A stretch of DNA of 64,000 nucleotides from Aquimarina sp. AU58. GTDB taxonomy: Bacteria; Bacteroidota; Bacteroidia; Flavobacteriales; Flavobacteriaceae. How positions within the stretch are numbered: position 1 is the stretch's first letter; each line of letters opens with the position of its first letter. Where the stretch lies: NCBI RefSeq assembly GCF_900312745.1, contig NZ_OMPD01000009.1, forward strand, positions 372,001 to 436,000, written 5' to 3'. The position numbers and the translations under genes are program-made. Positions 1 to 64,000 of the stretch are shown one piece after another. The notes beneath the pieces were generated by a model, which did not search any database, had not been told where the DNA came from, and was given only the letters and a program-made list of their open reading frames with translations.

Positions 1-147
1 ATTAGTGTTTAATCGATTGGTTCTTGTATATTTATGATGGCGCAGTGATTTTAAAACTGAAAAAGGTATAAAATCTGCGCAGATGTGTCCAAGGCTAGGT
101 AACATTTTGCACAGCTACGACACATATATTAAACGTTGGCCACAAGC
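1..147. repeat. Palindromic intergenic element E1 (cut by window start)
   Basis: This is the right part of an interspersed element. By eye it is highly similar to the element near 1848-1989, sharing inner arms GCGCAG (40-45) and CTGCGC (75-80) and the right end with GCTACGACACATAT followed by AAACGTTGGC. No protein is encoded. It precedes the first gene in the same orientation as the related elements precede later genes. Its left end lies outside the window. Confidence 0.75.
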
Positions 148-159
148 AGAAAACACAAA

Positions 160-861
160 ATGGAAGAAAAAGAAAAACCAAGACTTTCGAGATTAACTGC
201 TATCCTTACCCAATTACAATCGAAAAGAATTATTACTGCAAGACTACTTGCTGAAAAGCATAATGTAAGTTTAAGAACCATTTATAGAGATATTCGAACC
301 CTTGAAAAATCAGGAATCCCTATTGTAACCGAAGAAGGTAAAGGCTATTCAATTATGGAAGGATATCATCTTCCACCTGTTCTTTTTTCAGAGGATGAAG
401 CTAATGCCCTAATCACAATAGAACAATTAGCAATAAAAAACAAAGACCAGTCATTAGTTGATAACATTTCTAGCGCATTAGAAAAAATCAAAGCTATATT
501 GCGCTACTCTCAAAAAGGAAATGCTGATTTATTAGCAGAGAGAGTTTACTTTAGTGGTAACAATAATGAGGAAAAAACAAGTAATAATCTGATGCAAATA
601 CAATCAGCTATTACCCAATATAAAATATTAACAATAGATTACCTTTCTTCTGAAAAGAAACAAACTACCCGTAGTGTTGAACCTTTTGCGATTTATAGTA
701 TTCACGGAGACTTTTTATTAGTAGCTTTTTGTCGATTACGAAATGATTTTAGACACTTCAGAATAGATTTTATTGAAAACATCACAACTGAAAAACAGGT
801 TTTTAGTCCTCACAATATGACTATAAAAGAATATTTTGAAAAATATGTGAAAAATCAATAA
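160..861 (+). CDS. YafY/DeoR-type transcriptional regulator with WYL domain
   Basis: The 233-residue product is a DNA-binding regulator. An N-terminal HTH (about residues 10-65, LRTIYRDIRTLEKSGIP) is of the HTH_11/DeoR type. The C-terminal half holds a WYL domain (VEPFAIYSIHGDFLLVAFC, then a conserved FRIDFIENI stretch), a fold known to sense small ligands or nucleic acid. I start at the ATG at 160; an upstream TTG at 136 lies inside repeat E1 and is unlikely. The gene shares a cassette with the DUF4345 gene 68 bp downstream, and the gap contains a perfect dyad over a promoter, so it probably controls that gene. Its ligand is unknown. Confidence 0.9.
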   Translation: MEEKEKPRLSRLTAILTQLQSKRIITARLLAEKHNVSLRTIYRDIRTLEKSGIPIVTEEGKGYSIMEGYHLPPVLFSEDEANALITIEQLAIKNKDQSLVDNISSALEKIKAILRYSQKGNADLLAERVYFSGNNNEEKTSNNLMQIQSAITQYKILTIDYLSSEKKQTTRSVEPFAIYSIHGDFLLVAFCRLRNDFRHFRIDFIENITTEKQVFSPHNMTIKEYFEKYVKNQ

Positions 862-866
862 TACCC

Positions 867-902
867 TTGACATAACCATGTCACAACCCCGATTTACATT
901 TG
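867..902 (+). promoter_or_regulatory. Promoter with dyad operator for the DUF4345 gene
   Basis: TTGACA (867-872) and TACATTTG (895-902) match the Bacteroidota promoter form TTTG or TTG, then TAnnTTTG, with 22 bp between them. A perfect dyad, TGACAT-AACC-ATGTCA (868-883), overlaps the upstream box. A regulator bound there would block or position RNA polymerase; the adjacent WYL regulator is the obvious candidate, by inference. Transcription would start near 909, about 20 nt before the DUF4345 start codon. Confidence 0.6.
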
Positions 903-929
903 CGGATATAATAATTAAAAAATCTAAAA

Positions 930-1316
930 ATGGAAATTATCAGAATTATAGTCTTATCATTATCAGCTTTAATGCTCGTATTTGTTGGTGTAATGAGATT
1001 AAGCAACCCAATAAAAACTTATCTAAAAAGTTCTGGGATTAAACTTGAAAATGATGCTAGTTTATTAAATGAAATGAGAGGAGTCGCTGCAGTAATGCTT
1101 TTTGCAGGAATGATTATTTTACTTGGCACATTTATCGAAAAACTAACTTTTAACTCACATTTAGTCGCTTCATTAATTTTTATAGGTTTCGCAATCGGCA
1201 GGTTAATAAGCCTAAAAGCTGATGGAAAACCAAGTAAGCAGATTATTCAAGGAATTTTATTTGAAATTGTATTAGGTGTTGCAAATGCTTTTTGCCTGAT
1301 TCATGTTTTAGGTTAG
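930..1316 (+). CDS. DUF4345-like small integral membrane protein
   Basis: The 128-residue protein has four predicted membrane segments (about residues 5-22, 50-66, 76-92, 105-125). The spacing, the NPIKTYLKSSGI region after the first helix and the LLNEMRGVAAVMLFAG second helix fit the DUF4345 family, whose function is not known. It follows the WYL regulator in the same cassette and has its own promoter with a dyad operator, so its expression is probably switched by that regulator. The stop is followed by palindromic element E2. Confidence 0.75.
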   Translation: MEIIRIIVLSLSALMLVFVGVMRLSNPIKTYLKSSGIKLENDASLLNEMRGVAAVMLFAGMIILLGTFIEKLTFNSHLVASLIFIGFAIGRLISLKADGKPSKQIIQGILFEIVLGVANAFCLIHVLG

Positions 1317-1335
1317 TTATACGATAATGCCAGTA

Positions 1336-1458
1336 GCTAACACGGTGTATAAGTAATTGCGGTTTGGGTGCTCCTCAAACCGTTTTTCTTTTTTTAATAA
1401 CTATTTTCATTTGAAAATAGTTGCAATAAATCCGCTACTACTCATACAAGAGATGTTA
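1336..1458. repeat. Palindromic intergenic element E2
   Basis: An imperfect palindrome closes cassette 1. The left arm (1338-1362, beginning TAACACGGTGTATAAG and ending GCGG) is matched by the reverse complement of 1432-1458 (CCGCTACTACTCATAC onward, ending GATGTTA). Inside lie a CGGTTTG/CAAACCG hairpin followed by T-runs and a 9+2+9 perfect dyad, CTATTTTCA-TT-TGAAAATAG (1401-1420). The outer TAAC/GTTA ends are shared with the other elements. Confidence 0.7.
1360..1395 (+). terminator. Intrinsic terminator after the DUF4345 gene
   Basis: Stem CGGTTTG (1360-1366) pairs with CAAACCG (1376-1382) and is followed by TTTTTC and a T7 run. It lies within element E2. Confidence 0.65.
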
Positions 1459-1465
1459 TCTACAT

Positions 1466-1811
1466 ATGACAAAATTTTACTTCTTAATATTAATTTCACT
1501 CTTTATTTCATATAAATAGGAACTAAAAAAATTTGGGCAAAAGTTCCTTTTTAGTTTCACAAAATACTGGTTATGATGAATTTTATGACAATGGCTATCC
1601 TGAATATTTTTTTGTCATCATACTTGATACAAAAAACCAAATTGTCTTTATTAGTAAACTTCTAGACTTTAATTACGGAGACGAATTCTGGGAATCTGAA
1701 TTTAATGTAAAAATAAGTTACAAGAAAAATGGAAACTTCAAGTTTACGATAATTGGACTTGATGAAAAATATACTGGAATTTGGAATGGTCAGGAATTAA
1801 AAAAAGAATAA
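1466..1811 (+). pseudogene. Broken gene for a small secreted protein
   Basis: An ATG at 1466 opens a signal-peptide-like segment, MTKFYFLILISLFISYK, that ends at TAG 1517-1519. A second reading frame (1533-1811) encodes about 92 residues of a soluble-looking domain (EYFFVIILDTKNQIVFISK, later TGIWNGQELKKE) but has no ATG; it begins just after an in-frame stop at 1524, near an A7 run. The simplest reading is one secreted protein of about 110 residues disrupted by frameshifts between the leader and the domain. A TTG start at 1533 giving an intact cytoplasmic protein is possible but less likely. I do not recognise the domain. Confidence 0.45.
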
Positions 1812-1819
1812 ACACGGTA

Positions 1820-1992
1820 GGTAACACGATATATGTGATCGTAACTGACTAGTGATTTATCGATGGATTCTTGTATATTTATGATGGCGCAGTGATTTTA
1901 AAGCTGAAAAATGTATAAAACCTGCGCAGAAAGTGTCTGTAGTTAGGTAACAATTTACACAGCTACGACACATATTATTAAACGTTAGCACC
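1820..1992. repeat. Palindromic intergenic element E3
   Basis: The outer arms are GGTAACACGATATATGTG (1820-1837) and, inverted, CACATATTATTAAACGTTAG (from 1969). The inner arms are GCGCAG (1887-1892) and CTGCGC (1922-1927). The interior is closely similar to E1. The element separates the broken secreted gene from the DUF2200 gene and carries no gene. Confidence 0.75.
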
Positions 1993-2015
1993 AATCAATT
2001 CAAAATCAAATAAAA

Positions 2016-2393
2016 ATGAAAGTTACGGCCGAAAAAAATGAAAAGGTTGCCAATATGATATTTGCATCCATTTATCCACTTTATTGGAATAGATTGGAAA
2101 AACATGGTAGGACAAAAGAAGAGTTCCATCAAGTAATAGAGTGGTTTACTGGTTTTGACGAAAATAAATTACAATCACTTATCGAAGAGAAAGTAACGTT
2201 TAGAACGTTTTTTGAGAAAGCAAAAATCCATCCCAATGCATACATGATTAAAGGAGTCGTTTGTGGTTATCGAATTGAAGAAATAGAGGATGAATTTGAA
2301 TTGTATAGACAATGTAGACGTATGGAAAAACTGATTGATGAATTGGCAAGAGGTCGTAAAATGGAGAAAATTTTGCGTAAAGAAAAAAAGTAA
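2016..2393 (+). CDS. DUF2200 family protein
   Basis: The 125-residue soluble protein has the hallmark DUF2200 core: FASIYPLYWNRLEKHGRTKE, then HQVIEWFTGFDENKLQ, then a basic, Lys-rich C-terminus. The family is widespread in bacteria and its biochemical role is unknown. The gene fills a cassette by itself: GTTAGCACCA lies 24 bp before the start codon and the exact inverse TGGTGCTAAC lies just after the stop. No promoter was clear. Confidence 0.85.
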   Translation: MKVTAEKNEKVANMIFASIYPLYWNRLEKHGRTKEEFHQVIEWFTGFDENKLQSLIEEKVTFRTFFEKAKIHPNAYMIKGVVCGYRIEEIEDEFELYRQCRRMEKLIDELARGRKMEKILRKEKK

Positions 2394-2401
2394 AAACTGG
2401 T

Positions 2402-2451
2402 GCTAACAAAACCTAAACTGCATTGAAACACAGTTTAGCCAGAACGTTATC
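2402..2451. repeat. Short palindromic element E4
   Basis: A compact 50-nt version of the intergenic elements: outer GCTAAC (2402-2407) and GTTATC (2446-2451), inner perfect arms CTAAACTG (2413-2420) and CAGTTTAG (2431-2438). Its two-arm design resembles an integron attC site, but the core triplets do not fit the attC consensus GTTRRRY exactly. Confidence 0.6.
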
Positions 2452-2478
2452 GATAGGTTATATAAATTAAACAAGATC

Positions 2479-2925
2479 ATGATAAAACCAGTATTCCTTT
2501 TTTTATCCCTCTTACTTTTAGGGTGCAACGGTCCAAATAAAAAAGAAAATAGTTCCTTTTCAAATACGGAAAGAAAAAGTATGAATTGTGTAAAGAAGAT
2601 ATTTGAAAAAGACAGTATCTATGGAGACATTAGAAATCACGCTTCTGAAAAGGCCCCATTAAGTGAAGCAATTCACGATTACACAAAGAATGTGAAGTCA
2701 TTGGATTATTCTGATTGCCCAAAAGAATTTGAATCAGCATTTCATAAACATATGGATGCCTGGCTGGATTTTAGAAAAGTATCGGATAAATATCCGTTAC
2801 TTCGTGGAGAACTACATGATATTTTTGCTACGATAGAAAAAAGTGAAGATTCTACAGAGTTTAAATCAAGGTTGAATCAAATTTTGGAAACATGGAAAAT
2901 AGTTGAAGAGATTTCAAATCAATAA
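2479..2925 (+). CDS. Hypothetical lipoprotein
   Basis: The 148-residue product starts with a lipoprotein signal (MIKPVFLFLSLLLLGC; cysteine 16 is the likely lipidation site), so it should be anchored in the envelope. The mature part is charged and mostly helical, with CVKKIFEKDS near the start and MDAWLDFRKVSDKY in the middle. I do not recognise a family. It is a single-gene cassette between elements E4 and E5. Confidence 0.7.
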   Translation: MIKPVFLFLSLLLLGCNGPNKKENSSFSNTERKSMNCVKKIFEKDSIYGDIRNHASEKAPLSEAIHDYTKNVKSLDYSDCPKEFESAFHKHMDAWLDFRKVSDKYPLLRGELHDIFATIEKSEDSTEFKSRLNQILETWKIVEEISNQ

Positions 2926-2934
2926 AAGCTCGTT

Positions 2935-3060
2935 GCTAACAGCATGTCCTATGTAAAACTCTCCTCGAACGCTAAGGTTAAAAATTTATAAAATCAACGT
3001 AGATTCGTCTATAACTGGGTAACATTTTACCCTGCTACGACACATATATTAAACATTTGT
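2935..3060. repeat. Palindromic intergenic element E5
   Basis: The left end (GCTAAC, then ATGTCCTATGTAAAAC) is closely matched at 4626-4655 inside the ChbG-like gene. The right end (GGTAACATTTTACCCTGCTA, then CGACACATATATTAAAC) matches the right ends of E1 and E3. Confidence 0.7.
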
Positions 3061-3084
3061 ATTAATTATGAAAATCTATTAAAC

Positions 3085-3549
3085 TTGAAAAACATTTATA
3101 TCTATAATGCACCAATAAAAGGATTACTTATAATAAAACTTTTATTAGGAATCAGTTTATTATCTTTTTTTGTTTACTTATTTAAAAATGAAATCTTTCC
3201 TGATATCTGGACATTTGCGGGACCACTACTTAGCCTAGCACTTATAATAAATGGACTGACAAGCTCTAAAATAAAAGAAATAAATGTCCATAACTCACAG
3301 AAAATGATTGAAATTATTAAAGAATCTTTGTATTCAACAAAAACTAAAAAGATTAATTTTCAATCATTAAAATCAGAATTGAAATCAGAAAATGCAAAAA
3401 AAATATTCACGCTTATAATTAAACTTAGATTAATCATTTCAGAAAATGATAAAGAGATTGAAGAACTCAACAGTAATTTGTTTTCACTTAATAATGATAA
3501 GCTTACAAAGTTACATTCTGATTTAAAGGCAGTATATAAAAATAAATAA
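3085..3549 (+). CDS. Hypothetical membrane protein with two N-terminal TM segments
   Basis: The 154-residue product has two hydrophobic segments (about residues 13-31 and 40-58) and a charged helical tail rich in Lys, Glu and Ser, probably cytoplasmic. It begins with TTG; the nearest upstream ATG in the region is closed by a stop after four codons, so the TTG start is the best choice. No family is recognised. It is a single-gene cassette between E5 and E6. Confidence 0.55.
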   Translation: MKNIYIYNAPIKGLLIIKLLLGISLLSFFVYLFKNEIFPDIWTFAGPLLSLALIINGLTSSKIKEINVHNSQKMIEIIKESLYSTKTKKINFQSLKSELKSENAKKIFTLIIKLRLIISENDKEIEELNSNLFSLNNDKLTKLHSDLKAVYKNK

Positions 3550-3552
3550 AGC

Positions 3553-3737
3553 TTACAAAACCTATAAACAATACTTCGAGCTTAATTGAAAAGTTTACGT
3601 ATTTTTATTAGGTCTCAAAATCTTTGGAATTTTGTTTTGGATGAGAAAACCAAAACCAAAAGATTTTGCTATATACATGGCGGAAAGCAAACTCTAGTTA
3701 GCTCCTATACTGTTCATAGCTAGACGTTATAAACAAT
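3553..3737. repeat. Palindromic intergenic element E6
   Basis: This divergent member of the group has a long inner stem: CAAAATCTTTGG pairs with CCAAAAGATTTTG apart from one bulge, with TTTTGTTTTGG / CCAAAAC inside it. Its right end reads CATAGCTAGACGTTATAAAC. The left end TTACAAA mirrors TTTGTA upstream of the preceding gene. Confidence 0.55.
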
Positions 3738-3771
3738 CAACATGCAAAATGAGTAAAAACATCCATCAAAA

Positions 3772-4668
3772 ATGAATTTAGCACAAAAATTGGGGTTTCA
3801 GGAAAATGCAAAACTGTTGATAATCCATGCAGACGATGCGGGACTTTCGCATTCTGAAAATATAGCAACAATTCAATCACTAAAGAAAGGCTTTGTGAAT
3901 TCATATAGCATAATGGTTCCGTGTCCGTGGTTTTATGAAATGGGAGTATTTGCAAAAAATAACCCACAATTTGATAATGGAATTCACCTGACACTAACCT
4001 GTGAATGGGAAAATTATAGATTTGGACCTGTTTTACCTGTTTCTGAAGTTCCAAGTTTGGTTGACAAGAATGGTCATTTCTACAAAAAAAGAGAACAACT
4101 TAGAAAAAATGCATCTGCCGAAGATGTTAAAAATGAGTTGCAAGCACAAATCGAAAAAGCAATCAAATTCGGATTAAAACCAACGCACATTGATTCGCAT
4201 ATGTATAGCATCGGTGCAAGTCCTGAGTTTTTTGACATCTATAGAGACTTAGGAAAAAAATATGGTCTTCCTGTTTTAATAAATAAACAATTGATGAAAA
4301 TGGTTGGACTAAATCCTGAATTAAATATTAAAGAAGGAGATTTTCTAATTGACAGGACTTATGTTGGAGAACTTGAATATTTCAAGACTAATAAACTAAA
4401 TGACTATTACAATTCAATTTTAGAAAATTTGACAAGTGGATTGAACCTTATTTTAATTCATCCTGCATTTGATGATAACGAAATGAAAGGAGTAACTGTT
4501 AACCATCCAAATTTTGGTTCTGAATGGAGACAAATCGATTTTGACTTCTTTACAAGTGAGCAAAATAGCTCGAAACTTAAAAAGAACAACATCGAGTTAG
4601 TTACTTGGAATGATATTAAAAAAATGCATAACAATATATCCTATGTAAAACCCTTTCCCAAGTCTTAA
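3772..4668 (+). CDS. ChbG/HpnK (YdjC) family carbohydrate deacetylase
   Basis: The 298-residue soluble enzyme is expected to remove N-acetyl groups from sugars. The metal-binding motif HADDAG is at residues 22-27, followed by [10 protein letters not shown] and the second metal motif THIDSHMY near residue 142, with LIHPAFDD towards the C-terminus. All are typical of the family (deacetylases of chitooligosaccharides or hopanoid precursors). The true substrate cannot be read from sequence. The last 14 codons or so run into a repeat element (homologous to the left end of E5), so the natural C-terminus may have been altered. Confidence 0.85.
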
Positions 4669-4690
4669 GTTGAAAATACGATAGTTTTAA
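4626..4690. repeat. Left arm of element E7 overlapping the end of the deacetylase gene
   Basis: CATAACAATATATCCTATG followed by TAAAACCC matches the left end of E5 (CTAACAGCATGTCCTATG, then TAAAACTC). No right arm is evident downstream, so the cassette array seems to end here. The rest of the stretch to 4830 shows nothing else. Confidence 0.5.
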
Positions 4691-4831
4691 TATTCTAATT
4701 AACTTATAGTAATGATTTTATGTTGATGTATTGTTGGTATTCACTTCGTGGTATATCCTTACCAAGGCAGATACAAACAGAACCGGTATAAGAGCATCTG
4801 ATCCTTAAGGTTCCCCTATCTCTGTATAAAG

Positions 4832-4865
4832 AAAAACCCCATACGACTAGTCGTATGGAGTTTTT
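4832..4865. terminator. Bidirectional terminator
   Basis: A perfect 20-bp dyad, CCATACGACTAGTCGTATGG (4839-4858), is flanked by A5 on the left and T5 on the right, so it can end transcription from both sides. It lies between the convergent deacetylase and giant LysM genes. Confidence 0.85.
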
Positions 4866-4893
4866 GGTTGGCTCGCCTGTTTTTACATATGTA

Positions 4894-7800
4894 TTACATG
4901 TCTGTAATATAATCTAGTGATAATGTTAATGTTCTTAATCGAATTAATGGTTTAGGTTGTGCAGTTAGATTAGAAAATATAGTAAGATCAAACCAAAGTG
5001 ATGCTTCGGTATCATCTACTTGATTTGTACTATACCATTCTTTAATGCTATTGGCCCAATCAGAAATCATTTGTTTCAATGCTTTATCCGACCCATCACC
5101 TAGTACTTGTATCGACTGTAGTGGTTGCATAATTACCGGAAGAAAAATATCACTTAGCTTGCTGTTTGCCTGATAGCTATAATTAGCATTCATCAAAATA
5201 CTAATGGTATCCTGGGAATTTTCTGCCAATAACGTATCAAATAAAATAGTAAGCTGTTGCTCTAATGTTCCCACATTCGGGCTGGCTGGATTATTTATCG
5301 TTGCAATATTTAGCGGTTCGCTACTATCTATAGTTGGGTGAAATGCATTCGAAAACCCAATATTACCTGTCGTATATACAAAATCATCTGCCGATGGTTT
5401 ACCAGGGACTAACTCTACATTACGCTTCAGGTTTGCAGTAGTATCGGCATCCTGTCTGTTTAGGATATTCATCGTAGGGATAAGTACCTCACGATTGGCT
5501 ATAGATTGTCCAATAGAAGCTTCAAGGATTTTACCTGTATCTTTAGAAGTATAATAATAACTATAACTGGCTCCATCTTCAGGATCAATACTGATTGCAT
5601 TGTAATCAGGTATATTTACAATTGGGATACCTATTCCTTCTGGTACTGCACCAAAAATATTAACTAATAATACTCCTGTATTGGTTTCTATTGTTGTAGA
5701 ACTTTCTTTGATATAAAAAGAATACGGATCTGCAGTATAGCCTTGTTTTAATAGCTCATTAAAAGTATTAAGAGCAAAACCATTACTGGTTTCTGCGGCA
5801 TCTGCCATTCTGGAAACCATTTTATTATAAGACGATAAGGCTACTGCTGCTGATTCGAACTGAGAAGCATCAGTAGTCGTAGCATCGATCTTGATCAATG
5901 TATCATTAAATACCTGATTGATGTTAGGGAAAACAGAAATAAACTCAGCCATCTGTGCAAATGCATCTTCAAAACTGGCAAGAGCTTTAGCCATATTCTC
6001 CTGAACATTAAACAGAATCTCAAAATCAACCTGATCCTGAGGGTAGTGAAAGGTTTGAGAATAGGTGATCTGGTAGTTCCAATTTAGGATGTCATCTACC
6101 GTATTTGTATTGGTAGTATAAGGATAAGAACCTTCTTGTTTAACCATTGCAGGTGCAGTAGGGAAGGACCTTAAGATCAAAGGAACTTTAAAATTACCTA
6201 ATGAAGTTTCTAATGGATGGGTTTTGCTTTTTGAAATAAAACTTAACCATGAAGAAGCTTTATAATCCTCGATTCCCGGAACCGAACTAATTTGATGCTC
6301 GATAGCAAAGCCAGCATAGGTAATACCCAGATCTACATAGGATAATACTTCATTTTCGGTACCTCTAATGATATCTGGAGAAGAAAGCAGGAAGGGCAGC
6401 TTGGCGTCTTTACTTTCACTTAATGCCAATTTTGGAGAACTTAGACTAAAGGATGAGCTGAAGTTACCGCCATCAACATTTTTCTGTACGGTATGACTTA
6501 GTGGAGGTGTAATAACGTTTCCAACTTCATCAAACAATGTATCTGTTATAGTTACTATAGTTTTGTCGATTACAGCATCGGCACTTAATTTTAAACGAAC
6601 AATTCGATTATTCTCGCTGAGGAGTGAGGCGTTTAAAACATTTATGTCATCAGAAACGGTATAATTGCCTATTTTTTCTGCTTCTTCTTTACTCATAAAA
6701 TTAGAGAAGAAAAGATACACTATAGTGGCTTCTTCCTGATCTAATTCTACTCCCATAAAGATAAAGTTCAGATTGATGTTTCCGTATAGTTGAGGAGTAT
6801 CTGCACCTTCGGGAACGGTATCTGCCTGTACCGTGGCAGCAAATTGAATTCCGGCACGAGTGGTATACGCATTACTAAGTTTAACTAATAATTGCTGTAA
6901 GAAGGTTTCCTGAATATTAGATGTATCTGCTGTCTGCCCTGCAAAAACAGGCACCATTGATAGCTTAAGGATTTCTGCCAGTCGTTTTTTGTTGGCCAGC
7001 ATGTCAGTAAAGAATGTTGTACTTCCGAAATCATCAACTAATTGAATAGCAGCTGTAAATTCTGGAGTTAATACATCATCAATACTTGAAAAGATCTGTT
7101 TACCCCAAAGATCCATATCAATATTTTTAAAATCAGTATAGGTAGAAGGAGTAGAGAAATCTATCCCCGTCTTAGGATTAAAATAATAGATAGGAATGTG
7201 ATCTTTTGTCTCTAACTTATTAGATATTGGTTTTGGTGCAAAAATCACCGGGTTACTGGTATCGTTGATCTCATATCCAATACTGGTAGTCGAATCAAGA
7301 CCTAATCGAGTAGCCCATATTTCTGTACCCCCAGTATTACTTAGATTCTCATCGCGGTCTACACCAGAAGTAACTTTAAGTTGATACACATCACTTTTAG
7401 ATAAAGCAGTTTCAAATCCAGTAGCAAAGTCTTCTAAACCTGTTGTTTTTCCTGCTTCTGCTTTTGATAAAGGCGGAATACTGGTACTGGCAGATTTAAT
7501 ACCTCCAGTAGTTTCAAAATCACCAGAAATAGAACCTCCGATACGCTCGATGGTAAAACTTAACTCTAATCTGAATATTTGATCAGTATTTACCTGTGCA
7601 GCATCTATGTCGAAAGATATGGTATGATCACTATCTGGTGTTGCAGTAGTAATTTCTCCCATACTACGATTAGCTAAGAATAGATAGATAGAAGCAATCC
7701 ATTCTTGAACCAAGCTGTTCACATCATCTTTACTTAGTACAAAAGGATTAGAGGTTAATGTAGTATCTATTTGAAAAGCGATACCATTAGGATCGGTTAA

Positions 7801-10800
7801 CTGGTACCAAATCTGAGTATAGGTTTGTAGATCCCTGGTGGCTTGTTCTATCACTGTAGAGGTAGCCAGATCTTTATCATTATCGGCACTAAATTTTGAC
7901 CAGCCATTAAAAACAAGAACATTAGTATCACTTGGATTCGTTAAATCGGCTTTAACATTACTTACGGTAACCGTTATTTCTACATTTTCAGGAATGTTAT
8001 CTACCGTAATAGTGACTGATTTTTTATCGGCATTAAGAACAATAGACTCGATATTAACATTTTGATCGATTGTATAGTTAGCTTTATCTATAGCACTGGT
8101 TTCATCTACAGTTACAGTATATTGTCCCAGAATAGTAGTACTGCTTTTTGCTGTTGTAGAGATTAGTCCCTGATAATAACTGGGATCAAAGTTTAATCCC
8201 GTATCTAGTTTGGCTTGCCCTTCTTCTCCGGTTACCATCCAGGAAGAACTAACTGAAGGCCACTGGTTAAGTCCTAGAATAGCATCTGTATATCCTGTTA
8301 ATACAGGTGGTTCATTTAATGGTTCATTACTGGTTGCAGATGGATCTGATAACTCGCTTATAATACTGTTACCATAAATATCCTGCCATGCAAAATTAAC
8401 TTGAAGAATATCACCTAATCCTAAATATGGACTATCGTTTCCATCGGGAAGATCATTTTCTGAAGCGACTACCTCTTTACTAAAACGAGTATAAGGTATG
8501 CTTACCTGGTAGTTCCAGTTATCATCGGCCGTTAGTGTTTTTGGAACCTGGATTTTATCGGTACTCTCTGGATCTTCTGCATCTGTTGTCGGACCAGAAG
8601 GTAAACCAATGTTACTACTGTTAAAATAATCATTAGCGACTACCTGATAGGTGAGCGAACTATACACATTTTGTAAGAATAGTTCTCCAAAATCTGCTGT
8701 TTTTGGATTATCGGGAACAGGAGCAGGTATAGGTCGTATTGCATCTATAGAAGTAGTGCCTGCAGCAACAGTGGCTGTTCTGATTTTTGGACCACCAGTG
8801 ATTGTAACATCTTGATTATCGGCAAATATCCCTATAACATCCTGATTGTAATTGGCTATAGAAGAAATATTTTCTCCATAAAAATCGGATAATGAAGCGA
8901 AGGTAGTACCGCCAGGGCTGGTACCTACAGTGATGGTAAGCTGCGGTAAGAAAATAGAGTCAAATAAGTTCAGCTGATCTGGTAATTCACTACCTGATTT
9001 CTGTTTGTTGATTTCCTGTATAGCAGCAACAGTAGTCTCAAAACGACTAGCAATTTCCTGAAGCGTATTACCACCAACTCCAACTTCGTAGATGCCTTCA
9101 TTGATATTTAATTTAATCCCTGATCTAAGGGTCAGGTTTTGATTATCGGAAGCTACATCAGCAATATTTCCGTAGTATGCATAGGCCAGTTCACCTAATG
9201 TTTGTGTATTGGCAGATGCTAATTTTATGGCATTCGGATTGGATTGTGCAAAGAGTACAGAGTTATCTTTATTAATGGCCTCCCCATTGGCAAAAACATT
9301 CATATACGAAGTTATTGTATTTTGAAGGCTTTCTTCAGAAGGTTTGCTGTACATTACAATAAATGATAATGTAGCCTCGCCGTTATCATCAAAAATACGA
9401 TCCGGAAGCCCTTGTTTACTATCTGTATTATAGTAGTATAAATAGTATCCTCCGTTTCTGGTAATGCTGGCTTGCCATAGCAATCGTAAGAAGTCTGTTT
9501 GCGTATTGAGCAATCGCATTTTTTCGTCTTCGGGAATCGATGCCGTTTTTAGTAATGCATCAAAAGCCATATCAGGTCTGGTTTCCGTAGAAAGATTTAC
9601 CTGAGCTAATCCCATAGTGAGTGCATTTTGTGCATCTGTCTGGATACCGTCTGGTGTACTTCCGTTAGAATCAACAGCATAGGCAGGGATCAAACTGGCA
9701 ATTAGTGAATTGTTATCCCCAATTTCGCTAACTATTTTTTCAAGAATATTAGCATTATTACTGTTTGCCCCAACCACTTCATACGTGGTTTGTGTGGATG
9801 GACTATCAGAAACTACAGGTACTTTCTTTATAGTAACTTCTACCAGGGATCCAAGTCCATAATATGCAACATCATGATTGATCATCTTTTTAGAGACGTC
9901 ATCATATTGACCTATTAAAAATTCCATTCTTGGATTAACCACTCGGGTACTTAGATCTGGTAGTTGCAGTAACGTATCTGGTAATGGCCATAAACTTAAT
10001 GCCGGCACACCAGGAGGAGTACCTCCATACGGTAGGTTAATAGAAGAAGCAGCATTCCAGACAATCTCTGATGTATATGGATAACTAGCTTCGCTATTCG
10101 TAAACAAATCATTAACACCTAAGAAACTAAGACCTGTGTTTAGTTTGTTTTTGGTAGCATATTCAGCAACCTTATTTATGCGGATAGCATCATCACTATC
10201 GGGTGTAATAGTAATCACCATTTTTGCAGGGTCATCACCATTAAATGATAACCATTTTAATGCATCTGGATCTGGATTGCTAAAGGTAATTTCAAAATTA
10301 TTACCTTCTGTAAGAGTGGGGATAGGAAACTGCTGACCATCTAGTGCATATAGTCCTGCAGATTCGAGATCCCCGTATGATAAAATACCTTTATTATCTT
10401 CTACCCACATCCCTTTATAGTTTGGAGTAACTCCATCTACCGGAAGTTTAAGACCTGCCAGGTAATATCGAGAAGTCATACCAGATAAGTGTTGTATGCC
10501 CTGAGTAGCCTGAATTTCTTTAAGTAGTTCGCCTACTTTAAACTGCTCTAGGTTTGCCATATCCAACGTTGCAGAATCAAATAGATCTGTAATCTTATCG
10601 TTATTATGATCTTTATCGTCAGAATTAGCGAGATTTTCTGGAGTAACATTAAATTTGGAAGCTACACTTCTCAGGTTATCTCCTTCGACAGTGGTATATG
10701 TAATTAGAGGAATACTCAATGTAGCGACAGGAAGTAATAAGTTCGCTATAGAAGCAATACCACCATCAGTAATCAAAATATTGATATCAATTTGATTTCC

Positions 10801-13800
10801 TTTTGGTACGATATCATTGATAGCTTTAACTACTTGAACCAGAGATTGAGAAGGTAAAGTGGTGTAATCGTATGTATAATTGTTATAGGTAAAACTAATA
10901 GCAATGCCTTCTTGCAGAATGTTTTGAGCTTCTTGGTTTAAAGTTGCCAGGCTATTTCCATCAAAGCTCTTTCCATAAATAGCTTGATTAGCAATACTGT
11001 CAAAAGTATCTCCCTGTTGCACAGTATACGTACTGTTAGAGATATACATATTTTTGCCAGAAGTTAATGCTACCCCAGAATTATCATTAAAAAGTTCGGC
11101 AATAGTATATGCCATATCCCCAGAGAGGTCACCATTATCATTAACCCATTTTACAATACTGTCTGGGCTATCTCCGCTATTGGTGTAATATTTAAAATCT
11201 TTTAAGGAATCCTGCGCATTCTGAACCATTTGTTTGGCAATCAGTAAGAAATAGTCACTAAATACAAAGTTACCTACAGAAATATCTTCTCCTTCTGCAA
11301 AAGCAGCAAAAGTTGCAGGATCTTTCTCTTGCATCTGGATTGCTAATTGATCGAAGTATTTTCTAAGATCACTTATATATGTAGAAGAAATAGTGTTATA
11401 ACTTTCAAAATCATAGGTCACTCCTTTGTAATCGGTACCATAATCTGGTGTCGATAATTCTAGTGACAATGCCATTGGGAAAAATGTAGCGTTGACATCT
11501 GTTTCTTGCTGTGGTTGTTCCTGAATATGCAGATCAAACTGATCTGTCATAAAAGAATCTATAGCTTCTGTCGGGATTGGACTAGGATTAGAAGGATCAC
11601 TAAAATAAGCTAATAATTGCGTTAATTGCGAACTGGTGACAGGAGTATTATCTACTTGTTCACTAGTGATAGAACCATTCTGTAGTGCAGCGACTGTCCA
11701 TCTGAAAATTTCTTTACTTAACAACTCAAAAGAAGAATCTGCGGTGTCTTTAAAAGCTTTTTGATATCCATCTACACGATCCTCTTGTGGTGGTGTCATA
11801 GATTCTAAGAAAAGCATAGCAATATAGCATGCTTGTTGCTCGCTTAGTTCAGTAGCTTTATCACCGGCCATAGTAAGCCCTAGTCCCAAATATCCTGTTA
11901 GTGGGGCTACTGTTGCGGCTTTTTCCAGATTAGACCAGTTTGGTGTAACTTGAGTTAATGCTACTGTAAGTGGATTATGTAAAGCGATACGAAGTTGTTT
12001 TGCATTTTGTAACTCATTCTGTGCATACGCTTTTAAAGCCATACCAGAAGAAGCATCTCCCCAAGGTGGATTACTTGCAATGGCTTTGATTGTAATACTC
12101 TGGCTGATACTTGCAGAGAAGCTGAAGTGCATTTTTATTTTGAATAACCCCAGATTTATACTTACACTCAATGAAACACTTACCGAAGCTGATAACTGAA
12201 TTACAATAGGCTCATAAGGAGAGAAGGTTAATTGAGCCAGTAACCTGATATCAATATTAAGATCAGCTTTAATGATGGCAAAATCAATAGTACCATATAG
12301 TTTTCCGATAACACCCACTGTACCTCTAAACCAGAAATAATACGCTTCTGCTACCTGAGCATCATTAGATGAAGAGGTAGTTGTTAATTGATATGGATTA
12401 TACTTAGCCAGAACCCCTTCTAGAATTGCTACTGCAGTAAGGCTAAATCCTGCTTTCAAAATACCAGCATCAAAATCATAACCAAATCCAAATTGCATAC
12501 CGAAACCAAAAACCAGAACAGGATTAAAAGTACCTAGCGTGGTATCCGGTACTTTATTTGTTGTAGCACTACTAAGTTTACCAAAATAAACTCCGGCAGA
12601 ACCCATAACAGGGATCGGGATACCTATCGGTGTCCAAATCAAAGTTTGAAACGTGAATGATCGAGAAAAATCTTCTTTCCAGGGGAATCCTATATCTACT
12701 TGAAAATCACCATTGGTAAACAATTCTATACCAAAAATTGGTAATGTAAGGTTAACCTGCCCTAACTGTATTTTTCGCATTACTGTAGGTAGAGCAATTT
12801 CGGCCTTATACAGACCTATGGTATCACTGATCTTTTTGTATAAAATCTGAAAATCGAGACCTTTAAAAATACGAGCCGGTTCTCCTTCGAGAGCCAGGCG
12901 TAATGCATATAAATTAGGATCATTAAAAACAATCTGCATGGTGATAAAGTAATCACTGCTACTAGCATCGGATCCATTTGTTAATGCTACTGCCGATGTA
13001 GATTTTTTATCTTCCTCAAGCTTAAGTACCCCAAAATCCATTCCTACCAACCAGTTACTGTTGGCGTCCAAATTGATGCCAGGGATTTCTCCTGGCTCTG
13101 TAGGTGGCAGACTAGCCATAATATCTATAGCATCCTGCACTTTTTCTACATTCTGGAAACCCGGTATTGCCACATGCTGTCCTAATGCCAATACCCGTAA
13201 ATCCAGATATTTGTTTCCTTGCCCCGAAGGAGAAGGCGTAGTTTCTGGTTTGGCGGCATCCCAGGTTAAAGGTTCCTTAGTGTTATCTTGCCATAAGAAA
13301 CTACCATCTAAAGTAACCATCACTCCATTATCTTTTGGATCAGGTTGATTTGATTTGTAGGTAACCCCAATAGATTCTATAGTAGCGAATCCTAATGAAA
13401 TAGGGCCTATACCCAGACTGAAGCCAACCTGTTTTGATGTGAAATCATACTTTAGACTCAGGTTGTTAAGTGGTATCTTATCGAGAATATTCCAGGGAGC
13501 AGCTAATCCAAATTGAGTTCCTGTTGCCCAGGATACCATTTTTTCTACCATACTACCGATAGTAGTAGATTCGGTAAAGCTTAATTCTGCTACATAATGA
13601 TGTTTTCCATTGGTGCCAATGTCCTTTACTTCACCTTTTAAGAATTCCCAGATAATTCCAAAGGATTTTACACTGGGATCGAAATCATAGAATGCCTGAA
13701 AATTAATACCCAACCAGGTAACATTAGCATTTATATTACCGTAGTATCCTACCTCTGTTTCTTCATCTTTCTTACCATATGCTACCATAGCATTACCTTC

Positions 13801-16800
13801 TACACTAAGATCAAGGAAATCAATCTCCCAGGGTTTAGCAGTTTTACCGTTAAATTCCCAATATTTGGTTTTTGTCTGGATTTTAAAACCAAGACCATCA
13901 ATAGCATAATCAAATCCATCCTCGGGTTTCCAGGTTGGTGCAATGTAAAAAGTGAGTAGTTGCCCAATTTCTAGGGCTCCAGAGGTCTGTGTGCCAGTAA
14001 ATGTCCAACCATTCCCGGTGGCATATGTAGATTGTAGTGATAACCCAATTTTCATACTTTCGGGTAATACTACAAATTCACCTCCGATACTGATTTCATT
14101 TTTACCCGTGTTATGAATAACATTAAACGTTAATTTATTAATCGTAAAAAGAGGTCCTATAACTAAGGGTTTGTCTGCTTCGAGAATCGTATTTAGTTGA
14201 TAGTACTTTTCATTTGGTTTTAGGTCAAAATCCAATAAGGTTACAGCGGTCTCTAAATCCAGTTCTGCACCAAATAATTCTAGTAGGTCACTAAGCTGGA
14301 TAACACCGTCGCTTAGCCCTCCGTGGACTTTAAAATCAGGGTAAGTACCTAAAACACTAACTGTTCCTTCACCTATTGTAAAATCACCGGTTACCGTAAA
14401 TTCAATTTTTCTGTTCGTTACGTCCTGTACGTTGTAGACTTGCACATCTACACTGGGATTAATTTGAAAAGGAGGATTTGCAGATAATTCCCAGGGTGTA
14501 TCTGTACTCATTGCATACGACATATAATCAAATGCATGAGTTTGATTGTTGTAGTGTAGTTGAATGTCTTTTAAACCAAAACCTGCCATTCCATTCAAAG
14601 GAGGTTGAAGTACTTGAACCAGATTAATACCTCCGGCCATCTGGAAAAAACTGGATACACTTAGAGGACTGCTAAAACCGCCAGTAATAAGCCAGGTGTT
14701 CTCTTCTTCAGGGTATTTAATCATTGTTTCCAGTACTATAGGATCATTATTGGCATCTTTGCCAGACCCAATAATATTCCCTTTCAAACCTCCTTCTACT
14801 GCGCTTCCGGCTTCGTTAATTTTTAAACTGAAACCAGGCTTTTCGAAACCTATCCAAGGGATTCCGTCGATATTCCAACTTTGATTTATTTCCGTTTCAA
14901 TCTCTGTTACAACTGACTCTTCGGGGCTGGTAAAATTTAATGTAATATTAAAATCAGGACCAAAGGCAGTTGTTGTTCCTTTAGATAAGGTAACTTGTGT
15001 TACTGTATCCCCGTCTTTTTCTTCTGTAATATCCTCTTTGGCTACAGTAATAAAAAACAAATTACCTGTTACGAGTTTGAAAAAAGAGGATAAGTATGTA
15101 TTTGGTAATGCATTTAGGATATTTACACCACCATTACTATAATTATTAATAAGTTTATTATATACACCTTCTAATGTAAGCGCTTCTTCTTCTAAAACCA
15201 TTAGATCGGTGTCAGAACTGGTTTTGGTACGAGCTTTTGAAGATGCTAATAGCGTAACAATAGGTAAGACCAATTTTACTCCTACCAGACCAAGCATTAG
15301 TTTATCATGAATATCTTGTTGATAATAAACTCCCAAATTCGTGAAATAGGTGTGTACGTCATTAGATTCGGTATACGAGTTTACCATAAACGCTCCCGAA
15401 ACAGCTAGTGCATTGTAGTACTCTTCGGGTTTACCTGGATTTGTTTTTTTTAGATAAGTATCAAAAGTTTGATTTCTGAAGTTTAATGCTGCGGTTTTTG
15501 CCGCTTCTGCAACAGGAGAATAGTTTACAGCGGATAAGGTAGAAGGATAATTGGCTCTATCTTCTTCTCCAGTTTTTGGAATTTGTAAAAAAGGTCGCCC
15601 CAAACTAATAGGTAAACTGGATGATCCTTGACCTTCAAACACTCCGGGTAATCCCGAATTGGCATAGTAATAATTATAAACTTCCTGAGGAACTGGCCCA
15701 AGAGTGATAGCTACGATTTCTTTATTTCCTGCCCCGGTAAGCGTACTGGTTAGGTCATCAATTTTTACATAGCTCCCATTTTTGTAACCTTCTACTAATG
15801 ATAATGTATATCCACCATCCATTAATGGTTTAACTTGTTGCCCTAGTTTAAGAATAAAATTATCTAAACTTAATTGAGCATAAGCTCCAAACATATCATT
15901 ATCGATGTATACTTCTTGAATTTTTGTTTTAAGGGCGGGTAAAGAACTGTTTTTATTTTTTAGATCCACAGCAAATGCCGAGGCATAATCAAAAGGCATT
16001 TCCTGATACTTTTTTTGTATTTTGGCAATGTCACTTAGGATAAAAAATGCAATGGGTGTATTACTGCTCATTTGTGCAGTAAAAGCAGAAAGGATTAAGT
16101 TTAAAGTCATTTCTGCCGGACTAGAAAACTGATGCAAACCATATATGGGCCAGAGTCGAAGTTCTTTTTTAGTAGTATGGGCATTATAAATCGACTCGGC
16201 ATTTATAGATCTTATTTTTAAATCGGCATTATAGGTTTGATCTTTTGCATACCATGTCCATAAGGTTTCTGGAACAGTTGTTAGGGAATCTGCAGGAAAT
16301 TTGAACGCTAATTCTGCAAATGAAGCCGATTCTTTTGTTAAATCGTACGGGTCTTTACCTTTACGCTCTATTTGATTAGGTGCTTTTTCCCATAAATAGG
16401 GCTGTAGTCTTAAAAAATAGGTGACATTAAAAAGATCTGCATAATTTACCTGGCTGTTATCGGCTCCGCCAGTAAAACCAAAATCAATTTGTTCCAGGTT
16501 TGGTTTTGTGTCTTTATATTCTAAAAAGGTAATGGTGGCTTTACCATAGGTTATACTGGTTGTCAATATATCATTTGGGATAAGATCGGTAAGTAATATA
16601 GCCAATTTGTCTGGAGTATCTGCTCCAGAATAGATCATTAGAATATTTTTAGAATAGTCTGTAGCATCAACTATTCTTTTCATAATATTTACTGTAGTGG
16701 CCTGATGTCCAAAATTTGGAGTCCCATCTACATAGAATCGTAGTTCATCCTTACTTTTTATAAGTGCAAGCATGTCCTTTATTGATGCATCGGTAGTAGA

Positions 16801-16857
16801 CTCACTAGCTTCCTGCCCTTGCATTAATTTGGTTAAAAGATCATTGAAGTCGCCCAT
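4894..16857 (-). CDS. Giant LysM-containing protein (3987 residues)
   Basis: One uninterrupted frame encodes about 430 kDa. There is no signal peptide and no type IX sorting tail. Approximate order: an N-terminal mixed region (1-570); a very long beta-rich region of short amphipathic strands (about 600-1580, e.g. VFGFGMQFGFGYDFDAG, SASVSVSLSVSINLGLFKI); a helical region (1595-1930); LysM repeats (about 1941-1985 with YTVQQGDTFDSIANQA; about 2050-2095 with YTTVEGDNLRSVASKFNV); further LysM-like repeats (about 2545-2690, e.g. GGNTLQEIASRFETTVAAI); then beta-sandwich-like C-terminal regions with two related NWNYQ segments. LysM binds N-acetylglucosamine glycans or acts as a structural domain in phage and injection-system baseplates. 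The beta-rich part loosely recalls DUF6603-type proteins (unverified). It lies 73 bp after its partner gene, probably in one operon. Function unknown. Confidence 0.7.
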   Translation of the reverse strand: MGDFNDLLTKLMQGQEASESTTDASIKDMLALIKSKDELRFYVDGTPNFGHQATTVNIMKRIVDATDYSKNILMIYSGADTPDKLAILLTDLIPNDILTTSITYGKATITFLEYKDTKPNLEQIDFGFTGGADNSQVNYADLFNVTYFLRLQPYLWEKAPNQIERKGKDPYDLTKESASFAELAFKFPADSLTTVPETLWTWYAKDQTYNADLKIRSINAESIYNAHTTKKELRLWPIYGLHQFSSPAEMTLNLILSAFTAQMSSNTPIAFFILSDIAKIQKKYQEMPFDYASAFAVDLKNKNSSLPALKTKIQEVYIDNDMFGAYAQLSLDNFILKLGQQVKPLMDGGYTLSLVEGYKNGSYVKIDDLTSTLTGAGNKEIVAITLGPVPQEVYNYYYANSGLPGVFEGQGSSSLPISLGRPFLQIPKTGEEDRANYPSTLSAVNYSPVAEAAKTAALNFRNQTFDTYLKKTNPGKPEEYYNALAVSGAFMVNSYTESNDVHTYFTNLGVYYQQDIHDKLMLGLVGVKLVLPIVTLLASSKARTKTSSDTDLMVLEEEALTLEGVYNKLINNYSNGGVNILNALPNTYLSSFFKLVTGNLFFITVAKEDITEEKDGDTVTQVTLSKGTTTAFGPDFNITLNFTSPEESVVTEIETEINQSWNIDGIPWIGFEKPGFSLKINEAGSAVEGGLKGNIIGSGKDANNDPIVLETMIKYPEEENTWLITGGFSSPLSVSSFFQMAGGINLVQVLQPPLNGMAGFGLKDIQLHYNNQTHAFDYMSYAMSTDTPWELSANPPFQINPSVDVQVYNVQDVTNRKIEFTVTGDFTIGEGTVSVLGTYPDFKVHGGLSDGVIQLSDLLELFGAELDLETAVTLLDFDLKPNEKYYQLNTILEADKPLVIGPLFTINKLTFNVIHNTGKNEISIGGEFVVLPESMKIGLSLQSTYATGNGWTFTGTQTSGALEIGQLLTFYIAPTWKPEDGFDYAIDGLGFKIQTKTKYWEFNGKTAKPWEIDFLDLSVEGNAMVAYGKKDEETEVGYYGNINANVTWLGINFQAFYDFDPSVKSFGIIWEFLKGEVKDIGTNGKHHYVAELSFTESTTIGSMVEKMVSWATGTQFGLAAPWNILDKIPLNNLSLKYDFTSKQVGFSLGIGPISLGFATIESIGVTYKSNQPDPKDNGVMVTLDGSFLWQDNTKEPLTWDAAKPETTPSPSGQGNKYLDLRVLALGQHVAIPGFQNVEKVQDAIDIMASLPPTEPGEIPGINLDANSNWLVGMDFGVLKLEEDKKSTSAVALTNGSDASSSDYFITMQIVFNDPNLYALRLALEGEPARIFKGLDFQILYKKISDTIGLYKAEIALPTVMRKIQLGQVNLTLPIFGIELFTNGDFQVDIGFPWKEDFSRSFTFQTLIWTPIGIPIPVMGSAGVYFGKLSSATTNKVPDTTLGTFNPVLVFGFGMQFGFGYDFDAGILKAGFSLTAVAILEGVLAKYNPYQLTTTSSSNDAQVAEAYYFWFRGTVGVIGKLYGTIDFAIIKADLNIDIRLLAQLTFSPYEPIVIQLSASVSVSLSVSINLGLFKIKMHFSFSASISQSITIKAIASNPPWGDASSGMALKAYAQNELQNAKQLRIALHNPLTVALTQVTPNWSNLEKAATVAPLTGYLGLGLTMAGDKATELSEQQACYIAMLFLESMTPPQEDRVDGYQKAFKDTADSSFELLSKEIFRWTVAALQNGSITSEQVDNTPVTSSQLTQLLAYFSDPSNPSPIPTEAIDSFMTDQFDLHIQEQPQQETDVNATFFPMALSLELSTPDYGTDYKGVTYDFESYNTISSTYISDLRKYFDQLAIQMQEKDPATFAAFAEGEDISVGNFVFSDYFLLIAKQMVQNAQDSLKDFKYYTNSGDSPDSIVKWVNDNGDLSGDMAYTIAELFNDNSGVALTSGKNMYISNSTYTVQQGDTFDSIANQAIYGKSFDGNSLATLNQEAQNILQEGIAISFTYNNYTYDYTTLPSQSLVQVVKAINDIVPKGNQIDINILITDGGIASIANLLLPVATLSIPLITYTTVEGDNLRSVASKFNVTPENLANSDDKDHNNDKITDLFDSATLDMANLEQFKVGELLKEIQATQGIQHLSGMTSRYYLAGLKLPVDGVTPNYKGMWVEDNKGILSYGDLESAGLYALDGQQFPIPTLTEGNNFEITFSNPDPDALKWLSFNGDDPAKMVITITPDSDDAIRINKVAEYATKNKLNTGLSFLGVNDLFTNSEASYPYTSEIVWNAASSINLPYGGTPPGVPALSLWPLPDTLLQLPDLSTRVVNPRMEFLIGQYDDVSKKMINHDVAYYGLGSLVEVTIKKVPVVSDSPSTQTTYEVVGANSNNANILEKIVSEIGDNNSLIASLIPAYAVDSNGSTPDGIQTDAQNALTMGLAQVNLSTETRPDMAFDALLKTASIPEDEKMRLLNTQTDFLRLLWQASITRNGGYYLYYYNTDSKQGLPDRIFDDNGEATLSFIVMYSKPSEESLQNTITSYMNVFANGEAINKDNSVLFAQSNPNAIKLASANTQTLGELAYAYYGNIADVASDNQNLTLRSGIKLNINEGIYEVGVGGNTLQEIASRFETTVAAIQEINKQKSGSELPDQLNLFDSIFLPQLTITVGTSPGGTTFASLSDFYGENISSIANYNQDVIGIFADNQDVTITGGPKIRTATVAAGTTSIDAIRPIPAPVPDNPKTADFGELFLQNVYSSLTYQVVANDYFNSSNIGLPSGPTTDAEDPESTDKIQVPKTLTADDNWNYQVSIPYTRFSKEVVASENDLPDGNDSPYLGLGDILQVNFAWQDIYGNSIISELSDPSATSNEPLNEPPVLTGYTDAILGLNQWPSVSSSWMVTGEEGQAKLDTGLNFDPSYYQGLISTTAKSSTTILGQYTVTVDETSAIDKANYTIDQNVNIESIVLNADKKSVTITVDNIPENVEITVTVSNVKADLTNPSDTNVLVFNGWSKFSADNDKDLATSTVIEQATRDLQTYTQIWYQLTDPNGIAFQIDTTLTSNPFVLSKDDVNSLVQEWIASIYLFLANRSMGEITTATPDSDHTISFDIDAAQVNTDQIFRLELSFTIERIGGSISGDFETTGGIKSASTSIPPLSKAEAGKTTGLEDFATGFETALSKSDVYQLKVTSGVDRDENLSNTGGTEIWATRLGLDSTTSIGYEINDTSNPVIFAPKPISNKLETKDHIPIYYFNPKTGIDFSTPSTYTDFKNIDMDLWGKQIFSSIDDVLTPEFTAAIQLVDDFGSTTFFTDMLANKKRLAEILKLSMVPVFAGQTADTSNIQETFLQQLLVKLSNAYTTRAGIQFAATVQADTVPEGADTPQLYGNINLNFIFMGVELDQEEATIVYLFFSNFMSKEEAEKIGNYTVSDDINVLNASLLSENNRIVRLKLSADAVIDKTIVTITDTLFDEVGNVITPPLSHTVQKNVDGGNFSSSFSLSSPKLALSESKDAKLPFLLSSPDIIRGTENEVLSYVDLGITYAGFAIEHQISSVPGIEDYKASSWLSFISKSKTHPLETSLGNFKVPLILRSFPTAPAMVKQEGSYPYTTNTNTVDDILNWNYQITYSQTFHYPQDQVDFEILFNVQENMAKALASFEDAFAQMAEFISVFPNINQVFNDTLIKIDATTTDASQFESAAVALSSYNKMVSRMADAAETSNGFALNTFNELLKQGYTADPYSFYIKESSTTIETNTGVLLVNIFGAVPEGIGIPIVNIPDYNAISIDPEDGASYSYYYTSKDTGKILEASIGQSIANREVLIPTMNILNRQDADTTANLKRNVELVPGKPSADDFVYTTGNIGFSNAFHPTIDSSEPLNIATINNPASPNVGTLEQQLTILFDTLLAENSQDTISILMNANYSYQANSKLSDIFLPVIMQPLQSIQVLGDGSDKALKQMISDWANSIKEWYSTNQVDDTEASLWFDLTIFSNLTAQPKPLIRLRTLTLSLDYITDM

Positions 16858-16930
16858 CTTAAAATATTTTTATGATTTGTGTAATTCTTTACAGAATTAT
16901 GATATGTTGATTATAAATGTCATGTCTGTA

Positions 16931-19900
16931 CTACTCTGCTAGTGTCGCTATTTTCTTATTGCTTTTTAAGCTTTTTACGGTGCTTGGATCATCTTTGTTA
17001 TACATAGCATACCAGCCTAATCCAGATGATTTTCCTCCAGAATTAGGATTGCCAAACAGATAAAATAAAGAAGAACCATTAGGTGGAATTTTAAGTAAGC
17101 CTAAAAACTTCAAAGCAATTTGGGTAAACATAAGAAGGAACGATTTTTGACTATCGTCAAAAGCTAATCGAAGCTGCCCTATAGAGAGTTTAAGTACCGA
17201 TTGTAGGCTAATCAATTTTGCTCCACCACCCGTACCTGGTAGAGAAATACCAATGTTGGCATTATAAGTATCTCCAGTGCTATCAGGTGCCCAACTTAAT
17301 AGCAGAAAAGAGTCTAAACTTACTTTACCTGCCAGTTCTCCCGGAGTTCCCATGTTTAGTTTAAAATCCAAACCATACCAGGCAGAATTATCAACCCCAG
17401 ATAATCTAACGTCGGGGATTACAGTTAAGAAACCTTTGTCCTGAGGGCTTTTTTCACTGTTTCCGATAATTAGGCCTTTAAGATCTAATGCAAAATTGAT
17501 AAATAAACTTTCGCTTCTGGCTGTACTGGTGGTGATATCAAAGGTGATTTCTCCTGCATCAAAATTCAGGGATTTATTTTGCTGTGGATGTTCAATTTCA
17601 TAAATCATAGAAATCCCAAGATTACTGAAATTAAGACCACTTCTTGGAGTAAGATTATCGTTATCAGGACTTCCAAAAGAGAAAATATCAAAATTGGTTA
17701 TATTTTTCGTATCACTTGTATTCTCAATGATTTTGTAATCAATGAATCCTTGCATACTAAACCAGGACTCATCATACCCTTCTTTAGGGGAGTCTCGTGT
17801 AGTTAATAATACATTAGTGATCTCTATTTTATTATAGATATTACTGTCAAACAAAAAGATATTATCCTCAACACTACCCATGCTATATACTGCATTCCCG
17901 TTATTAATCTGAAAACTACCTTTGAGTAAAATATTTTTGAAAATATTCTCTGGATTCCCCATACTTAATACTTCACTATCAAAAAGTTTATTGATGGTTA
18001 ATTGAGAATAGCTTTCAAAGTTTTTTACGGCAGTATTCTCGAATAAAACTTTTAACGAGAGGAGCCTAAAATCATAAGTATCTGCAGTAGTCGGGGAGAT
18101 GGTTTCTGGTGGGTTGATGGTGTCATCAAAGTCTGGATCTACATAATAAATCAAACCAAACATAGTACTGGATTGATCAACAACAGCTCCTGTGTTTTTG
18201 GCATCTCCTTTTTTTACGGGGCTTATTTCTACTGCAAAATGGTGTGCATTAAATGCTTCGGGATTAGTAATTCCTGCCATAATACCCTGAAGATTTGTAG
18301 GGATTTCTTTAATATCCATTCGCAATACCAAAATACCTGTCCAGTTTTCATCGGTAGCGATTTCATTAAATTTAGAGAAGTACTCGTTGTCAGACTGTTC
18401 GTATGTTTCTTTAAAATAGGATTGCAGCCATTGTGATAGTATGATTAATTGATCAGCATCTGGATCTTGTTGTACTCCTTCAGAATTAATGGTAGACGGA
18501 GAACCAAATTGATCGCGTTGCGTCCATTTTTTGGGATTAGCGACCAGGCTTTCTTTAGCACTAATTTCTGAGTCAGGATTAGGATCATATAATTTGCCTT
18601 TACGCCCTTTAATGATCATAATATTTTTGTAGTTATTGTATTCACTTCCTTGCCCTACATTGGCCTGCAACTCCCAACTATCAATACTCATGATATTGTT
18701 AAATGTAGCTGTTAGAGGGTCTTCTTCGCCTAGTGCTCCTAAATATTTTGAATTTGCAGTGACTAAAAAGAGGTCACTGGTTTGTAGTGCTTCGACCAGT
18801 TCGTTTTCTGGATTTAAAAACTCTAGTTTGTACTCTTCACTATGATCTGTATTTTGGCCTAAGAAAACTTCGTTCCATAGGGTTTGCCCTCCGCTTTGTG
18901 TTGTGGTGGCCAAAAGTCCTGACGGAGTGGTAGAAGTAGTGGGAGTTACTCCGTTTTTATTTACCATTTCTTTTGCAGATAACAATGATGTATTAGTGCT
19001 AGCTTTTCCTATGTTATTTCTACGAGTTTGACTAATAATTTGACTTTCAAATGTTTCTGTGTCCGATTCAGAAAAAGAAGTGATTCCATTTCCTACAGTT
19101 AATCCCAGATATGGAACTATCGGGAACAAGGTTGTATTATCGGCATTATAGGTAAAGCCTAAATTATTATGAATAAATAAATCTGGATATTTATAGGAAG
19201 AGCTCCCTTCTCCAAAAAGAGCAGAGCCTTTTGGTTGAGATACATAGGTAACCGTATTACCAGAAGTGTTTAGTATAGTTGCCCAGGCGGTTTCTTTTGT
19301 ATGAGATAATAAAGGAGCTGTTGGTGATTCTGGTGCTTTTACAGATGATGCAGCTTCAAAAGGGAATTTAGGTGCTAATGCTGCATTTTTAGAAATAAAA
19401 CGAATGGTATCTCCTTTTTGACTTAAGGTGAAAAACTCTGTGCCCTGTAGGCCACACATCATGTAGTATTCACCAGTAGTTGTTTCTTTTTGAAATTGAA
19501 TTTCAAAATCTCCTTCGGGAGTGAAATGAAATTCTTCTGAATTACTATTATCGTTTATAGCACCTGTAGAAATTACCAGGCGAGCATTGTATATATTGTT
19601 AGATTCTTGCTTAGGTAGTAGTGTTATTTCATTTCCATAGTTAGAAGTAAAATACGAGTCTAGGGTAGTATCTCTTTGATCACTGTTTTTGCCGGTAAAG
19701 TTGAAATAGGTTCTTCTCGAGTTGTATGCTGTATTGATATTACATACAGAAGAATCATCATTCGGGCAAGGATCAAAGGCTTCATTCGTAACATCTGAAG
19801 GATCGATTGCAACACTAAAACCAAGATAATCTCCTGCAGGAGTGCTTTGGGCTAATGGTAGCCATTCTGATAATGAATCTTCATCACCTTCTTCCTCTGG

Positions 19901-20536
19901 AAACAAGTATTGAAATCCCCATTTTAGATTGTTTAAGAGGGAAAGCCTATTGATAAAAAAATTAGAAAAGCGTATACAACCCCGTAACTCTCCTGAGAAA
20001 TCAATGTACCCTATTTTGGTAGGAATAGTTTTTGGAGCCGAAGTTCCTGAAAAATTGATAACCAGATTACCTGGGTTGCCATTAAGAGTAACTACATTGG
20101 TAGTATCATCTAAGATGAGCCCCATTCCATTTTGTATAGTAAGGTTTAGGCTCGAGGTAAGAGGTGCTTGTAGTCCTGTGTTTAAGTTAGAACCGTCTGC
20201 ACTAAGCCCCATGAGAGATGTGTTAGATTTGTCGATTTCATTAATATCAATCTGTTCGAGCCATATCATAGCTCTATTGGCAGAGCTAGAGGAGATTAGC
20301 TCGTTTATGTTTTTTACAAAAATTTCGGCATCTGCTTCATTTTCAATAGAAGGTGCCTGTGCAGAAAACACAAAATTTCCGTTATAATAGGTGTTACTCA
20401 GAGCATCTTTTAAGTAAATAGTACCATCGGGAGGATCTATTTCTTCTGGTGTAACAAAAGCAATAAAACCACGATCATCTGCTGCATTTTCAGCGATATA
20501 TAACTGATTGATAAACTTCTTAGAGAAAACTGTCAT
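16931..20536 (-). CDS. Large partner protein of unknown function (1201 residues)
   Basis: The product lacks a signal peptide (starts MTVFSKKFINQLYIAENAAD) and is acidic and rich in Asn, Ser and Thr. No known domain is recognised. Segments such as TKETAWATILNTSGNTVTYV and, near the C-terminus, GLDFKLNMGTPGELAGKVSL and LLSWAPDSTGDTYNANIGIS suggest long beta structure like that of the giant neighbour. The gene is followed after 73 bp by the giant LysM gene and is preceded by a strong hairpin, so the two large genes may be expressed together at a level different from the small genes upstream. I infer a joint structural role; there is no direct evidence for it. Confidence 0.6.
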   Translation of the reverse strand: MTVFSKKFINQLYIAENAADDRGFIAFVTPEEIDPPDGTIYLKDALSNTYYNGNFVFSAQAPSIENEADAEIFVKNINELISSSSANRAMIWLEQIDINEIDKSNTSLMGLSADGSNLNTGLQAPLTSSLNLTIQNGMGLILDDTTNVVTLNGNPGNLVINFSGTSAPKTIPTKIGYIDFSGELRGCIRFSNFFINRLSLLNNLKWGFQYLFPEEEGDEDSLSEWLPLAQSTPAGDYLGFSVAIDPSDVTNEAFDPCPNDDSSVCNINTAYNSRRTYFNFTGKNSDQRDTTLDSYFTSNYGNEITLLPKQESNNIYNARLVISTGAINDNSNSEEFHFTPEGDFEIQFQKETTTGEYYMMCGLQGTEFFTLSQKGDTIRFISKNAALAPKFPFEAASSVKAPESPTAPLLSHTKETAWATILNTSGNTVTYVSQPKGSALFGEGSSSYKYPDLFIHNNLGFTYNADNTTLFPIVPYLGLTVGNGITSFSESDTETFESQIISQTRRNNIGKASTNTSLLSAKEMVNKNGVTPTTSTTPSGLLATTTQSGGQTLWNEVFLGQNTDHSEEYKLEFLNPENELVEALQTSDLFLVTANSKYLGALGEEDPLTATFNNIMSIDSWELQANVGQGSEYNNYKNIMIIKGRKGKLYDPNPDSEISAKESLVANPKKWTQRDQFGSPSTINSEGVQQDPDADQLIILSQWLQSYFKETYEQSDNEYFSKFNEIATDENWTGILVLRMDIKEIPTNLQGIMAGITNPEAFNAHHFAVEISPVKKGDAKNTGAVVDQSSTMFGLIYYVDPDFDDTINPPETISPTTADTYDFRLLSLKVLFENTAVKNFESYSQLTINKLFDSEVLSMGNPENIFKNILLKGSFQINNGNAVYSMGSVEDNIFLFDSNIYNKIEITNVLLTTRDSPKEGYDESWFSMQGFIDYKIIENTSDTKNITNFDIFSFGSPDNDNLTPRSGLNFSNLGISMIYEIEHPQQNKSLNFDAGEITFDITTSTARSESLFINFALDLKGLIIGNSEKSPQDKGFLTVIPDVRLSGVDNSAWYGLDFKLNMGTPGELAGKVSLDSFLLLSWAPDSTGDTYNANIGISLPGTGGGAKLISLQSVLKLSIGQLRLAFDDSQKSFLLMFTQIALKFLGLLKIPPNGSSLFYLFGNPNSGGKSSGLGWYAMYNKDDPSTVKSLKSNKKIATLAE

Positions 20537-20661
20537 GTCTAACTAATTAAGATGGATAAAAGCAATAAGCTTTGCCTTGTTTTAAGAGAATATAAGAGCA
20601 CTACTAATTTGTTTTTAGACAAAAAAGCATTGATGATGACTAGGGTTAAATTTCTGATATT

Positions 20662-20703
20662 CAGGTGAGTAAAGGCCCATGTGTATAGGCCTTTACTTAT
20701 CTG
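20662..20703 (-). other. Strong intercistronic stem-loop
   Basis: CAGGTGAGTAAAGGCC (20662-20677) pairs with GGCCTTTACTTATCTG (20688-20703) over 16 positions, two of them G-T, around a 10-nt loop. On the minus strand it lies between the small beta-domain gene and the 1201-residue gene. No T-run follows, so it looks more like an attenuator or mRNA-stability element than a full terminator. The rest of 20537-20769 holds no gene. Confidence 0.65.
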
Positions 20704-20769
20704 AACACATTAATTAATGCTTACTCCTAATCATAGTGTAAAGGAGATACTAATTATTAACCTGAGCTA

Positions 20770-21462
20770 TTAATTAGTAAACGTATAGGCAGCAGCCATA
20801 GTTTCCTGATTACTGTTTCCAGTAGGATTATATCCACTCATGAAAATAGCTATAGTATAGGTAAGACCTCTACCGATATTTACATTGTTAAAAGCTCCGC
20901 CATTATTACTGGTGATCTGAACCGCAGACAACGGACGAGCGTAGAAAGAAGGAGCTCCTGCTTGCCAGATAGCTGCCCATGAACCATTACCTTTAAGATC
21001 GATTTGATTTGGGAAATTTTCCAAACCAAAAGATACACTAGTTGTACCAGGTTTTACGTTAACGATTGTTCCTTCAAAATTATTAGTAGGACTTGGTTGT
21101 CCAGCAGCAGGAATAAATGAAGAAGAACAAATGTTTCCATAGGTCTGTGCAGGGTCGTTTAATGTAGGACCAACCGCATACCCAACAATATAGCTATTGT
21201 TGTTAAGATCCAAACCATCAAAGTTTAATGATCCTGCCTGAGTATTACTAGGTATGATCTTGCTTTGAAGTGGTGGTGTACCAAATGGAATCTCGTTACT
21301 ATTCTGCCATAATACTACTTGGTTTCCAAAAGTATTTGGTTGATTCCCCGAAAGAGTATCATAAGTAATGTCAAGAGAGTTGGCCGTAATGGTAGTAATC
21401 TCAATTTTTGTTGTTAATACCGTTGTTGATTTTCCTTGTTTTTCTAATGTTGCAGTACTCAT
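20770..21462 (-). CDS. Small protein with duplicated beta domain, no signal peptide
   Basis: The 230-residue product consists of two related domains of about 90-100 residues. The first contains SLDITYDTLSGNQPNTFGN, LWQNS, YIVGYAVG and GNICSSSF. The second contains GSWAAIWQAGAPSF, then IGRGLTYTIAIFMSGYNP. The neighbour upstream has the same two-domain plan, so the pair arose by duplication. No N-terminal leader is visible, unlike the neighbour. The fold is probably an all-beta sandwich. It lies 44 bp after the upstream gene, likely in one transcript. Function unknown. Confidence 0.6.
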   Translation of the reverse strand: MSTATLEKQGKSTTVLTTKIEITTITANSLDITYDTLSGNQPNTFGNQVVLWQNSNEIPFGTPPLQSKIIPSNTQAGSLNFDGLDLNNNSYIVGYAVGPTLNDPAQTYGNICSSSFIPAAGQPSPTNNFEGTIVNVKPGTTSVSFGLENFPNQIDLKGNGSWAAIWQAGAPSFYARPLSAVQITSNNGGAFNNVNIGRGLTYTIAIFMSGYNPTGNSNQETMAAAYTFTN

Positions 21463-21506
21463 AATTGTTTAGATTTAAATGTTAATTTTAGGTTTTAAAA
21501 ATGTAT

Positions 21507-22358
21507 CTATTTATCCGACGCCGGATCACTTGTGTTAAAATTTAAGATGGCTGCAGCAGTGGTATTATCTGCCCCCATAAAGTATATTAAGGTATATTCT
21601 GTATCTCTACCTAGTGATAGGTTGTTTAGCGCTACAATCCCTTGATTAGAATAACTATCTATTTTTGTTTTAATAAGAGCATCAGGAGGTAGGTTATATG
21701 GCGAAGCATAGCCTTTCCATAACCCAACCCAATTTCCGTTTTTTTTGGGCAGGTAGCCCGAAAGAGTTTGGTAGAAAACTGATAATGAAGTTTGCCCTAA
21801 ATTTTCAATTCCAATATGTACATTAGACAGCGGTGCTTTGATACCCCCTGCACCCAGAATCGCACTGGCACAAATATTTCCTGTTCCAGAACCTACACCG
21901 TATCCCACTACATAGCTGTTATATGTAATAGTAAGGCCATCAATAGTAACAGTGCCACTTTGAGTATTAACTCCTATTTCTATCATTTTTAAGGGCTCTA
22001 CTGTCCAGGGAATAACAGATGATTCCCAAATAGCTATAAAATTTTTGTATGTTGATGGTTGATTAGCAGGAAGTCCCGAAAAGGCTACAGTAATTGATTC
22101 TCCGGTAAAACTAGTAATTTCAATCTTACAAGTATTGAGTTTTGCCGTTTCAATTGCTACAGCAAGAGGTTGAAATTCTTTCAAAGCAATAGGATTAATA
22201 TTAGAGGTGTTAAATTTCACTACAGGACAGGATGCTAACACGCACGATGATTGATTTGGAAAACATAAAAAGAGTATAACTATACATAAGGATATAATTC
22301 TCTTCGTTGTAAATCCGTAAAGCCCCGATTTAAAGAAATAGTTGAAATTTATTGGCAT
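21507..22358 (-). CDS. Membrane-anchored or secreted protein with duplicated beta domain
   Basis: The 283-residue product has an N-terminal hydrophobic segment (about residues 19-38, IISLCIVILFLCF) preceded by KR, which is either a signal peptide or a membrane anchor. Two beta domains follow, paralogous to those of the downstream protein: SITVAFSGLPANQPSTYKN, IWESS, YVVGYGVG and GNICASAI in the first; GNWVGLWKGYASPY and LGRDTEYTLIYFMGAD in the second. It has several cysteines near the mature N-terminus (SSCVLASC). No family is recognised. It is the first of the structural genes downstream of the HTH gene. Confidence 0.6.
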   Translation of the reverse strand: MPINFNYFFKSGLYGFTTKRIISLCIVILFLCFPNQSSCVLASCPVVKFNTSNINPIALKEFQPLAVAIETAKLNTCKIEITSFTGESITVAFSGLPANQPSTYKNFIAIWESSVIPWTVEPLKMIEIGVNTQSGTVTIDGLTITYNSYVVGYGVGSGTGNICASAILGAGGIKAPLSNVHIGIENLGQTSLSVFYQTLSGYLPKKNGNWVGLWKGYASPYNLPPDALIKTKIDSYSNQGIVALNNLSLGRDTEYTLIYFMGADNTTAAAILNFNTSDPASDK

Positions 22359-22765
22359 TGCTATTTACTTTTTGATTTGTGTGTGTGAGTTGGTGTATTG
22401 AGTATGAATGTACTCTTGTACTAAGATACCTTTAAATCAAAACATTTCCTATAGGTATAAACCCGTGTTTTTTAGGAGTTTACAGTGGTGTTTTTGAAGT
22501 TTATAGCAAGGGTTTTACCATAAAAAAGAAGGGAAAAAAGGATGGTTATTGCTTAAAATCAGAAGGTTTACAATTATATTAGATAAGAGAGCGTACTTTT
22601 CTTAAAAGTGAAATAATCATGACAGAAATTAACGATCCGTCATCAAAAATTAGGCATATGTAATTTGAAAAAAGATAAGCTGAAAAAGGAGTTTGATTAT
22701 ACAGTATTAAAATGTGTCAAAATATGCAATCTATGTGGTCATGATTACGTTTGCTCCCCCAAAGA
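22359..22765. other. Noncoding spacer between HTH gene and small beta-domain gene
   Basis: About 400 bp with no convincing reading frame on either strand and no clear TAnnTTTG box at the expected distance from the 22358 start. It probably contains the leader of the beta-domain gene. I see no repeat or RNA gene. Confidence 0.4.
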
Positions 22766-23044
22766 TCACAAAACTGATGCTAGATGAGATCTGGTATTAG
22801 AATTTTGTTCTTTTGAGTAGAACCCGAACTTAAAACCTACGTCTTCTACATATACATAACTTTGTATAGAAACATCATAGTTAATAGGCGCATTTAATTC
22901 TTTCATGAGATCTATAATACGGTAGAGTTTTGTTTTTGAAATCCCCAGACGAGATGCTAATTGTTCTGGTGATCCTGTAGCTTGTAAACGAGTGAGTTGA
23001 TCTATTCGTTCTATAGTTTTAATGTGTTTAATAATAATACCCAT
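22766..23044 (-). CDS. Small HTH (HTH_11-type) DNA-binding protein
   Basis: The 92-residue protein has a winged-helix HTH at about residues 12-50 (LTRLQATGSPEQLASRLGIS, then KTKLYRIIDLMKELNAPINY). Such short HTH-only proteins are common in Bacteroidota beside genes for surface or secreted proteins. It is upstream of, and in line with, the beta-domain and giant LysM genes, so it may regulate them. A candidate promoter for it lies at 23241-23271 on the minus strand. Confidence 0.75.
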   Translation of the reverse strand: MGIIIKHIKTIERIDQLTRLQATGSPEQLASRLGISKTKLYRIIDLMKELNAPINYDVSIQSYVYVEDVGFKFGFYSKEQNSNTRSHLASVL

Positions 23045-23219
23045 AACTTATTTTCTTTTATGATTACTGTTTTTAATACACTTTTATTCTGATCTATGAT
23101 AAGCTTTCAACTTATCTTAAAATTCAAAATTTTCAACTTCTTTAGTGGAGTAGTACGGGGTGTAATCCAATTTAATAAGACTTAATACAGGCGAGAATTT
23201 CTTTTTGTTCATTTTTTTG

Positions 23220-23298
23220 TATATTTGTTTGTGAGTAATACAAATATAGTTTAAAATATTGAACTAAACAAGATAATAGTTTAATATTTTGGTTTAAT
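23220..23298. promoter_or_regulatory. Divergent promoters and operator repeats between HTH and S24 repressor genes
   Basis: A perfect inverted repeat, TATATTTGT (23220-23228) and ACAAATATA (23240-23248), places a TAnnTTTG -7 box on each strand. The minus-strand box has a TTG 20 bp upstream (23269-23271 on +). Just downstream, ATAGTTTAA occurs twice exactly 30 bp apart (23246 and 23276), each followed by an AT-rich partial dyad. This is a plausible binding region for the S24 repressor, the HTH protein or both. Confidence 0.5.
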
Positions 23299-23353
23299 TA
23301 AGATGTGTAATATACTTTTAAACTGTAAAGTTTATAATATTAACTTTTTGAAT

Positions 23354-24082
23354 ATGGATTTACAAAAGATTAAGGAAATAGCAGACGAAAAAGGCAAGTT
23401 AATCAAGGATTTAATTGAAGAAACAGGGATTAAGAAAGGAACTCTTTTCAATTATATGAAAGGAAAAACAGCTATTACTTTAGAAGCTTTTCTAAAAATA
23501 TCGGATGTTTTAAAAGTTCCGCCTTTAGAATTATTGGCCGTAGTTCAAAATATTAAACTTAACAATGATGCAGCCGAAATGATTCATAGTATGGAGCCTA
23601 CTAATGATACCGGGCAGGTCCAATCAAATTCTATTAATGTTATGATGGTTCCTTTGGTAAATCAATATGCATATGCAGGGTATTTAAGTGGTTTTGAAAA
23701 TGAAGGTTATGTAGGAGAATTACCAAAAATGCCATATCTGGCAGATAGGCAATATAAAGGTAATTACGTGTTTTTTGAGGTAAAAGGAGATTCTATGGAT
23801 AATGGTAGTTATGAAAGTTATCTTGAAGGTGATCTTATCCTTTGTCGAGATGTGAGACAGGATTTTTGGAGTAGTAAATTGCATATTAATAAATGGGATT
23901 TTGTAATCGTGCATAAAGAAGAAGGTATTCTTTTAAAAAGAATTATTGAGCATGATGTTGAAAAAGGAATACTAACCCTTCATTCTTTAAATGATTATTA
24001 TGATGATATCGAAGTGCATCTAAAAGACGTTGCCAAAATTTTTAATGTTGTCGATGTAAGAAGACATAGAAATCGACGATAA
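23354..24082 (+). CDS. XRE-type repressor with S24 (LexA-like) peptidase domain
   Basis: The 242-residue regulator has an N-terminal helix-turn-helix (about residues 5-60, LIKDLIEETGIKKGTLFNYM) and a C-terminal S24 domain. The catalytic Ser is in KGDSMDNG (S147) and the Lys in GILLKRI (K195). An Ala-Gly pair at 108-109 (YAYAGYL) is placed like the self-cleavage site of LexA and phage CI repressors. I start at ATG 23354; an ATG 17 codons upstream would add a Cys/Asn-rich stretch before the conserved HTH. No prophage genes are nearby, so it is a stand-alone repressor. Targets may include its own promoter and the divergent HTH gene. Confidence 0.85.
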   Translation: MDLQKIKEIADEKGKLIKDLIEETGIKKGTLFNYMKGKTAITLEAFLKISDVLKVPPLELLAVVQNIKLNNDAAEMIHSMEPTNDTGQVQSNSINVMMVPLVNQYAYAGYLSGFENEGYVGELPKMPYLADRQYKGNYVFFEVKGDSMDNGSYESYLEGDLILCRDVRQDFWSSKLHINKWDFVIVHKEEGILLKRIIEHDVEKGILTLHSLNDYYDDIEVHLKDVAKIFNVVDVRRHRNRR

Positions 24083-24104
24083 TTATAAACTTTTTTAAAG
24101 AAGT

Positions 24105-24135
24105 AGGTATACAAATGTTATATACCTGTAATTTT
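24105..24135 (+). terminator. Weak terminator after the S24 repressor gene
   Basis: AGGTATA (24105-24111) pairs with TATACCT (24121-24127), followed by a short T-run. Confidence 0.4.
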
Positions 24136-24367
24136 TAAAACTACCCTGTCTACAAAATATTGGTCTTTTACGACGACGTATTCATTCCTCGGTAAGATTT
24201 CATCTTTTTTAGTACTGCAGAATTTCAATTCATAACCAGAACTCTTCCTTTAGGTTGATTCATACTTCATTCCTTAAAACTAGAAATCGAGGTTAAATTA
24301 AGTTAATCTTTTTAACGTTAGGTTTACCATTTGTCATTATTATAGTAATGATTAAATAACGTTTCTA

Positions 24368-24428
24368 TTTTACTAATATTAAAATTTATATACAATTTTG
24401 GCTGGTAAATTTAGTATTAGTAAAATTT
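24368..24428 (+). repeat. Inverted repeat in the 5' leader of the susC-like gene
   Basis: TTTTACTAATATTAAAATTT (24368-24387) is complementary to 24407-24428 (beginning AAATTTAGTATTAG) apart from one wobble position and one bulge. The RNA would form an AT-rich hairpin with a loop of about 19 nt, ending 11 nt before the start codon, where it could affect ribosome access. Confidence 0.55.
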
Positions 24429-24439
24429 AAACTTAACAA

Positions 24440-27400
24440 ATGAAAAGTTCATTAACACTTTTTTCAGTATTATTTTACTTTTTTTCTACGGTAGTCAGCG
24501 GTCAGGAATCTAGTATTAAGGGAATAATTACAGACGGTCAAACCCCACTTCCCGGAGCAAATGTTATGCTTCAGGAAACTCAAAAAGGGGTGGTAACAGA
24601 TTTTGATGGTAATTTTGAAATCGTTGGAATTCAAGAAGGGCAATACAGTATTGCTATTTCTTATCTTGGTTTTGAAGATAAGGTGATTTCAATTACAATA
24701 CATCCAGAGGAAATTAAAAATTTAGGAAGTATTGAACTCGTTGCTTCTGCAGAAGCTCTGGATGAAGTTGTAGTCACAGCTTTGGGTATAGAGAAAGAAA
24801 AAAAACGATTAGGGTACTCGGTGCAAGAAGTGCAGGGAGATCAACTTACAACGGCCAGAGAAACGAATGTTACGAACTCATTAGCTGGCCGTGCAGCAGG
24901 AGTTCAAATAACAGGAGGAGGATCGGGTGTAGGGTCAACTTCGCTAATTACAATACGTGGAGAAGGTTCTCTTATTCCGGGAAATAATTCTCCTTTGTTT
25001 GTAGTAGATGGTATTCCGATAAGTAACCGTACAATTAGCAATCGAGCCGAAGGAAATCTTGAAACAGATTATGGTAATGGAGCACAGGATATTAATCCAG
25101 ATGATGTTAAATCTGTCTCTATCCTTAAAGGACCTAATGCAACAGCTCTTTACGGATCTCGTGGATTAAACGGAGTCGTTTTAATTACTACGAAATCTGC
25201 CGAAAGAACAAAAGGATTAGGGATTAGTTTTACTCAAAATGTAACTTTTGAAAATGCATTACGAATACCAAAGTATCAAAACCAATACGGTCAGGGAGCA
25301 GGAGGAGAATTTGCATTTCTTGATGGATTTGGAGGCGGTGTTAACGATAATATTGATGAGAGTTGGGGACCGCGTTTAAATGGTCAATTAATTCCTCAAC
25401 ATGATAGCCCAACAACTAGTGGTTTTAGAGCAGGAGATTTTGCAGTAAGACCAAGGAATGCCGATGGTACTTTTGCAGATGAAATTATTCCTACACCATG
25501 GAAATCTAATCCCGATAATATCGAAGATTTTTTCAGAACAGGATCAACAATAACAACAAACCTGGCTTTAACAGGGGGTAATGAATTTGGGAATTTAAGA
25601 CTTTCTTTAACCAATTTAGAAAGTGAAGGCATTCTTCCAAATACAGATTATGACAGAAGAACATATGCATTAAATGGCTCTTATAATCTAACAAAATGGT
25701 TAAAGGTTTCTTCATCGGTTAACTATGTTAATAGTAAAAGTAATAATAGACCAAATAACTCTTATGGTACAGAGAATATCATGTATTTATGGGTTTGGTT
25801 TGGGCGTCAGATAGATATGAATTCTCTTCGAAATTATTGGCAACCAGGCTTAGAAGGGAGACAGCAGTTTAATTATAACTATAACTGGCACGATAATCCA
25901 TTTTTTACATTGAATGAAAATACTAATGGGTTTGATAAAAATCGAATTTTTGGTAATGCCAGAGTAGATATAAATATCACACCTAGTTTATCTCTTATGT
26001 TGCGTACAGGTGTCGATTATTTTAGTGAACTACGTGCCAGTAGACGCGCCTATAGTACTCAACGGTTTGCAAAAGGGCAGTATCGTGAAGATGATATTTT
26101 CTTTAAAGAGCAAAACACCGATTTTCTCCTGCAGTATAATAAAGCACTAAATGAAGATTTTACAATGGGATTATCATTGGGAGGTAATACGAGAGAAGAA
26201 GAAAACCGATATAAACGAATTAGTGCAAACTCGTTATCAGTTCCCGGAATTTATAATTTTGAAAATTCGGCAGAACCATTGTCAAAAACACAATTTAATG
26301 ATAAGCGTAAAATCAATTCATTATATGCATTTGCGAACTTTTCATATAAAAACTTCCTTTTTCTGGATATCACAGGTAGAAATGATTGGTCCAGTACGTT
26401 GCCAAAAGACAATAACTCATATTTCTATCCATCGGTCGGTCTTAGTGCTATCGTTTCTGATATGGTAGAGTTGCCAGAGATGTTTTCTTTTGTAAAACTT
26501 CGTGGTGGTTGGGCTGTCGTTGGTAATGATACCGATCCCTATGCCCTTAGAAATACATTCTCATTTAATGAGCCTTTTGGGAATTTTCAACGAGTGAGTG
26601 CATCGGATATATTGCGCAACGAAAATTTGAAACCAGAAGAAGCTTCATCAACCGAAGTTGGGGCAGATATCCGATTTTTTAATAATCGCCTGGGATTTGA
26701 TGTAACCTATTATAAATCTATTGTAAAAAATCAAATTCTGACTTTACCCGTATCGAATACATCAGGATTTGGATCAAGGATTATTAATGCAGGTGAAATT
26801 GAAAATACAGGATTCGAGGTTGTATTGAATGCTAAACCTATTAAAAGTAAAGGTGGGTTTACATGGGAGACCAATGTTAACTTTACCAGCGCTCGTGGTG
26901 AAGTAAAATCTTTAATTGATGATTTAGATACTTATGAGATATCCTCTAATTATGTTAATGTATTAGCTCAGGTCGGAGGTAGAATGGGTGATATTTATGG
27001 TACAGGTCTGGTAACAGTAGATGACCCTAACAGTCAGTTTTTTGGTCAGGTAGTACATAATGAAGATGGCTTTTCTGTACGAGATCCAAACTTAAAGAAA
27101 TTGGGAAATTATAATCCCGATTTTACTGTGGGTTGGCAGAATACTTTTACGTATAAAGGATTTAATTTCGGGTTCTTGTTTGATTGGAGACAGGGAGGAG
27201 AAATCATGTCTAGAACAACCCTTATTGGTGGTACTTCGGGAATGATGGATTTTACAGCTGTAGGAAGAGAAACAGGAATCATCTCAGAGGGTGTTATCCA
27301 AAATGCAGATGGAAGCTATAGACCAAATGATGTAGTGCTTTCTGGACGAGATTATTATTGGTGGCGTTATAATCGTGGTAACGAAGAAATAGGGATATTT

Positions 27401-27649
27401 GATGCCTCTTTCTTAAAACTACGAGAAGTACGTTTGGGATATAATTTTCCTCAAAAAATCCTTAAGAAAACGATTATTAAGAGCCTGTCGTTGTCATTGG
27501 TAGGTAGAAATTTAGCATTATGGACAGAAAACCCTCATTTTGATCCAGAGACGATCTCTTTTAATGGAGGAACCATTGTACCAGGAGTTGAAGATATGGC
27601 ATTACCAAGCTCTAGAAGCTATGGGATTAATCTAAATGTAACTTTCTAA
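24440..27649 (+). CDS. SusC/RagA-type TonB-linked outer membrane transporter
   Basis: The 1069-residue outer-membrane protein should import an oligomeric nutrient together with its SusD partner. A signal peptide (residues 1-22) is followed by a carboxypeptidase-regulatory-like domain (about 23-98, GVVTDFDGNFEIVGIQEGQY), a TonB-box region (LDEVVVTALG), a plug domain (about 120-245, ending LYGSRGLNGVVLITTKSA) and a beta barrel ending in aromatic NLNVTF. The length is normal for SusC. The SusD gene starts 10 bp after its stop. The substrate is not evident; a phosphatase follows, but no glycoside hydrolase. Confidence 0.95.
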   Translation: MKSSLTLFSVLFYFFSTVVSGQESSIKGIITDGQTPLPGANVMLQETQKGVVTDFDGNFEIVGIQEGQYSIAISYLGFEDKVISITIHPEEIKNLGSIELVASAEALDEVVVTALGIEKEKKRLGYSVQEVQGDQLTTARETNVTNSLAGRAAGVQITGGGSGVGSTSLITIRGEGSLIPGNNSPLFVVDGIPISNRTISNRAEGNLETDYGNGAQDINPDDVKSVSILKGPNATALYGSRGLNGVVLITTKSAERTKGLGISFTQNVTFENALRIPKYQNQYGQGAGGEFAFLDGFGGGVNDNIDESWGPRLNGQLIPQHDSPTTSGFRAGDFAVRPRNADGTFADEIIPTPWKSNPDNIEDFFRTGSTITTNLALTGGNEFGNLRLSLTNLESEGILPNTDYDRRTYALNGSYNLTKWLKVSSSVNYVNSKSNNRPNNSYGTENIMYLWVWFGRQIDMNSLRNYWQPGLEGRQQFNYNYNWHDNPFFTLNENTNGFDKNRIFGNARVDINITPSLSLMLRTGVDYFSELRASRRAYSTQRFAKGQYREDDIFFKEQNTDFLLQYNKALNEDFTMGLSLGGNTREEENRYKRISANSLSVPGIYNFENSAEPLSKTQFNDKRKINSLYAFANFSYKNFLFLDITGRNDWSSTLPKDNNSYFYPSVGLSAIVSDMVELPEMFSFVKLRGGWAVVGNDTDPYALRNTFSFNEPFGNFQRVSASDILRNENLKPEEASSTEVGADIRFFNNRLGFDVTYYKSIVKNQILTLPVSNTSGFGSRIINAGEIENTGFEVVLNAKPIKSKGGFTWETNVNFTSARGEVKSLIDDLDTYEISSNYVNVLAQVGGRMGDIYGTGLVTVDDPNSQFFGQVVHNEDGFSVRDPNLKKLGNYNPDFTVGWQNTFTYKGFNFGFLFDWRQGGEIMSRTTLIGGTSGMMDFTAVGRETGIISEGVIQNADGSYRPNDVVLSGRDYYWWRYNRGNEEIGIFDASFLKLREVRLGYNFPQKILKKTIIKSLSLSLVGRNLALWTENPHFDPETISFNGGTIVPGVEDMALPSSRSYGINLNVTF

Positions 27650-27659
27650 AGCAATAAAG

Positions 27660-29096
27660 ATGAAAAAATATATAATAGTAACATTAACAATATTAGTATC
27701 AGTACTATCCTGTACTAATGATTTTGAAGAAACGAACGCTAACCCCAACCAACCCGAAGAAGTAAGTTCAGATTTATTAATATCTACAGTTATCTCTACT
27801 GTGGCTAATAGAGCAGCACAATCTGGATGGGATAGGGGTAATATTGTAGGTCAGCTAACTGCAAAGATTAATTTTACAGGTTTCGACCGTTATGAATGGG
27901 GGTCAGAATCTGGATTATGGAATGAATATTATGGGATTCTACCAGAAATTGATCTTATTTTGAAGACTTCACTACAACAAGAAACCAGAAATACAAGTTA
28001 TGAAGGGATGGCATTAATCCTTAGATCTTATGTCTTTTCTATTCTAACAGATAATTGGGGAAATATTCCTTTTTCAGAAGCGATAGATGGCCAAAATAAT
28101 AACTTCACTCCTAAATATGATAGTCAACAAGAGATTTATACTGCAATTCTTCTGGATTTAAAAAAAGCAGAAGAACAATTGGCAATAGGACAGCCTATCC
28201 TTGGTGGCGATGTTTTATATGGAGGCGACCTCGAAAAATGGAGAAAGCTGGCAAACTCTTTAAGGCTACGTTATCTATTAAGAATTTCGAACAAAGTAAA
28301 TGTTTCTTCAGAAATGAAAGAGATAGTAGATAGCGGCATTTTTATAGCTACCAATGCCGATAATGCTGTAGTACCCTATCCAGCGACAACACAAATAGAT
28401 TCATGGCCTATAAGTACAGGTAGAATTGGGGGATTTGATGAACACCGACTTAGTGAAACCAGTGAGGCCGTTTTGAAACAATTTAATGACCAACGCTTGT
28501 CAAAGTGGTTTCAGCCGACAGATAACCCAGATGATGATCCTAATCTTTTTGTAGGGTTAACTAATGGATTAAGTGAAGATAATGCATCAACATTTAATGG
28601 TGGAGCCAGTAACGTATCCAGAATAAATCAATCCTTTTTTTATGATTCTCCAAATAGTGTAAAAGCAGCAATCATACAAGCAGCCGAAGTTCATTTCATC
28701 ATTGCAGAAGCTGCACAACGAGGTTGGATCACTGCAGATGCTAAAACATCATATGAAAATGGTGTGAGATTATCTTTTGAATATTGGGAGGTTAATCAAG
28801 ATATCAATACTTATCTTGCACAAATTGGTGTGGCATATGATGATAAGTTAGAAACCATAATCACTCAAAAATGGTTAGCATCATTTTTGGTTGGTTTTGA
28901 AGCCTGGTATGATTTCAGAAGAACGGGATTACCCTCGGCAATTGTTCCGGGACCAGACAATGTAAATGGTGATCGTGTACCAGTACGTTTTTTATACCCG
29001 GATAGCGAGCAAACACTTAATAATGAGAGCTACGAGCAGGCAATTTCCCAAATGGGAGGTAATGATATTAATATAAAAGGCTGGTGGGAAAACTAA
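27660..29096 (+). CDS. SusD/RagB-family surface lipoprotein
   Basis: The 478-residue lipoprotein (lipobox VSVLSC, cysteine 18) is the expected lid and substrate-binding partner of the SusC-like transporter directly upstream. The sequence is of the SusD-like type in which helical repeats cover nearly the whole chain. Hallmarks are SYVFSILTDNWGNIPFSEAI around residue 122-142, ALILRS before it, AEVHFIIAEAAQRGW near residue 345 and a C-terminal EAWYDFRRTGLP. It is cotranscribed with the susC-like gene, and a hairpin follows its stop. Confidence 0.93.
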   Translation: MKKYIIVTLTILVSVLSCTNDFEETNANPNQPEEVSSDLLISTVISTVANRAAQSGWDRGNIVGQLTAKINFTGFDRYEWGSESGLWNEYYGILPEIDLILKTSLQQETRNTSYEGMALILRSYVFSILTDNWGNIPFSEAIDGQNNNFTPKYDSQQEIYTAILLDLKKAEEQLAIGQPILGGDVLYGGDLEKWRKLANSLRLRYLLRISNKVNVSSEMKEIVDSGIFIATNADNAVVPYPATTQIDSWPISTGRIGGFDEHRLSETSEAVLKQFNDQRLSKWFQPTDNPDDDPNLFVGLTNGLSEDNASTFNGGASNVSRINQSFFYDSPNSVKAAIIQAAEVHFIIAEAAQRGWITADAKTSYENGVRLSFEYWEVNQDINTYLAQIGVAYDDKLETIITQKWLASFLVGFEAWYDFRRTGLPSAIVPGPDNVNGDRVPVRFLYPDSEQTLNNESYEQAISQMGGNDINIKGWWEN

Positions 29097-29154
29097 TGAT
29101 CACCAGGTTTTAGGATAACGATATCATGTTTAGAACATAATAAATAAAAAATAT

Positions 29155-29220
29155 CAGATGGAATAAGCATAATTAAGAGCGGTAATACCAGCCAAAATGA
29201 TTAGTATGCGATTCCATCTG
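29155..29220 (+). other. Intercistronic hairpin between SusD and phosphatase genes
   Basis: CAGATGGAAT (29155-29164) is perfectly inverted as ATTCCATCTG (29211-29220), with a second short pairing GCATA/TATGC inside. No T-run follows, so it is more likely an mRNA-stability or processing element than a terminator. Confidence 0.5.
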
Positions 29221-29246
29221 GTTTCTAAAATAATACATATAAACAG

Positions 29247-30350
29247 ATGAAAAAAAATATAATCTTTATAGTCGTTCTTGCTTTGCATTTGTTTGCAGTT
29301 AATGGCAATGCGCAAAAAGAAAATTCGCCAAAAGTAATCTTGATCACTTTAGATGGCTTACGCTGGCAAGAACTTTATACAGGTGCCGATTCTCTATTGG
29401 TAACAAATAAGACGTATGTAAATGATACTACAAAGTTAAAAGCAGATTTTTGGAGGTCAAAAGCAAAAGATAGAAGAGAAGCTCTGATGCCATTTTTTTG
29501 GAAAAAAATCACTGCTATGGGGCAATTACACGGAAATAGAAACGCAGGAAGTAAAGTTGATCTAACAAACAATATGTGGTTTTCATATCCGGGATACAAT
29601 GAGATTTTAACCGGGGTTGCTGATGATAAAAATATCAATAGTAATAAAAAGATAAATAACCCAAATAAAACAGTATTGGAAATCACAAATAATCTACCAG
29701 GTTATAAAGGAAAAGTAGCTGCCTTTGGAAGCTGGGATGTATTTCCGTATATCGTAAATGAAGATCGTTCTGGAGTCCCTGTTAATGCAGGTTTTGAAGC
29801 TGCAACAGGAAATGATCTTAGTCAAAGAGAAGTGTTTTTAAACCAGTTGCAGGACCAGATTCCGAGCCCTTGGGGTACGGTTCGTTTAGATGCTTTTACA
29901 CATCACTATGCAGTAGAGTATATGAAGAAAAACCATCCCGACTTGGTGTATATTGCATATGGTGAAACAGATGATTTTGCTCATGATGGAGATTATGAAG
30001 CCTACCTAAGAGCTGCTTATAATACAGATGGTATGATCAAAGAATTATGGGAGTTTACACAGCAGGATGCCTATTATAAAGATAATACCGTTTTTATTAT
30101 CTCTACAGATCATGGTCGAGGAACAGATCCTCTGGATACCTGGAAGAGTCATGGAACAAAGATAAAAAATGCAGGACAGGTTTGGATTGTTGCTTTTGGA
30201 AAAGGAATAACAGTTTTGGGAGAGGTAAAGAATACCGAACAATTATACAGTAACCAAATAGCGGCTACTGTTGCTGCGATTATGGGAAATGAATATCCTG
30301 TAAAAAATGCTGGGAAACCAATTAAAAGTATCGTGAAATCAAAAAAATAA
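29247..30350 (+). CDS. Secreted alkaline-phosphatase-superfamily metalloenzyme
   Basis: The 367-residue protein has a signal peptide (cleavage after about residue 22, NGNAQ) and is probably periplasmic or surface-exposed. Metal-ligand motifs of the AlkP superfamily are visible: ILITLDGLRW near residue 32, the PGYNEILTG segment that carries the candidate nucleophile Thr, YGETDDFAHDGDYEAY, and STDHGRG. It could cleave a phosphate ester, phosphodiester or related group. It follows the SusCD pair, suggesting that the imported substrate is phosphorylated or that phosphate is released outside. Exact activity is not readable. Confidence 0.8.
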   Translation: MKKNIIFIVVLALHLFAVNGNAQKENSPKVILITLDGLRWQELYTGADSLLVTNKTYVNDTTKLKADFWRSKAKDRREALMPFFWKKITAMGQLHGNRNAGSKVDLTNNMWFSYPGYNEILTGVADDKNINSNKKINNPNKTVLEITNNLPGYKGKVAAFGSWDVFPYIVNEDRSGVPVNAGFEAATGNDLSQREVFLNQLQDQIPSPWGTVRLDAFTHHYAVEYMKKNHPDLVYIAYGETDDFAHDGDYEAYLRAAYNTDGMIKELWEFTQQDAYYKDNTVFIISTDHGRGTDPLDTWKSHGTKIKNAGQVWIVAFGKGITVLGEVKNTEQLYSNQIAATVAAIMGNEYPVKNAGKPIKSIVKSKK

Positions 30351-30409
30351 CCACTTCTTAGTCAAAAAAGAGATATTACATAAACTCTAACTTTTATTTT
30401 TGAATATCT

Positions 30410-30492
30410 AAGTAAACTCTCACAAAATGCTCGTTACTTATTCCTATATAAGCGAATGAATAATTATCAATGCATTTTGTGAGAGTTTACTT
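30410..30492. repeat. Perfect 21-bp inverted repeat (83-nt hairpin element)
   Basis: The 21-nt arm beginning AAGTAAACTCTCAC (30410-30430) is exactly inverted at 30472-30492, with 41 nt between the arms. It lies between the phosphatase and DUF5694 genes. It may be a small mobile (MITE-like) element or a terminator; no T-run follows directly. The rest of 30351-30627 holds nothing else. Confidence 0.65.
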
Positions 30493-30627
30493 GCGTTTTA
30501 TGGGGTATTTAGAATTTTCTTTCAAAAAGCAGTCATTACTTATCATTCTTTGATTGCTATTTATCATTCTTCTCTTTTTTTGTAACAACTTGAGTAAATT
30601 AACATCTTTACTATAAACGTGTTACTA

Positions 30628-31458
30628 ATGAATCCTAAAAACCTATTTTCTGTACTAGTATTCTCCGTTATTTTATTATTTCTGTCATGTGAGAAAACTA
30701 AACCATTAGAATCGTCTAAAGAAAAAATAGAATCGCCTAGTATTGCATTATTTGGTACATTCCATTTTGCCTCTACTTCAGATTATTCATCTATGGATCT
30801 TGATGATTTTAGGTCGACTAAAAGGCAAAAAGAAATTCGTTTGTTAATAGAGGCACTTAAAACATACAGGCCAACAAAAATTATGGTCGAATATCCTTAC
30901 AGAAAAGAGGATAAGCTCAATGATGATTATAAAGAATATCTTAATGGTATATATACGCTTAGCATTAATGAAATTAACCAATTAGGTTTTCGTCTTGCTA
31001 AAGAGTTAGGGCACCAAAAGCTTTATTGTATAGATCAAAAAATATCACTTCCCTTTGGGCCATTATCTAAATATGCAGAAAAATATGAAAAGCAAAAGTT
31101 TGAAACTTTCTTATCAAGTATCAAAGAAAATGATCAAGAAGACTCTAAGCGTTTAAAAAAATCAACACTATTAGAATACTTTGTGTATAAAAACTCAAAT
31201 GAAGAAGATTTAAAAAATAAGAATCAATACTTAAAAGGAACTGCCCAGTTTGTTTCCGATTCGACTTATATTGGAGTACAGTTTGTTTCAAAATGGTGGG
31301 AACGCAATTTTCATATTATGGCTAATATTGATATGCAAACTCAAAAAGATGATAGGCTTTTAGTTATTATAGGAGGAGCGCATCGAGCAGTTTTGAAAGA
31401 TTTTTATGAGGATAGAGAAGATGTTAGATATGTTGAAATTTCAGACTATTTAAATTAG
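30628..31458 (+). CDS. DUF5694 family lipoprotein
   Basis: The protein of about 276 residues begins with a lipoprotein signal (VFSVILLFLSC) and contains the DUF5694 pattern: IALFGTFHFAS near the start, a central MVEYP segment, and RLLVIIGGAHRAVLKDF near the end. The GTxHF and GGAHR motifs resemble the two-motif layout of TraB/PrgY and ChaN-like proteins, but the activity is unknown. I start at ATG 30628; a GTG three codons upstream is possible. It is monocistronic, flanked by spacers. Confidence 0.8.
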   Translation: MNPKNLFSVLVFSVILLFLSCEKTKPLESSKEKIESPSIALFGTFHFASTSDYSSMDLDDFRSTKRQKEIRLLIEALKTYRPTKIMVEYPYRKEDKLNDDYKEYLNGIYTLSINEINQLGFRLAKELGHQKLYCIDQKISLPFGPLSKYAEKYEKQKFETFLSSIKENDQEDSKRLKKSTLLEYFVYKNSNEEDLKNKNQYLKGTAQFVSDSTYIGVQFVSKWWERNFHIMANIDMQTQKDDRLLVIIGGAHRAVLKDFYEDREDVRYVEISDYLN

Positions 31459-31639
31459 AGCGACTTAGAATCTAGATCATTACTACATGCCTATATACAA
31501 TTTTTAGAATACTTCGATCTAAGCAGTAGTATACAGAGATAGGGTAGTGTAAATAATTTAAATATTATTTAAACAACTCTATATACTGTGTGAAGCTGAG
31601 CTTTTTGGCATTCAGACTATAATTCTTTAGGAGTTAAAA

Positions 31640-31678
31640 ATGTTTAAACCACCTTGGTATTTATTTAAAAAAAATTAA
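31640..31678 (+). CDS. Possible micro-ORF (12 residues) with strong ribosome site
   Basis: ATG at 31640 encodes MFKPPWYLFKKN and then a stop. AGGAG lies at 31629-31633, six bases before the ATG, which is unusual in this AT-rich genome where such sites are nearly absent. It could be a leader peptide or chance; no homologue is known to me. Confidence 0.25.
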   Translation: MFKPPWYLFKKN

Positions 31679-31722
31679 AATAATATAAGATATGTGTTAA
31701 GTAACACCTAGTTAAATATTCA

Positions 31723-31751
31723 CGTCATTTTTTATCCAATTTCCGTCATTT
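31723..31751 (+). promoter_or_regulatory. Putative AraC-family operator of the siderophore operon
   Basis: CGTCATTT occurs twice, starting at 31723 and 31744, exactly 21 bp (two helical turns) apart, joined by TTTATCCA. The 29-bp block matches 24 of 29 positions with 45825-45853 in front of the TonB receptor gene. It ends 19 bp before the -7 box TAATTTTG, the usual place for an activator. Confidence 0.6.
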
Positions 31752-31770
31752 AGTTATTTCAATTGATACT

Positions 31771-31810
31771 TAATTTTGTGTTATAATTTATTTAGATTAA
31801 ATAAAAATAA
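31771..31810 (+). promoter_or_regulatory. Promoter and putative iron-repressor site of the siderophore operon
   Basis: The -7 box TAATTTTG is at 31771-31778. Six bases later comes a 26-bp AT-rich motif (31785-31810) beginning AATTTATTTAGATTAAATA, with a perfect dyad TTATTTA-GAT-TAAATAA (31788-31804). The same arrangement, with the same spacing, is found at 45872-45911. It covers the expected start of transcription and ends two bases before the start codon, fitting repression by a Fur- or DtxR-type protein when iron is plentiful (inference). Confidence 0.6.
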
Positions 31811-31812
31811 CA

Positions 31813-33315
31813 ATGTTGGATACCCAAATTACCCTTAAACCTGACCTCGCGGTTGACTATCTTTTTGATGCTCATTCTAAATATGAATATGAAGAATATA
31901 TACAAAAAGCTGTTCAGTATATTAAAACCTTTTTAGATAATGACTGTTTTTATAGTGGGGAATCTGCAGAAATGCTTAAGTCTCGTAAAGAAGGAATTTC
32001 AGTAAATTCACAAACTAATTTATCTTTGGATCAGGCATTACGAGAGATTAAAGATGTATTTCTTGACCATGCCATTTCTTTTCACCATCCTCATTATGTA
32101 GCGCATCTTAATTGTCCTGTTTTATTACCAGCATTGGTAGGAGATTTAATAGCTTCATCTGTTAACACAGCGATCGAAACCTGGGATCAAAGTACGTCTG
32201 CTACTTTAATAGAAAAAGAGATGATTCGTTGGATTTGTAATGAAATGAATTTTCCCGCAGAATCAGATGGTGTTTTTACCAGCGGGGGTACACAATCCAA
32301 TTTTAAGGCACTTTTGATGGCGAGAGATCATTATGCATTTACACATTATGGAATTAACTTAAAAGAGAATGGGTGGTCTGATGAGGTTAGTAAGTTTCGT
32401 ATTTTTTGTTCAAATAAAGCACATTTCAGTATCAAAAAAAATGCAGCTTTATTAGGTATGGGATATGATGCTGTAATACCTGTAGAAACAGATGATAAGA
32501 TGAAAATGAAAGTAGATGCTCTGGTACAGGCTATAGAAAAAGAAAAACAACGAGGCAATATACCAATTGCTATAGTTGCTACAGCTGGGACAACAGATTT
32601 TGGAAGTTTTGATCCTTTGCAAACGATCTCTAAAATTGCAAAAGAGTATAATATCTGGTTTCATGTAGATGGAGCATACGGAGGATGTTATGTCCTAACC
32701 GATACCCATAAACATATGTTTAATGGCGTAGAATATGCCGATTCGATGACAGTCGATTTTCATAAAACTTTGTTTCAACCAGTATGCTCTAGTGTCTTTC
32801 TGGTTAGAGATACAAAGTATTTTAAATATATTTCTTACTACGCAGATTATCTTAATCCTATAGAAAACAGGGATGAAGAACATCCGGATTTGATTGAAAA
32901 ATCTATTCAGACTACCCGACGATTTGATGCTTTAAAACTATGGTTTACTTTAAAAGTAACTGGAGCTAAAAATTTGGGTGGATTTCTAGAAAGAGTACAC
33001 CACCTGGCCAGAGAAATTTATTACATCATTAAGGATGATATCTATTTTGAAGTAGCACACAAACCAGAACTAAGCACTCTTGTATTTCGGTTTAAGATTC
33101 CTGGTGTATCTGATGAAAAAGTCTTAGATACAGTAAATCTACATATTAAAAACACGCTTTTTAATGCTGGTAAAGCTTCTGTAGCCAGTACTAAACTAAA
33201 TGGTAAAACCTATTTAAAATTTACCTTGTTAAATCCGAGAACAACAAAAGAAGATTTGATAGAGGTTGTTAAAATGATCAAAGAACAGGGGCTAATTTAT
33301 ACCACAAATAATTAA
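31813..33315 (+). CDS. PLP-dependent decarboxylase (lysine or diamino-acid type), siderophore biosynthesis
   Basis: The 500-residue group II decarboxylase probably makes the diamine precursor (cadaverine from lysine, or a shorter homologue) of a hydroxamate siderophore, as DesA and BibA do. Seen: FTSGGTQSN (155-163), a PLP-stacking His in NKAHFS (H204), HVDGAYGG (284-291) with the PLP-pairing Asp, and the Schiff-base lysine in DFHKTLFQP (K318). It is the first gene of a nine-gene + strand operon and has the operon promoter. Substrate preference is inferred from the neighbours. Confidence 0.88.
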   Translation: MLDTQITLKPDLAVDYLFDAHSKYEYEEYIQKAVQYIKTFLDNDCFYSGESAEMLKSRKEGISVNSQTNLSLDQALREIKDVFLDHAISFHHPHYVAHLNCPVLLPALVGDLIASSVNTAIETWDQSTSATLIEKEMIRWICNEMNFPAESDGVFTSGGTQSNFKALLMARDHYAFTHYGINLKENGWSDEVSKFRIFCSNKAHFSIKKNAALLGMGYDAVIPVETDDKMKMKVDALVQAIEKEKQRGNIPIAIVATAGTTDFGSFDPLQTISKIAKEYNIWFHVDGAYGGCYVLTDTHKHMFNGVEYADSMTVDFHKTLFQPVCSSVFLVRDTKYFKYISYYADYLNPIENRDEEHPDLIEKSIQTTRRFDALKLWFTLKVTGAKNLGGFLERVHHLAREIYYIIKDDIYFEVAHKPELSTLVFRFKIPGVSDEKVLDTVNLHIKNTLFNAGKASVASTKLNGKTYLKFTLLNPRTTKEDLIEVVKMIKEQGLIYTTNN

Positions 33316-33324
33316 AATAATACG

Positions 33325-34659
33325 ATGATGAGTGATACTAAAATAGTAGATTTTGTAGCGGTAGGGATTGGTCCTTTTAACCTGGGACTAGCTTGTTTAA
33401 CCGAACCTATTGATGGGTTAGAAGGAGTTTTTTTAGATAAAAGCCCTAAGTTTGACTGGCATCCCGGGATGTTACTTCAAGATACAACATTACAGATTCC
33501 GTTTATGGCAGATTTGGTAACTCTGGCAGATCCTACCAGCCCATTTAGTTTTTTGAATTATATCAAAAAACAAGGACGCATGTATTCCTTCTATATAAAA
33601 GAAAATTTCTTACTACTTCGTAATGAATACAATCAATATTGCCAATGGGTAATAGAAAAACTGCCTAACTTGTTTTTTAATACCGAAGTAACTCATATAC
33701 AGTATAATGAAAAAGAAGAGTATTACGTTGTTACTTCAAAATGTACACAGACCGATGACTTAAAAATATACAAAGCAAGAAAACTGGTTTTAGGAACAGG
33801 AACTCAACCTTATGTTCCGGGATGTTGCAAACAATTAGAAGGAAAAGCATTTCATTCTTCATCATATCTACAGAGTAAAGCAGTAGTGCAATCCAAAAAA
33901 TCTATTACCATATTAGGTAGCGGGCAAAGTGCAGCAGAGATTTTTTATGATCTTTTGCAAGAGATTGAAACAAAAGAATATCAATTAAACTGGATTACCA
34001 GGTCTCCAAGATTCTTTCCATTAGAATATTCTAAATTAACTCTAGAGATGACTTCTCCAGAGTATGTAGATTATTTCTATAATCTGCCACAGAGTAAAAA
34101 GGATCATTTAATTCAAAATCAAAAACATCTCTATAAAGGAATTAATCAAGATCTAATTGCAGATATCTATGATCTAATCTATACCAAGCAGTTGACTAAT
34201 GATGTTAAGATATCATTACGTACCAATTCTGAATTGACTGCTGCAGCGTATAATGAAAATGAAAACACTTTTGATCTTGAATTACACCAAATTGAACAAA
34301 ATAAACGATATCGCCATCAAACAGAAGCGCTAATACTAGCAACTGGCTATACCTATCAGAAACCAGAATTTATAGAAGGTATAGCAGATCGGATTAAGTG
34401 GGATGATAAAAACCGATATGATGTACATCGCAATTATAGTATCGATAAGCAGGGTAAGGATATCTACGTACAAAATGTAGAATTGCACACCCATGGGTTC
34501 GTAACTCCAGATTTAGGAATGGCTTGCTATCGCAATTCTTTTATCATTAAAGAACTAACAGGAAAAGAGTATTACCCGATAGAAAAACGTATTGCTTTTC
34601 AACAATTTGAAGTGACTCGGGAAGAAGAAATTAGTATGGAGGAACCTGTTTTAAGGTAA
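33325..34659 (+). CDS. Lysine/ornithine/diamine N-hydroxylase (IucD/DesB family)
   Basis: The 444-residue flavin monooxygenase should hydroxylate the terminal amine of the diamine (or of lysine), producing the hydroxylamine of the hydroxamate group. The FAD motif GIGPFNL is at 14-20, the substrate-region LQIPFMADLVTLADPTSPF at about 56-74, the NADPH motif GSGQSA at 198-203 and LATGYTY near 350. It starts 10 bp after the decarboxylase stop; either of two adjacent ATG codons could be used. Together the two genes match the first two steps of desferrioxamine- and bisucaberin-type pathways. Confidence 0.92.
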   Translation: MMSDTKIVDFVAVGIGPFNLGLACLTEPIDGLEGVFLDKSPKFDWHPGMLLQDTTLQIPFMADLVTLADPTSPFSFLNYIKKQGRMYSFYIKENFLLLRNEYNQYCQWVIEKLPNLFFNTEVTHIQYNEKEEYYVVTSKCTQTDDLKIYKARKLVLGTGTQPYVPGCCKQLEGKAFHSSSYLQSKAVVQSKKSITILGSGQSAAEIFYDLLQEIETKEYQLNWITRSPRFFPLEYSKLTLEMTSPEYVDYFYNLPQSKKDHLIQNQKHLYKGINQDLIADIYDLIYTKQLTNDVKISLRTNSELTAAAYNENENTFDLELHQIEQNKRYRHQTEALILATGYTYQKPEFIEGIADRIKWDDKNRYDVHRNYSIDKQGKDIYVQNVELHTHGFVTPDLGMACYRNSFIIKELTGKEYYPIEKRIAFQQFEVTREEEISMEEPVLR

Positions 34660-34668
34660 ACCATAATC

Positions 34669-34701
34669 AGACCTCACAGGTCTTTAAGACCTGTGAGGTC
34701 T
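34669..34701. repeat. Perfect 33-bp palindrome inside the siderophore operon
   Basis: AGACCTCACAGGTCTT (34669-34684), one T, then its exact inverse (34686-34701). It lies between the hydroxylase and exporter genes, 18 bp before the exporter ATG. GC-richer than its surroundings, it resembles short interspersed palindromes scattered in flavobacterial genomes. In RNA it forms a strong hairpin with no T-run. Confidence 0.75.
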
Positions 34702-34719
34702 ATAAATTGTAATCTTACA

Positions 34720-35907
34720 ATGACTCTAAAAAAAATCCTTATTCTTATGACTCTGGTAGCGGTAGTAAGCGATTATTTGCTACACCCCTTTTATCCACAG
34801 TTTTTTGAAGCTCGCTTTGGGGTTACAGATCCCAAATATGTAGGGTACTATTTTGCTGCCATTTGTTTTATGGTGATGATTGCGTTTCCGTTTTGGGCAT
34901 ATATATCAAAAAAAGTAGCTGAGTTAAATATTTTGGTGTATACGCAATGTATAGCAGGAATATTAGCATTATACTGTTATTGGACCACCTCTTATATTAA
35001 TTTCTGGATCATATCCTTGATTATGGTATTATTTAAAGGAAGTTATCTTTTGGTATACCCATATATCTTAAAAATTATTACCAAAAAAGAACATACAAGC
35101 ACGATAGGAGTGCTCTCTGTTGTTGTACATCTAGGAGGAATTTTAGGAGCAGTGATTGGTGGATTGACGGTAGATCTTGTTGATGCCAGTTATATTTTTC
35201 TGGCGATGGCCGCTGGAGATTTTATACAAATGGGAATAAGCATGTATGTAATGCGTAGCAAAAAATATGATACAAATAAAATTATTGAAACTCAATCGAC
35301 TCTTGATGCTAAGGATAAAATTATTCCCCAAGGTTTTATCCTTAAGATTGGGTTAGTAACCATGATCTTATATTTTAGTGATTTTCTAATCCGCCCTTTT
35401 TTCTCGTTATACTGGGAAAGCCTTTCTGATTATGACGGTAAATTAATTTCTGGAAGCATATATGCGATACCTGGTTTTGTAGCATTAATTGCGCTGTGGA
35501 TCAATACAAAGTATAGTCCAAAAAATAAAAATAAGAGTATCATATCAGCATTATTTCTAGGAATGATTGGGCTCATACTTCAAGGGCTTCCTGTTGAGGC
35601 CATTGTGATTGTAGGAAGAATCATTTATGGTTGGGCGATTTTTCAGGGAGTAGTACGTTTTGATGTATTACTGTTCGAGTTTAGTTCACCAAATTCTTAT
35701 GCTATCGATTACAGTAAGGTCCATTTTTTTCAAAACCTGGGAGTATTACTAGCTTCTTTTTCGGTAGGGATTGTGGTAGATCAACACGGGTTACAAATTC
35801 CATTTACAGTAGCATTAGCAGGTTTTTTCATTGCACTAGCAATGTACTATTTCATGTTTATCAGAACAACAATTAGAGCAAGAGCAAAGAATCTAGCAAA
35901 AACATAA
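34720..35907 (+). CDS. MFS transporter, probable siderophore exporter
   Basis: The 395-residue protein has about twelve hydrophobic segments and the layout of the major facilitator superfamily, with a central loop around residue 180-200 (KYDTNKIIETQS). Its place between the N-hydroxylase and the synthetase genes makes siderophore export its most likely role. Start at ATG 34720; an upstream GTG (34693) lies in the palindrome and is unlikely. Ten bases separate it from the next gene. Confidence 0.85.
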   Translation: MTLKKILILMTLVAVVSDYLLHPFYPQFFEARFGVTDPKYVGYYFAAICFMVMIAFPFWAYISKKVAELNILVYTQCIAGILALYCYWTTSYINFWIISLIMVLFKGSYLLVYPYILKIITKKEHTSTIGVLSVVVHLGGILGAVIGGLTVDLVDASYIFLAMAAGDFIQMGISMYVMRSKKYDTNKIIETQSTLDAKDKIIPQGFILKIGLVTMILYFSDFLIRPFFSLYWESLSDYDGKLISGSIYAIPGFVALIALWINTKYSPKNKNKSIISALFLGMIGLILQGLPVEAIVIVGRIIYGWAIFQGVVRFDVLLFEFSSPNSYAIDYSKVHFFQNLGVLLASFSVGIVVDQHGLQIPFTVALAGFFIALAMYYFMFIRTTIRARAKNLAKT

Positions 35908-35916
35908 AGATTTTAT

Positions 35917-38376
35917 ATGTCAGTACAAGAACATACAGGTTTAGTAACATCTGCAAAAGAAGGATATGAGTTTTCATCATCATATAAGAACTTTGGTGAT
36001 ATTCATATACGACATTTTGATGTTGAAACAGACAGTATTGTATTACACGATTGGGTAAATCGGGATTATGCTTTATTCTGGGGTATGCAACAAAGTTCGG
36101 TTGAAAAGGTAAAAGCCGAATATGCCAGGTTAATACGACCAGATCATTATGATATTTTTGTTGGTGTATATAGAGAACAACCTGTTTTTGTTTTAGAACG
36201 TTATCATCCACAACAAGATCTTATCGGAAAATATTATTCGGCCCAGAGCAATGACTGCGGGATTCATATTATAGTAGCACCGCCATCCGAAGGTAAAATT
36301 GAAAACTTTACATGGTATATGTTTGATACGATTATGAATTTTGTTTTTCAGGATGAAAAAATACATCGAATTATCGTAGAGCCCGATATACGAAATAAAA
36401 AGATGTTTTCGATTTGCCAACGTGTAGGTTTTCAGCTTGATACTATTGTCGAACTTCCGCATAAAACCGCACAACTCGCTTTCTTAACCAGACAAAAACA
36501 TAACCAACTTAAATTATTTCCACAAATCCATAAACGAAGTGCAATGAATACATTAGACAACGCCGTTTCACCCCAACAATCTGTATCCCATATACAACCA
36601 GAATTATGGGTTAAAGTAAATACTTTACTAATCAAAAAAGCAATATGCGAATTTAGCCATGAGTTACTTATACAACCCAGAATAGTAGAAAAATTGGGAG
36701 ACGGTTGGAATAGGTATTCTTTGGAAGCCGATAACCCCGAGATTCGATATGAATTTAGAGGAAAACAGTTGGCATTACATCATTTATGGATTAGCGAAGT
36801 TTCTATTCAGAAATATGAATCCGAAAAATCGGTAAGGCTAGATGCTATTTTATTTATCAAAGAGTTTAGAGAAAAATTAGGGATTGATACTACTACAATG
36901 CCTGTATATCTCGAAGAAATTATTAGCACCTTGTACGGAAGTGCTTTTAAGCATGTAAAAGGAAATCCTTTGGCTATAGATTTGGTCTCTGCAGATTTTC
37001 AGACTATCGAGCAATCAATGATGGAAGGTCACCCTGGTTTTGTAGCTAATAATGGCCGAATAGGATTTGATAGTAGCGACTATAGATCATATGCTCCCGA
37101 AGCCGGAAATTCCTTTTACCTCATATGGTTAGCAGGCCATAAGAGTAGTGCCGTATATGCTGCTATCGAAGATTTACCGTATGAAACCTTAATTGAACAA
37201 GAATTAGGTGCAGATACTATTTTATCTTTTAATACTATAATAAAGAATAAAGGTTTTGATCCAGATGAGTATTACTTCATTCCTATGCACCCCTGGCAAT
37301 GGTTTAATAAATTAGCTAATATATTCTCTCCAGAGGTTGCCAAAGGAAATCTGATTTGTTTGGGTTATGGTCCAGATCAATACCTGGCACAACAATCGAT
37401 ACGTACATTATTTAATATTTCGAACCCTCATAAACTGTATATCAAAACGGCCCTTTCTATCTTAAACATGGGATTTATGAGAGGATTGCCTTTATACTAT
37501 TTGGGTACAGCTCCAAAAATGGCAGTTTGGTTAGAAGAATTATTATATAATGATTCTTATATTAAAGAAACAGGATTTAGGATGCTGGGAGAAATAGGTT
37601 CTGTTAGTTATGTAAATCCATATTTTGAGGAGTTTGGGCCACACAATGACTATAATAAAATGCTGGCCTCATTATGGAGAGAAAGCCCGATGGGTATGAT
37701 CGATGACGGCCAAAAACCAATGACAATGGCTGCTTTTCTACATATTGATCAAACCGGCGAAGCATTATTACCCAAAATTATTGCCGCCTCGGGGTTATCT
37801 ATCTCAGAATGGTTACACAATTATTTTAAAGCATATCTAAGTCCGCTAATACACTGTTTTTATCATTTTGATTTGGTGTTTATGCCTCACGGCGAAAATA
37901 TCATCATGGTATTAGAAAATAATATACCGGTGAAAATATTAATGAAAGATATTACCGAGGAAGCCTGCATTCTAAGTTCAGAGGTTAAATTACCCGAGCA
38001 CTTGAAACGTATGTATGCTCCTGTTCCCGAAGATGTGAAATTGTTATCTATTTTTACAGATATTTTTGATGGATTTTTTAGATTCATGTCCCATATCCTG
38101 GTTGAACATGCTGGATATTCTGAAGAGAATTTCTGGGAGTTAGTAGCAGAAAATATACATCAATATCAGCAACGTTATCCAGAAAAAGCAGCCAAATTTA
38201 AACAATACGATCTTTTTGCGCCAGAATTTCATCTATCGTGTCTTAACAGGCTACAATTAAACAACAATAAACAGATGATTGACCTAGATGACCCTGTTGC
38301 ATTACTTCAGTTTGCAGGGCGATTACAAAACCCTATTGCTGCTTTTAGAAAAGAAAAACCCAGCCCTCTAGTATAA
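35917..38376 (+). CDS. Fused GNAT acyltransferase - IucA/IucC siderophore synthetase
   Basis: The 819-residue protein joins two siderophore enzymes. Residues 1-195 are a GNAT domain of the IucB/DesC type (IHIRHFDVE, DWVNRDYALFWGMQ, IIVEPDIRNKKM), which acylates the hydroxylamine. After a linker, about residues 225-800 are an NIS synthetase of the IucA/IucC (DesD) type: EGHPGFVANNGRIGF (near 370), MHPWQW (near 458), QQSIRTLFN, KTALSILNMGFMRG (near 511) and a C-terminal PHGENIIMVLE region. It condenses units using ATP. The same fusion order is known for BibC of the bisucaberin pathway. Internal Met210 lies at the linker and could be a relic start. An unfused paralogous pair follows. Confidence 0.9.
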   Translation: MSVQEHTGLVTSAKEGYEFSSSYKNFGDIHIRHFDVETDSIVLHDWVNRDYALFWGMQQSSVEKVKAEYARLIRPDHYDIFVGVYREQPVFVLERYHPQQDLIGKYYSAQSNDCGIHIIVAPPSEGKIENFTWYMFDTIMNFVFQDEKIHRIIVEPDIRNKKMFSICQRVGFQLDTIVELPHKTAQLAFLTRQKHNQLKLFPQIHKRSAMNTLDNAVSPQQSVSHIQPELWVKVNTLLIKKAICEFSHELLIQPRIVEKLGDGWNRYSLEADNPEIRYEFRGKQLALHHLWISEVSIQKYESEKSVRLDAILFIKEFREKLGIDTTTMPVYLEEIISTLYGSAFKHVKGNPLAIDLVSADFQTIEQSMMEGHPGFVANNGRIGFDSSDYRSYAPEAGNSFYLIWLAGHKSSAVYAAIEDLPYETLIEQELGADTILSFNTIIKNKGFDPDEYYFIPMHPWQWFNKLANIFSPEVAKGNLICLGYGPDQYLAQQSIRTLFNISNPHKLYIKTALSILNMGFMRGLPLYYLGTAPKMAVWLEELLYNDSYIKETGFRMLGEIGSVSYVNPYFEEFGPHNDYNKMLASLWRESPMGMIDDGQKPMTMAAFLHIDQTGEALLPKIIAASGLSISEWLHNYFKAYLSPLIHCFYHFDLVFMPHGENIIMVLENNIPVKILMKDITEEACILSSEVKLPEHLKRMYAPVPEDVKLLSIFTDIFDGFFRFMSHILVEHAGYSEENFWELVAENIHQYQQRYPEKAAKFKQYDLFAPEFHLSCLNRLQLNNNKQMIDLDDPVALLQFAGRLQNPIAAFRKEKPSPLV

Positions 38377-38387
38377 GATCCTTTTTT

Positions 38388-39011
38388 ATGAATAACGCAG
38401 CAACCATACCATCCACAGTTTTTTCTAGAACTATTAAAGAGCTCGGAGATATACATTTACGTCTTTTGGATATAGAAAAAGATATAGAAACTATCCACGA
38501 TTGGGTTACCAGGCCTTATGCTACTTACTGGGGTATGCAAGAGCATACTTTAGAAGAAGTAAGACTTGCGTATCAAGAAATAGTCGAATCAGATCATCAT
38601 GATGCGTTCGTAGGTGTACTAAATAACCAACCTATTTTTTTAATGGAACGTTACCTCGCTATAAAAGATTCTATTTCAGAATATTATGAAGTACAGGAAG
38701 GAGACTGTGGAATGCATATTTTGGTTAGCCCCATCAAAAAAAAGATTCCAAATTTTACCTGGCATATATTTTCTACAATTCTCGAATATCTGTTTAGTGA
38801 TCCACAAACCAATCGAATTGTTGTAGAGCCAGATGTGAGAAATGAAAAAATTCATGTACTCAATAAACGAGCAGGATTTCAATATCATAAAGAAATTGAA
38901 TTACCTCATAAAACAGCAGCATTGGCTTTTTGTGATAAAAAAGATTACGAGAAAGCACTCATGCTAGAAGAAAATAAAAATATAGTACATAAAAATAAAA
39001 TCAATGGCTAA
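38388..39011 (+). CDS. Second, stand-alone GNAT acyltransferase (IucB/DesC-like)
   Basis: The 207-residue acyltransferase is plainly paralogous to the N-terminal domain of the preceding fusion: GDIHLRLLDIEKDI, HDWVTRPYATYWGMQ, IVVEPDVRNEKI and ELPHKTAALAF all have counterparts there. It would transfer an acyl group from CoA to a hydroxylamine. A second copy in one operon suggests a different acyl donor (for example succinyl in one case and a fatty acyl group in the other), which is inference. Its last codons overlap the start of the next gene by 8 bp, so the two are translationally coupled. Confidence 0.88.
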   Translation: MNNAATIPSTVFSRTIKELGDIHLRLLDIEKDIETIHDWVTRPYATYWGMQEHTLEEVRLAYQEIVESDHHDAFVGVLNNQPIFLMERYLAIKDSISEYYEVQEGDCGMHILVSPIKKKIPNFTWHIFSTILEYLFSDPQTNRIVVEPDVRNEKIHVLNKRAGFQYHKEIELPHKTAALAFCDKKDYEKALMLEENKNIVHKNKING

Positions 39012-40845
39012 GTTAGATATGGTAATCCAACCAGAAGTTAATCTTGATTATCTAAGACTTGATGTTTGGAAAAAAGTAAATCGAGCTCTTGTTAAGAAAG
39101 CAATTAGCGAATTTACACACGAATTACTTTTACAACCAAAACCACAGTATCAGGAAAAATATTGGGGGCATTTTGTTTTGGTCTCAGATTTACCAGGAAT
39201 TACCTATGAGTTTAAAGCCAAAAAACGAAGTCTTGATCATTGGCATATCGATGAGAATAGCCTTGTAAAAAGACGAAATGGAAATCTGGTGACTGTAGAT
39301 GCCATACATTTTATTTTAGAATTTAGAAATACTTTGGGAATTTCTGATGACATGTTGCCTACCTATCTCGAAGAGATTGCCAGTACTTTATCTGGAGCAG
39401 CATATAAATATCATAATAAAAAATGCTCTTCAAGAGAACTGGTCCAGTGTAGTTTTCAGGTAATCGAACATGCAATGACCGAAGGGCATCCCTGTTTTGT
39501 AGCTAATAATGGGCGTATAGGTTTTGACGCTAAAGATTACATTAAATATGCTCCCGAAACCGACAATTCGTTTCAAATTATATGGCTGGCAGGCCATCGC
39601 GATAAAGCGACATTTACAGCAGTAAAAGGGTTTGAATATAAATTACTAATGAGGCGAGAACTAGGAGTTTCTACAATCGCCAAATTTAATGATGTATTAG
39701 AGAATTTAGGATTGGATATGGAGTCTTATGTTTTTATACCCGTTCACCCCTGGCAATGGCATAATAAGATCATTCATATTTTTGCTGCAGATATAGCAAA
39801 CATGGATCTTGTGTTTCTGGGAAAAGGAGAAGATCAGTATTCTGCGCAACAATCGATAAGAACATTATACAATAAAACGGCTCCTGATAAATTATACACC
39901 AAAACGGCACTATCTATTTTAAATATGGGATTTATGCGAGGCCTTTCTCCATATTATATGCAAAGCACACCCCATATCACTACTTGGATAACAGAATTGC
40001 TTAAAGATGATAAATACCTTAAAAAAACAGGGTTTACCATGCTGGGTGAAGTTGCTACTGTTGGATATAAAAACTTTAATTACGAAGTTTTAGGCAAGAC
40101 AAATGCTCATAATAAGATGCTTTCTGCTTTATGGAGGGAAGCCCCCGGGGCTAAGATTAAAGAAGGTCAGCAGGTAATGACCATGGCAGCCTTTTTACAT
40201 GTAGATAATGATAATACTTCATTGTTAGCAGAATTGATACAAGCTTCTTCATTTGATACCGAAACCTGGTTGAAAAAATATCTACAGTGTTATCTAAGTC
40301 CTTTATTGCATTGTTTCTATGCTTATGAGTTGGTTTTTATGCCACATGGCGAAAATCTGATTATGGTCATGGAAAATCATACTCCTGTAAAGGCGCTAAT
40401 GAAAGATATTACCGAAGAAGTAATCGTTTTTAATTCTGAATTAAACTTACCCGAAGAAGTAAAACGCCTGTATACCGAAACTTCTGATAAAATGAAAATA
40501 CTTTCAATTTTTACAGATGTGTTTGATTGCTTTTTTAGGTTTATGGGAGATATACTTGAAGAATATTGTGAGTATCCCGAAGGACTATTCTGGGAGTTGG
40601 TTGCCGATTGCATTAACACATATCAACAAAAACACCCCGAATTAGAAAGGCAATTCAAGAAATATGACCTTTTTGTGCCAGAATTTGATAGATGTTGCCT
40701 CAATAGATTACAATTGAAAAACACAAAACAAATGCTGAATCTGGCAGACCCTATAGAGAGTTTACAATTAGTAGGAACCCTTAAAAACCCTATTGCAGAG
40801 TATCGTAATAATAAAGTAAGGATTCCGGCTATGAGTAACTCATAA
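39004..40845 (+). CDS. Second IucA/IucC siderophore synthetase, unfused
   Basis: The 613-residue NIS synthetase carries the same motifs as the fused copy: EGHPCFVANNGRIGF (near 160), VHPWQW (near 247), QQSIRTLYN, KTALSILNMGFMRG (near 300), PHGENLIMVME. It forms an amide between a carboxylate and an amine or hydroxylamine using ATP. Together with the overlapping acyltransferase it forms a split version of the preceding fusion. Two synthetases could carry out two different couplings, or one could add a citrate or acyl arm. Its exact step is unknown. Confidence 0.9.
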   Translation: MAKLDMVIQPEVNLDYLRLDVWKKVNRALVKKAISEFTHELLLQPKPQYQEKYWGHFVLVSDLPGITYEFKAKKRSLDHWHIDENSLVKRRNGNLVTVDAIHFILEFRNTLGISDDMLPTYLEEIASTLSGAAYKYHNKKCSSRELVQCSFQVIEHAMTEGHPCFVANNGRIGFDAKDYIKYAPETDNSFQIIWLAGHRDKATFTAVKGFEYKLLMRRELGVSTIAKFNDVLENLGLDMESYVFIPVHPWQWHNKIIHIFAADIANMDLVFLGKGEDQYSAQQSIRTLYNKTAPDKLYTKTALSILNMGFMRGLSPYYMQSTPHITTWITELLKDDKYLKKTGFTMLGEVATVGYKNFNYEVLGKTNAHNKMLSALWREAPGAKIKEGQQVMTMAAFLHVDNDNTSLLAELIQASSFDTETWLKKYLQCYLSPLLHCFYAYELVFMPHGENLIMVMENHTPVKALMKDITEEVIVFNSELNLPEEVKRLYTETSDKMKILSIFTDVFDCFFRFMGDILEEYCEYPEGLFWELVADCINTYQQKHPELERQFKKYDLFVPEFDRCCLNRLQLKNTKQMLNLADPIESLQLVGTLKNPIAEYRNNKVRIPAMSNS

Positions 40846-40881
40846 AAGAAAATCAGGTTAACCTATTTATTCTAACAAAGC

Positions 40882-41820
40882 ATGAACGAAACAATTCAAA
40901 TATGGTTAGATAAGTTTCAGAGTATTTCTGGAATTGTTATTATAACTCTTGTCGTTATAGAATGGGTTATTCTGTTTATAACCAGAAAAATAGAAAGCCA
41001 TAAAGAAGGTGTAGTAAATATAGTATCCTATATATTAGAATCGATTCCATACATTTTTTTGGGTAAGATTGTGATTTTGGGGATAATGATGTGGGGATAT
41101 GAATATCGCTTATTCACCTTAGGATATGAATGGTATATATGGGTGCTGGCCTATTTTTTATATGATTTTATGTTTTATGTGTTGCATTTTATAGGGCATA
41201 AAATTAGATTCTTTTGGTGTATCCATGGGGTGCATCATACCGCAGAAGAAATGAAGCTAACGGTAGCGGTACGAGGATCATTTCTTATTTTTTTGCACAT
41301 GCCGCATACCATATTATGGCTTCCTCTATTAGGATTTGACCCCTTTATGATTTTTATTATCGAGTTAATAGCAAATTTGTATGGACTTTATGAACATGTG
41401 AGCGAAAAACTAATCGGTAGACAGCCATGGTTAGAGTGGATTCTTATAACCCCTTCTTTGCATAGAGTACATCATGCCAAAAATCATAAATACTTAGATA
41501 CAAATTACGGAGAGACTTTTTCTATTTGGGATAAAATTTTTGGAACCCTACAAGTAGAACTAGATGATGAAAAACCCGTGTATGGATTAATGGGTGATAG
41601 TATAAATAGTGAGAGTTTATGGCAAATTCAATTACTATTATGGAAAGAACTTTGGGCCGATATGAAGACAGCAAAAAAAGTATCAGACAAATTAAAATAC
41701 TTGATTATGTATCCCGGTTGGAACCATATTGATGGAGGTAAAAAGGCAAGTGATTATAGATCTGAAGCATGGATACGAGACGAACTAATAAAACGAACAC
41801 AAAAAGAAGTACAAACGTAA
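40882..41820 (+). CDS. Membrane fatty-acid hydroxylase / sterol desaturase superfamily
   Basis: The 312-residue membrane enzyme has several hydrophobic segments and the three His clusters that bind a di-iron centre: HFIGH (HX3H), HGVHH and HRVHH. The superfamily hydroxylates or desaturates lipid chains. It lies 36 bp after the synthetase gene and is followed by an acyltransferase and a crotonase, so I infer that it modifies a fatty acyl group destined for the siderophore or its membrane anchor. A role in another lipid cannot be excluded. It needs iron itself. Confidence 0.85.
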   Translation: MNETIQIWLDKFQSISGIVIITLVVIEWVILFITRKIESHKEGVVNIVSYILESIPYIFLGKIVILGIMMWGYEYRLFTLGYEWYIWVLAYFLYDFMFYVLHFIGHKIRFFWCIHGVHHTAEEMKLTVAVRGSFLIFLHMPHTILWLPLLGFDPFMIFIIELIANLYGLYEHVSEKLIGRQPWLEWILITPSLHRVHHAKNHKYLDTNYGETFSIWDKIFGTLQVELDDEKPVYGLMGDSINSESLWQIQLLLWKELWADMKTAKKVSDKLKYLIMYPGWNHIDGGKKASDYRSEAWIRDELIKRTQKEVQT

Positions 41821-41826
41821 ATACAG

Positions 41827-42939
41827 ATGAGAAATAATAATAGAATTTTAGCAATAGATTTAGCGAGAGGGGTAAGTGTATTGATGGTAATCATAGTACA
41901 TACCTTATGGATATATGGCGATATACCTACTCAATCAAATACCTGGCTAGGAGGAGTAGTTCATTTTATAGGAAAAGGAACTCCGATGTTTTTAATTGCA
42001 ATGGGAGTTTCATTTACCTTATCCAGAAATCAAAGCATAGTACTGTCTATAAAACGGGCATTATATATTCTCGCTGCGGGGTATATTATGAATTTTCTAA
42101 AATTTGTTTTGCCAGTTCTAATTGGGACAATACCACATGCTTTTATAGAAGCCTATGGCTGGACAGCTCCAGCTACTATAGATAACATGATCTATATGTT
42201 GCTTACTGGAGATATATTACAACTTGCAGGAGTTTCTCTATTATTTATGGGAATTATAAACAAATTTTCAAAAAACAAATATGTACCATTAATTATTGCA
42301 TTTATAATAGCTGTAGTAACCAAGGAGGTACACGGTTTCCAATTAGGAATAGGAAGTGTGGATTATATCCTGGACCTAATGTGGGGAGCAAAGTGGAATG
42401 TATATTTTGCTGTATTTCCTTGGTTTTCTTTTATACTTATTGGGATGTTTTTTGGAATGTGGTATAAAGAGAATAATAAAAGTAATGCCCATATATTTAA
42501 AAGAATGTTTATAGCAGGTGTTCTTTTGATGTTGATCGGGGGTGGATTGTGTTTTTATAATTTTGAGTATCACTTCGGAGATTATTTTCATTTAGGGCCA
42601 GGAGGAACTATTTATCTGGCAGGATTCAATTTAGTTCTAATGTGGTTAGCGCATATTTTAGTTACCTATATAAAGACAAACAGAGTTTTTGAGTTTCTAT
42701 ATTACTGTAGTAAACGAGTAACTACAATATACATCATTCAATGGGTAATTATCTGTTGGGGAATGGGAGCTTTAGGATACCAGCAATTTGGGATTACAGC
42801 AGTTCTGATTTTGATCCCTTTATATATAATGCTAACACTCGGAATACAAAAATTACTGTTTGATAAACCATTTTGGTCGAAGAAAACAAGAAAACAAAAT
42901 AATATCACAAAAAATTCAATATCTCTACAAAAACCTTAA
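41827..42939 (+). CDS. DUF1624-like membrane acyltransferase
   Basis: The 370-residue protein has about ten hydrophobic segments. The start, RILAIDLARGVSVLMVIIVH, is typical of the DUF1624 / heparan-alpha-glucosaminide N-acetyltransferase-like catalytic family, membrane proteins that pass acyl groups across a bilayer. It begins 6 bp after the hydroxylase. In this operon it could acylate, or trim acyl groups of, the siderophore during export (inference). Confidence 0.8.
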   Translation: MRNNNRILAIDLARGVSVLMVIIVHTLWIYGDIPTQSNTWLGGVVHFIGKGTPMFLIAMGVSFTLSRNQSIVLSIKRALYILAAGYIMNFLKFVLPVLIGTIPHAFIEAYGWTAPATIDNMIYMLLTGDILQLAGVSLLFMGIINKFSKNKYVPLIIAFIIAVVTKEVHGFQLGIGSVDYILDLMWGAKWNVYFAVFPWFSFILIGMFFGMWYKENNKSNAHIFKRMFIAGVLLMLIGGGLCFYNFEYHFGDYFHLGPGGTIYLAGFNLVLMWLAHILVTYIKTNRVFEFLYYCSKRVTTIYIIQWVIICWGMGALGYQQFGITAVLILIPLYIMLTLGIQKLLFDKPFWSKKTRKQNNITKNSISLQKP

Positions 42940-42943
42940 TATC

Positions 42944-43771
42944 ATGCGACAATTTAATTGTGTTACTATAGAATATTTCAAAGAGCAAGAACTTTTATTT
43001 TGGAAAATCAAAGATACAGGAATGCCAAATTTTTGTCTGGATGGTCTTTGGGAATTTCAGGAGTTCGCAATTTGGGTAAAAGAATACTTTTCACACCCGG
43101 ATCGTCCTCTTAAATTTATTGTTTCGGCTTCAGAACATGACGGAATCTATAATATGGGTGGAGATCTTCCTTTTTTCTTAGAAAATATTAAAACAAAAAA
43201 TGTAGAGAACCTAACGACTTATGCGCATTTATGTATAGATGCGATTTATAATATTTACACTTCTTTTGGTCTGCCTGTAATAAGTGTAGCTCTGGTAGAA
43301 GGAAATGCGTATGGAGGCGGGTTTGAATGTGCATTGGCACATGATTTTATAATTACAGAAGAAAAAATACAGTTTTGTTTACCCGAAAATAAATTTAATT
43401 TATTTCCAGGAATGGGGGCCTATAGTTTACTGTATAGAAAATTAAACACAATAGATGTCGATGCAATAATAAAAAGCGGAAGAATCTATAAAGCAAGATA
43501 TTTACAGTCATTAGGATTAATTGAAGAATTGGCTGAAAAAGGAACTGCTCTAGTATCTTTACATCTCTTTATTAAAAGAATAACTGAGAACTTCAATTTT
43601 GAATACCATCACATACAATGTAAGAAAAGTGTTTTTCCACTAGAAAAAGAAGAACTTTTGAAGGTTACAGATTTATGGGTAGAGGCATGTATGAAAATCA
43701 ATACATTTGACCTTCGTAAAATGGAAATTCTCATAAATGCACAATCTAGAAAAGCTAAAGTAGAAATCTAA
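42944..43771 (+). CDS. RpfF-type (DSF synthase-like) crotonase
   Basis: The 275-residue crotonase-fold enzyme resembles RpfF of Xanthomonas, which makes cis-2-unsaturated fatty acid signals from 3-hydroxyacyl-ACP, more than ordinary enoyl-CoA hydratases. Matching segments are NMGGDLPFFLENI (oxyanion region), SVALVEGNAYGGGFECAL, LPENKFNLFPGMGAYSLL and VTDLWVEACM with INAQSRKAK at the C-terminus. The two RpfF catalytic glutamates correspond to E128 and E148, with the same 20-residue spacing. I use ATG 42944, 5 bp after the previous stop. As last gene of the siderophore operon it probably supplies a 2-enoyl fatty acid for acylation; production of a diffusible signal is the alternative. Confidence 0.8.
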   Translation: MRQFNCVTIEYFKEQELLFWKIKDTGMPNFCLDGLWEFQEFAIWVKEYFSHPDRPLKFIVSASEHDGIYNMGGDLPFFLENIKTKNVENLTTYAHLCIDAIYNIYTSFGLPVISVALVEGNAYGGGFECALAHDFIITEEKIQFCLPENKFNLFPGMGAYSLLYRKLNTIDVDAIIKSGRIYKARYLQSLGLIEELAEKGTALVSLHLFIKRITENFNFEYHHIQCKKSVFPLEKEELLKVTDLWVEACMKINTFDLRKMEILINAQSRKAKVEI

Positions 43772-43777
43772 AATAGA

Positions 43778-44326
43778 TCAACTTAAAACAGCTTCTTCTA
43801 GTACCAGATAAGGCTTTAATTCTAATTTTAACTGATGAATCCATTTTTCTAAGCGTTCATCGCTTAATTGAGATTCGTTATCATGATCCAATGCGAGACC
43901 ATAAAAATAATCTTCTTTTCCTTCTATGACAGCTACAGAATCTGTAAATCGATATCCTTCGATGGGCCAATGCCCAATGATTTCTCCTCCATTTTCTAAT
44001 ACGACTTTGGCAAGTATTCCAATACCATCTACAAAGTATTCTCCATATCCTATTTGATCTCCCAAACCATAAATAGCCACTACTTTGTCGGTAAAATCAA
44101 TTTCTTTAAATTCATCAAAGAAAGTCTCCCAGTCACTTTGCAGATCACCATCATACCATGTTGATAATCCTAAAATTAGGATTTTAAATTGATCAAAATC
44201 TTCTTTAGATACATCATCAATTTCTCTTACATCTAACTCTTCACTATCCCAAAGAGAAACAAAATCTTTGGTAATATCATCAGTACATCCGGTATCTGAT
44301 CCATAGAACAAGCCTATTTTCTTCAT
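43778..44326 (-). CDS. fldA: Flavodoxin
   Basis: The 182-residue protein is a long-chain flavodoxin, an FMN electron carrier that replaces ferredoxin when iron is scarce. The FMN phosphate loop GSDTGCT is at residues 9-15, then STWYDGDLQSDWETFF (FMN ring, Trp/Tyr) and YGLGDQIGYGEYF. Start at ATG 44326, giving MKKIGLFYGS; an ATG four codons upstream is less likely. It converges with the siderophore operon (6 bp apart) and has a TATTTTTG -7 box (44352-44359, minus strand) next to a copy of the putative iron-repressor motif. Confidence 0.95.
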   Translation of the reverse strand: MKKIGLFYGSDTGCTDDITKDFVSLWDSEELDVREIDDVSKEDFDQFKILILGLSTWYDGDLQSDWETFFDEFKEIDFTDKVVAIYGLGDQIGYGEYFVDGIGILAKVVLENGGEIIGHWPIEGYRFTDSVAVIEGKEDYFYGLALDHDNESQLSDERLEKWIHQLKLELKPYLVLEEAVLS

Positions 44327-44351
44327 AATGGTTATCATTAAATATTTCTAC

Positions 44352-44403
44352 AAAAATATATTATTTTTAATTATTCTAAATAAAAATAATGCAATAAATT
44401 TGA
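44352..44403. promoter_or_regulatory. Divergent promoters sharing one putative iron-repressor site
   Basis: Minus-strand -7 box TATTTTTG (44359-44352) faces flavodoxin; plus-strand -7 box TAAATTTG (44396-44403) faces the small Cys protein gene. Between them (44362-44390) lies, read on the minus strand, TTTATTTAGAATAATTA followed by AAAATAA. This is the third copy of the motif found at 31785 and 45886. Confidence 0.55.
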
Positions 44404-44422
44404 ATATCGAAATTTAATAGAT

Positions 44423-44782
44423 ATGTATATTTTAGATCCATTATATTGTAATAGTACTGGTGCCGCTTATACGGTAAAAAAAAATGATGAAGACGATGAA
44501 GCGCAACAAAAAATACAATTGCAAATAGGTGATATTGCTGTTTTGATGAATAATAAAGAAATAAAAACTTTTCTTACCGTTATTCGTTCTGCCCGAAAAG
44601 GGTGTCAATGCAAGAATTGTGATAATCAAAACTTTTATAAAACCATAAAATGTAATACTCCTCAAGTAGAAATTAATTTTAAGTTAACTCCAGAAATTTT
44701 GGATGGATTAGAAGAATTAGTCTTAGGGGTTTTATTTCATAAAGAGTATAAAGATATCTTAGAAAATAATAAGATAAGTTAG
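44423..44782 (+). CDS. Small cysteine-containing protein of unknown function
   Basis: The 119-residue soluble protein has a cysteine cluster, CQCKNCDN, plus further cysteines (YCNS early, IKCNTPQ later), possibly a metal site. An acidic stretch (NDEDDEAQQK) precedes it. No family is recognised. It is divergent from flavodoxin and shares the candidate iron-repressor site, so it is probably made under iron limitation. Confidence 0.6.
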   Translation: MYILDPLYCNSTGAAYTVKKNDEDDEAQQKIQLQIGDIAVLMNNKEIKTFLTVIRSARKGCQCKNCDNQNFYKTIKCNTPQVEINFKLTPEILDGLEELVLGVLFHKEYKDILENNKIS

Positions 44783-44827
44783 TAGATCAATTTGTTAGGA
44801 AGCATCAATATAAATAATTAAGTGGTT

Positions 44828-45841
44828 TTACCGTATGGTCTCTAATCCTCTTTGCCTGTATTTTTTAGGAGTAATACCCTCGAGTTTTTTAAAAGCTGCA
44901 GTAAAATGAGTAGAATTTTTATACCCTACTAATTCTGAAATCTCATATATTGGTTTTTTACCGTGTTGTAATAGTTTTTTTGCTTTACTCATTCTCAAAT
45001 TCAAAGCATATTCAAAGATTGTTGTACCAAAAACACGTTTAAATTCTTTTTTAAGTATAAAGTCATTGAGTCCGACTATACGGGTTAATTCATGAACAGA
45101 GTATTGATTGGTTAGATCAGAGCTTATAATAAACTGAACTTCATATAGCTTTTTAATTAGGTTATCAGTATTTGAGATTTCGGTTTTAGAATTCTTTTGT
45201 ATGTCTAATTGTAGAGATAGTAACTCTAGTACTTTTGATTCTAGAAATAAACGTTTTAATAGCCCTTGTCGAGTATCGGTTAATAGTTCTGCAAGTATTT
45301 CCTGAGTTTTGATACATAGAGGTTTTGTAAACTCTTTATCTTGTTTTTCTAATTCATATTTTTCACGGATTCCATATTCTGAGTCGAGTTTATGTTTTTT
45401 GATAAAATCCAGACTCATCCTGATCTTAATCTCTTTAAAATATTTGTTTTTATGATATTTAATAGATCCAGAAGTTTGGGATATATACAGAAGGTAACTT
45501 TCCTGACTTTCATAAATCAGATCGTAATTTTTTCCATTAATTTTAATGATTTGTTCACCATCAATTAGGTAAGAAAGCTCTAGTGCATTTATCGCATATG
45601 TACCATGAATATCGAAATCCTTGTTTAAGGATACATCAAAAATTGCTATATGTAATCCATCAAAATGGACATACTCTAAATAACCATCTCCATATTCAGG
45701 TAGGAATTGAAATTTTTTTGTAAGTATACCACAGTGTTCCTGGGTATTAATTAGTTCTGTAACAGTATGTAATGTGCATTTATTTTGATTGTTTGAGTTT
45801 GTTGTTTTTGACGACTCTGTATTGCGTCTTTTTTTATCCAT
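44828..45841 (-). CDS. AraC/PchR-type transcriptional regulator
   Basis: The 337-residue regulator has an N-terminal sensing region (ELSYLIDGEQIIKINGKNYD, LLYISQTSGSIKYH) like that of PchR, which senses iron-siderophore, and a C-terminal AraC DNA-binding domain (about 230-335) with two HTH motifs (SVHELTRIVGLNDFILKKEF; IYEISELVGYKNSTHFTAAF, then GITPKKYRQRG). It is divergent from the TonB receptor gene. A paired CGTC repeat covers its own start codon and recurs upstream of the biosynthesis operon; it probably activates both sets of genes and represses itself (inference). Confidence 0.9.
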   Translation of the reverse strand: MDKKRRNTESSKTTNSNNQNKCTLHTVTELINTQEHCGILTKKFQFLPEYGDGYLEYVHFDGLHIAIFDVSLNKDFDIHGTYAINALELSYLIDGEQIIKINGKNYDLIYESQESYLLYISQTSGSIKYHKNKYFKEIKIRMSLDFIKKHKLDSEYGIREKYELEKQDKEFTKPLCIKTQEILAELLTDTRQGLLKRLFLESKVLELLSLQLDIQKNSKTEISNTDNLIKKLYEVQFIISSDLTNQYSVHELTRIVGLNDFILKKEFKRVFGTTIFEYALNLRMSKAKKLLQHGKKPIYEISELVGYKNSTHFTAAFKKLEGITPKKYRQRGLETIR

Positions 45842-45853
45842 AATGCGTCATTT
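45825..45853. promoter_or_regulatory. Putative AraC-family operator between regulator and receptor genes
   Basis: CGTCTTTT (45825) and CGTCATTT (45846) are direct repeats 21 bp apart with TTTATCCA between, matching 31723-31751. The site overlaps the regulator's ATG (45839-45841), which suggests autoregulation, and ends 18 bp before the receptor's -7 box. Confidence 0.6.
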
Positions 45854-45871
45854 TTCTCTTTCCCTAGATAC

Positions 45872-45911
45872 TAATTTTGCAATTAAATTTATTTAGACCA
45901 AATATAAATAA
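45872..45911. promoter_or_regulatory. Receptor promoter, regulator promoter and iron-repressor site
   Basis: Receptor -7 box TAATTTTG (45872-45879), six bases, then a motif beginning AATTTATTTAGACCAAATA (45886-45911), the same arrangement as at 31771-31810. On the opposite strand, TATATTTG (45906-45899) is a -7 box for the AraC-type gene and lies inside the motif, so one bound repressor could shut both. Confidence 0.6.
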
Positions 45912-45951
45912 TAATATAAAGTCTAAACTAAATTGTTTAAAAAAAATTGTA

Positions 45952-48339
45952 ATGTCAGTGATTATTTTAAGAAAAAACAGTGCTCTTTTTTTTCTGTTTT
46001 TATACGCAATGGTCTGTAACGCTCAGAGTAAGGTAACAGGCGTGGTTTTGGATCAGAATTCTAATCCGATTCCCGAAGCATCTATACAGGTTTTAGGACG
46101 TCAAGATAGAGGGACTGTAAGTGATTTTGATGGTAACTTTAGTTTAGAAATACCTCCGGGGTCCTATACTCTAAAAGCTAGCTTTGTAGGTTTTAAGAAC
46201 TACATCAAGAAGATAGTAGTAGATAATTCAACAACTACATCCTTAACAATTGTTCTACAAGAAGATATTAAGGAATTAAGTGATGTGATTGTAAAAGCAA
46301 AATCTAACGCTCGAAATACAAGAGAAAAGGCATTTGAAGTTGAAGTTGTACAGACCAAAGGGCTTAAAAATGTAAGTGTAGATGTCAACTCGATTTTAAT
46401 GACTATTCCTGGTGTAAATGTAAGGCAAAGAGGTGGTTTAGGCTCTGGTTTTGACTTTTCATTAAACGGTTTATCTGGTAAGCAGGTTAAATTTTTTATC
46501 GATGGTATTCCTTTAGAAAATTTTGGGAGCTCATTATCGCTAAATAATTTCCCGGCAACTTTGGTAGAGAGAGCTGAGGTCTATAAAGGTGTTGTTCCTA
46601 TATATTTAGGAGCAGATGCCTTGGGAGGAGCGGTAAATATTATTACAAACCAACGCAAAAATAATTTCCTGGATGTATCTTATGATACGGGGTCTTTTAA
46701 TACGCATCGTGCTACAATAAATGGACAATATTATAGCAAAAAAGGCTTTGCTGTAAAAGTTTCTTCGTTTTATAATTATTCTGATAATGATTATAAGATA
46801 GATGGTATTGAAATAAGAGATGAACTGGGTAATGATACAGGAATCAGACGTGATAATGTAAGACGATTTCATGATGCATATAATTCTCAAATGATCAGTG
46901 TTGAAACTGGTTTTGTAGATAAAAAATTTGCAGATAAATTACTGGTTGGGATTACTGCATCGGCTAATAAAAATGAGATTCAGCATCCTATTGATCCTCA
47001 GAACCCTTTTGGTGAAGTTTTTACAGAGAATGATGTAATTAAAGCTTCTGTTACTTTTGAAAAAGCAAATCTACTCAAGGAAAAGTTAAAAGTAAAGTTA
47101 TATGCTTCTATTGGTCAAAATAATGATAAGGTAGTAGATACTTCTGCACGAAAATATGATTGGTTTGGTAATTTTATAGAAAGGGGAGACCAAAACTTAG
47201 GAGAACTTGAATTTAGTAAAACTTTATTTGAATTTAAGGATAATACACATTTGATTAATGCTTTTGGAAGGTATAAGATCAATGACTGGAGCAAGTTCAA
47301 TATTAATTTTACCAAGAATTATATCAAAAGAAGAGGTGAAGATCCTGCCAGAGTGGGAAGAATACCTTTTAATGACCCCCATATTATAAACAAAAATATA
47401 TTTGGTGTATCCTATGATTTAGGCTTGTTTGATGCTACCTGGAATACCACACTATTCGCTAAAGGATATTTATTAAACTCAGAAGGTATTATTGAAGATT
47501 CATTTACTACTGTAGAAGCAGATCGTTTTACAAAGATTGAGAATACATTCGAAGAACTGGGATACGGATTTGCATCGACCTATAAATTTTCTGATCACGT
47601 TCAGGTAAAAGGCTCGTTTGAGAAAACATTTAGAATTCCTGATGGCTATGAGGTATTTGGAGATGGGTTTCTATTGAAATCAAACCCCGAATTGTTACCA
47701 GAAGAAAGCTATAATGCAAATCTTGGAGTTCTTTTAAATACAGATATTAATAAGTTCAAATTGCGTTTTGATACTAACGTTTTCCTTAGAGAATCAGAGA
47801 ATTTTGTTGCAATTCGATCCGAAGGGATTTTTTCAAGATTTTATAATACCGCAGCAGCAAGAAGTACAGGAATAGAAGGCGAAATTAGAACATTATATAA
47901 TGATATTCTATTTCTGGATCTTAATGCAACCTATCAAAATATTATAGATCGTAATATAGGAGGGAATTCTGGTGTTGATTTTCTAAAAAATCAACGAATT
48001 GCTAATATCCCATATCTATTTGGTAATGCCAGAATAGGATGTAATTTAAAAGATATTTTTTCTACAAACGATCAAGTAACATTCTCCTGGGGTTCTTACT
48101 ACGTACACGATTATCCACTTACCTCTTTTGTAGAAGGAGATCCAAATGAGAGAGATATTATACCAGAACAACTGTCACATAATGTACAGCTAGGATACTC
48201 TTTTAAAAAGGGAACCTATAATATATCTGTACAGGCACGAAATATAACAGACGAGAAAGTGTATGACAATTTTGAAATACAACAGCCAGGAAGAGCTTTC
48301 TATGTAAAATTAAGATACTATTTAACAAACAAAAACTAG
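45952..48339 (+). CDS. TonB-dependent siderophore receptor
   Basis: The outer-membrane receptor of about 795 residues should take up the ferric siderophore made by the adjacent operon. A signal peptide (ending CNAQ) is followed by a carboxypeptidase-regulatory-like domain (GTVSDFDGNFSLEIPPGSY), a plug (SVDVNSILMTIPGVNVRQRG, later GADALGGAVNIIT) and a barrel ending in VKLRYYLTNKN. I choose ATG 45952 because it starts the signal peptide; a TTG at 45877 lies in the promoter. A DUF4374 lipoprotein gene follows after 24 bp. Confidence 0.92.
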   Translation: MSVIILRKNSALFFLFLYAMVCNAQSKVTGVVLDQNSNPIPEASIQVLGRQDRGTVSDFDGNFSLEIPPGSYTLKASFVGFKNYIKKIVVDNSTTTSLTIVLQEDIKELSDVIVKAKSNARNTREKAFEVEVVQTKGLKNVSVDVNSILMTIPGVNVRQRGGLGSGFDFSLNGLSGKQVKFFIDGIPLENFGSSLSLNNFPATLVERAEVYKGVVPIYLGADALGGAVNIITNQRKNNFLDVSYDTGSFNTHRATINGQYYSKKGFAVKVSSFYNYSDNDYKIDGIEIRDELGNDTGIRRDNVRRFHDAYNSQMISVETGFVDKKFADKLLVGITASANKNEIQHPIDPQNPFGEVFTENDVIKASVTFEKANLLKEKLKVKLYASIGQNNDKVVDTSARKYDWFGNFIERGDQNLGELEFSKTLFEFKDNTHLINAFGRYKINDWSKFNINFTKNYIKRRGEDPARVGRIPFNDPHIINKNIFGVSYDLGLFDATWNTTLFAKGYLLNSEGIIEDSFTTVEADRFTKIENTFEELGYGFASTYKFSDHVQVKGSFEKTFRIPDGYEVFGDGFLLKSNPELLPEESYNANLGVLLNTDINKFKLRFDTNVFLRESENFVAIRSEGIFSRFYNTAAARSTGIEGEIRTLYNDILFLDLNATYQNIIDRNIGGNSGVDFLKNQRIANIPYLFGNARIGCNLKDIFSTNDQVTFSWGSYYVHDYPLTSFVEGDPNERDIIPEQLSHNVQLGYSFKKGTYNISVQARNITDEKVYDNFEIQQPGRAFYVKLRYYLTNKN

Positions 48340-48363
48340 TAATAACTATAAAATCATATCATA

Positions 48364-49638
48364 ATGAAAATAATAAATTGTATTAAATATTTGATGTTGC
48401 TAGCAGCAATATCAATACTAGCTACTTCTTGTAGTAGTGACGACGACGGAGGGCCTGTTATAGATCCAACCCCAACTTCTACTTCAAAATATGTAGTTGG
48501 TTTTCAGGCACTTCCTGTAGGGGACGCATCTCCGGTAGACTATATCTTAGAATTGCCATCATTGGCATCACTTACAACTGGTGAAATCTCTGTAGAAGGA
48601 CAAGGAACACCACTAAAAGGTTGGAGGTTTTTTCATAACGTAAAAAATACAGTTTTTACTGCAGGATATTCTGATGATGACAAATGTATTGCCTATGGAT
48701 TAGACAAAGACGGTAAATTGATAGAAAAAGGAAATTTCGCATTTCAATCAACTTTAGATAACTATTCAGCGATAGATGATAAAACACTATTAGCTGTTGA
48801 GCTTACTTATAGTGGATTATCAGATAAGAGATTTCATATTATAAATGCAGAAACAGGTAAACTAGAAAAAATTGTTGAGCATCCTATTGATATTGATAAA
48901 GGAGATGGTACTGCAAAAAATCCAGGAACGATTCCTTGGGTAACAGGTATGGTTTTAAGAGACGGAAAACTGTTTGTTTCTTATCATAAATGGATGGCCG
49001 ATGGTTCTTATGTGACACCAGATGTGAATAGGGCTTATGTTGCAGTTTTTAAATATCCCGAATTCGAATTAGAAAAAATAATTTATGATGATAGAACCAG
49101 TCCGATAGGAGTTAATGGGCATAGCACAGGGATCGAAAAAACAGAAAATGGAGATATTTATTCGTTTTCTACTTCAGCATTAAGTGCTGGTTTTACTTCT
49201 GCTACAAAACCTTCAGGTATTTTAAGAATAAAAAACGGAGCTACAGAATTTGATAAAAGTTATTTCTTTGATGTAGAATCTGCGCCTAATGGAGGAAAAT
49301 TATTCTGGATGGATTATGTGGGAGATGGTAAAGCAATCGCTAGAATAATTATAGACGATACTGTTGGGCCTTGGGGCGTATTTAAAGAAACAGGAGATTT
49401 TTTCAAGCTGGTTATTATTGATTTAGAAAATAAAACCGTTACCGATGTACAAGGGATGCCAACCCATGCCAACCGATATACATCACCGATGTATGTAGAA
49501 GATGGTAAAGCATACCTTAGTAGTTATGCAGGGACAGAAACACATGTGTATATTGTAGATCCTAAAACCGCTACAGCCACCAAAGGTGCTAAAGTACAAG
49601 GATTAGCACTTAAAGGAATTTTTAAAGTAACTAACTAA
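48364..49638 (+). CDS. DUF4374 family lipoprotein
   Basis: The 424-residue lipoprotein (lipobox ILATSC, followed by an acidic SSDDDGG stretch typical of surface-exposed lipoproteins of this phylum) belongs to the DUF4374 family, often found beside TonB receptors for iron compounds. The mature part looks like a beta propeller (VTGMVLRDGKLFVSYHKW, GVNGHSTGIEKTENGDIYSF). It probably helps bind or release iron-siderophore at the surface (inference). A terminator follows. Confidence 0.85.
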   Translation: MKIINCIKYLMLLAAISILATSCSSDDDGGPVIDPTPTSTSKYVVGFQALPVGDASPVDYILELPSLASLTTGEISVEGQGTPLKGWRFFHNVKNTVFTAGYSDDDKCIAYGLDKDGKLIEKGNFAFQSTLDNYSAIDDKTLLAVELTYSGLSDKRFHIINAETGKLEKIVEHPIDIDKGDGTAKNPGTIPWVTGMVLRDGKLFVSYHKWMADGSYVTPDVNRAYVAVFKYPEFELEKIIYDDRTSPIGVNGHSTGIEKTENGDIYSFSTSALSAGFTSATKPSGILRIKNGATEFDKSYFFDVESAPNGGKLFWMDYVGDGKAIARIIIDDTVGPWGVFKETGDFFKLVIIDLENKTVTDVQGMPTHANRYTSPMYVEDGKAYLSSYAGTETHVYIVDPKTATATKGAKVQGLALKGIFKVTN

Positions 49639-49656
49639 TCTAATCTTTGTGAGAAG

Positions 49657-49690
49657 AAACACTCCTGAACAATTTGGTTTAGGAGTGTTT
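49657..49690 (+). terminator. Intrinsic terminator after the DUF4374 gene
   Basis: AAACACTCCT (49657-49666) pairs with AGGAGTGTTT (49681-49690) around a 14-nt loop, followed by a T-rich stretch. Confidence 0.75.
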
Positions 49691-49723
49691 TACATTTTTA
49701 ATCAAAGTATAAAGCAATAAGAA

Positions 49724-50443
49724 ATGAGAAAAATAACAGGATTAGTAATTCTATTATTACTATGTACTACAAAAACTTTTGCACACTTCTTTTGGATAGA
49801 AACCAATCCTAATGGAATGATAAACCAAGAGCACGAAATACGTGTGTATTTTGGAGAATTTGCTAGTGGAGTAGCAGAAAAAACAGACGGTGAAGTATTT
49901 CAAAATGCACAACATTTTACACTTTGGGTTGTGGATCAACAAGGGAATAAGATAAAACTAGAGACCAAAGCAAAATCAGCTTATCATGTAGCTAATTTTA
50001 CTCCAAAATCCGAAGGTACATATTCTATCGTTTTAGATAATAAGAAATATAAGGTTTTAGATTATACTCAATATGATTATGGTATTTTTAGACCACAATA
50101 CCATTCGGTTGCTAAGGTAGAAGTAGGAAAAAATACGACACATAAAACGGTTGCCATAAATCCCGAAAGTATAGCGATAGTTGATCTTTCTACAACATCT
50201 AAACAGGCTAAACTTCAAATACTTTTTAAAGATAAACCTCTGGCAGAAGCAGAAGTTACAGTATTCATAAAAGAGGATTGGTCAAAAAAAGTAAAAACCG
50301 ATAAGAACGGAATGATAACATTTGGTTTGCCTTTTGAAACCCGATATGTGATTGAAGCAACACACGAAGATAAACAACCAGGAACATATGATAGCGTAGC
50401 ATATCAATTTACCTGGCATTGTGCAGTATATACTATCAATTAA
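49724..50443 (+). CDS. DUF4198 family secreted protein
   Basis: The 239-residue protein has a signal peptide (about residues 1-20, ending KTFA) and begins HFFWIETNP, the typical mature start of DUF4198 proteins, which resemble metal-transport accessory proteins such as NikM. An Ig-like C-terminal domain is suggested by KLQILFKDKPLAEAEVTVFI and TDKNGMITFGLP. It follows the receptor genes after a terminator and may belong to the iron-uptake set. Function is not established. Confidence 0.8.
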   Translation: MRKITGLVILLLLCTTKTFAHFFWIETNPNGMINQEHEIRVYFGEFASGVAEKTDGEVFQNAQHFTLWVVDQQGNKIKLETKAKSAYHVANFTPKSEGTYSIVLDNKKYKVLDYTQYDYGIFRPQYHSVAKVEVGKNTTHKTVAINPESIAIVDLSTTSKQAKLQILFKDKPLAEAEVTVFIKEDWSKKVKTDKNGMITFGLPFETRYVIEATHEDKQPGTYDSVAYQFTWHCAVYTIN

Positions 50444-50461
50444 TTTATATTAGAAAAAGCT

Positions 50462-51115
50462 ATGACCGAAAAAGAGTTGAAAGCAATAGCATCCCAATTA
50501 AGTTGCCCTAGTGGAGATTCTGGTCTGGAAATAGCAAAAAAAATGAATCAGTCTAATTTAGGGATGATCCTTAATACGATTAAGAGTTTAAAGCTCGAAA
50601 AAGAGAATCATGTTTTAGAATTAGGACATGGTAATGCTATTCATCTTACTGAAATTCTAAAGCAAGCAAACGACATATCATATGTTGGTTTAGAAATATC
50701 AGAATCAATGAAATCTGAATCTGAGAAGCTCAACAAAAAGTTTGTGAAAAATAACCAATCTATATTTTCACTTTACGATGGTAATACGATTCCTTTTTTA
50801 GATCATTATTTTGATAAAATACTGTCGGTAAACACAATTTACTTTTGGGAAAAACCACTCTTTTTATTAGCAGAAATTTATAGAGTTTTAAAAAAAGATG
50901 GGGTGTGCTCTATAGCATTTGCTGGCATGGATTTTATGAAAACTCTACCTTTTGTAGATTCAAGGTTTGAATTGTATGATGCTAATAAAGTCAAAACTTT
51001 GGCAAATAAAATACCATTCAGATCAATCGAAATTATTGATAAAATAGAAACTGTCGAAAGTAAATCGGGAGATATGGTGAATAGAGAATATACAATCGTA
51101 AAATTTACTAAGTAA
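50462..51115 (+). CDS. Class I SAM-dependent methyltransferase
   Basis: The 217-residue soluble enzyme has the SAM-binding motif VLELGHGNAIHLTEIL (residues 44-59), an acidic residue at the end of strand 2 (YVGLEIS), and DKILSVNTIYFWEKP as the motif IV region, followed by IYRVLKKDGVCSIAF. The substrate is unknown. The gene is 18 bp after the DUF4198 gene and probably shares its transcript. Confidence 0.85.
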   Translation: MTEKELKAIASQLSCPSGDSGLEIAKKMNQSNLGMILNTIKSLKLEKENHVLELGHGNAIHLTEILKQANDISYVGLEISESMKSESEKLNKKFVKNNQSIFSLYDGNTIPFLDHYFDKILSVNTIYFWEKPLFLLAEIYRVLKKDGVCSIAFAGMDFMKTLPFVDSRFELYDANKVKTLANKIPFRSIEIIDKIETVESKSGDMVNREYTIVKFTK

Positions 51116-51130
51116 CCCTATTAGTCGATG

Positions 51131-51175
51131 CAAAAAAAGAGAGAACATACTTGTATAAAGTATGTTCTCTTTATT
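51131..51175. terminator. Bidirectional terminator
   Basis: AGAGAACATACTT (51140-51152) pairs with AAGTATGTTCTCT (51158-51170). An A7 run on the left gives a T-run on the minus strand; the right side is only T-rich. It lies between the convergent methyltransferase and GT2 genes. Confidence 0.85.
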
Positions 51176-51230
51176 GATAGATATATTTAGGGGCAATTTC
51201 GAGTCAAATTTTGTAAGGTAATCTTATACC

Positions 51231-52052
51231 TTAGGCAGCTAAAGCCGGAGTAGCCATTCCGTATACTTCTATTGTAGGTTCGGTAATTTCTTTAGAAAAT
51301 GAAACCTGTAAAGATTGAAGTATATTATAGTTAAACCATATCGATAATAATCTGTAAGGAATTTCTAATGAATCTTTTAATCCTAATTTAGAATCTTCCA
51401 TATGAACCCATCTTTTAAGAGGTTGTTCATAAATCTTATTCATAATTTCGGTTTTACCGAAGTGCTTTTTCATTTTTATAAACATTTCTACATCAAATAA
51501 CCATCTGCTAAAGAAACTTTTGTTAAAAATCACAGGAACCAGGTCTGCTTTGAACACTTTGGCTCCACATTGTGTATCTTGAATAGATAATCCCAAAATG
51601 AATACAATAAGAATATTGATAAGTTTTGAAATCATTGCTCTAATACCATCTTTTTTGATATCATCTGAAGCGTTTTTAGCTCTCGATCCAAAAACAAAAC
51701 TTAATCTTTTATTTGTTTTTAATGTTTTTAAAAGTCCGTCAAAATCTTCAAAATCTGTAGATAAATCAGCATCAATAAAACCAATAAATTCTATATCACC
51801 TCTACTGTGTAAGTATCTGGCACCTGCTCTTACTGCTGCAGCCTTTCCAGAATTTTTTTTGATATCAATAACACTTACTTTAAGAGGGTTGTGAGATTGA
51901 ATCTTCTTTAATACTTCTACAGTGTTATCCTTACTTCCATCATTTACAAAACATAAGTGGAAATCGTTTTCCTTTTGTATAAAGTTTAAAAAAGCAGTTA
52001 CATTTAATCTGTTTTCTTCGTTATAGCATGGTATGATAATTCCTGTTTTCAT
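51231..52052 (-). CDS. Glycosyltransferase family 2 (dolichyl-phosphate-sugar synthase-like)
   Basis: The 273-residue GT-A enzyme probably moves a sugar from a nucleotide sugar to a lipid phosphate. Seen: TGIIIPCYNEENRL at the N-terminus, LCFVNDGSKDNT, FIDADLSTDFEDF (the DxD metal site), and DTQCGAKVFK, typical of DPM1-like enzymes. Start at ATG 52052; a longer frame upstream lacks GT2 features and would begin in the spacer. Its lipid-sugar product could serve the GT-C-like membrane protein encoded divergently (inference). Confidence 0.88.
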   Translation of the reverse strand: MKTGIIIPCYNEENRLNVTAFLNFIQKENDFHLCFVNDGSKDNTVEVLKKIQSHNPLKVSVIDIKKNSGKAAAVRAGARYLHSRGDIEFIGFIDADLSTDFEDFDGLLKTLKTNKRLSFVFGSRAKNASDDIKKDGIRAMISKLINILIVFILGLSIQDTQCGAKVFKADLVPVIFNKSFFSRWLFDVEMFIKMKKHFGKTEIMNKIYEQPLKRWVHMEDSKLGLKDSLEIPYRLLSIWFNYNILQSLQVSFSKEITEPTIEVYGMATPALAA

Positions 52053-52384
52053 AATGGTAGTATTTTGAGGTTTATACTCCAAAAGTAGCCACGATTTGTG
52101 CTGTACGAGAAGGTATTTCGATGAGTAGAATATTGCTGTCGGTGAATGGTTTTTATCGAAAGACATACCATTCGTCTATAGCTGTATTAGAATGCTGGGA
52201 TTCTTGAAAACCAATGTTTTGAGGATTGTGAGATTACTCTGAAAAGGTTGTAGATTTCAATAGAAGTCTGATTTGTAGTCAATCAGAACCGTAAACTGCT
52301 AATTTTTAATTTGCATTCTTTTCAGACTTGTTCTAAACCGAAACCTTTATCGTATATTTAAATCGAAAACTATGGCGAGTCTTT
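52053..52384. other. Noncoding spacer between divergent GT2 and GT-C-like genes
   Basis: About 330 bp with no convincing gene. It must hold the promoters for both directions, but no clean TAnnTTTG box was found. Confidence 0.4.
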
Positions 52385-55300
52385 ATGGATAAAACCACAA
52401 ATAAGTATTTGATAAGTGCATTACTCATCGGAGTGGTTTTTCATGGTACCACCATTTTTTTTACGCTAGAGTCTACATATGATGCATTAATTCATCTATT
52501 TTTTGGAAATCATTATGCCAATAATTGGTTCGAACCCTGGAACTATAGTTGGTACACAGGGTTTACAGTAATGGGATATCCACCATTAGTGCATCAAAGT
52601 ATTGGATTGTTCTCTTATATTGGTGGGCTTAAATTTGGTTTGTTTACTGTAGCTATTATAGCTATCATTCTTTTTATTACAGGAATATATCGTTTTGCCT
52701 TAGTACTTACCTCTAATAGAAAAGTTGCTGGATACACAGCTATACTTGCAGTGTTCTCTTCTGCTTTTATAGAAACACTACATATTTTTGGACAATTACC
52801 CAGCATTATAGGATTGTCTATCCTGTTGCATGCGTTACCCGAAATTTATCTATGGCTTAAAATCGGAAAATATAAATATTTATTAAACGCTTTGAGCCTT
52901 TTAGCGGTTACAGTGACTTCTCATCATGTAACCCCGATTTTTGGGATGGTATTCTTCATTTTTCCGTTAATAGGTATGGTAATCATGGATGTTTCCAGAG
53001 AAAAAGTAGGTTCATATAAAGAAATTAGGTTTTTACTGTTTTTACAAAGCTTTCTTTCACTTTTTAAAAGAATTGTAGGTTTTGGTTTTGGATCGCTACT
53101 ACTTATCATTGTTTGTATTCTTCCGTATTGGATTAATACTAAAAACAACCCAATTACTCAAGTCCCCATACCACATGGATCTAGAGATAATTTTCTCGAA
53201 GTCACTTCATCGGGATTAGTGTTTTTTTTGATACCGTGGGGCGTTTTGCTATTCTTATTACCCTATATATGGTATCGATTTTACAGTAAACGATATTTAT
53301 TTTTTGGATTATCGATAACGCTTTTAACGATATTAGGAACAGGGGGGACAACGCCAATCCCCAGAATGATGTTGGGAGACAATGCGTTTAATATTCTTAC
53401 ATTAGACAGGTTTACCCTATGGGCTTCTATTATGGCATTACCCATGTTTGGCGAATTTAGCTACCGATTTATAGAAGGAGATTTAAAAGAAAAAATTCAA
53501 AAAAGATATGGAGGAGTATATCATAGGATTTTAGGAGGATTGTTTACAGGAGTTCTTGTGTTTATGACACTTTTTACCATGAGTCTTGGGTATTTTAGAC
53601 CTTCGCAGCCACAAAAAATTAAAATGCTGCCCATCTTAAATTTTTTAAGCCAGGATCAGCACGATCACTGGAGATACCTTCCTTTGGGGTTTGGAGATCA
53701 GATGGCGTGGCTTTCTGCTCAAACTAATGCAATGACGGTTGATGGCAATTATCACTCTGCAAGGAGATTACCCGAGCTAACGACCAGAGCGGTAGAACGA
53801 CTAGAAAATTCAAAATTTAGAGGTGTAGAAGGCATTGGTTCTCTGCAACAATTTCTTACGGTTCCCGAGAAATATAATTTAAAATATGTGTTTTCTAACG
53901 ATAAGTTTTATGACCCTATTTTGTATTTCTGTGGTTGGCAGAGGTTGCGGCAATTAGAAAATGGGATTATGGTTTGGGAAAAATTAAATGTTCCTCCGCT
54001 ATCCAGTATTTTACCCAAAGAGGATGTTCCTATGTTTCAAAAATTAATGTGGGGTTTGATTCCGATATGCACTGTATTACTAGCATTTATTATTAATGTA
54101 CAGTTGATATGGATACACGCTTTAAAAGCTAAGCATAAGAGTTTTCCTGTATATTTTAAGTTTGGAGTACACTATAAGGAATTTCAAAAATCAGTTTTTA
54201 AAGCGTCTTATCTATGGGGATTCCTAATGTTAATTATTATAGGATGTGGTTTTTATTTGATATATATAAAAAATGTAAAACAAATAAGCCCAGTTAATGT
54301 AACAGAAGCATATTATGATGCATTAGATTTTAAAGAATTTAAAAGAGCATATTCTTATCTGGATCCAAGAAGTGATAAGACGGTCGATCAATATATGTTA
54401 GAGGTTGCCGTAACAGATGGTTTATTGAGTTCGTATGCCAAAATGGATGCAATTAATGTGAGTATTACTACTCAAACAGATAGTACTGCCAGAGTTAAAG
54501 CCATTACACATTGGATCACTCCATTAGAAATAATAGATAAAACGTTCTATCATGAGTTGGTGAAATATCATAATAAGTGGTATGTAAAACCATTGCCATA
54601 TGATTTAGATATTCCTCCTGATCAGTTATTTGCAGAAAACATCACTGCTTTTTATAATCATGGAAGACGTAGAATTAGTTCAGAACAGACGTATCATGAA
54701 GATGTTCTTAAACAGCCTGTATTAGAGGTGCTATCAGCAAAAATTATTGAATGTAGTGATCAATATAGTCTTATAGGCGAAATACAAAATGTTGATAATA
54801 TACCAGCCGATGTTGTAATCACTGGGACATTGTATAATGGTAGAGATGAAAAGTTAGCTAGATATAATGCCAAACACCAAATGAAACATAAATTGATGCC
54901 TAAGGAAATTACTAGTTTCCGTATTAATTTTGAAGGAATTGCCTGGATAAATAAAGAGGATCATAAACCAAAAACGTTTGATCCCGATCAGTTCACAGCA
55001 ATGAAATTTGATGAAAAGCCTGCTAAATTTAATTTGCAATGTGCAGGAAATGTAACCACAGTAGATTTATATAAAGGCGTTGCAATTAATGAGCTTTCTA
55101 TAAAAAATGATCATGTAGAAGGAGTCTTGTTTAACTCCGGACTAGAAGAGGTTACCGTTCCTTTATTATTAGTTTCTTATTACAGTAAAGATCATGAGCT
55201 AGTGTGGGTCGATCATCAATATTTACCAGAAGGTATTCGCCCACAACGCAAACAATATTTTGATTATCAGTTATTGGATTTATCAGGCGTACAAACTATT

Positions 55301-55474
55301 AGTAAAGATTTGAAGAACGTTTTTGTAAATGGGTTATTAAATACTTTAATTAGTAATAAAGTAGTTCCTAGCAGAAAAGTCGAACACCAATCGGTACAAT
55401 TTATACCAATAGAAGGAAAAGGATTTAGTTATATTAAGTTTGAAATTAATACCTATATCGGAGCACCAAACTAA
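52385..55474 (+). CDS. GT-C-like polytopic membrane protein (PTPS-related membrane family)
   Basis: The 1029-residue protein has about a dozen membrane segments in its first 610 residues. An acidic motif sits in the first loop (STYDALIHLFFGNHY, D33 and H37, then WFEPWNYSWYTGF and MGYPPL), as in GT-C glycosyltransferases that use lipid-linked sugars and the 6-pyruvoyl-tetrahydropterin-synthase-related membrane family. Another membrane helix occurs near 615-640. An NTF2-like region (about 640-745, NVTEAYYDALDFKEFKRAYS) and a beta-rich tail follow. Its stop overlaps the next start by one base. Role inferred: glycan transfer at the membrane. Confidence 0.65.
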   Translation: MDKTTNKYLISALLIGVVFHGTTIFFTLESTYDALIHLFFGNHYANNWFEPWNYSWYTGFTVMGYPPLVHQSIGLFSYIGGLKFGLFTVAIIAIILFITGIYRFALVLTSNRKVAGYTAILAVFSSAFIETLHIFGQLPSIIGLSILLHALPEIYLWLKIGKYKYLLNALSLLAVTVTSHHVTPIFGMVFFIFPLIGMVIMDVSREKVGSYKEIRFLLFLQSFLSLFKRIVGFGFGSLLLIIVCILPYWINTKNNPITQVPIPHGSRDNFLEVTSSGLVFFLIPWGVLLFLLPYIWYRFYSKRYLFFGLSITLLTILGTGGTTPIPRMMLGDNAFNILTLDRFTLWASIMALPMFGEFSYRFIEGDLKEKIQKRYGGVYHRILGGLFTGVLVFMTLFTMSLGYFRPSQPQKIKMLPILNFLSQDQHDHWRYLPLGFGDQMAWLSAQTNAMTVDGNYHSARRLPELTTRAVERLENSKFRGVEGIGSLQQFLTVPEKYNLKYVFSNDKFYDPILYFCGWQRLRQLENGIMVWEKLNVPPLSSILPKEDVPMFQKLMWGLIPICTVLLAFIINVQLIWIHALKAKHKSFPVYFKFGVHYKEFQKSVFKASYLWGFLMLIIIGCGFYLIYIKNVKQISPVNVTEAYYDALDFKEFKRAYSYLDPRSDKTVDQYMLEVAVTDGLLSSYAKMDAINVSITTQTDSTARVKAITHWITPLEIIDKTFYHELVKYHNKWYVKPLPYDLDIPPDQLFAENITAFYNHGRRRISSEQTYHEDVLKQPVLEVLSAKIIECSDQYSLIGEIQNVDNIPADVVITGTLYNGRDEKLARYNAKHQMKHKLMPKEITSFRINFEGIAWINKEDHKPKTFDPDQFTAMKFDEKPAKFNLQCAGNVTTVDLYKGVAINELSIKNDHVEGVLFNSGLEEVTVPLLLVSYYSKDHELVWVDHQYLPEGIRPQRKQYFDYQLLDLSGVQTISKDLKNVFVNGLLNTLISNKVVPSRKVEHQSVQFIPIEGKGFSYIKFEINTYIGAPN

Positions 55475-56709
55475 TGAAGCTAAAAAAGAAACATATCATT
55501 CTATTGTTTTTGGGAGCATTAATTTGTGCTATAAGTATTGCTTTTACGACTGTTCTAAAAAAACAAGATGAAATTTCTGCAGTGTTAGTAACCAAAGAAA
55601 GAGTATTTGAAGCAGGAAATCCTATTGTGCTAGATTTTAAGCTTAATACACCTGTTCGAACTCAACTTTTTATACATTCCTCTTTCGGAAGTAATGTGAT
55701 CGATCCCGATACACATGATACAATTCGTTTTACCGTTCCAGAGTTTATGGCTAAGAAAAAAGGGTTAGTATCGTATACCTTACTTGGTGAGTCAGGGAGT
55801 TTATATGAAGGCGAAATACATATTATATCTAATACCAAAACTAAAGTACATTTAGAATCCTATATAGGGCCTCCTAGTATCATAGCAGGGGGAGAAGATT
55901 ATACCATGCAAATTATCGTTCCTACAGATTCTTTTGATAATCCTTTGCCAGATAGTACTGCAGTATTGATTAGGCATCAATTTTTAGATATAGAAAAAGA
56001 AAGGATATTACAGAGCAAAGATATGATCGGTTGGGAAAACATATTTTCTTATGATCAATCAGGGCGAATATTGTTGTTTTCGAAGGTTGGAGAAACAGTT
56101 TCTAAAGAGTTTTCTATTGAGGTATATCCTTCACTACCAGAAAATTTTGAGATTAGAAGTAATCGAAAACATGCATATGCAGACGGTAATCAAATTACCG
56201 AGCTTACTACATCTATTATAAAGGATGAATATGGTAATATAGTAAGTGATGGTTCTCTTGTAAAATTTGTAATTAAAGATGAAAAAGGGTTGCTATTACA
56301 TACACAAGGAAGTACAGTTAATGGCCAGGCAGTAGGTAAAATTTTGCATCCCGATCATAAAGATACGTGGCAGATTAAAGCCTATGTGCCGGGCATGGCA
56401 GAGAGCAATATACTAACTATAGCGTATACTCAGGTTTTGGATGATTTTGAAGTAAAATTTGACAATGATAATAGAGAGATTACTATTGGACCCCTGATAA
56501 GTTTTATGGAACAATTAATCCCCGACGGTACCATAGTAAAGATGGATATTTTTAAGGATAATCAAAAAATAGATACCAAAGTTAAAACTTCTTCACATGG
56601 GTTGGTTAGATTTCTGTTACAAGATGGGTTTTATGCTTCAGGAAATTACGATATGCAGATCAAAGCTTTAGGAATACAAAAAGAATTTAAGAATATAACA
56701 CTAAAATGA
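55474..56709 (+). CDS. Membrane-anchored Ig-like (invasin/adhesin-type) protein
   Basis: The 411-residue protein has an N-terminal membrane anchor (residues 7-25) and an otherwise all-beta extracytoplasmic part of about four Ig-like domains. One (about 225-320) has the bacterial Big_1 pattern: YADGNQITELTTSIIKDEYG, then VKFVIKDEKG and GKILHPDHKDTWQIKAYVPG. It overlaps both neighbours (1 bp and 4 bp), so the three genes are translationally coupled and the products probably form a complex. Function unknown. Confidence 0.7.
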   Translation: MKLKKKHIILLFLGALICAISIAFTTVLKKQDEISAVLVTKERVFEAGNPIVLDFKLNTPVRTQLFIHSSFGSNVIDPDTHDTIRFTVPEFMAKKKGLVSYTLLGESGSLYEGEIHIISNTKTKVHLESYIGPPSIIAGGEDYTMQIIVPTDSFDNPLPDSTAVLIRHQFLDIEKERILQSKDMIGWENIFSYDQSGRILLFSKVGETVSKEFSIEVYPSLPENFEIRSNRKHAYADGNQITELTTSIIKDEYGNIVSDGSLVKFVIKDEKGLLLHTQGSTVNGQAVGKILHPDHKDTWQIKAYVPGMAESNILTIAYTQVLDDFEVKFDNDNREITIGPLISFMEQLIPDGTIVKMDIFKDNQKIDTKVKTSSHGLVRFLLQDGFYASGNYDMQIKALGIQKEFKNITLK

Positions 56710-58253
56710 TGGGTTGGAATAGAAATATATATAGGTCATTCATCATTATTTCTTTTGTTGGAGTTATTATACTAATGCTTTTTGGTATCAGTCAGACATT
56801 ATCCTATCTTACTACGGGAGCAGATCGAAGTTCGATGCTACATCTGGCTTTGCATAAAGAACAAGTATATTTACCTAAATTAAAATGGAAAGATACTATC
56901 AATCCCGGGCGACCTATAGAAAAACAAACGCTACAAGACATAGAACAAGATTACCTTAATGCATGGTATATACGTAATACAGCATATCAAACTAATACCC
57001 CAAAAGGAATAGACGATTATTATACCAAAAGTGCACGAAAACACATTTTTGCATCACTAATATCAAACAAAGAAAAAAATATTGCTATACATAGCACAAC
57101 AACTACTCATAATGTAGCACTAGATTTTTATAGTGCAGATGGCCAATTAGCAGTTATAACAGATACTGGTGTAAAAGAATATCAAAGGGTTTATCGTGAT
57201 CATGAACTGTTATTAGAAACAAAATTACAATCAGACTATCAAGTATTGTTAATGCTAGAAGATGGTTTTTGGCGAATACGCCATATGGTAAAAGAAAAAA
57301 ATCATTCACCAGACCCAGTAACACAAACCAGTAGGTCGGTTAAAGTTATGGGAGACAAAATATTTGTTGAAGATGAAGAATACCAGATCAAAGGGATTAA
57401 TTATTACCCACAGAAAACACCATGGGATATGTTTGGTGATGATTATGATATTAATGTGATTGCTACAGATTTTGATATTATTAAGAACGCAGGCTTAAAT
57501 ACGATACGAATTTTTATACCCTATGAAGTTTTTGGCAAAGCTAAAGTAGAAGCTGAAAAATTAGAAAAACTTAAACAAGTATTAGATAAGGCAGAAGCCA
57601 AAAACCTTAAAGTTATTGTTACACTATTTGACTTTTATGGAGATTACTCGGTATTGGATTGGACATTAACTCATCGCCATGCAGAACAAATTGTAAGTGT
57701 TTTTACAAATCATAATGCTATCCTTGCCTGGGATATAAAGAACGAACCTAATCTGGATTTTGATACCAGAGGAAAAGAAAATGTATTAGCCTGGCTAAAA
57801 GAAATGATCTACCAGATCAAACAATTTGACCCTAATCATTTGGTAACAATCGGGTGGTCTGATACAGCGTCTGCTGACTTACTACAAAATGAAGTAGATA
57901 TTATTTCTTTTCATTATTATCTGGATATCGATACCTTTTCTGAAGCGTATACTGCAATGAGAGCAAAAATTGAGAAACCTATGGTTTTACAAGAATTTGG
58001 ATTATCCTCTAATAGAGGATTTTGGAGCCCTTTCGGTCCCTCAGAAAAAGGGCAAGCTGATTATTATAAACAATTTCAAGAGATTATTAAGCAAGATAAT
58101 ATCCATTATCTCTCCTGGACCTTATATGATTTTGATGAGGTGCCTAGTACTGTGGTAGGCAAGCAGCCCTGGCGAAAACATAAGCAAAAACACTTTGGGT
58201 TTATAGATCGTGATGGTAACAAGAAACCTGCTTTTGAGTACATAAATAAATAA
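56706..58253 (+). CDS. Membrane-anchored GH5-like glycoside hydrolase
   Basis: The 515-residue protein starts with a membrane anchor (about residues 12-32), followed by an NTF2-like region (about 75-200, DIEQDYLNAWYIRNTAYQT) and a TIM barrel (about 220-510). The barrel has the clan GH-A catalytic pair: acid/base in WDIKNEPNLD (E347) and nucleophile in VLQEFGLSS (E430). It resembles GH5-type beta-mannanases and cellulases, but the substrate is unknown. It may trim or transfer the glycan made by its coupled partners. Confidence 0.8.
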   Translation: MMGWNRNIYRSFIIISFVGVIILMLFGISQTLSYLTTGADRSSMLHLALHKEQVYLPKLKWKDTINPGRPIEKQTLQDIEQDYLNAWYIRNTAYQTNTPKGIDDYYTKSARKHIFASLISNKEKNIAIHSTTTTHNVALDFYSADGQLAVITDTGVKEYQRVYRDHELLLETKLQSDYQVLLMLEDGFWRIRHMVKEKNHSPDPVTQTSRSVKVMGDKIFVEDEEYQIKGINYYPQKTPWDMFGDDYDINVIATDFDIIKNAGLNTIRIFIPYEVFGKAKVEAEKLEKLKQVLDKAEAKNLKVIVTLFDFYGDYSVLDWTLTHRHAEQIVSVFTNHNAILAWDIKNEPNLDFDTRGKENVLAWLKEMIYQIKQFDPNHLVTIGWSDTASADLLQNEVDIISFHYYLDIDTFSEAYTAMRAKIEKPMVLQEFGLSSNRGFWSPFGPSEKGQADYYKQFQEIIKQDNIHYLSWTLYDFDEVPSTVVGKQPWRKHKQKHFGFIDRDGNKKPAFEYINK

Positions 58254-58282
58254 AAAACACTTGTATCTCGTACAAGTGTTTT
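58254..58282. terminator. Bidirectional terminator
   Basis: AAAACACTTGTA (58254-58265) pairs with TACAAGTGTTTT (58271-58282), starting right at the stop of the hydrolase gene and ending with T on both strands. It serves the convergent GT4 gene as well. Confidence 0.8.
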
Positions 58283-58342
58283 ACAGTTATGACAAATCAT
58301 TAAGTTTGGGGCAATCCTGCCAGTATACCGGCAGAAGTATTT

Positions 58343-59560
58343 TTATAAAGAAGCCCCTTTGTATGTCTTTTCAATTTTGCGTGCTTTACTTTTTTTGATA
58401 GCATTAAATTGCTCTAAATACATTGCTGTGATTTTACTCATTGGTAGGGCAGTTGCTGCCTTATAATTTGCTTGCCCCAAAGCAGTGCGATATGCAGGGT
58501 CCAATACTATTTTTTCTATAGCATCAGCCAGACTGTCTACACTTTCTGGATTAAAGAACTCCCCCTGGTAGCCTTCGTCTTTTACTAATAAACTTAGATC
58601 TCCCAAATCTGGCATAACCACTGCTTTACCGTAACTTCCTGCCTGATGTAATACTCCAGAACTACCTGTTGTAGAGGTATAAGGAAACACGACCATTGCA
58701 CTTTCTGCAAAGATTCGAGGTACATCTACTTCTTCTACATAACCGGTAAAAGTGAGTTGAGGTACATCTGCATATTTTTCTTTCATCGATTGCAAATACC
58801 CAATAACATTAGGATTGTCTGTTCCGGCAATTACAATCTCTAAATCAATATTTGTTCTGGATCGTATTTTTTCTACCGCTTCAATCATAATTTCTACTTT
58901 CTTGTAGGTGCCAAATTTACCAAACGTCATAATTTGTAATGGGCCCGCAGGAAGTGTGTATTTTGGTTCTTCAGGTATTTCAAAAGTTCCATGAGGAATC
59001 TGTACTACATTTTTGGTTTTATATTTTGCTTTTAAAATGTGAACATACTTGTCAATGGTAACGGCAACGATATCGGCAGATAAAATAAACCGGGTGAGTG
59101 TTGTTCCTATAACATTATAGATTTTTTGTAAAACTTTATTTTTTGTAAACCCAGAGCTTTCCAAATCAACTTGCTCCATAATATTATGCAATAGAACTAT
59201 TGTGGGTATGTTGTTAAAGACACATCGTTTGGGTAATAATAAACCAAGTGCTGCAGCTATTTTTTTATCACCAAATTTCATAAACTGAAGATTGAACAAT
59301 ACTGCATCTGGACGCGTTTGTTTAATAGCTTTCATAACAGAGAAGATATTACTATACCTATTAAATTTCCAACATTGTTTAACGACTACATTACATCCTT
59401 CTTCTTCAAAAACGGTATCGGCATCTTTAGGAGACACATCGGTTAATAAAACAAGCTCAGATACCTCTGCATGTTGCCTAAAATGTTTTACCAGGTGGTA
59501 TGCATATTCATTTAAAGTCACCTTACTAGGCGGATACGCCGTTACAATTGCTAATTTCAT
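58343..59560 (-). CDS. Glycosyltransferase family 4
   Basis: The 405-residue GT-B enzyme has an N-terminal domain beginning MKLAIVTAYPPSKVTLNEYA, VQIPHGTFEIP near the domain junction, and the nucleotide-sugar region MTFGKFGTYKKVEIMIEAVE, TFTGYVEEVDVPRIFAES, VVFPYTSTTGSSGVLHQAGS. It extends glycans in the cytoplasm, probably for the exopolysaccharide or glycolipid handled by the flippase nearby. The 249-bp spacer on its 5' side contains nothing I can identify. Confidence 0.88.
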   Translation of the reverse strand: MKLAIVTAYPPSKVTLNEYAYHLVKHFRQHAEVSELVLLTDVSPKDADTVFEEEGCNVVVKQCWKFNRYSNIFSVMKAIKQTRPDAVLFNLQFMKFGDKKIAAALGLLLPKRCVFNNIPTIVLLHNIMEQVDLESSGFTKNKVLQKIYNVIGTTLTRFILSADIVAVTIDKYVHILKAKYKTKNVVQIPHGTFEIPEEPKYTLPAGPLQIMTFGKFGTYKKVEIMIEAVEKIRSRTNIDLEIVIAGTDNPNVIGYLQSMKEKYADVPQLTFTGYVEEVDVPRIFAESAMVVFPYTSTTGSSGVLHQAGSYGKAVVMPDLGDLSLLVKDEGYQGEFFNPESVDSLADAIEKIVLDPAYRTALGQANYKAATALPMSKITAMYLEQFNAIKKSKARKIEKTYKGASL

Positions 59561-59809
59561 CTGTTGAATTTTGTATTCTTTTTTAGAAACAGACAGAGAC
59601 GAATTAAAATCGAGTAGAAATCTTGTTGGTTAACAGGTTTCAAGATTTTAGGACGAATGGGGTACGTCTTTACTTTTTTAAAATAATAAACTACAATTTA
59701 TAATAACCTGACAACAAAAACAACTGAAACGTAAGAAGAATAACTATAATGTTGTCGATTAGAAAGAGTTTTGTACGTATTACAGATACTAAATTTATAT
59801 AACTAGAGG

Positions 59810-60109
59810 TTAGTAATTTTCTCTAAAAATATGATCTGCTTTATTTTTTTTGAAAGCGTTTGCTATTACATTATTTTCTTTGCCTAAAACAAAAAGTATT
59901 TTACTTCTTCTATTGGCTTTTGCATAGATTTCTTTTAAAACTTTTATTGCTTTTTTGTCGATTTTTTTTACTTTTTTTAAAGACATAACTACTTCTTCAT
60001 AATGATCTAATAAGTAGTTAAAATGATCTTTTACTAATTCTGTATTATCCAAAGTAAAGTTTCCTACGACTTCAAATGTTCCTGAGGTATTTATTATTTG
60101 TAGTTTCAT
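59810..60109 (-). CDS. STAS-domain protein lacking the phosphoacceptor serine
   Basis: This 99-residue protein is a bare STAS domain, related to anti-sigma-factor antagonists. It is a close paralogue of the next gene, 26 bp away. At the position where the partner has DASG (Ser53) it has DKKA (Lys53), so it cannot be switched by phosphorylation at the usual site. It may be locked in one state or act as partner of the other copy (inference). Confidence 0.75.
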   Translation of the reverse strand: MKLQIINTSGTFEVVGNFTLDNTELVKDHFNYLLDHYEEVVMSLKKVKKIDKKAIKVLKEIYAKANRRSKILFVLGKENNVIANAFKKNKADHIFRENY

Positions 60110-60135
60110 GATATTTAATATTTGGGGGTTATGTT

Positions 60136-60432
60136 TTATACGAAATCACTTCTTAGTATGTAACTTACTTTACCAAAAGCATTACTTACTTTTTTATTTT
60201 CTTTTCCAATGATGTAAAAAATCTTGTTGCTTTCCACAGCATTTCTAAATAATTTGGTCAACACTGTAACACCTGAAGCATCAATTTTTTTAACCTTATC
60301 AATACACAATATCACTTTATCAGAATTGAATAATAACTTCTCAAAATGATGCTGTAGCGACTTGGTGTTTTCTGCTACAATACTTCCTTTAATTTCAAAA
60401 ATCCCTTGGTTTTTAGTAATTTGTAAAGCCAT
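60136..60432 (-). CDS. STAS-domain protein (anti-anti-sigma type)
   Basis: The 98-residue STAS domain has the canonical phosphoacceptor region KKIDASGVTVL (Ser53). In known systems a kinase phosphorylates this serine to control partner binding; no kinase or phosphatase is seen nearby. Its position between a flippase and glycosyltransferase genes suggests that it regulates glycan production or a transporter. It is cotranscribed with the paralogue downstream. Confidence 0.75.
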   Translation of the reverse strand: MALQITKNQGIFEIKGSIVAENTKSLQHHFEKLLFNSDKVILCIDKVKKIDASGVTVLTKLFRNAVESNKIFYIIGKENKKVSNAFGKVSYILRSDFV

Positions 60433-60534
60433 AACTTCTTGTTTTATTGGTTATTATTATTTCAAAGATGGATCATTTTTTTTGCATCTCTACGCCAAAT
60501 CTGTTGAGTTGCAAGTATCCTTCGATGAATTGAT

Positions 60535-61797
60535 TTAATGGTTCGTTGAGCCTTTTTTAGATAACTTCTGATAGCTTACAAAAAAGAAGATTTGAAATAT
60601 GAGAAGAATAGCCATTGCTATTATTTGCATAATAACAATATCGGATAATGTGTCGTGAAAGAATATGATAAGTACCACTTGCGAAACCCCAAGTAACGCC
60701 GATAATACAACGGGTATATATTGATCTAAGGATAAAAAGTAATAGGCAAAAATGTTAGAAATAGCAAAAAGTGAAGTTGCGATTGCATATTTCCACAGTA
60801 GTGGCGCAACACTTAAGTATTCTGAGCCAAACATGATATTGATCACGAATTCGGGAAATAGGTAACACCCCAGAACAATTGAAGCAGAAAGTAATGTGAT
60901 ATAAAACACATACTTAAATAAAATAGGAGCATGAGATTCTCCTTCTTTTTGTTTTTCTACTACTTTAGGTAATAGTAACATTACAAACATCCAGGCAACA
61001 AAATAAACTACTCTGCCAATCAATGCTAACGACGCATATAGACCTGCCTCATAGGTTTCAAAATAATGCTTAACCATCAGGATGTCACTATTGTTGATTA
61101 TGATTTGGGTAAACTCATAAAAAGCCGTTAGCAAAAAAAACTTAATGATATATTTAGATTCTGTAGATGGTAGTTTATGCTTTTTTGTGATCTCTATATC
61201 CTGGGAACGAAAAGGTAATAACCCAAACAAAAAAGAAATAGCAATACCCAAAGCAACTAAAATAGAAGATTGTAAACCTAAGGTATATATTAAAATAAGA
61301 GTAATAACCAATCTGCTTAGCATTTCTCCCTGGTAGGTAATTGCAAGGCTGTCAAACTTTTTACTGCCCTGAAACACTCCTCTGTTAACACTCATTATAA
61401 AATAAATAGGGACACCAATCCCAAAAATGGTAAACATAGTAGAGGATTGAGTATTAAAAAGTAGCTGAAGTTGTTTGGAGAAAATAACTAAGAGTGCACC
61501 AAAGACAATCCCGATACTACTCGAATATTTATAAATAATATTGATAAAACTTTTAAATATTGAATCCTCAAAAAGCACAGAAAACTTGGCGGTTGATAGC
61601 TGAAATGTCATCGCTATAAACGATAAAACCAAAAGAAAAGTAATTAATAATGCTGCATCTGCAAATTGTTCGGGACCTAAGATTCTTCCTAATATCAAAT
61701 TGTATAGATAGTTTCCTCCATTAACAATGATAACGCTGATCATAAATTTTTGTTCAGCACTTAATTTCTTTAAAGCAGTATTAAGAATCATATTCAT
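60535..61797 (-). CDS. Wzx-like oligosaccharide flippase
   Basis: The 420-residue polytopic protein has about 12 membrane segments and the N-terminal pattern of polysaccharide-biosynthesis flippases (VNGGNYLYNLILGRILGPEQ, then FADAALLITFLLVLSFIAM). Such proteins move lipid-linked oligosaccharides across the inner membrane. It heads the STAS gene pair at 103 bp distance. It is the likely exporter for glycans made by the GT2, GT4 and GT-C-like proteins (inference). MNM at the start offers two ATG choices. Confidence 0.85.
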   Translation of the reverse strand: MNMILNTALKKLSAEQKFMISVIIVNGGNYLYNLILGRILGPEQFADAALLITFLLVLSFIAMTFQLSTAKFSVLFEDSIFKSFINIIYKYSSSIGIVFGALLVIFSKQLQLLFNTQSSTMFTIFGIGVPIYFIMSVNRGVFQGSKKFDSLAITYQGEMLSRLVITLILIYTLGLQSSILVALGIAISFLFGLLPFRSQDIEITKKHKLPSTESKYIIKFFLLTAFYEFTQIIINNSDILMVKHYFETYEAGLYASLALIGRVVYFVAWMFVMLLLPKVVEKQKEGESHAPILFKYVFYITLLSASIVLGCYLFPEFVINIMFGSEYLSVAPLLWKYAIATSLFAISNIFAYYFLSLDQYIPVVLSALLGVSQVVLIIFFHDTLSDIVIMQIIAMAILLIFQIFFFVSYQKLSKKGSTNH

Positions 61798-61863
61798 AAA
61801 GTTAGTTTTTAATTTTCCAACCTCTACATTTTATTTTAAAAAAAATCTCTTTTTAATAAAACC

Positions 61864-61892
61864 ACTATACTACCTATTTTTGGGTAGTATAG
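61864..61892 (-). terminator. Hairpin terminator after the LruC-type gene
   Basis: CTATACTACC (61865-61874) pairs with GGTAGTATAG (61883-61892). On the minus strand a weak T-rich tail follows. Confidence 0.6.
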
Positions 61893-61910
61893 CAGCTTTA
61901 TTGACTATTG

Positions 61911-64000
61911 TTATTGTATTAAAAAACTTCCCTCGTATCTTTTCTTAAAATCATCTCCTCTAATAATATACTTATACACTCCTTGCTGTAAATTCTTGGC
62001 AGTAAACGTAAAAGTATCTGATGGAGCTGCTACAGTTCCTAACTCTTCTTTTTGCACAACTCTACCCAACATATCGATTACAGAAATTGTAATTTTTTGA
62101 TTTGCTGTAGGCATTTTGATCGTTGTTTGTGTCCTGAACGGGTTAGGAGAATTATGTATAACAGTAGTATTATCTGTGGTTAGCGTAATGTCCTCGATAT
62201 CATCATTATTAATAATTGTTGCATCACTATCTTCCTCATCAATAGTGTCGTCGGTATTTTCTTTCTCCTTGGTAAAAGCAAGTTTAGCAACTTCTAGATT
62301 AAAAAGAGCAAAGCTTTGATAATCTCCCTGAATAGAAAATACAACACTTCTTAATTCATCGATAGAAACACTTTGTTTTGCCTTACTAGAAAACTCTGAA
62401 AAAGGAATGGTATACGTTTGTTTTGTATCACTTGCTTTTATGGTATATCTAAGCCTGTCATTCCAGTTTACAAGATCTTTGGTTACCAAAATTACTTCTA
62501 CATCTCTGTCGGTATATAATTCAAACTCAACTGCATCATACTCAGAAACATTTAGGGTTAGATCACCACCAAGAATATTTCTAAACAAGTTCACGGTTTC
62601 TTTAAGGTTACCACTTACTTTGGCATCTCGTTCTACTTGATAATGCCCTTCTTGCGTGTCACTGTTTTTATTTTTTATGATTTCAAAATTAAATACAGTA
62701 GCTCCCTGCTCAAGAAAATCGATACCCCATGGACCATCTGCCAGGTATAATACATCTGCTGTATTGGGATTATCTCCCGTAATTGCAAATCCAATATCAA
62801 ATAAGTATCCTGTTTCTACAGTAATAGTTTCCTGGTATTTACCAGATAAGGATATGGTTTTGGTAATTAGTTCTTCTTTAGATAGCTCGGTAACTCTTTT
62901 GTTTCCTCTGAAATTAAACTGACTTACTTCTGATTTATTTACAATATCCAGAATAAGTTTACCGTCTCTATAAAATCCTTTTTGTACAAATACAGATGGA
63001 ATGTTATTAGGAATAAAAGTTTTACCTAATGATTTTTGTTCGATCAATTTATCGATAATCGTATTTGCAATAGTTGCTACCTGTGGGATAGAACCACCCC
63101 AAATCTGGAAGTTAAGGTAGTCACCTTCTGGATATTGATCGATATTCCATAAGCTATATAATTCATTTTGAAACTCATCTATTCTTACAGAGAAATGTAA
63201 GGCTTGTTCAACTTCTCCTGTAACTCTTCTGATTTTGGTATTTACCAAAGTATGATTTCGAATTGTTAATGTTCTTATATCTTCTAATACAGAACCATTA
63301 AGTCTATCACAGATCGTTTTAGAATGATCATAAACAGATCCTTTGGTTGCCATAGCCAGGGCTGCTCCAACTCTCTTATTTTGATTGTAGTAATCTATCG
63401 AAAATACTGCCGTAGCATTCGTTATACCAATTAGATCGTCTGGACTAGAAACAAAAGATGTTTCTGTTCCTGTAGCACCGGTTGTTGGGAAATAGATACT
63501 TAAATCTTGGTTATTACCAGACTTGTATGATTTTTGACCCGGGGCGAAACGTTTCTGTAATTTCTTTTGATTGTATACGTTGTTCGTTTTTGATCTTAAA
63601 AAATTTCTTTTGGCAATTAAACTAGCCAGGTCACCATTACTTTCTAATCCACCGTCGTTTCCAGAAGTTACAACACCTTCTTCTGTTAATTCTGGAATGT
63701 TTGTAGTTTTTAAGGAGGAGTATTGATCGGCTTTGATGTGAAAAAGAACATCATTAAAGTCGTGATCTGCTCCCGGGTAGTCCCTTCTAATATCTTCAAA
63801 TCCAAGTACGATACTCTCATTTGCCGTATCAGCAAGCAAGATATTATGTGGTCGTAGGGCTTCATCACATTCTGGGTTGTAATCAGGATTAGAATAGATT
63901 TGCCATAACCCAGAGTCTACGGTGCTACCATTCCAACCGTCTACAAGTAATACCCAACCAATACCAGTATCTGCTGCAAAACTTCCTATGTTTACAGTAT
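61911..64000 (-). CDS. Secreted LruC/DUF4114-type protein with T9SS type A sorting domain (5' end outside window)
   Basis: The frame stays open to the window edge, so only the C-terminal part (about 696 residues) is visible. It begins in a DUF4114-like stretch: NPECDEALRPHNILLADTA, then VLGFEDIRRDYPGADHDFND, with DFNDVLF as the hallmark. An LruC-type domain follows (about 185-310 of the visible part, e.g. YNQNKRVGAALAMATKGS, WGGSIPQVATIAN). Then come a ligand-binding-like beta region, an acidic linker rich in Asp and Glu, and a C-terminal T9SS type A sorting domain (SPNPFRTQTTIKMP, VIDMLGRVVQ, GVYKYIIRG). It should be exported and attached to the cell surface or released. Confidence 0.88.
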   Translation of the reverse strand, partial: TVNIGSFAADTGIGWVLLVDGWNGSTVDSGLWQIYSNPDYNPECDEALRPHNILLADTANESIVLGFEDIRRDYPGADHDFNDVLFHIKADQYSSLKTTNIPELTEEGVVTSGNDGGLESNGDLASLIAKRNFLRSKTNNVYNQKKLQKRFAPGQKSYKSGNNQDLSIYFPTTGATGTETSFVSSPDDLIGITNATAVFSIDYYNQNKRVGAALAMATKGSVYDHSKTICDRLNGSVLEDIRTLTIRNHTLVNTKIRRVTGEVEQALHFSVRIDEFQNELYSLWNIDQYPEGDYLNFQIWGGSIPQVATIANTIIDKLIEQKSLGKTFIPNNIPSVFVQKGFYRDGKLILDIVNKSEVSQFNFRGNKRVTELSKEELITKTISLSGKYQETITVETGYLFDIGFAITGDNPNTADVLYLADGPWGIDFLEQGATVFNFEIIKNKNSDTQEGHYQVERDAKVSGNLKETVNLFRNILGGDLTLNVSEYDAVEFELYTDRDVEVILVTKDLVNWNDRLRYTIKASDTKQTYTIPFSEFSSKAKQSVSIDELRSVVFSIQGDYQSFALFNLEVAKLAFTKEKENTDDTIDEEDSDATIINNDDIEDITLTTDNTTVIHNSPNPFRTQTTIKMPTANQKITISVIDMLGRVVQKEELGTVAAPSDTFTFTAKNLQQGVYKYIIRGDDFKKRYEGSFLIQ

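What the first reader, a model, noticed from the sequence alone, without database searches (positions are those of the whole stretch)
42944..43771. RpfF (DSF synthase)-type enzyme at the end of a hydroxamate siderophore operon
The crotonase shares with RpfF the segments GGDLPFFLENI, GNAYGGGFECAL, LPENKFNLFPGMGAYS and the C-terminal INAQSRK, and both catalytic glutamates (E128, E148) with the RpfF spacing of 20. RpfF is known for making cis-2-enoic fatty-acid signals. Some NIS siderophores carry 2-enoyl chains (rhizobactin 1021, acinetoferrin). Here the gene is 5 bp behind a membrane acyltransferase and a fatty-acid hydroxylase in the same operon as two synthetases. Either the siderophore bears a 2-unsaturated acyl tail made by an RpfF-type enzyme, or siderophore and DSF-like signalling are produced together. 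I know of neither in this phylum.
Basis: partly seen in the sequence, partly recalled or inferred. Interest (0 to 1): 0.85.

Follow-up and report, generated by a model that had tools for sequence, protein, structure and literature searches.

The report
DSF-synthase-type enzyme in siderophore operon
A marine bacterium has, at the end of the gene set that makes its iron-scavenging molecule, a relative of the enzyme that other bacteria use to make a fatty-acid signal, and it most likely builds the molecule's unusual cis-2-unsaturated fatty tail.

Summary
The gene at 42944-43771 encodes an RpfF-type crotonase (NF006452 265 bits, cut-off 177). It ends a desferrioxamine/bisucaberin-type siderophore operon in an Aquimarina genome. 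The pairing is conserved: 30 of 52 Aquimarina genomes have the gene, all 30 have a synthetase, and in 29 the two lie within about 4 kb. In Tenacibaculum 5 of 78 have it, all 5 beside the synthetase. Three genomes with other genus codes repeat the arrangement. The likely product is in print: tenacibactin K, from a Tenacibaculum with 99.4% 16S identity to T. aiptasiae a4T, is a cadaverine-succinate siderophore whose terminal hydroxamate carries a cis-2 iso-C15 enoyl chain, DSF plus two carbons. The T. aiptasiae a4 genome carries this operon with the gene, its only synthetase locus found. I infer that the enzyme dehydrates a 3-hydroxy-iso-acyl-ACP to the cis-2-enoyl tail that a GNAT domain puts on N-hydroxycadaverine. 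DSF signalling is less likely: no GGDEF domain in 6 of 6 genomes searched. The listings of my searches of an open-access library showed no paper making this link. No biochemical test exists. A known enzyme family in a new role, explaining orphan chemistry.

The parts
31813..33315 (+). PLP-dependent decarboxylase (BsbA/DfoA-like; presumed lysine to cadaverine)
   Evidence: PF00282 7e-71; best PDB match 5o5c, putative decarboxylase of desferrioxamine biosynthesis, 1.5e-135; best NCBIfam model is diaminobutyrate decarboxylase RhbB, 400 bits, under its cut-off 900, so the substrate is not settled
33325..34659 (+). N-monooxygenase (BsbB-like; presumed N-hydroxylation of cadaverine)
   Evidence: PF13434 4.5e-129; best NCBIfam model histamine N-monooxygenase, 401 bits, under its cut-off 700
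34693..35907 (+). MFS transporter (BsbE-like, presumed exporter)
   Evidence: PF07690 1.2e-19; same position as bsbE in PMC6164419
35917..38376 (+). GNAT N-acyltransferase fused to NIS synthetase (BsbCD1-like)
   Evidence: PF13523 + PF04183 + PF06276; PDB 5o7o DfoC 5.8e-240
38388..39011 (+). second GNAT hydroxylamine N-acyltransferase (BsbC2-like)
   Evidence: PF13523 1.1e-48
39004..40845 (+). second NIS synthetase (BsbD2-like, type C)
   Evidence: PF04183/PF06276; PDB DfoC 1.4e-211, DesD 7e-196
40882..41820 (+). fatty-acid-hydroxylase superfamily membrane enzyme (optional member of the operon)
   Evidence: PF04116 2.4e-25; present or absent independently of the RpfF-type gene
41827..42939 (+). 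HGSNAT/Acyl_transf_3-type membrane acyltransferase
   Evidence: PF07786 2.3e-21, PF01757 8.2e-12; also in 15 of 15 fetched NIS clusters without the RpfF-type gene (8, 7)
42944..43771 (+). RpfF-type crotonase; predicted 3-hydroxyacyl-ACP dehydratase making the cis-2-enoyl tail
   Evidence: NF006452 264.8 bits, cut-off 177; PDB 5fus/6dgn 8e-48, 3m6m 1.9e-37; E128, E148 invariant; model pLDDT 86.7, pTM 0.87
44828..45841 (-). AraC-type regulator, conserved beside the operon
   Evidence: PF12833 5e-20; also beside the 8 Aquimarina NIS clusters without the RpfF-type gene
45877..48339 (+). TonB-dependent receptor, presumed ferri-siderophore uptake
   Evidence: Plug PF07715 8e-16

Best explanation
The gene encodes an RpfF-type crotonase recruited into a desferrioxamine/bisucaberin-class siderophore pathway. 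Proposed mechanism: fatty-acid synthesis supplies (R)-3-hydroxy-iso-acyl-ACP (about C15); the enzyme, using E128 and E148, dehydrates it to the cis-2-enoyl thioester; a GNAT domain of the operon transfers that acyl group to N-hydroxycadaverine; the NIS synthetases condense this capped unit with N-hydroxy-N-succinyl-cadaverine units, giving a membrane-affine acyl siderophore like tenacibactin K. Shown here: family membership, conserved catalytic residues, operon context and its conservation, purifying selection. Shown in print: the cis-2 iso-C15 acyl siderophore from a close relative of a sequenced carrier. Inferred: substrate, cis product in Aquimarina, transfer by a GNAT, and whether the enzyme keeps the thioesterase activity of RpfF. 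The cis-4 tail of tenacibactin L would follow if a cis-2 iso-C13 acyl-ACP re-enters elongation (inference).
For: Family: NF006452 264.8 bits over cut-off; 25 of 25 members of alignment A2 match NF006452; best PDB hits are RpfF-type; the 19 siderophore-linked rows of the tree form one clade, 98/99. Context: 16 of 16 named loci have NIS genes beside the gene; in Aquimarina 30 of 52 genomes have the gene and 38 of 52 the synthetase, all 30 having both, Fisher p 1.8e-7; in Tenacibaculum 5 of 78 and 12 of 78, all 5 having both, p 3.8e-5; of the 4 further carriers in 397 family genomes 3 are in the same operon. Backbone: DfoC/DesD/AlcC-type synthetases and DfoA-type decarboxylase, same gene order as the bisucaberin B cluster. 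Chemistry: tenacibactin K, cis-2 iso-C15 enoyl on N-hydroxycadaverine, producer 99.4% 16S to T. aiptasiae a4T; T. aiptasiae a4 carries the operon with the gene (L019), the only NIS locus found in it. Xcc RpfF makes cis-2-enoyl-ACP from 3-OH C10-C14 acyl-ACP (PMC4542539, passages). dN/dS 0.09-0.23 over ten pairs.
Against: No enzyme assay, mutant or mass spectrum links gene to tail, and searches showed no chemically described Aquimarina siderophore. The producing strain C16-1 is not itself among the genomes I could name. RpfF proteins also hydrolyse the thioester, and no acyl-CoA/ACP ligase gene is in the operon, so a free acid would need reactivation. In G011 the gene sits far from the synthetases, though in a cassette with a GNAT. 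8 Aquimarina and 7 Tenacibaculum genomes have the synthetase without the gene, so it is optional. In G051 (L035) the nearby synthetase is only 39% identical, the conserved MGGDL segment is lost and the neighbouring acyltransferase is fragmentary. In L012 and L081 the gene lies in two pieces in different frames. Four carriers (L013, L021, L036, L037) have only one GNAT and one synthetase in the cluster, so one GNAT must take succinyl and fatty acyl there, or another enzyme acts. G914 has distant RpfF-type genes in a different, PUFA-type cluster.
Confidence: 0.8

Rival explanations
1. The enzyme makes a free DSF-like cis-2 fatty acid as a cell-cell signal, co-expressed with siderophore genes under iron limitation; the siderophore tail is made otherwise or by spill-over.
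For: Same family as DSF synthases; RpfF has thioesterase activity; an AraC-type gene lies nearby.
Against: No GGDEF domain in 6 of 6 carrier genomes, control 8 of 14, so the known RpfR and RpfG c-di-GMP routes seem to lack their messenger; proteobacterial copies sit next to an EAL gene in 4 of 7 annotated loci, while the neighbours scanned here include none; in the two genera searched no carrier lacks the synthetase; the AraC gene is also beside clusters without the RpfF-type gene. RpfC-type kinases and HD-GYP proteins were not searched.
Confidence: 0.12
2. The enzyme is an RpfF-like thioesterase or hydratase that trims, recycles or detoxifies the siderophore's acyl chain (or supplies a saturated or 3-hydroxy chain) and not the maker of the cis-2 bond.
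For: RpfF cleaves saturated acyl-ACPs well; tenacibactin M is saturated; several genes of the operon look lipid-active.
Against: A saturated tail should need no such enzyme (inference); the cis-2 geometry of tenacibactin K is the product geometry of RpfF.
Confidence: 0.05
3. It is an ordinary enoyl-CoA hydratase of beta-oxidation next to the operon by chance.
For: Crotonase family; both catalytic Glu at the same spacing also in 2 of 3 ordinary crotonases of this genome.
Against: Best ordinary crotonase model 63.5 bits against 264.8; 16-19% identity to own crotonases against 27-33% to ten proteobacterial RpfF-type rows; synteny in Aquimarina, Tenacibaculum and three genomes with other genus codes.
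Confidence: 0.03

Closest known systems
RpfF (Xanthomonas) / Bcam0581 (Burkholderia) DSF synthases
   Same: Same family model, catalytic Glu pair, FPGMG loop; 27-40% identity to proteobacterial copies
   Different: Located in a siderophore operon in Bacteroidota, no c-di-GMP partner gene beside it, its copies form their own clade; activity untested
bsb cluster, bisucaberin B, Tenacibaculum mesophilum (PMC6164419)
   Same: Same gene order: decarboxylase, monooxygenase, MFS, GNAT-NIS fusion, GNAT, NIS
   Different: The paper's six ORFs (parts 1 and 2 of 4 read) include no crotonase; product is an uncapped dimer
Tenacibactins K-M (PMC8767563)
   Same: Predicted product class: cadaverine-succinate hydroxamate with a cis-2 iso-C15 acyl cap (K)
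   Different: Known as chemistry only; the parts read (1 and 2 of 4) propose no enzyme for the double bond
Mycobactin MbtN/MbtK (PMC4376628)
   Same: cis-2-unsaturated acyl on a hydroxamate nitrogen, put there by an acyltransferase (passages; MbtK is a weak PDB hit of the GNAT)
   Different: MbtN is an acyl dehydrogenase, not a crotonase-type dehydratase: a different route to the same bond
Fungal SidH/SidF
   Same: A hydratase named for mevalonyl-CoA supplies an unsaturated acyl to a transacylase acting on a hydroxyamine (PMC3709128, abstract start in the listing; SidF is a weak PDB hit of the GNAT); crotonase fold of SidH recalled
   Different: Short isoprenoid acyl-CoA, fungal NRPS siderophores (recalled)

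Membership tests
RpfF-type crotonases (PRK08788/NF006452) | Score above curated cut-off | tested here: met
   264.8 bits, cut-off 177; 25 of 25 members of A2 match at E<=1e-10
RpfF-type crotonases (PRK08788/NF006452) | Two catalytic Glu (E141/E161 of Xcc RpfF, numbering recalled) | tested here: met
   E128 and E148 invariant in 30 rows; not specific,
Xanthomonas-type DSF synthase equivalog (NF053515) | Score above 550 bits | tested here: not met
   156.4 bits; the three proteobacterial copies beside EAL genes that were scanned also fail, 157-207 bits
DSF synthase (function) | 3-hydroxyacyl-ACP dehydratase giving cis-2-enoyl plus thioesterase | not testable with these tools
   Needs purified enzyme
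DSF signalling, RpfR type | Receptor with GGDEF-EAL domains | tested here: not met
   GGDEF absent in 6 of 6 genomes, control 8 of 14
DSF signalling, RpfC/RpfG type | RpfC sensor kinase and RpfG HD-GYP protein | not tested
   Not searched
Desferrioxamine/bisucaberin-type NIS operon | Decarboxylase, N-monooxygenase, GNAT, type C NIS synthetase | tested here: met
   substrate of decarboxylase and monooxygenase not settled by NCBIfam
Tenacibactin-type acyl siderophore | cis-2 iso-C15 acyl cap on N-hydroxycadaverine | not testable with these tools
   Needs LC-MS/NMR; known from a T. aiptasiae-like strain

The most novel reading that the evidence does not exclude
The siderophore carries a DSF-type acyl group as both anchor and message: an RpfF-type enzyme writes a cis-2 iso-enoyl tail on a hydroxamate siderophore, and release or sensing of that tail (for example by the nearby AraC-type regulator, or by neighbours that sense DSF-family acids) couples iron supply to cell-cell signalling. 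cis-2-enoyl hydroxamates would then have arisen twice, by dehydrogenation in mycobacteria and by RpfF-type dehydration in Bacteroidota.
Probability: 0.12. Interest if true: 0.9.

Novelty: new variant of a known kind. Interest (0 to 1): 0.72.

Why it matters
It gives a candidate enzyme for an orphan structural feature (the cis-2 double bond of tenacibactin K), extends the DSF-synthase family from signalling to siderophore tailoring in another phylum, and offers a gene marker that would predict which Flavobacteriaceae make cis-2-acyl siderophores. It warns against annotating every RpfF homologue as a quorum-sensing synthase. One deletion and one LC-MS run can test it.

Tried and rejected
Rejected: ordinary enoyl-CoA hydratase; citrate-type siderophore like rhizobactin 1021 (synthetases and decarboxylase match desferrioxamine enzymes best in the PDB, although the best NCBIfam model of the decarboxylase is RhbB, under its cut-off); DSF signalling as the main role. 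The idea that the membrane acyltransferase and the fatty-acid hydroxylase are dedicated partners of the RpfF-type gene fell: the acyltransferase is in 15 of 15 fetched clusters without it, and the hydroxylase comes and goes independently. The idea that fast divergence of the gene means diversifying selection fell: dN/dS is 0.09-0.23; the high divergence against G001 (dS 0.78 against 0.09-0.28 for the ten other genes) fits local allele replacement (genes with a stop in the matched stretch or no match were left out of those pairs, as its output marks). Led nowhere: a promoter scan with the Bacteroidota consensus (recalled) gave three + strand hits in 16 kb, none directly before a gene start. Paper searches: RpfF + siderophore + hydroxamate gave 3 papers, bisucaberin + crotonase 0, four of five terms on DSF synthase, enoyl-CoA hydratase, siderophore, desferrioxamine and acyl 10 papers, DSF/RpfF with Bacteroidetes/Flavobacteri 29, 20 listed; I saw listings only, and no title or abstract start was on such a cluster. 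The library holds open-licence PMC papers only. A first tree used wrongly extracted crotonase rows and was discarded; even there one crotonase (L003) is a long branch inside the RpfF side, its place unsure, and the proteobacterial copies do not form one group. One search found no locus files for L006-L021; repeated, where they were read. In the alignment for the model (A2) I left out L035 (decayed) and the four plasmid rows of A1, so 25 of 30 rows.

Full report
What is there. The window lies in a 6.19 Mb genome (G000 contig 10) of the genus Aquimarina: the nearest named relative of the gene is in A. megaterium XH134, 97% identical, and the tool counts that genome (G002) as the same genus. From 31813 to 43771 on the + strand run nine close-packed genes: PLP decarboxylase, N-monooxygenase, MFS transporter, GNAT fused to an NIS synthetase, GNAT, second NIS synthetase, fatty-acid-hydroxylase-superfamily membrane protein, HGSNAT-type membrane acyltransferase, and the crotonase. 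Downstream, after a flavodoxin and a 119-aa frame, lie an AraC-type regulator and a TonB-dependent receptor.

Which siderophore. Both synthetases match DfoC, DesD and AlcC far better than the aerobactin or petrobactin enzymes, and the decarboxylase matches the desferrioxamine decarboxylase 5o5c best. The gene order equals that of the bisucaberin B cluster bsbA, B, E, CD1, C2, D2 of Tenacibaculum mesophilum (PMC6164419, parts 1 and 2 of 4 read). So the backbone should be N-hydroxy-N-succinyl-cadaverine, not citrate. Against this, the best NCBIfam models of the decarboxylase and the monooxygenase are RhbB and histamine N-monooxygenase, both under their cut-offs, so lysine/cadaverine as substrate is inferred. 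PMC9323603 (passages) reports bisucaberin B-type clusters in the Aquimarina genomes it studied except two.

What the crotonase is. It scores 264.8 bits with NF006452 (cut-off 177) and 156.4 with the Xanthomonas-type RpfF equivalog model (cut-off 550), against 63.5 for the next family. Failing the latter cut-off is not telling: the three proteobacterial copies beside EAL genes that I scanned score 157-207. The four best PDB matches are RpfF-type, two of them named so. E128 and E148 are invariant in the 30-row alignment; F154 and M157 are in 29 of 29 RpfF-type rows and 0 of 3 own crotonases, whereas the Glu spacing is shared by two of those three. A tree of 32 rows puts the 19 siderophore-linked copies in one clade (98/99), apart from two own crotonases with 100/100; the third crotonase is an unsure long branch on the RpfF side, and which proteobacterial copies are nearest is not resolved.

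How firmly it belongs to the operon. All 16 named loci found have NIS genes beside the gene; in one, L012, the gene is in two frames. In Aquimarina, 30 of 52 genomes have the gene and 38 of 52 the synthetase; all 30 have both, and by the coordinates of those two calls the gene lies within about 4.1 kb of a synthetase in 29 of 30 (in G051 a synthetase of only 39% identity, beside a decaying copy). The exception, G011, has it in a cassette GNAT - hydroxylase - acyltransferase - alpha/beta-hydrolase - crotonase, while its NIS cluster has the first synthetase without its GNAT domain. In Tenacibaculum 5 of 78 have the gene, 12 of 78 the synthetase, all 5 both and within 4 kb. Fisher p is 1.8e-7 and 3.8e-5; related genomes are not independent, so these are guides only. 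Of 397 family genomes, 5 carry a match including this one: three others, with three other genus codes, have it in the same operon (one of these, G935, in two reading-frame pieces), and one, G914, has two distant tandem copies beside a PUFA-type synthase on a 13.6-kb contig without NIS genes. Order and phylum draws gave only this genome, 1 of 395 each. Ten proteobacterial copies have no NIS match in the up to 4-8 kb fetched on either side, and 4 of 7 annotated ones sit beside an EAL gene.

The chemical match. Tenacibactin K (PMC8767563, parts 1 and 2 of 4 read) is a cadaverine-succinate siderophore with three N-hydroxy groups whose terminal N-hydroxycadaverine carries an iso-pentadecenoyl chain with the double bond next to the carbonyl and J = 11.4 Hz, hence cis-2. 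Its producer C16-1 is 99.4% identical in 16S rRNA to T. aiptasiae a4T. The T. aiptasiae a4 genome (L019) has the operon with the RpfF-type gene, and this is the only NIS locus found in it (two matches, both there). DSF is cis-11-methyl-2-dodecenoic acid (recalled; see the abstract start of PMC8659556 in the listing), so the tail is DSF plus two carbons. Xcc RpfF turns 3-hydroxy C10-C14 acyl-ACP into cis-2-enoyl-ACP and, for C12, free BDSF (PMC4542539, passages). Tenacibactin L (cis-4) and M (saturated) accompany K; cis-4 iso-C15 is what one elongation round on cis-2 iso-C13 acyl-ACP would give (inference).

Mechanism. Shown: family, residues, context, selection (dN/dS 0.09-0.23 over ten pairs), published product of a relative. 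Inferred: 3-hydroxy-iso-acyl-ACP as substrate, cis-2 dehydration, GNAT transfer to N-hydroxycadaverine, NIS assembly. Open: whether the thioesterase activity is kept. If it is, a ligase from elsewhere must reactivate the acid. The mycobactin pathway reaches the same bond through the dehydrogenase MbtN (PMC4376628, passages), so two routes to cis-2-enoyl hydroxamates are likely.

Signalling. No GGDEF domain was found in this genome, in two further Aquimarina genomes or in three Tenacibaculum genomes, while the control rang in 8 of 14. RpfC-like kinases and HD-GYP proteins were not searched. The AraC-type gene is present beside clusters with and without the crotonase, so it more likely answers to the siderophore in general. 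Signalling by a freed acid is not excluded.

Novelty. Searches for RpfF with siderophore and hydroxamate (3 papers), bisucaberin with crotonase (none) and DSF synthase/enoyl-CoA hydratase with desferrioxamine terms (10 papers) showed, in their listings, no paper making this link; subscription journals are mostly absent. I file it as a new variant of a known kind: a known enzyme family in a new biosynthetic role. Confidence 0.8 in the tail-making role.

Noticed in passing
L082 (G914:C119) 1343-3060: Two tandem distant RpfF-type genes (31-34% identical, 262 and 290 bits with NF006452) beside a PUFA-type ketosynthase/FabA protein, a P450 and a PPTase-like ORF: another non-signalling-looking setting for this family (PPTase and P450 by eye).
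   Followed up: partly
L046 (E. coli plasmid) 7806-8639: RpfF-type gene in a cluster with a ketosynthase, an ABC transporter and an outer-membrane lipoprotein-sorting protein on an IncK2/Z plasmid.
   Followed up: no
L024 (G011) 8905-13873: The cassette GNAT-hydroxylase-acyltransferase-esterase-crotonase stands apart from the NIS cluster, whose first synthetase lacks its GNAT domain there.
   Followed up: partly
L041 (G001) 6139-6960: Crotonase allele 80% identical to the window's while the ten other genes compared are 89-99%; dS 0.78 against 0.09-0.28, suggesting local allele replacement.
   Followed up: partly
G865, G806 and G011 synthetase loci: Stops inside a synthetase reading frame: in G865 and G806 in the BsbD1-type copy, in G011 in one NIS copy; PMC6164419 saw no activity of the BsbD1 part in E. 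coli.
   Followed up: no
L018 6321-6905 and 8021-9046: Some Tenacibaculum operons add a nitroreductase-family gene, an alpha/beta hydrolase, or both; the nitroreductase could bear on the hydroxamic acid terminus of tenacibactins (speculation).
   Followed up: no
window 38388-39011: The stand-alone GNAT has the highest or tied-highest dN/dS of the operon genes in the ten pairs (0.14-0.29), perhaps changing acyl preference.
   Followed up: no
window 4894-16857: A 3987-aa reading frame with only weak LysM matches, next to a 1201-aa frame without Pfam match.
   Followed up: no
L035 (G051) 10083-10898: Crotonase copy with degraded MGGDL and C-terminal segments beside a fragmentary acyltransferase: apparently decaying.
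   Followed up: no
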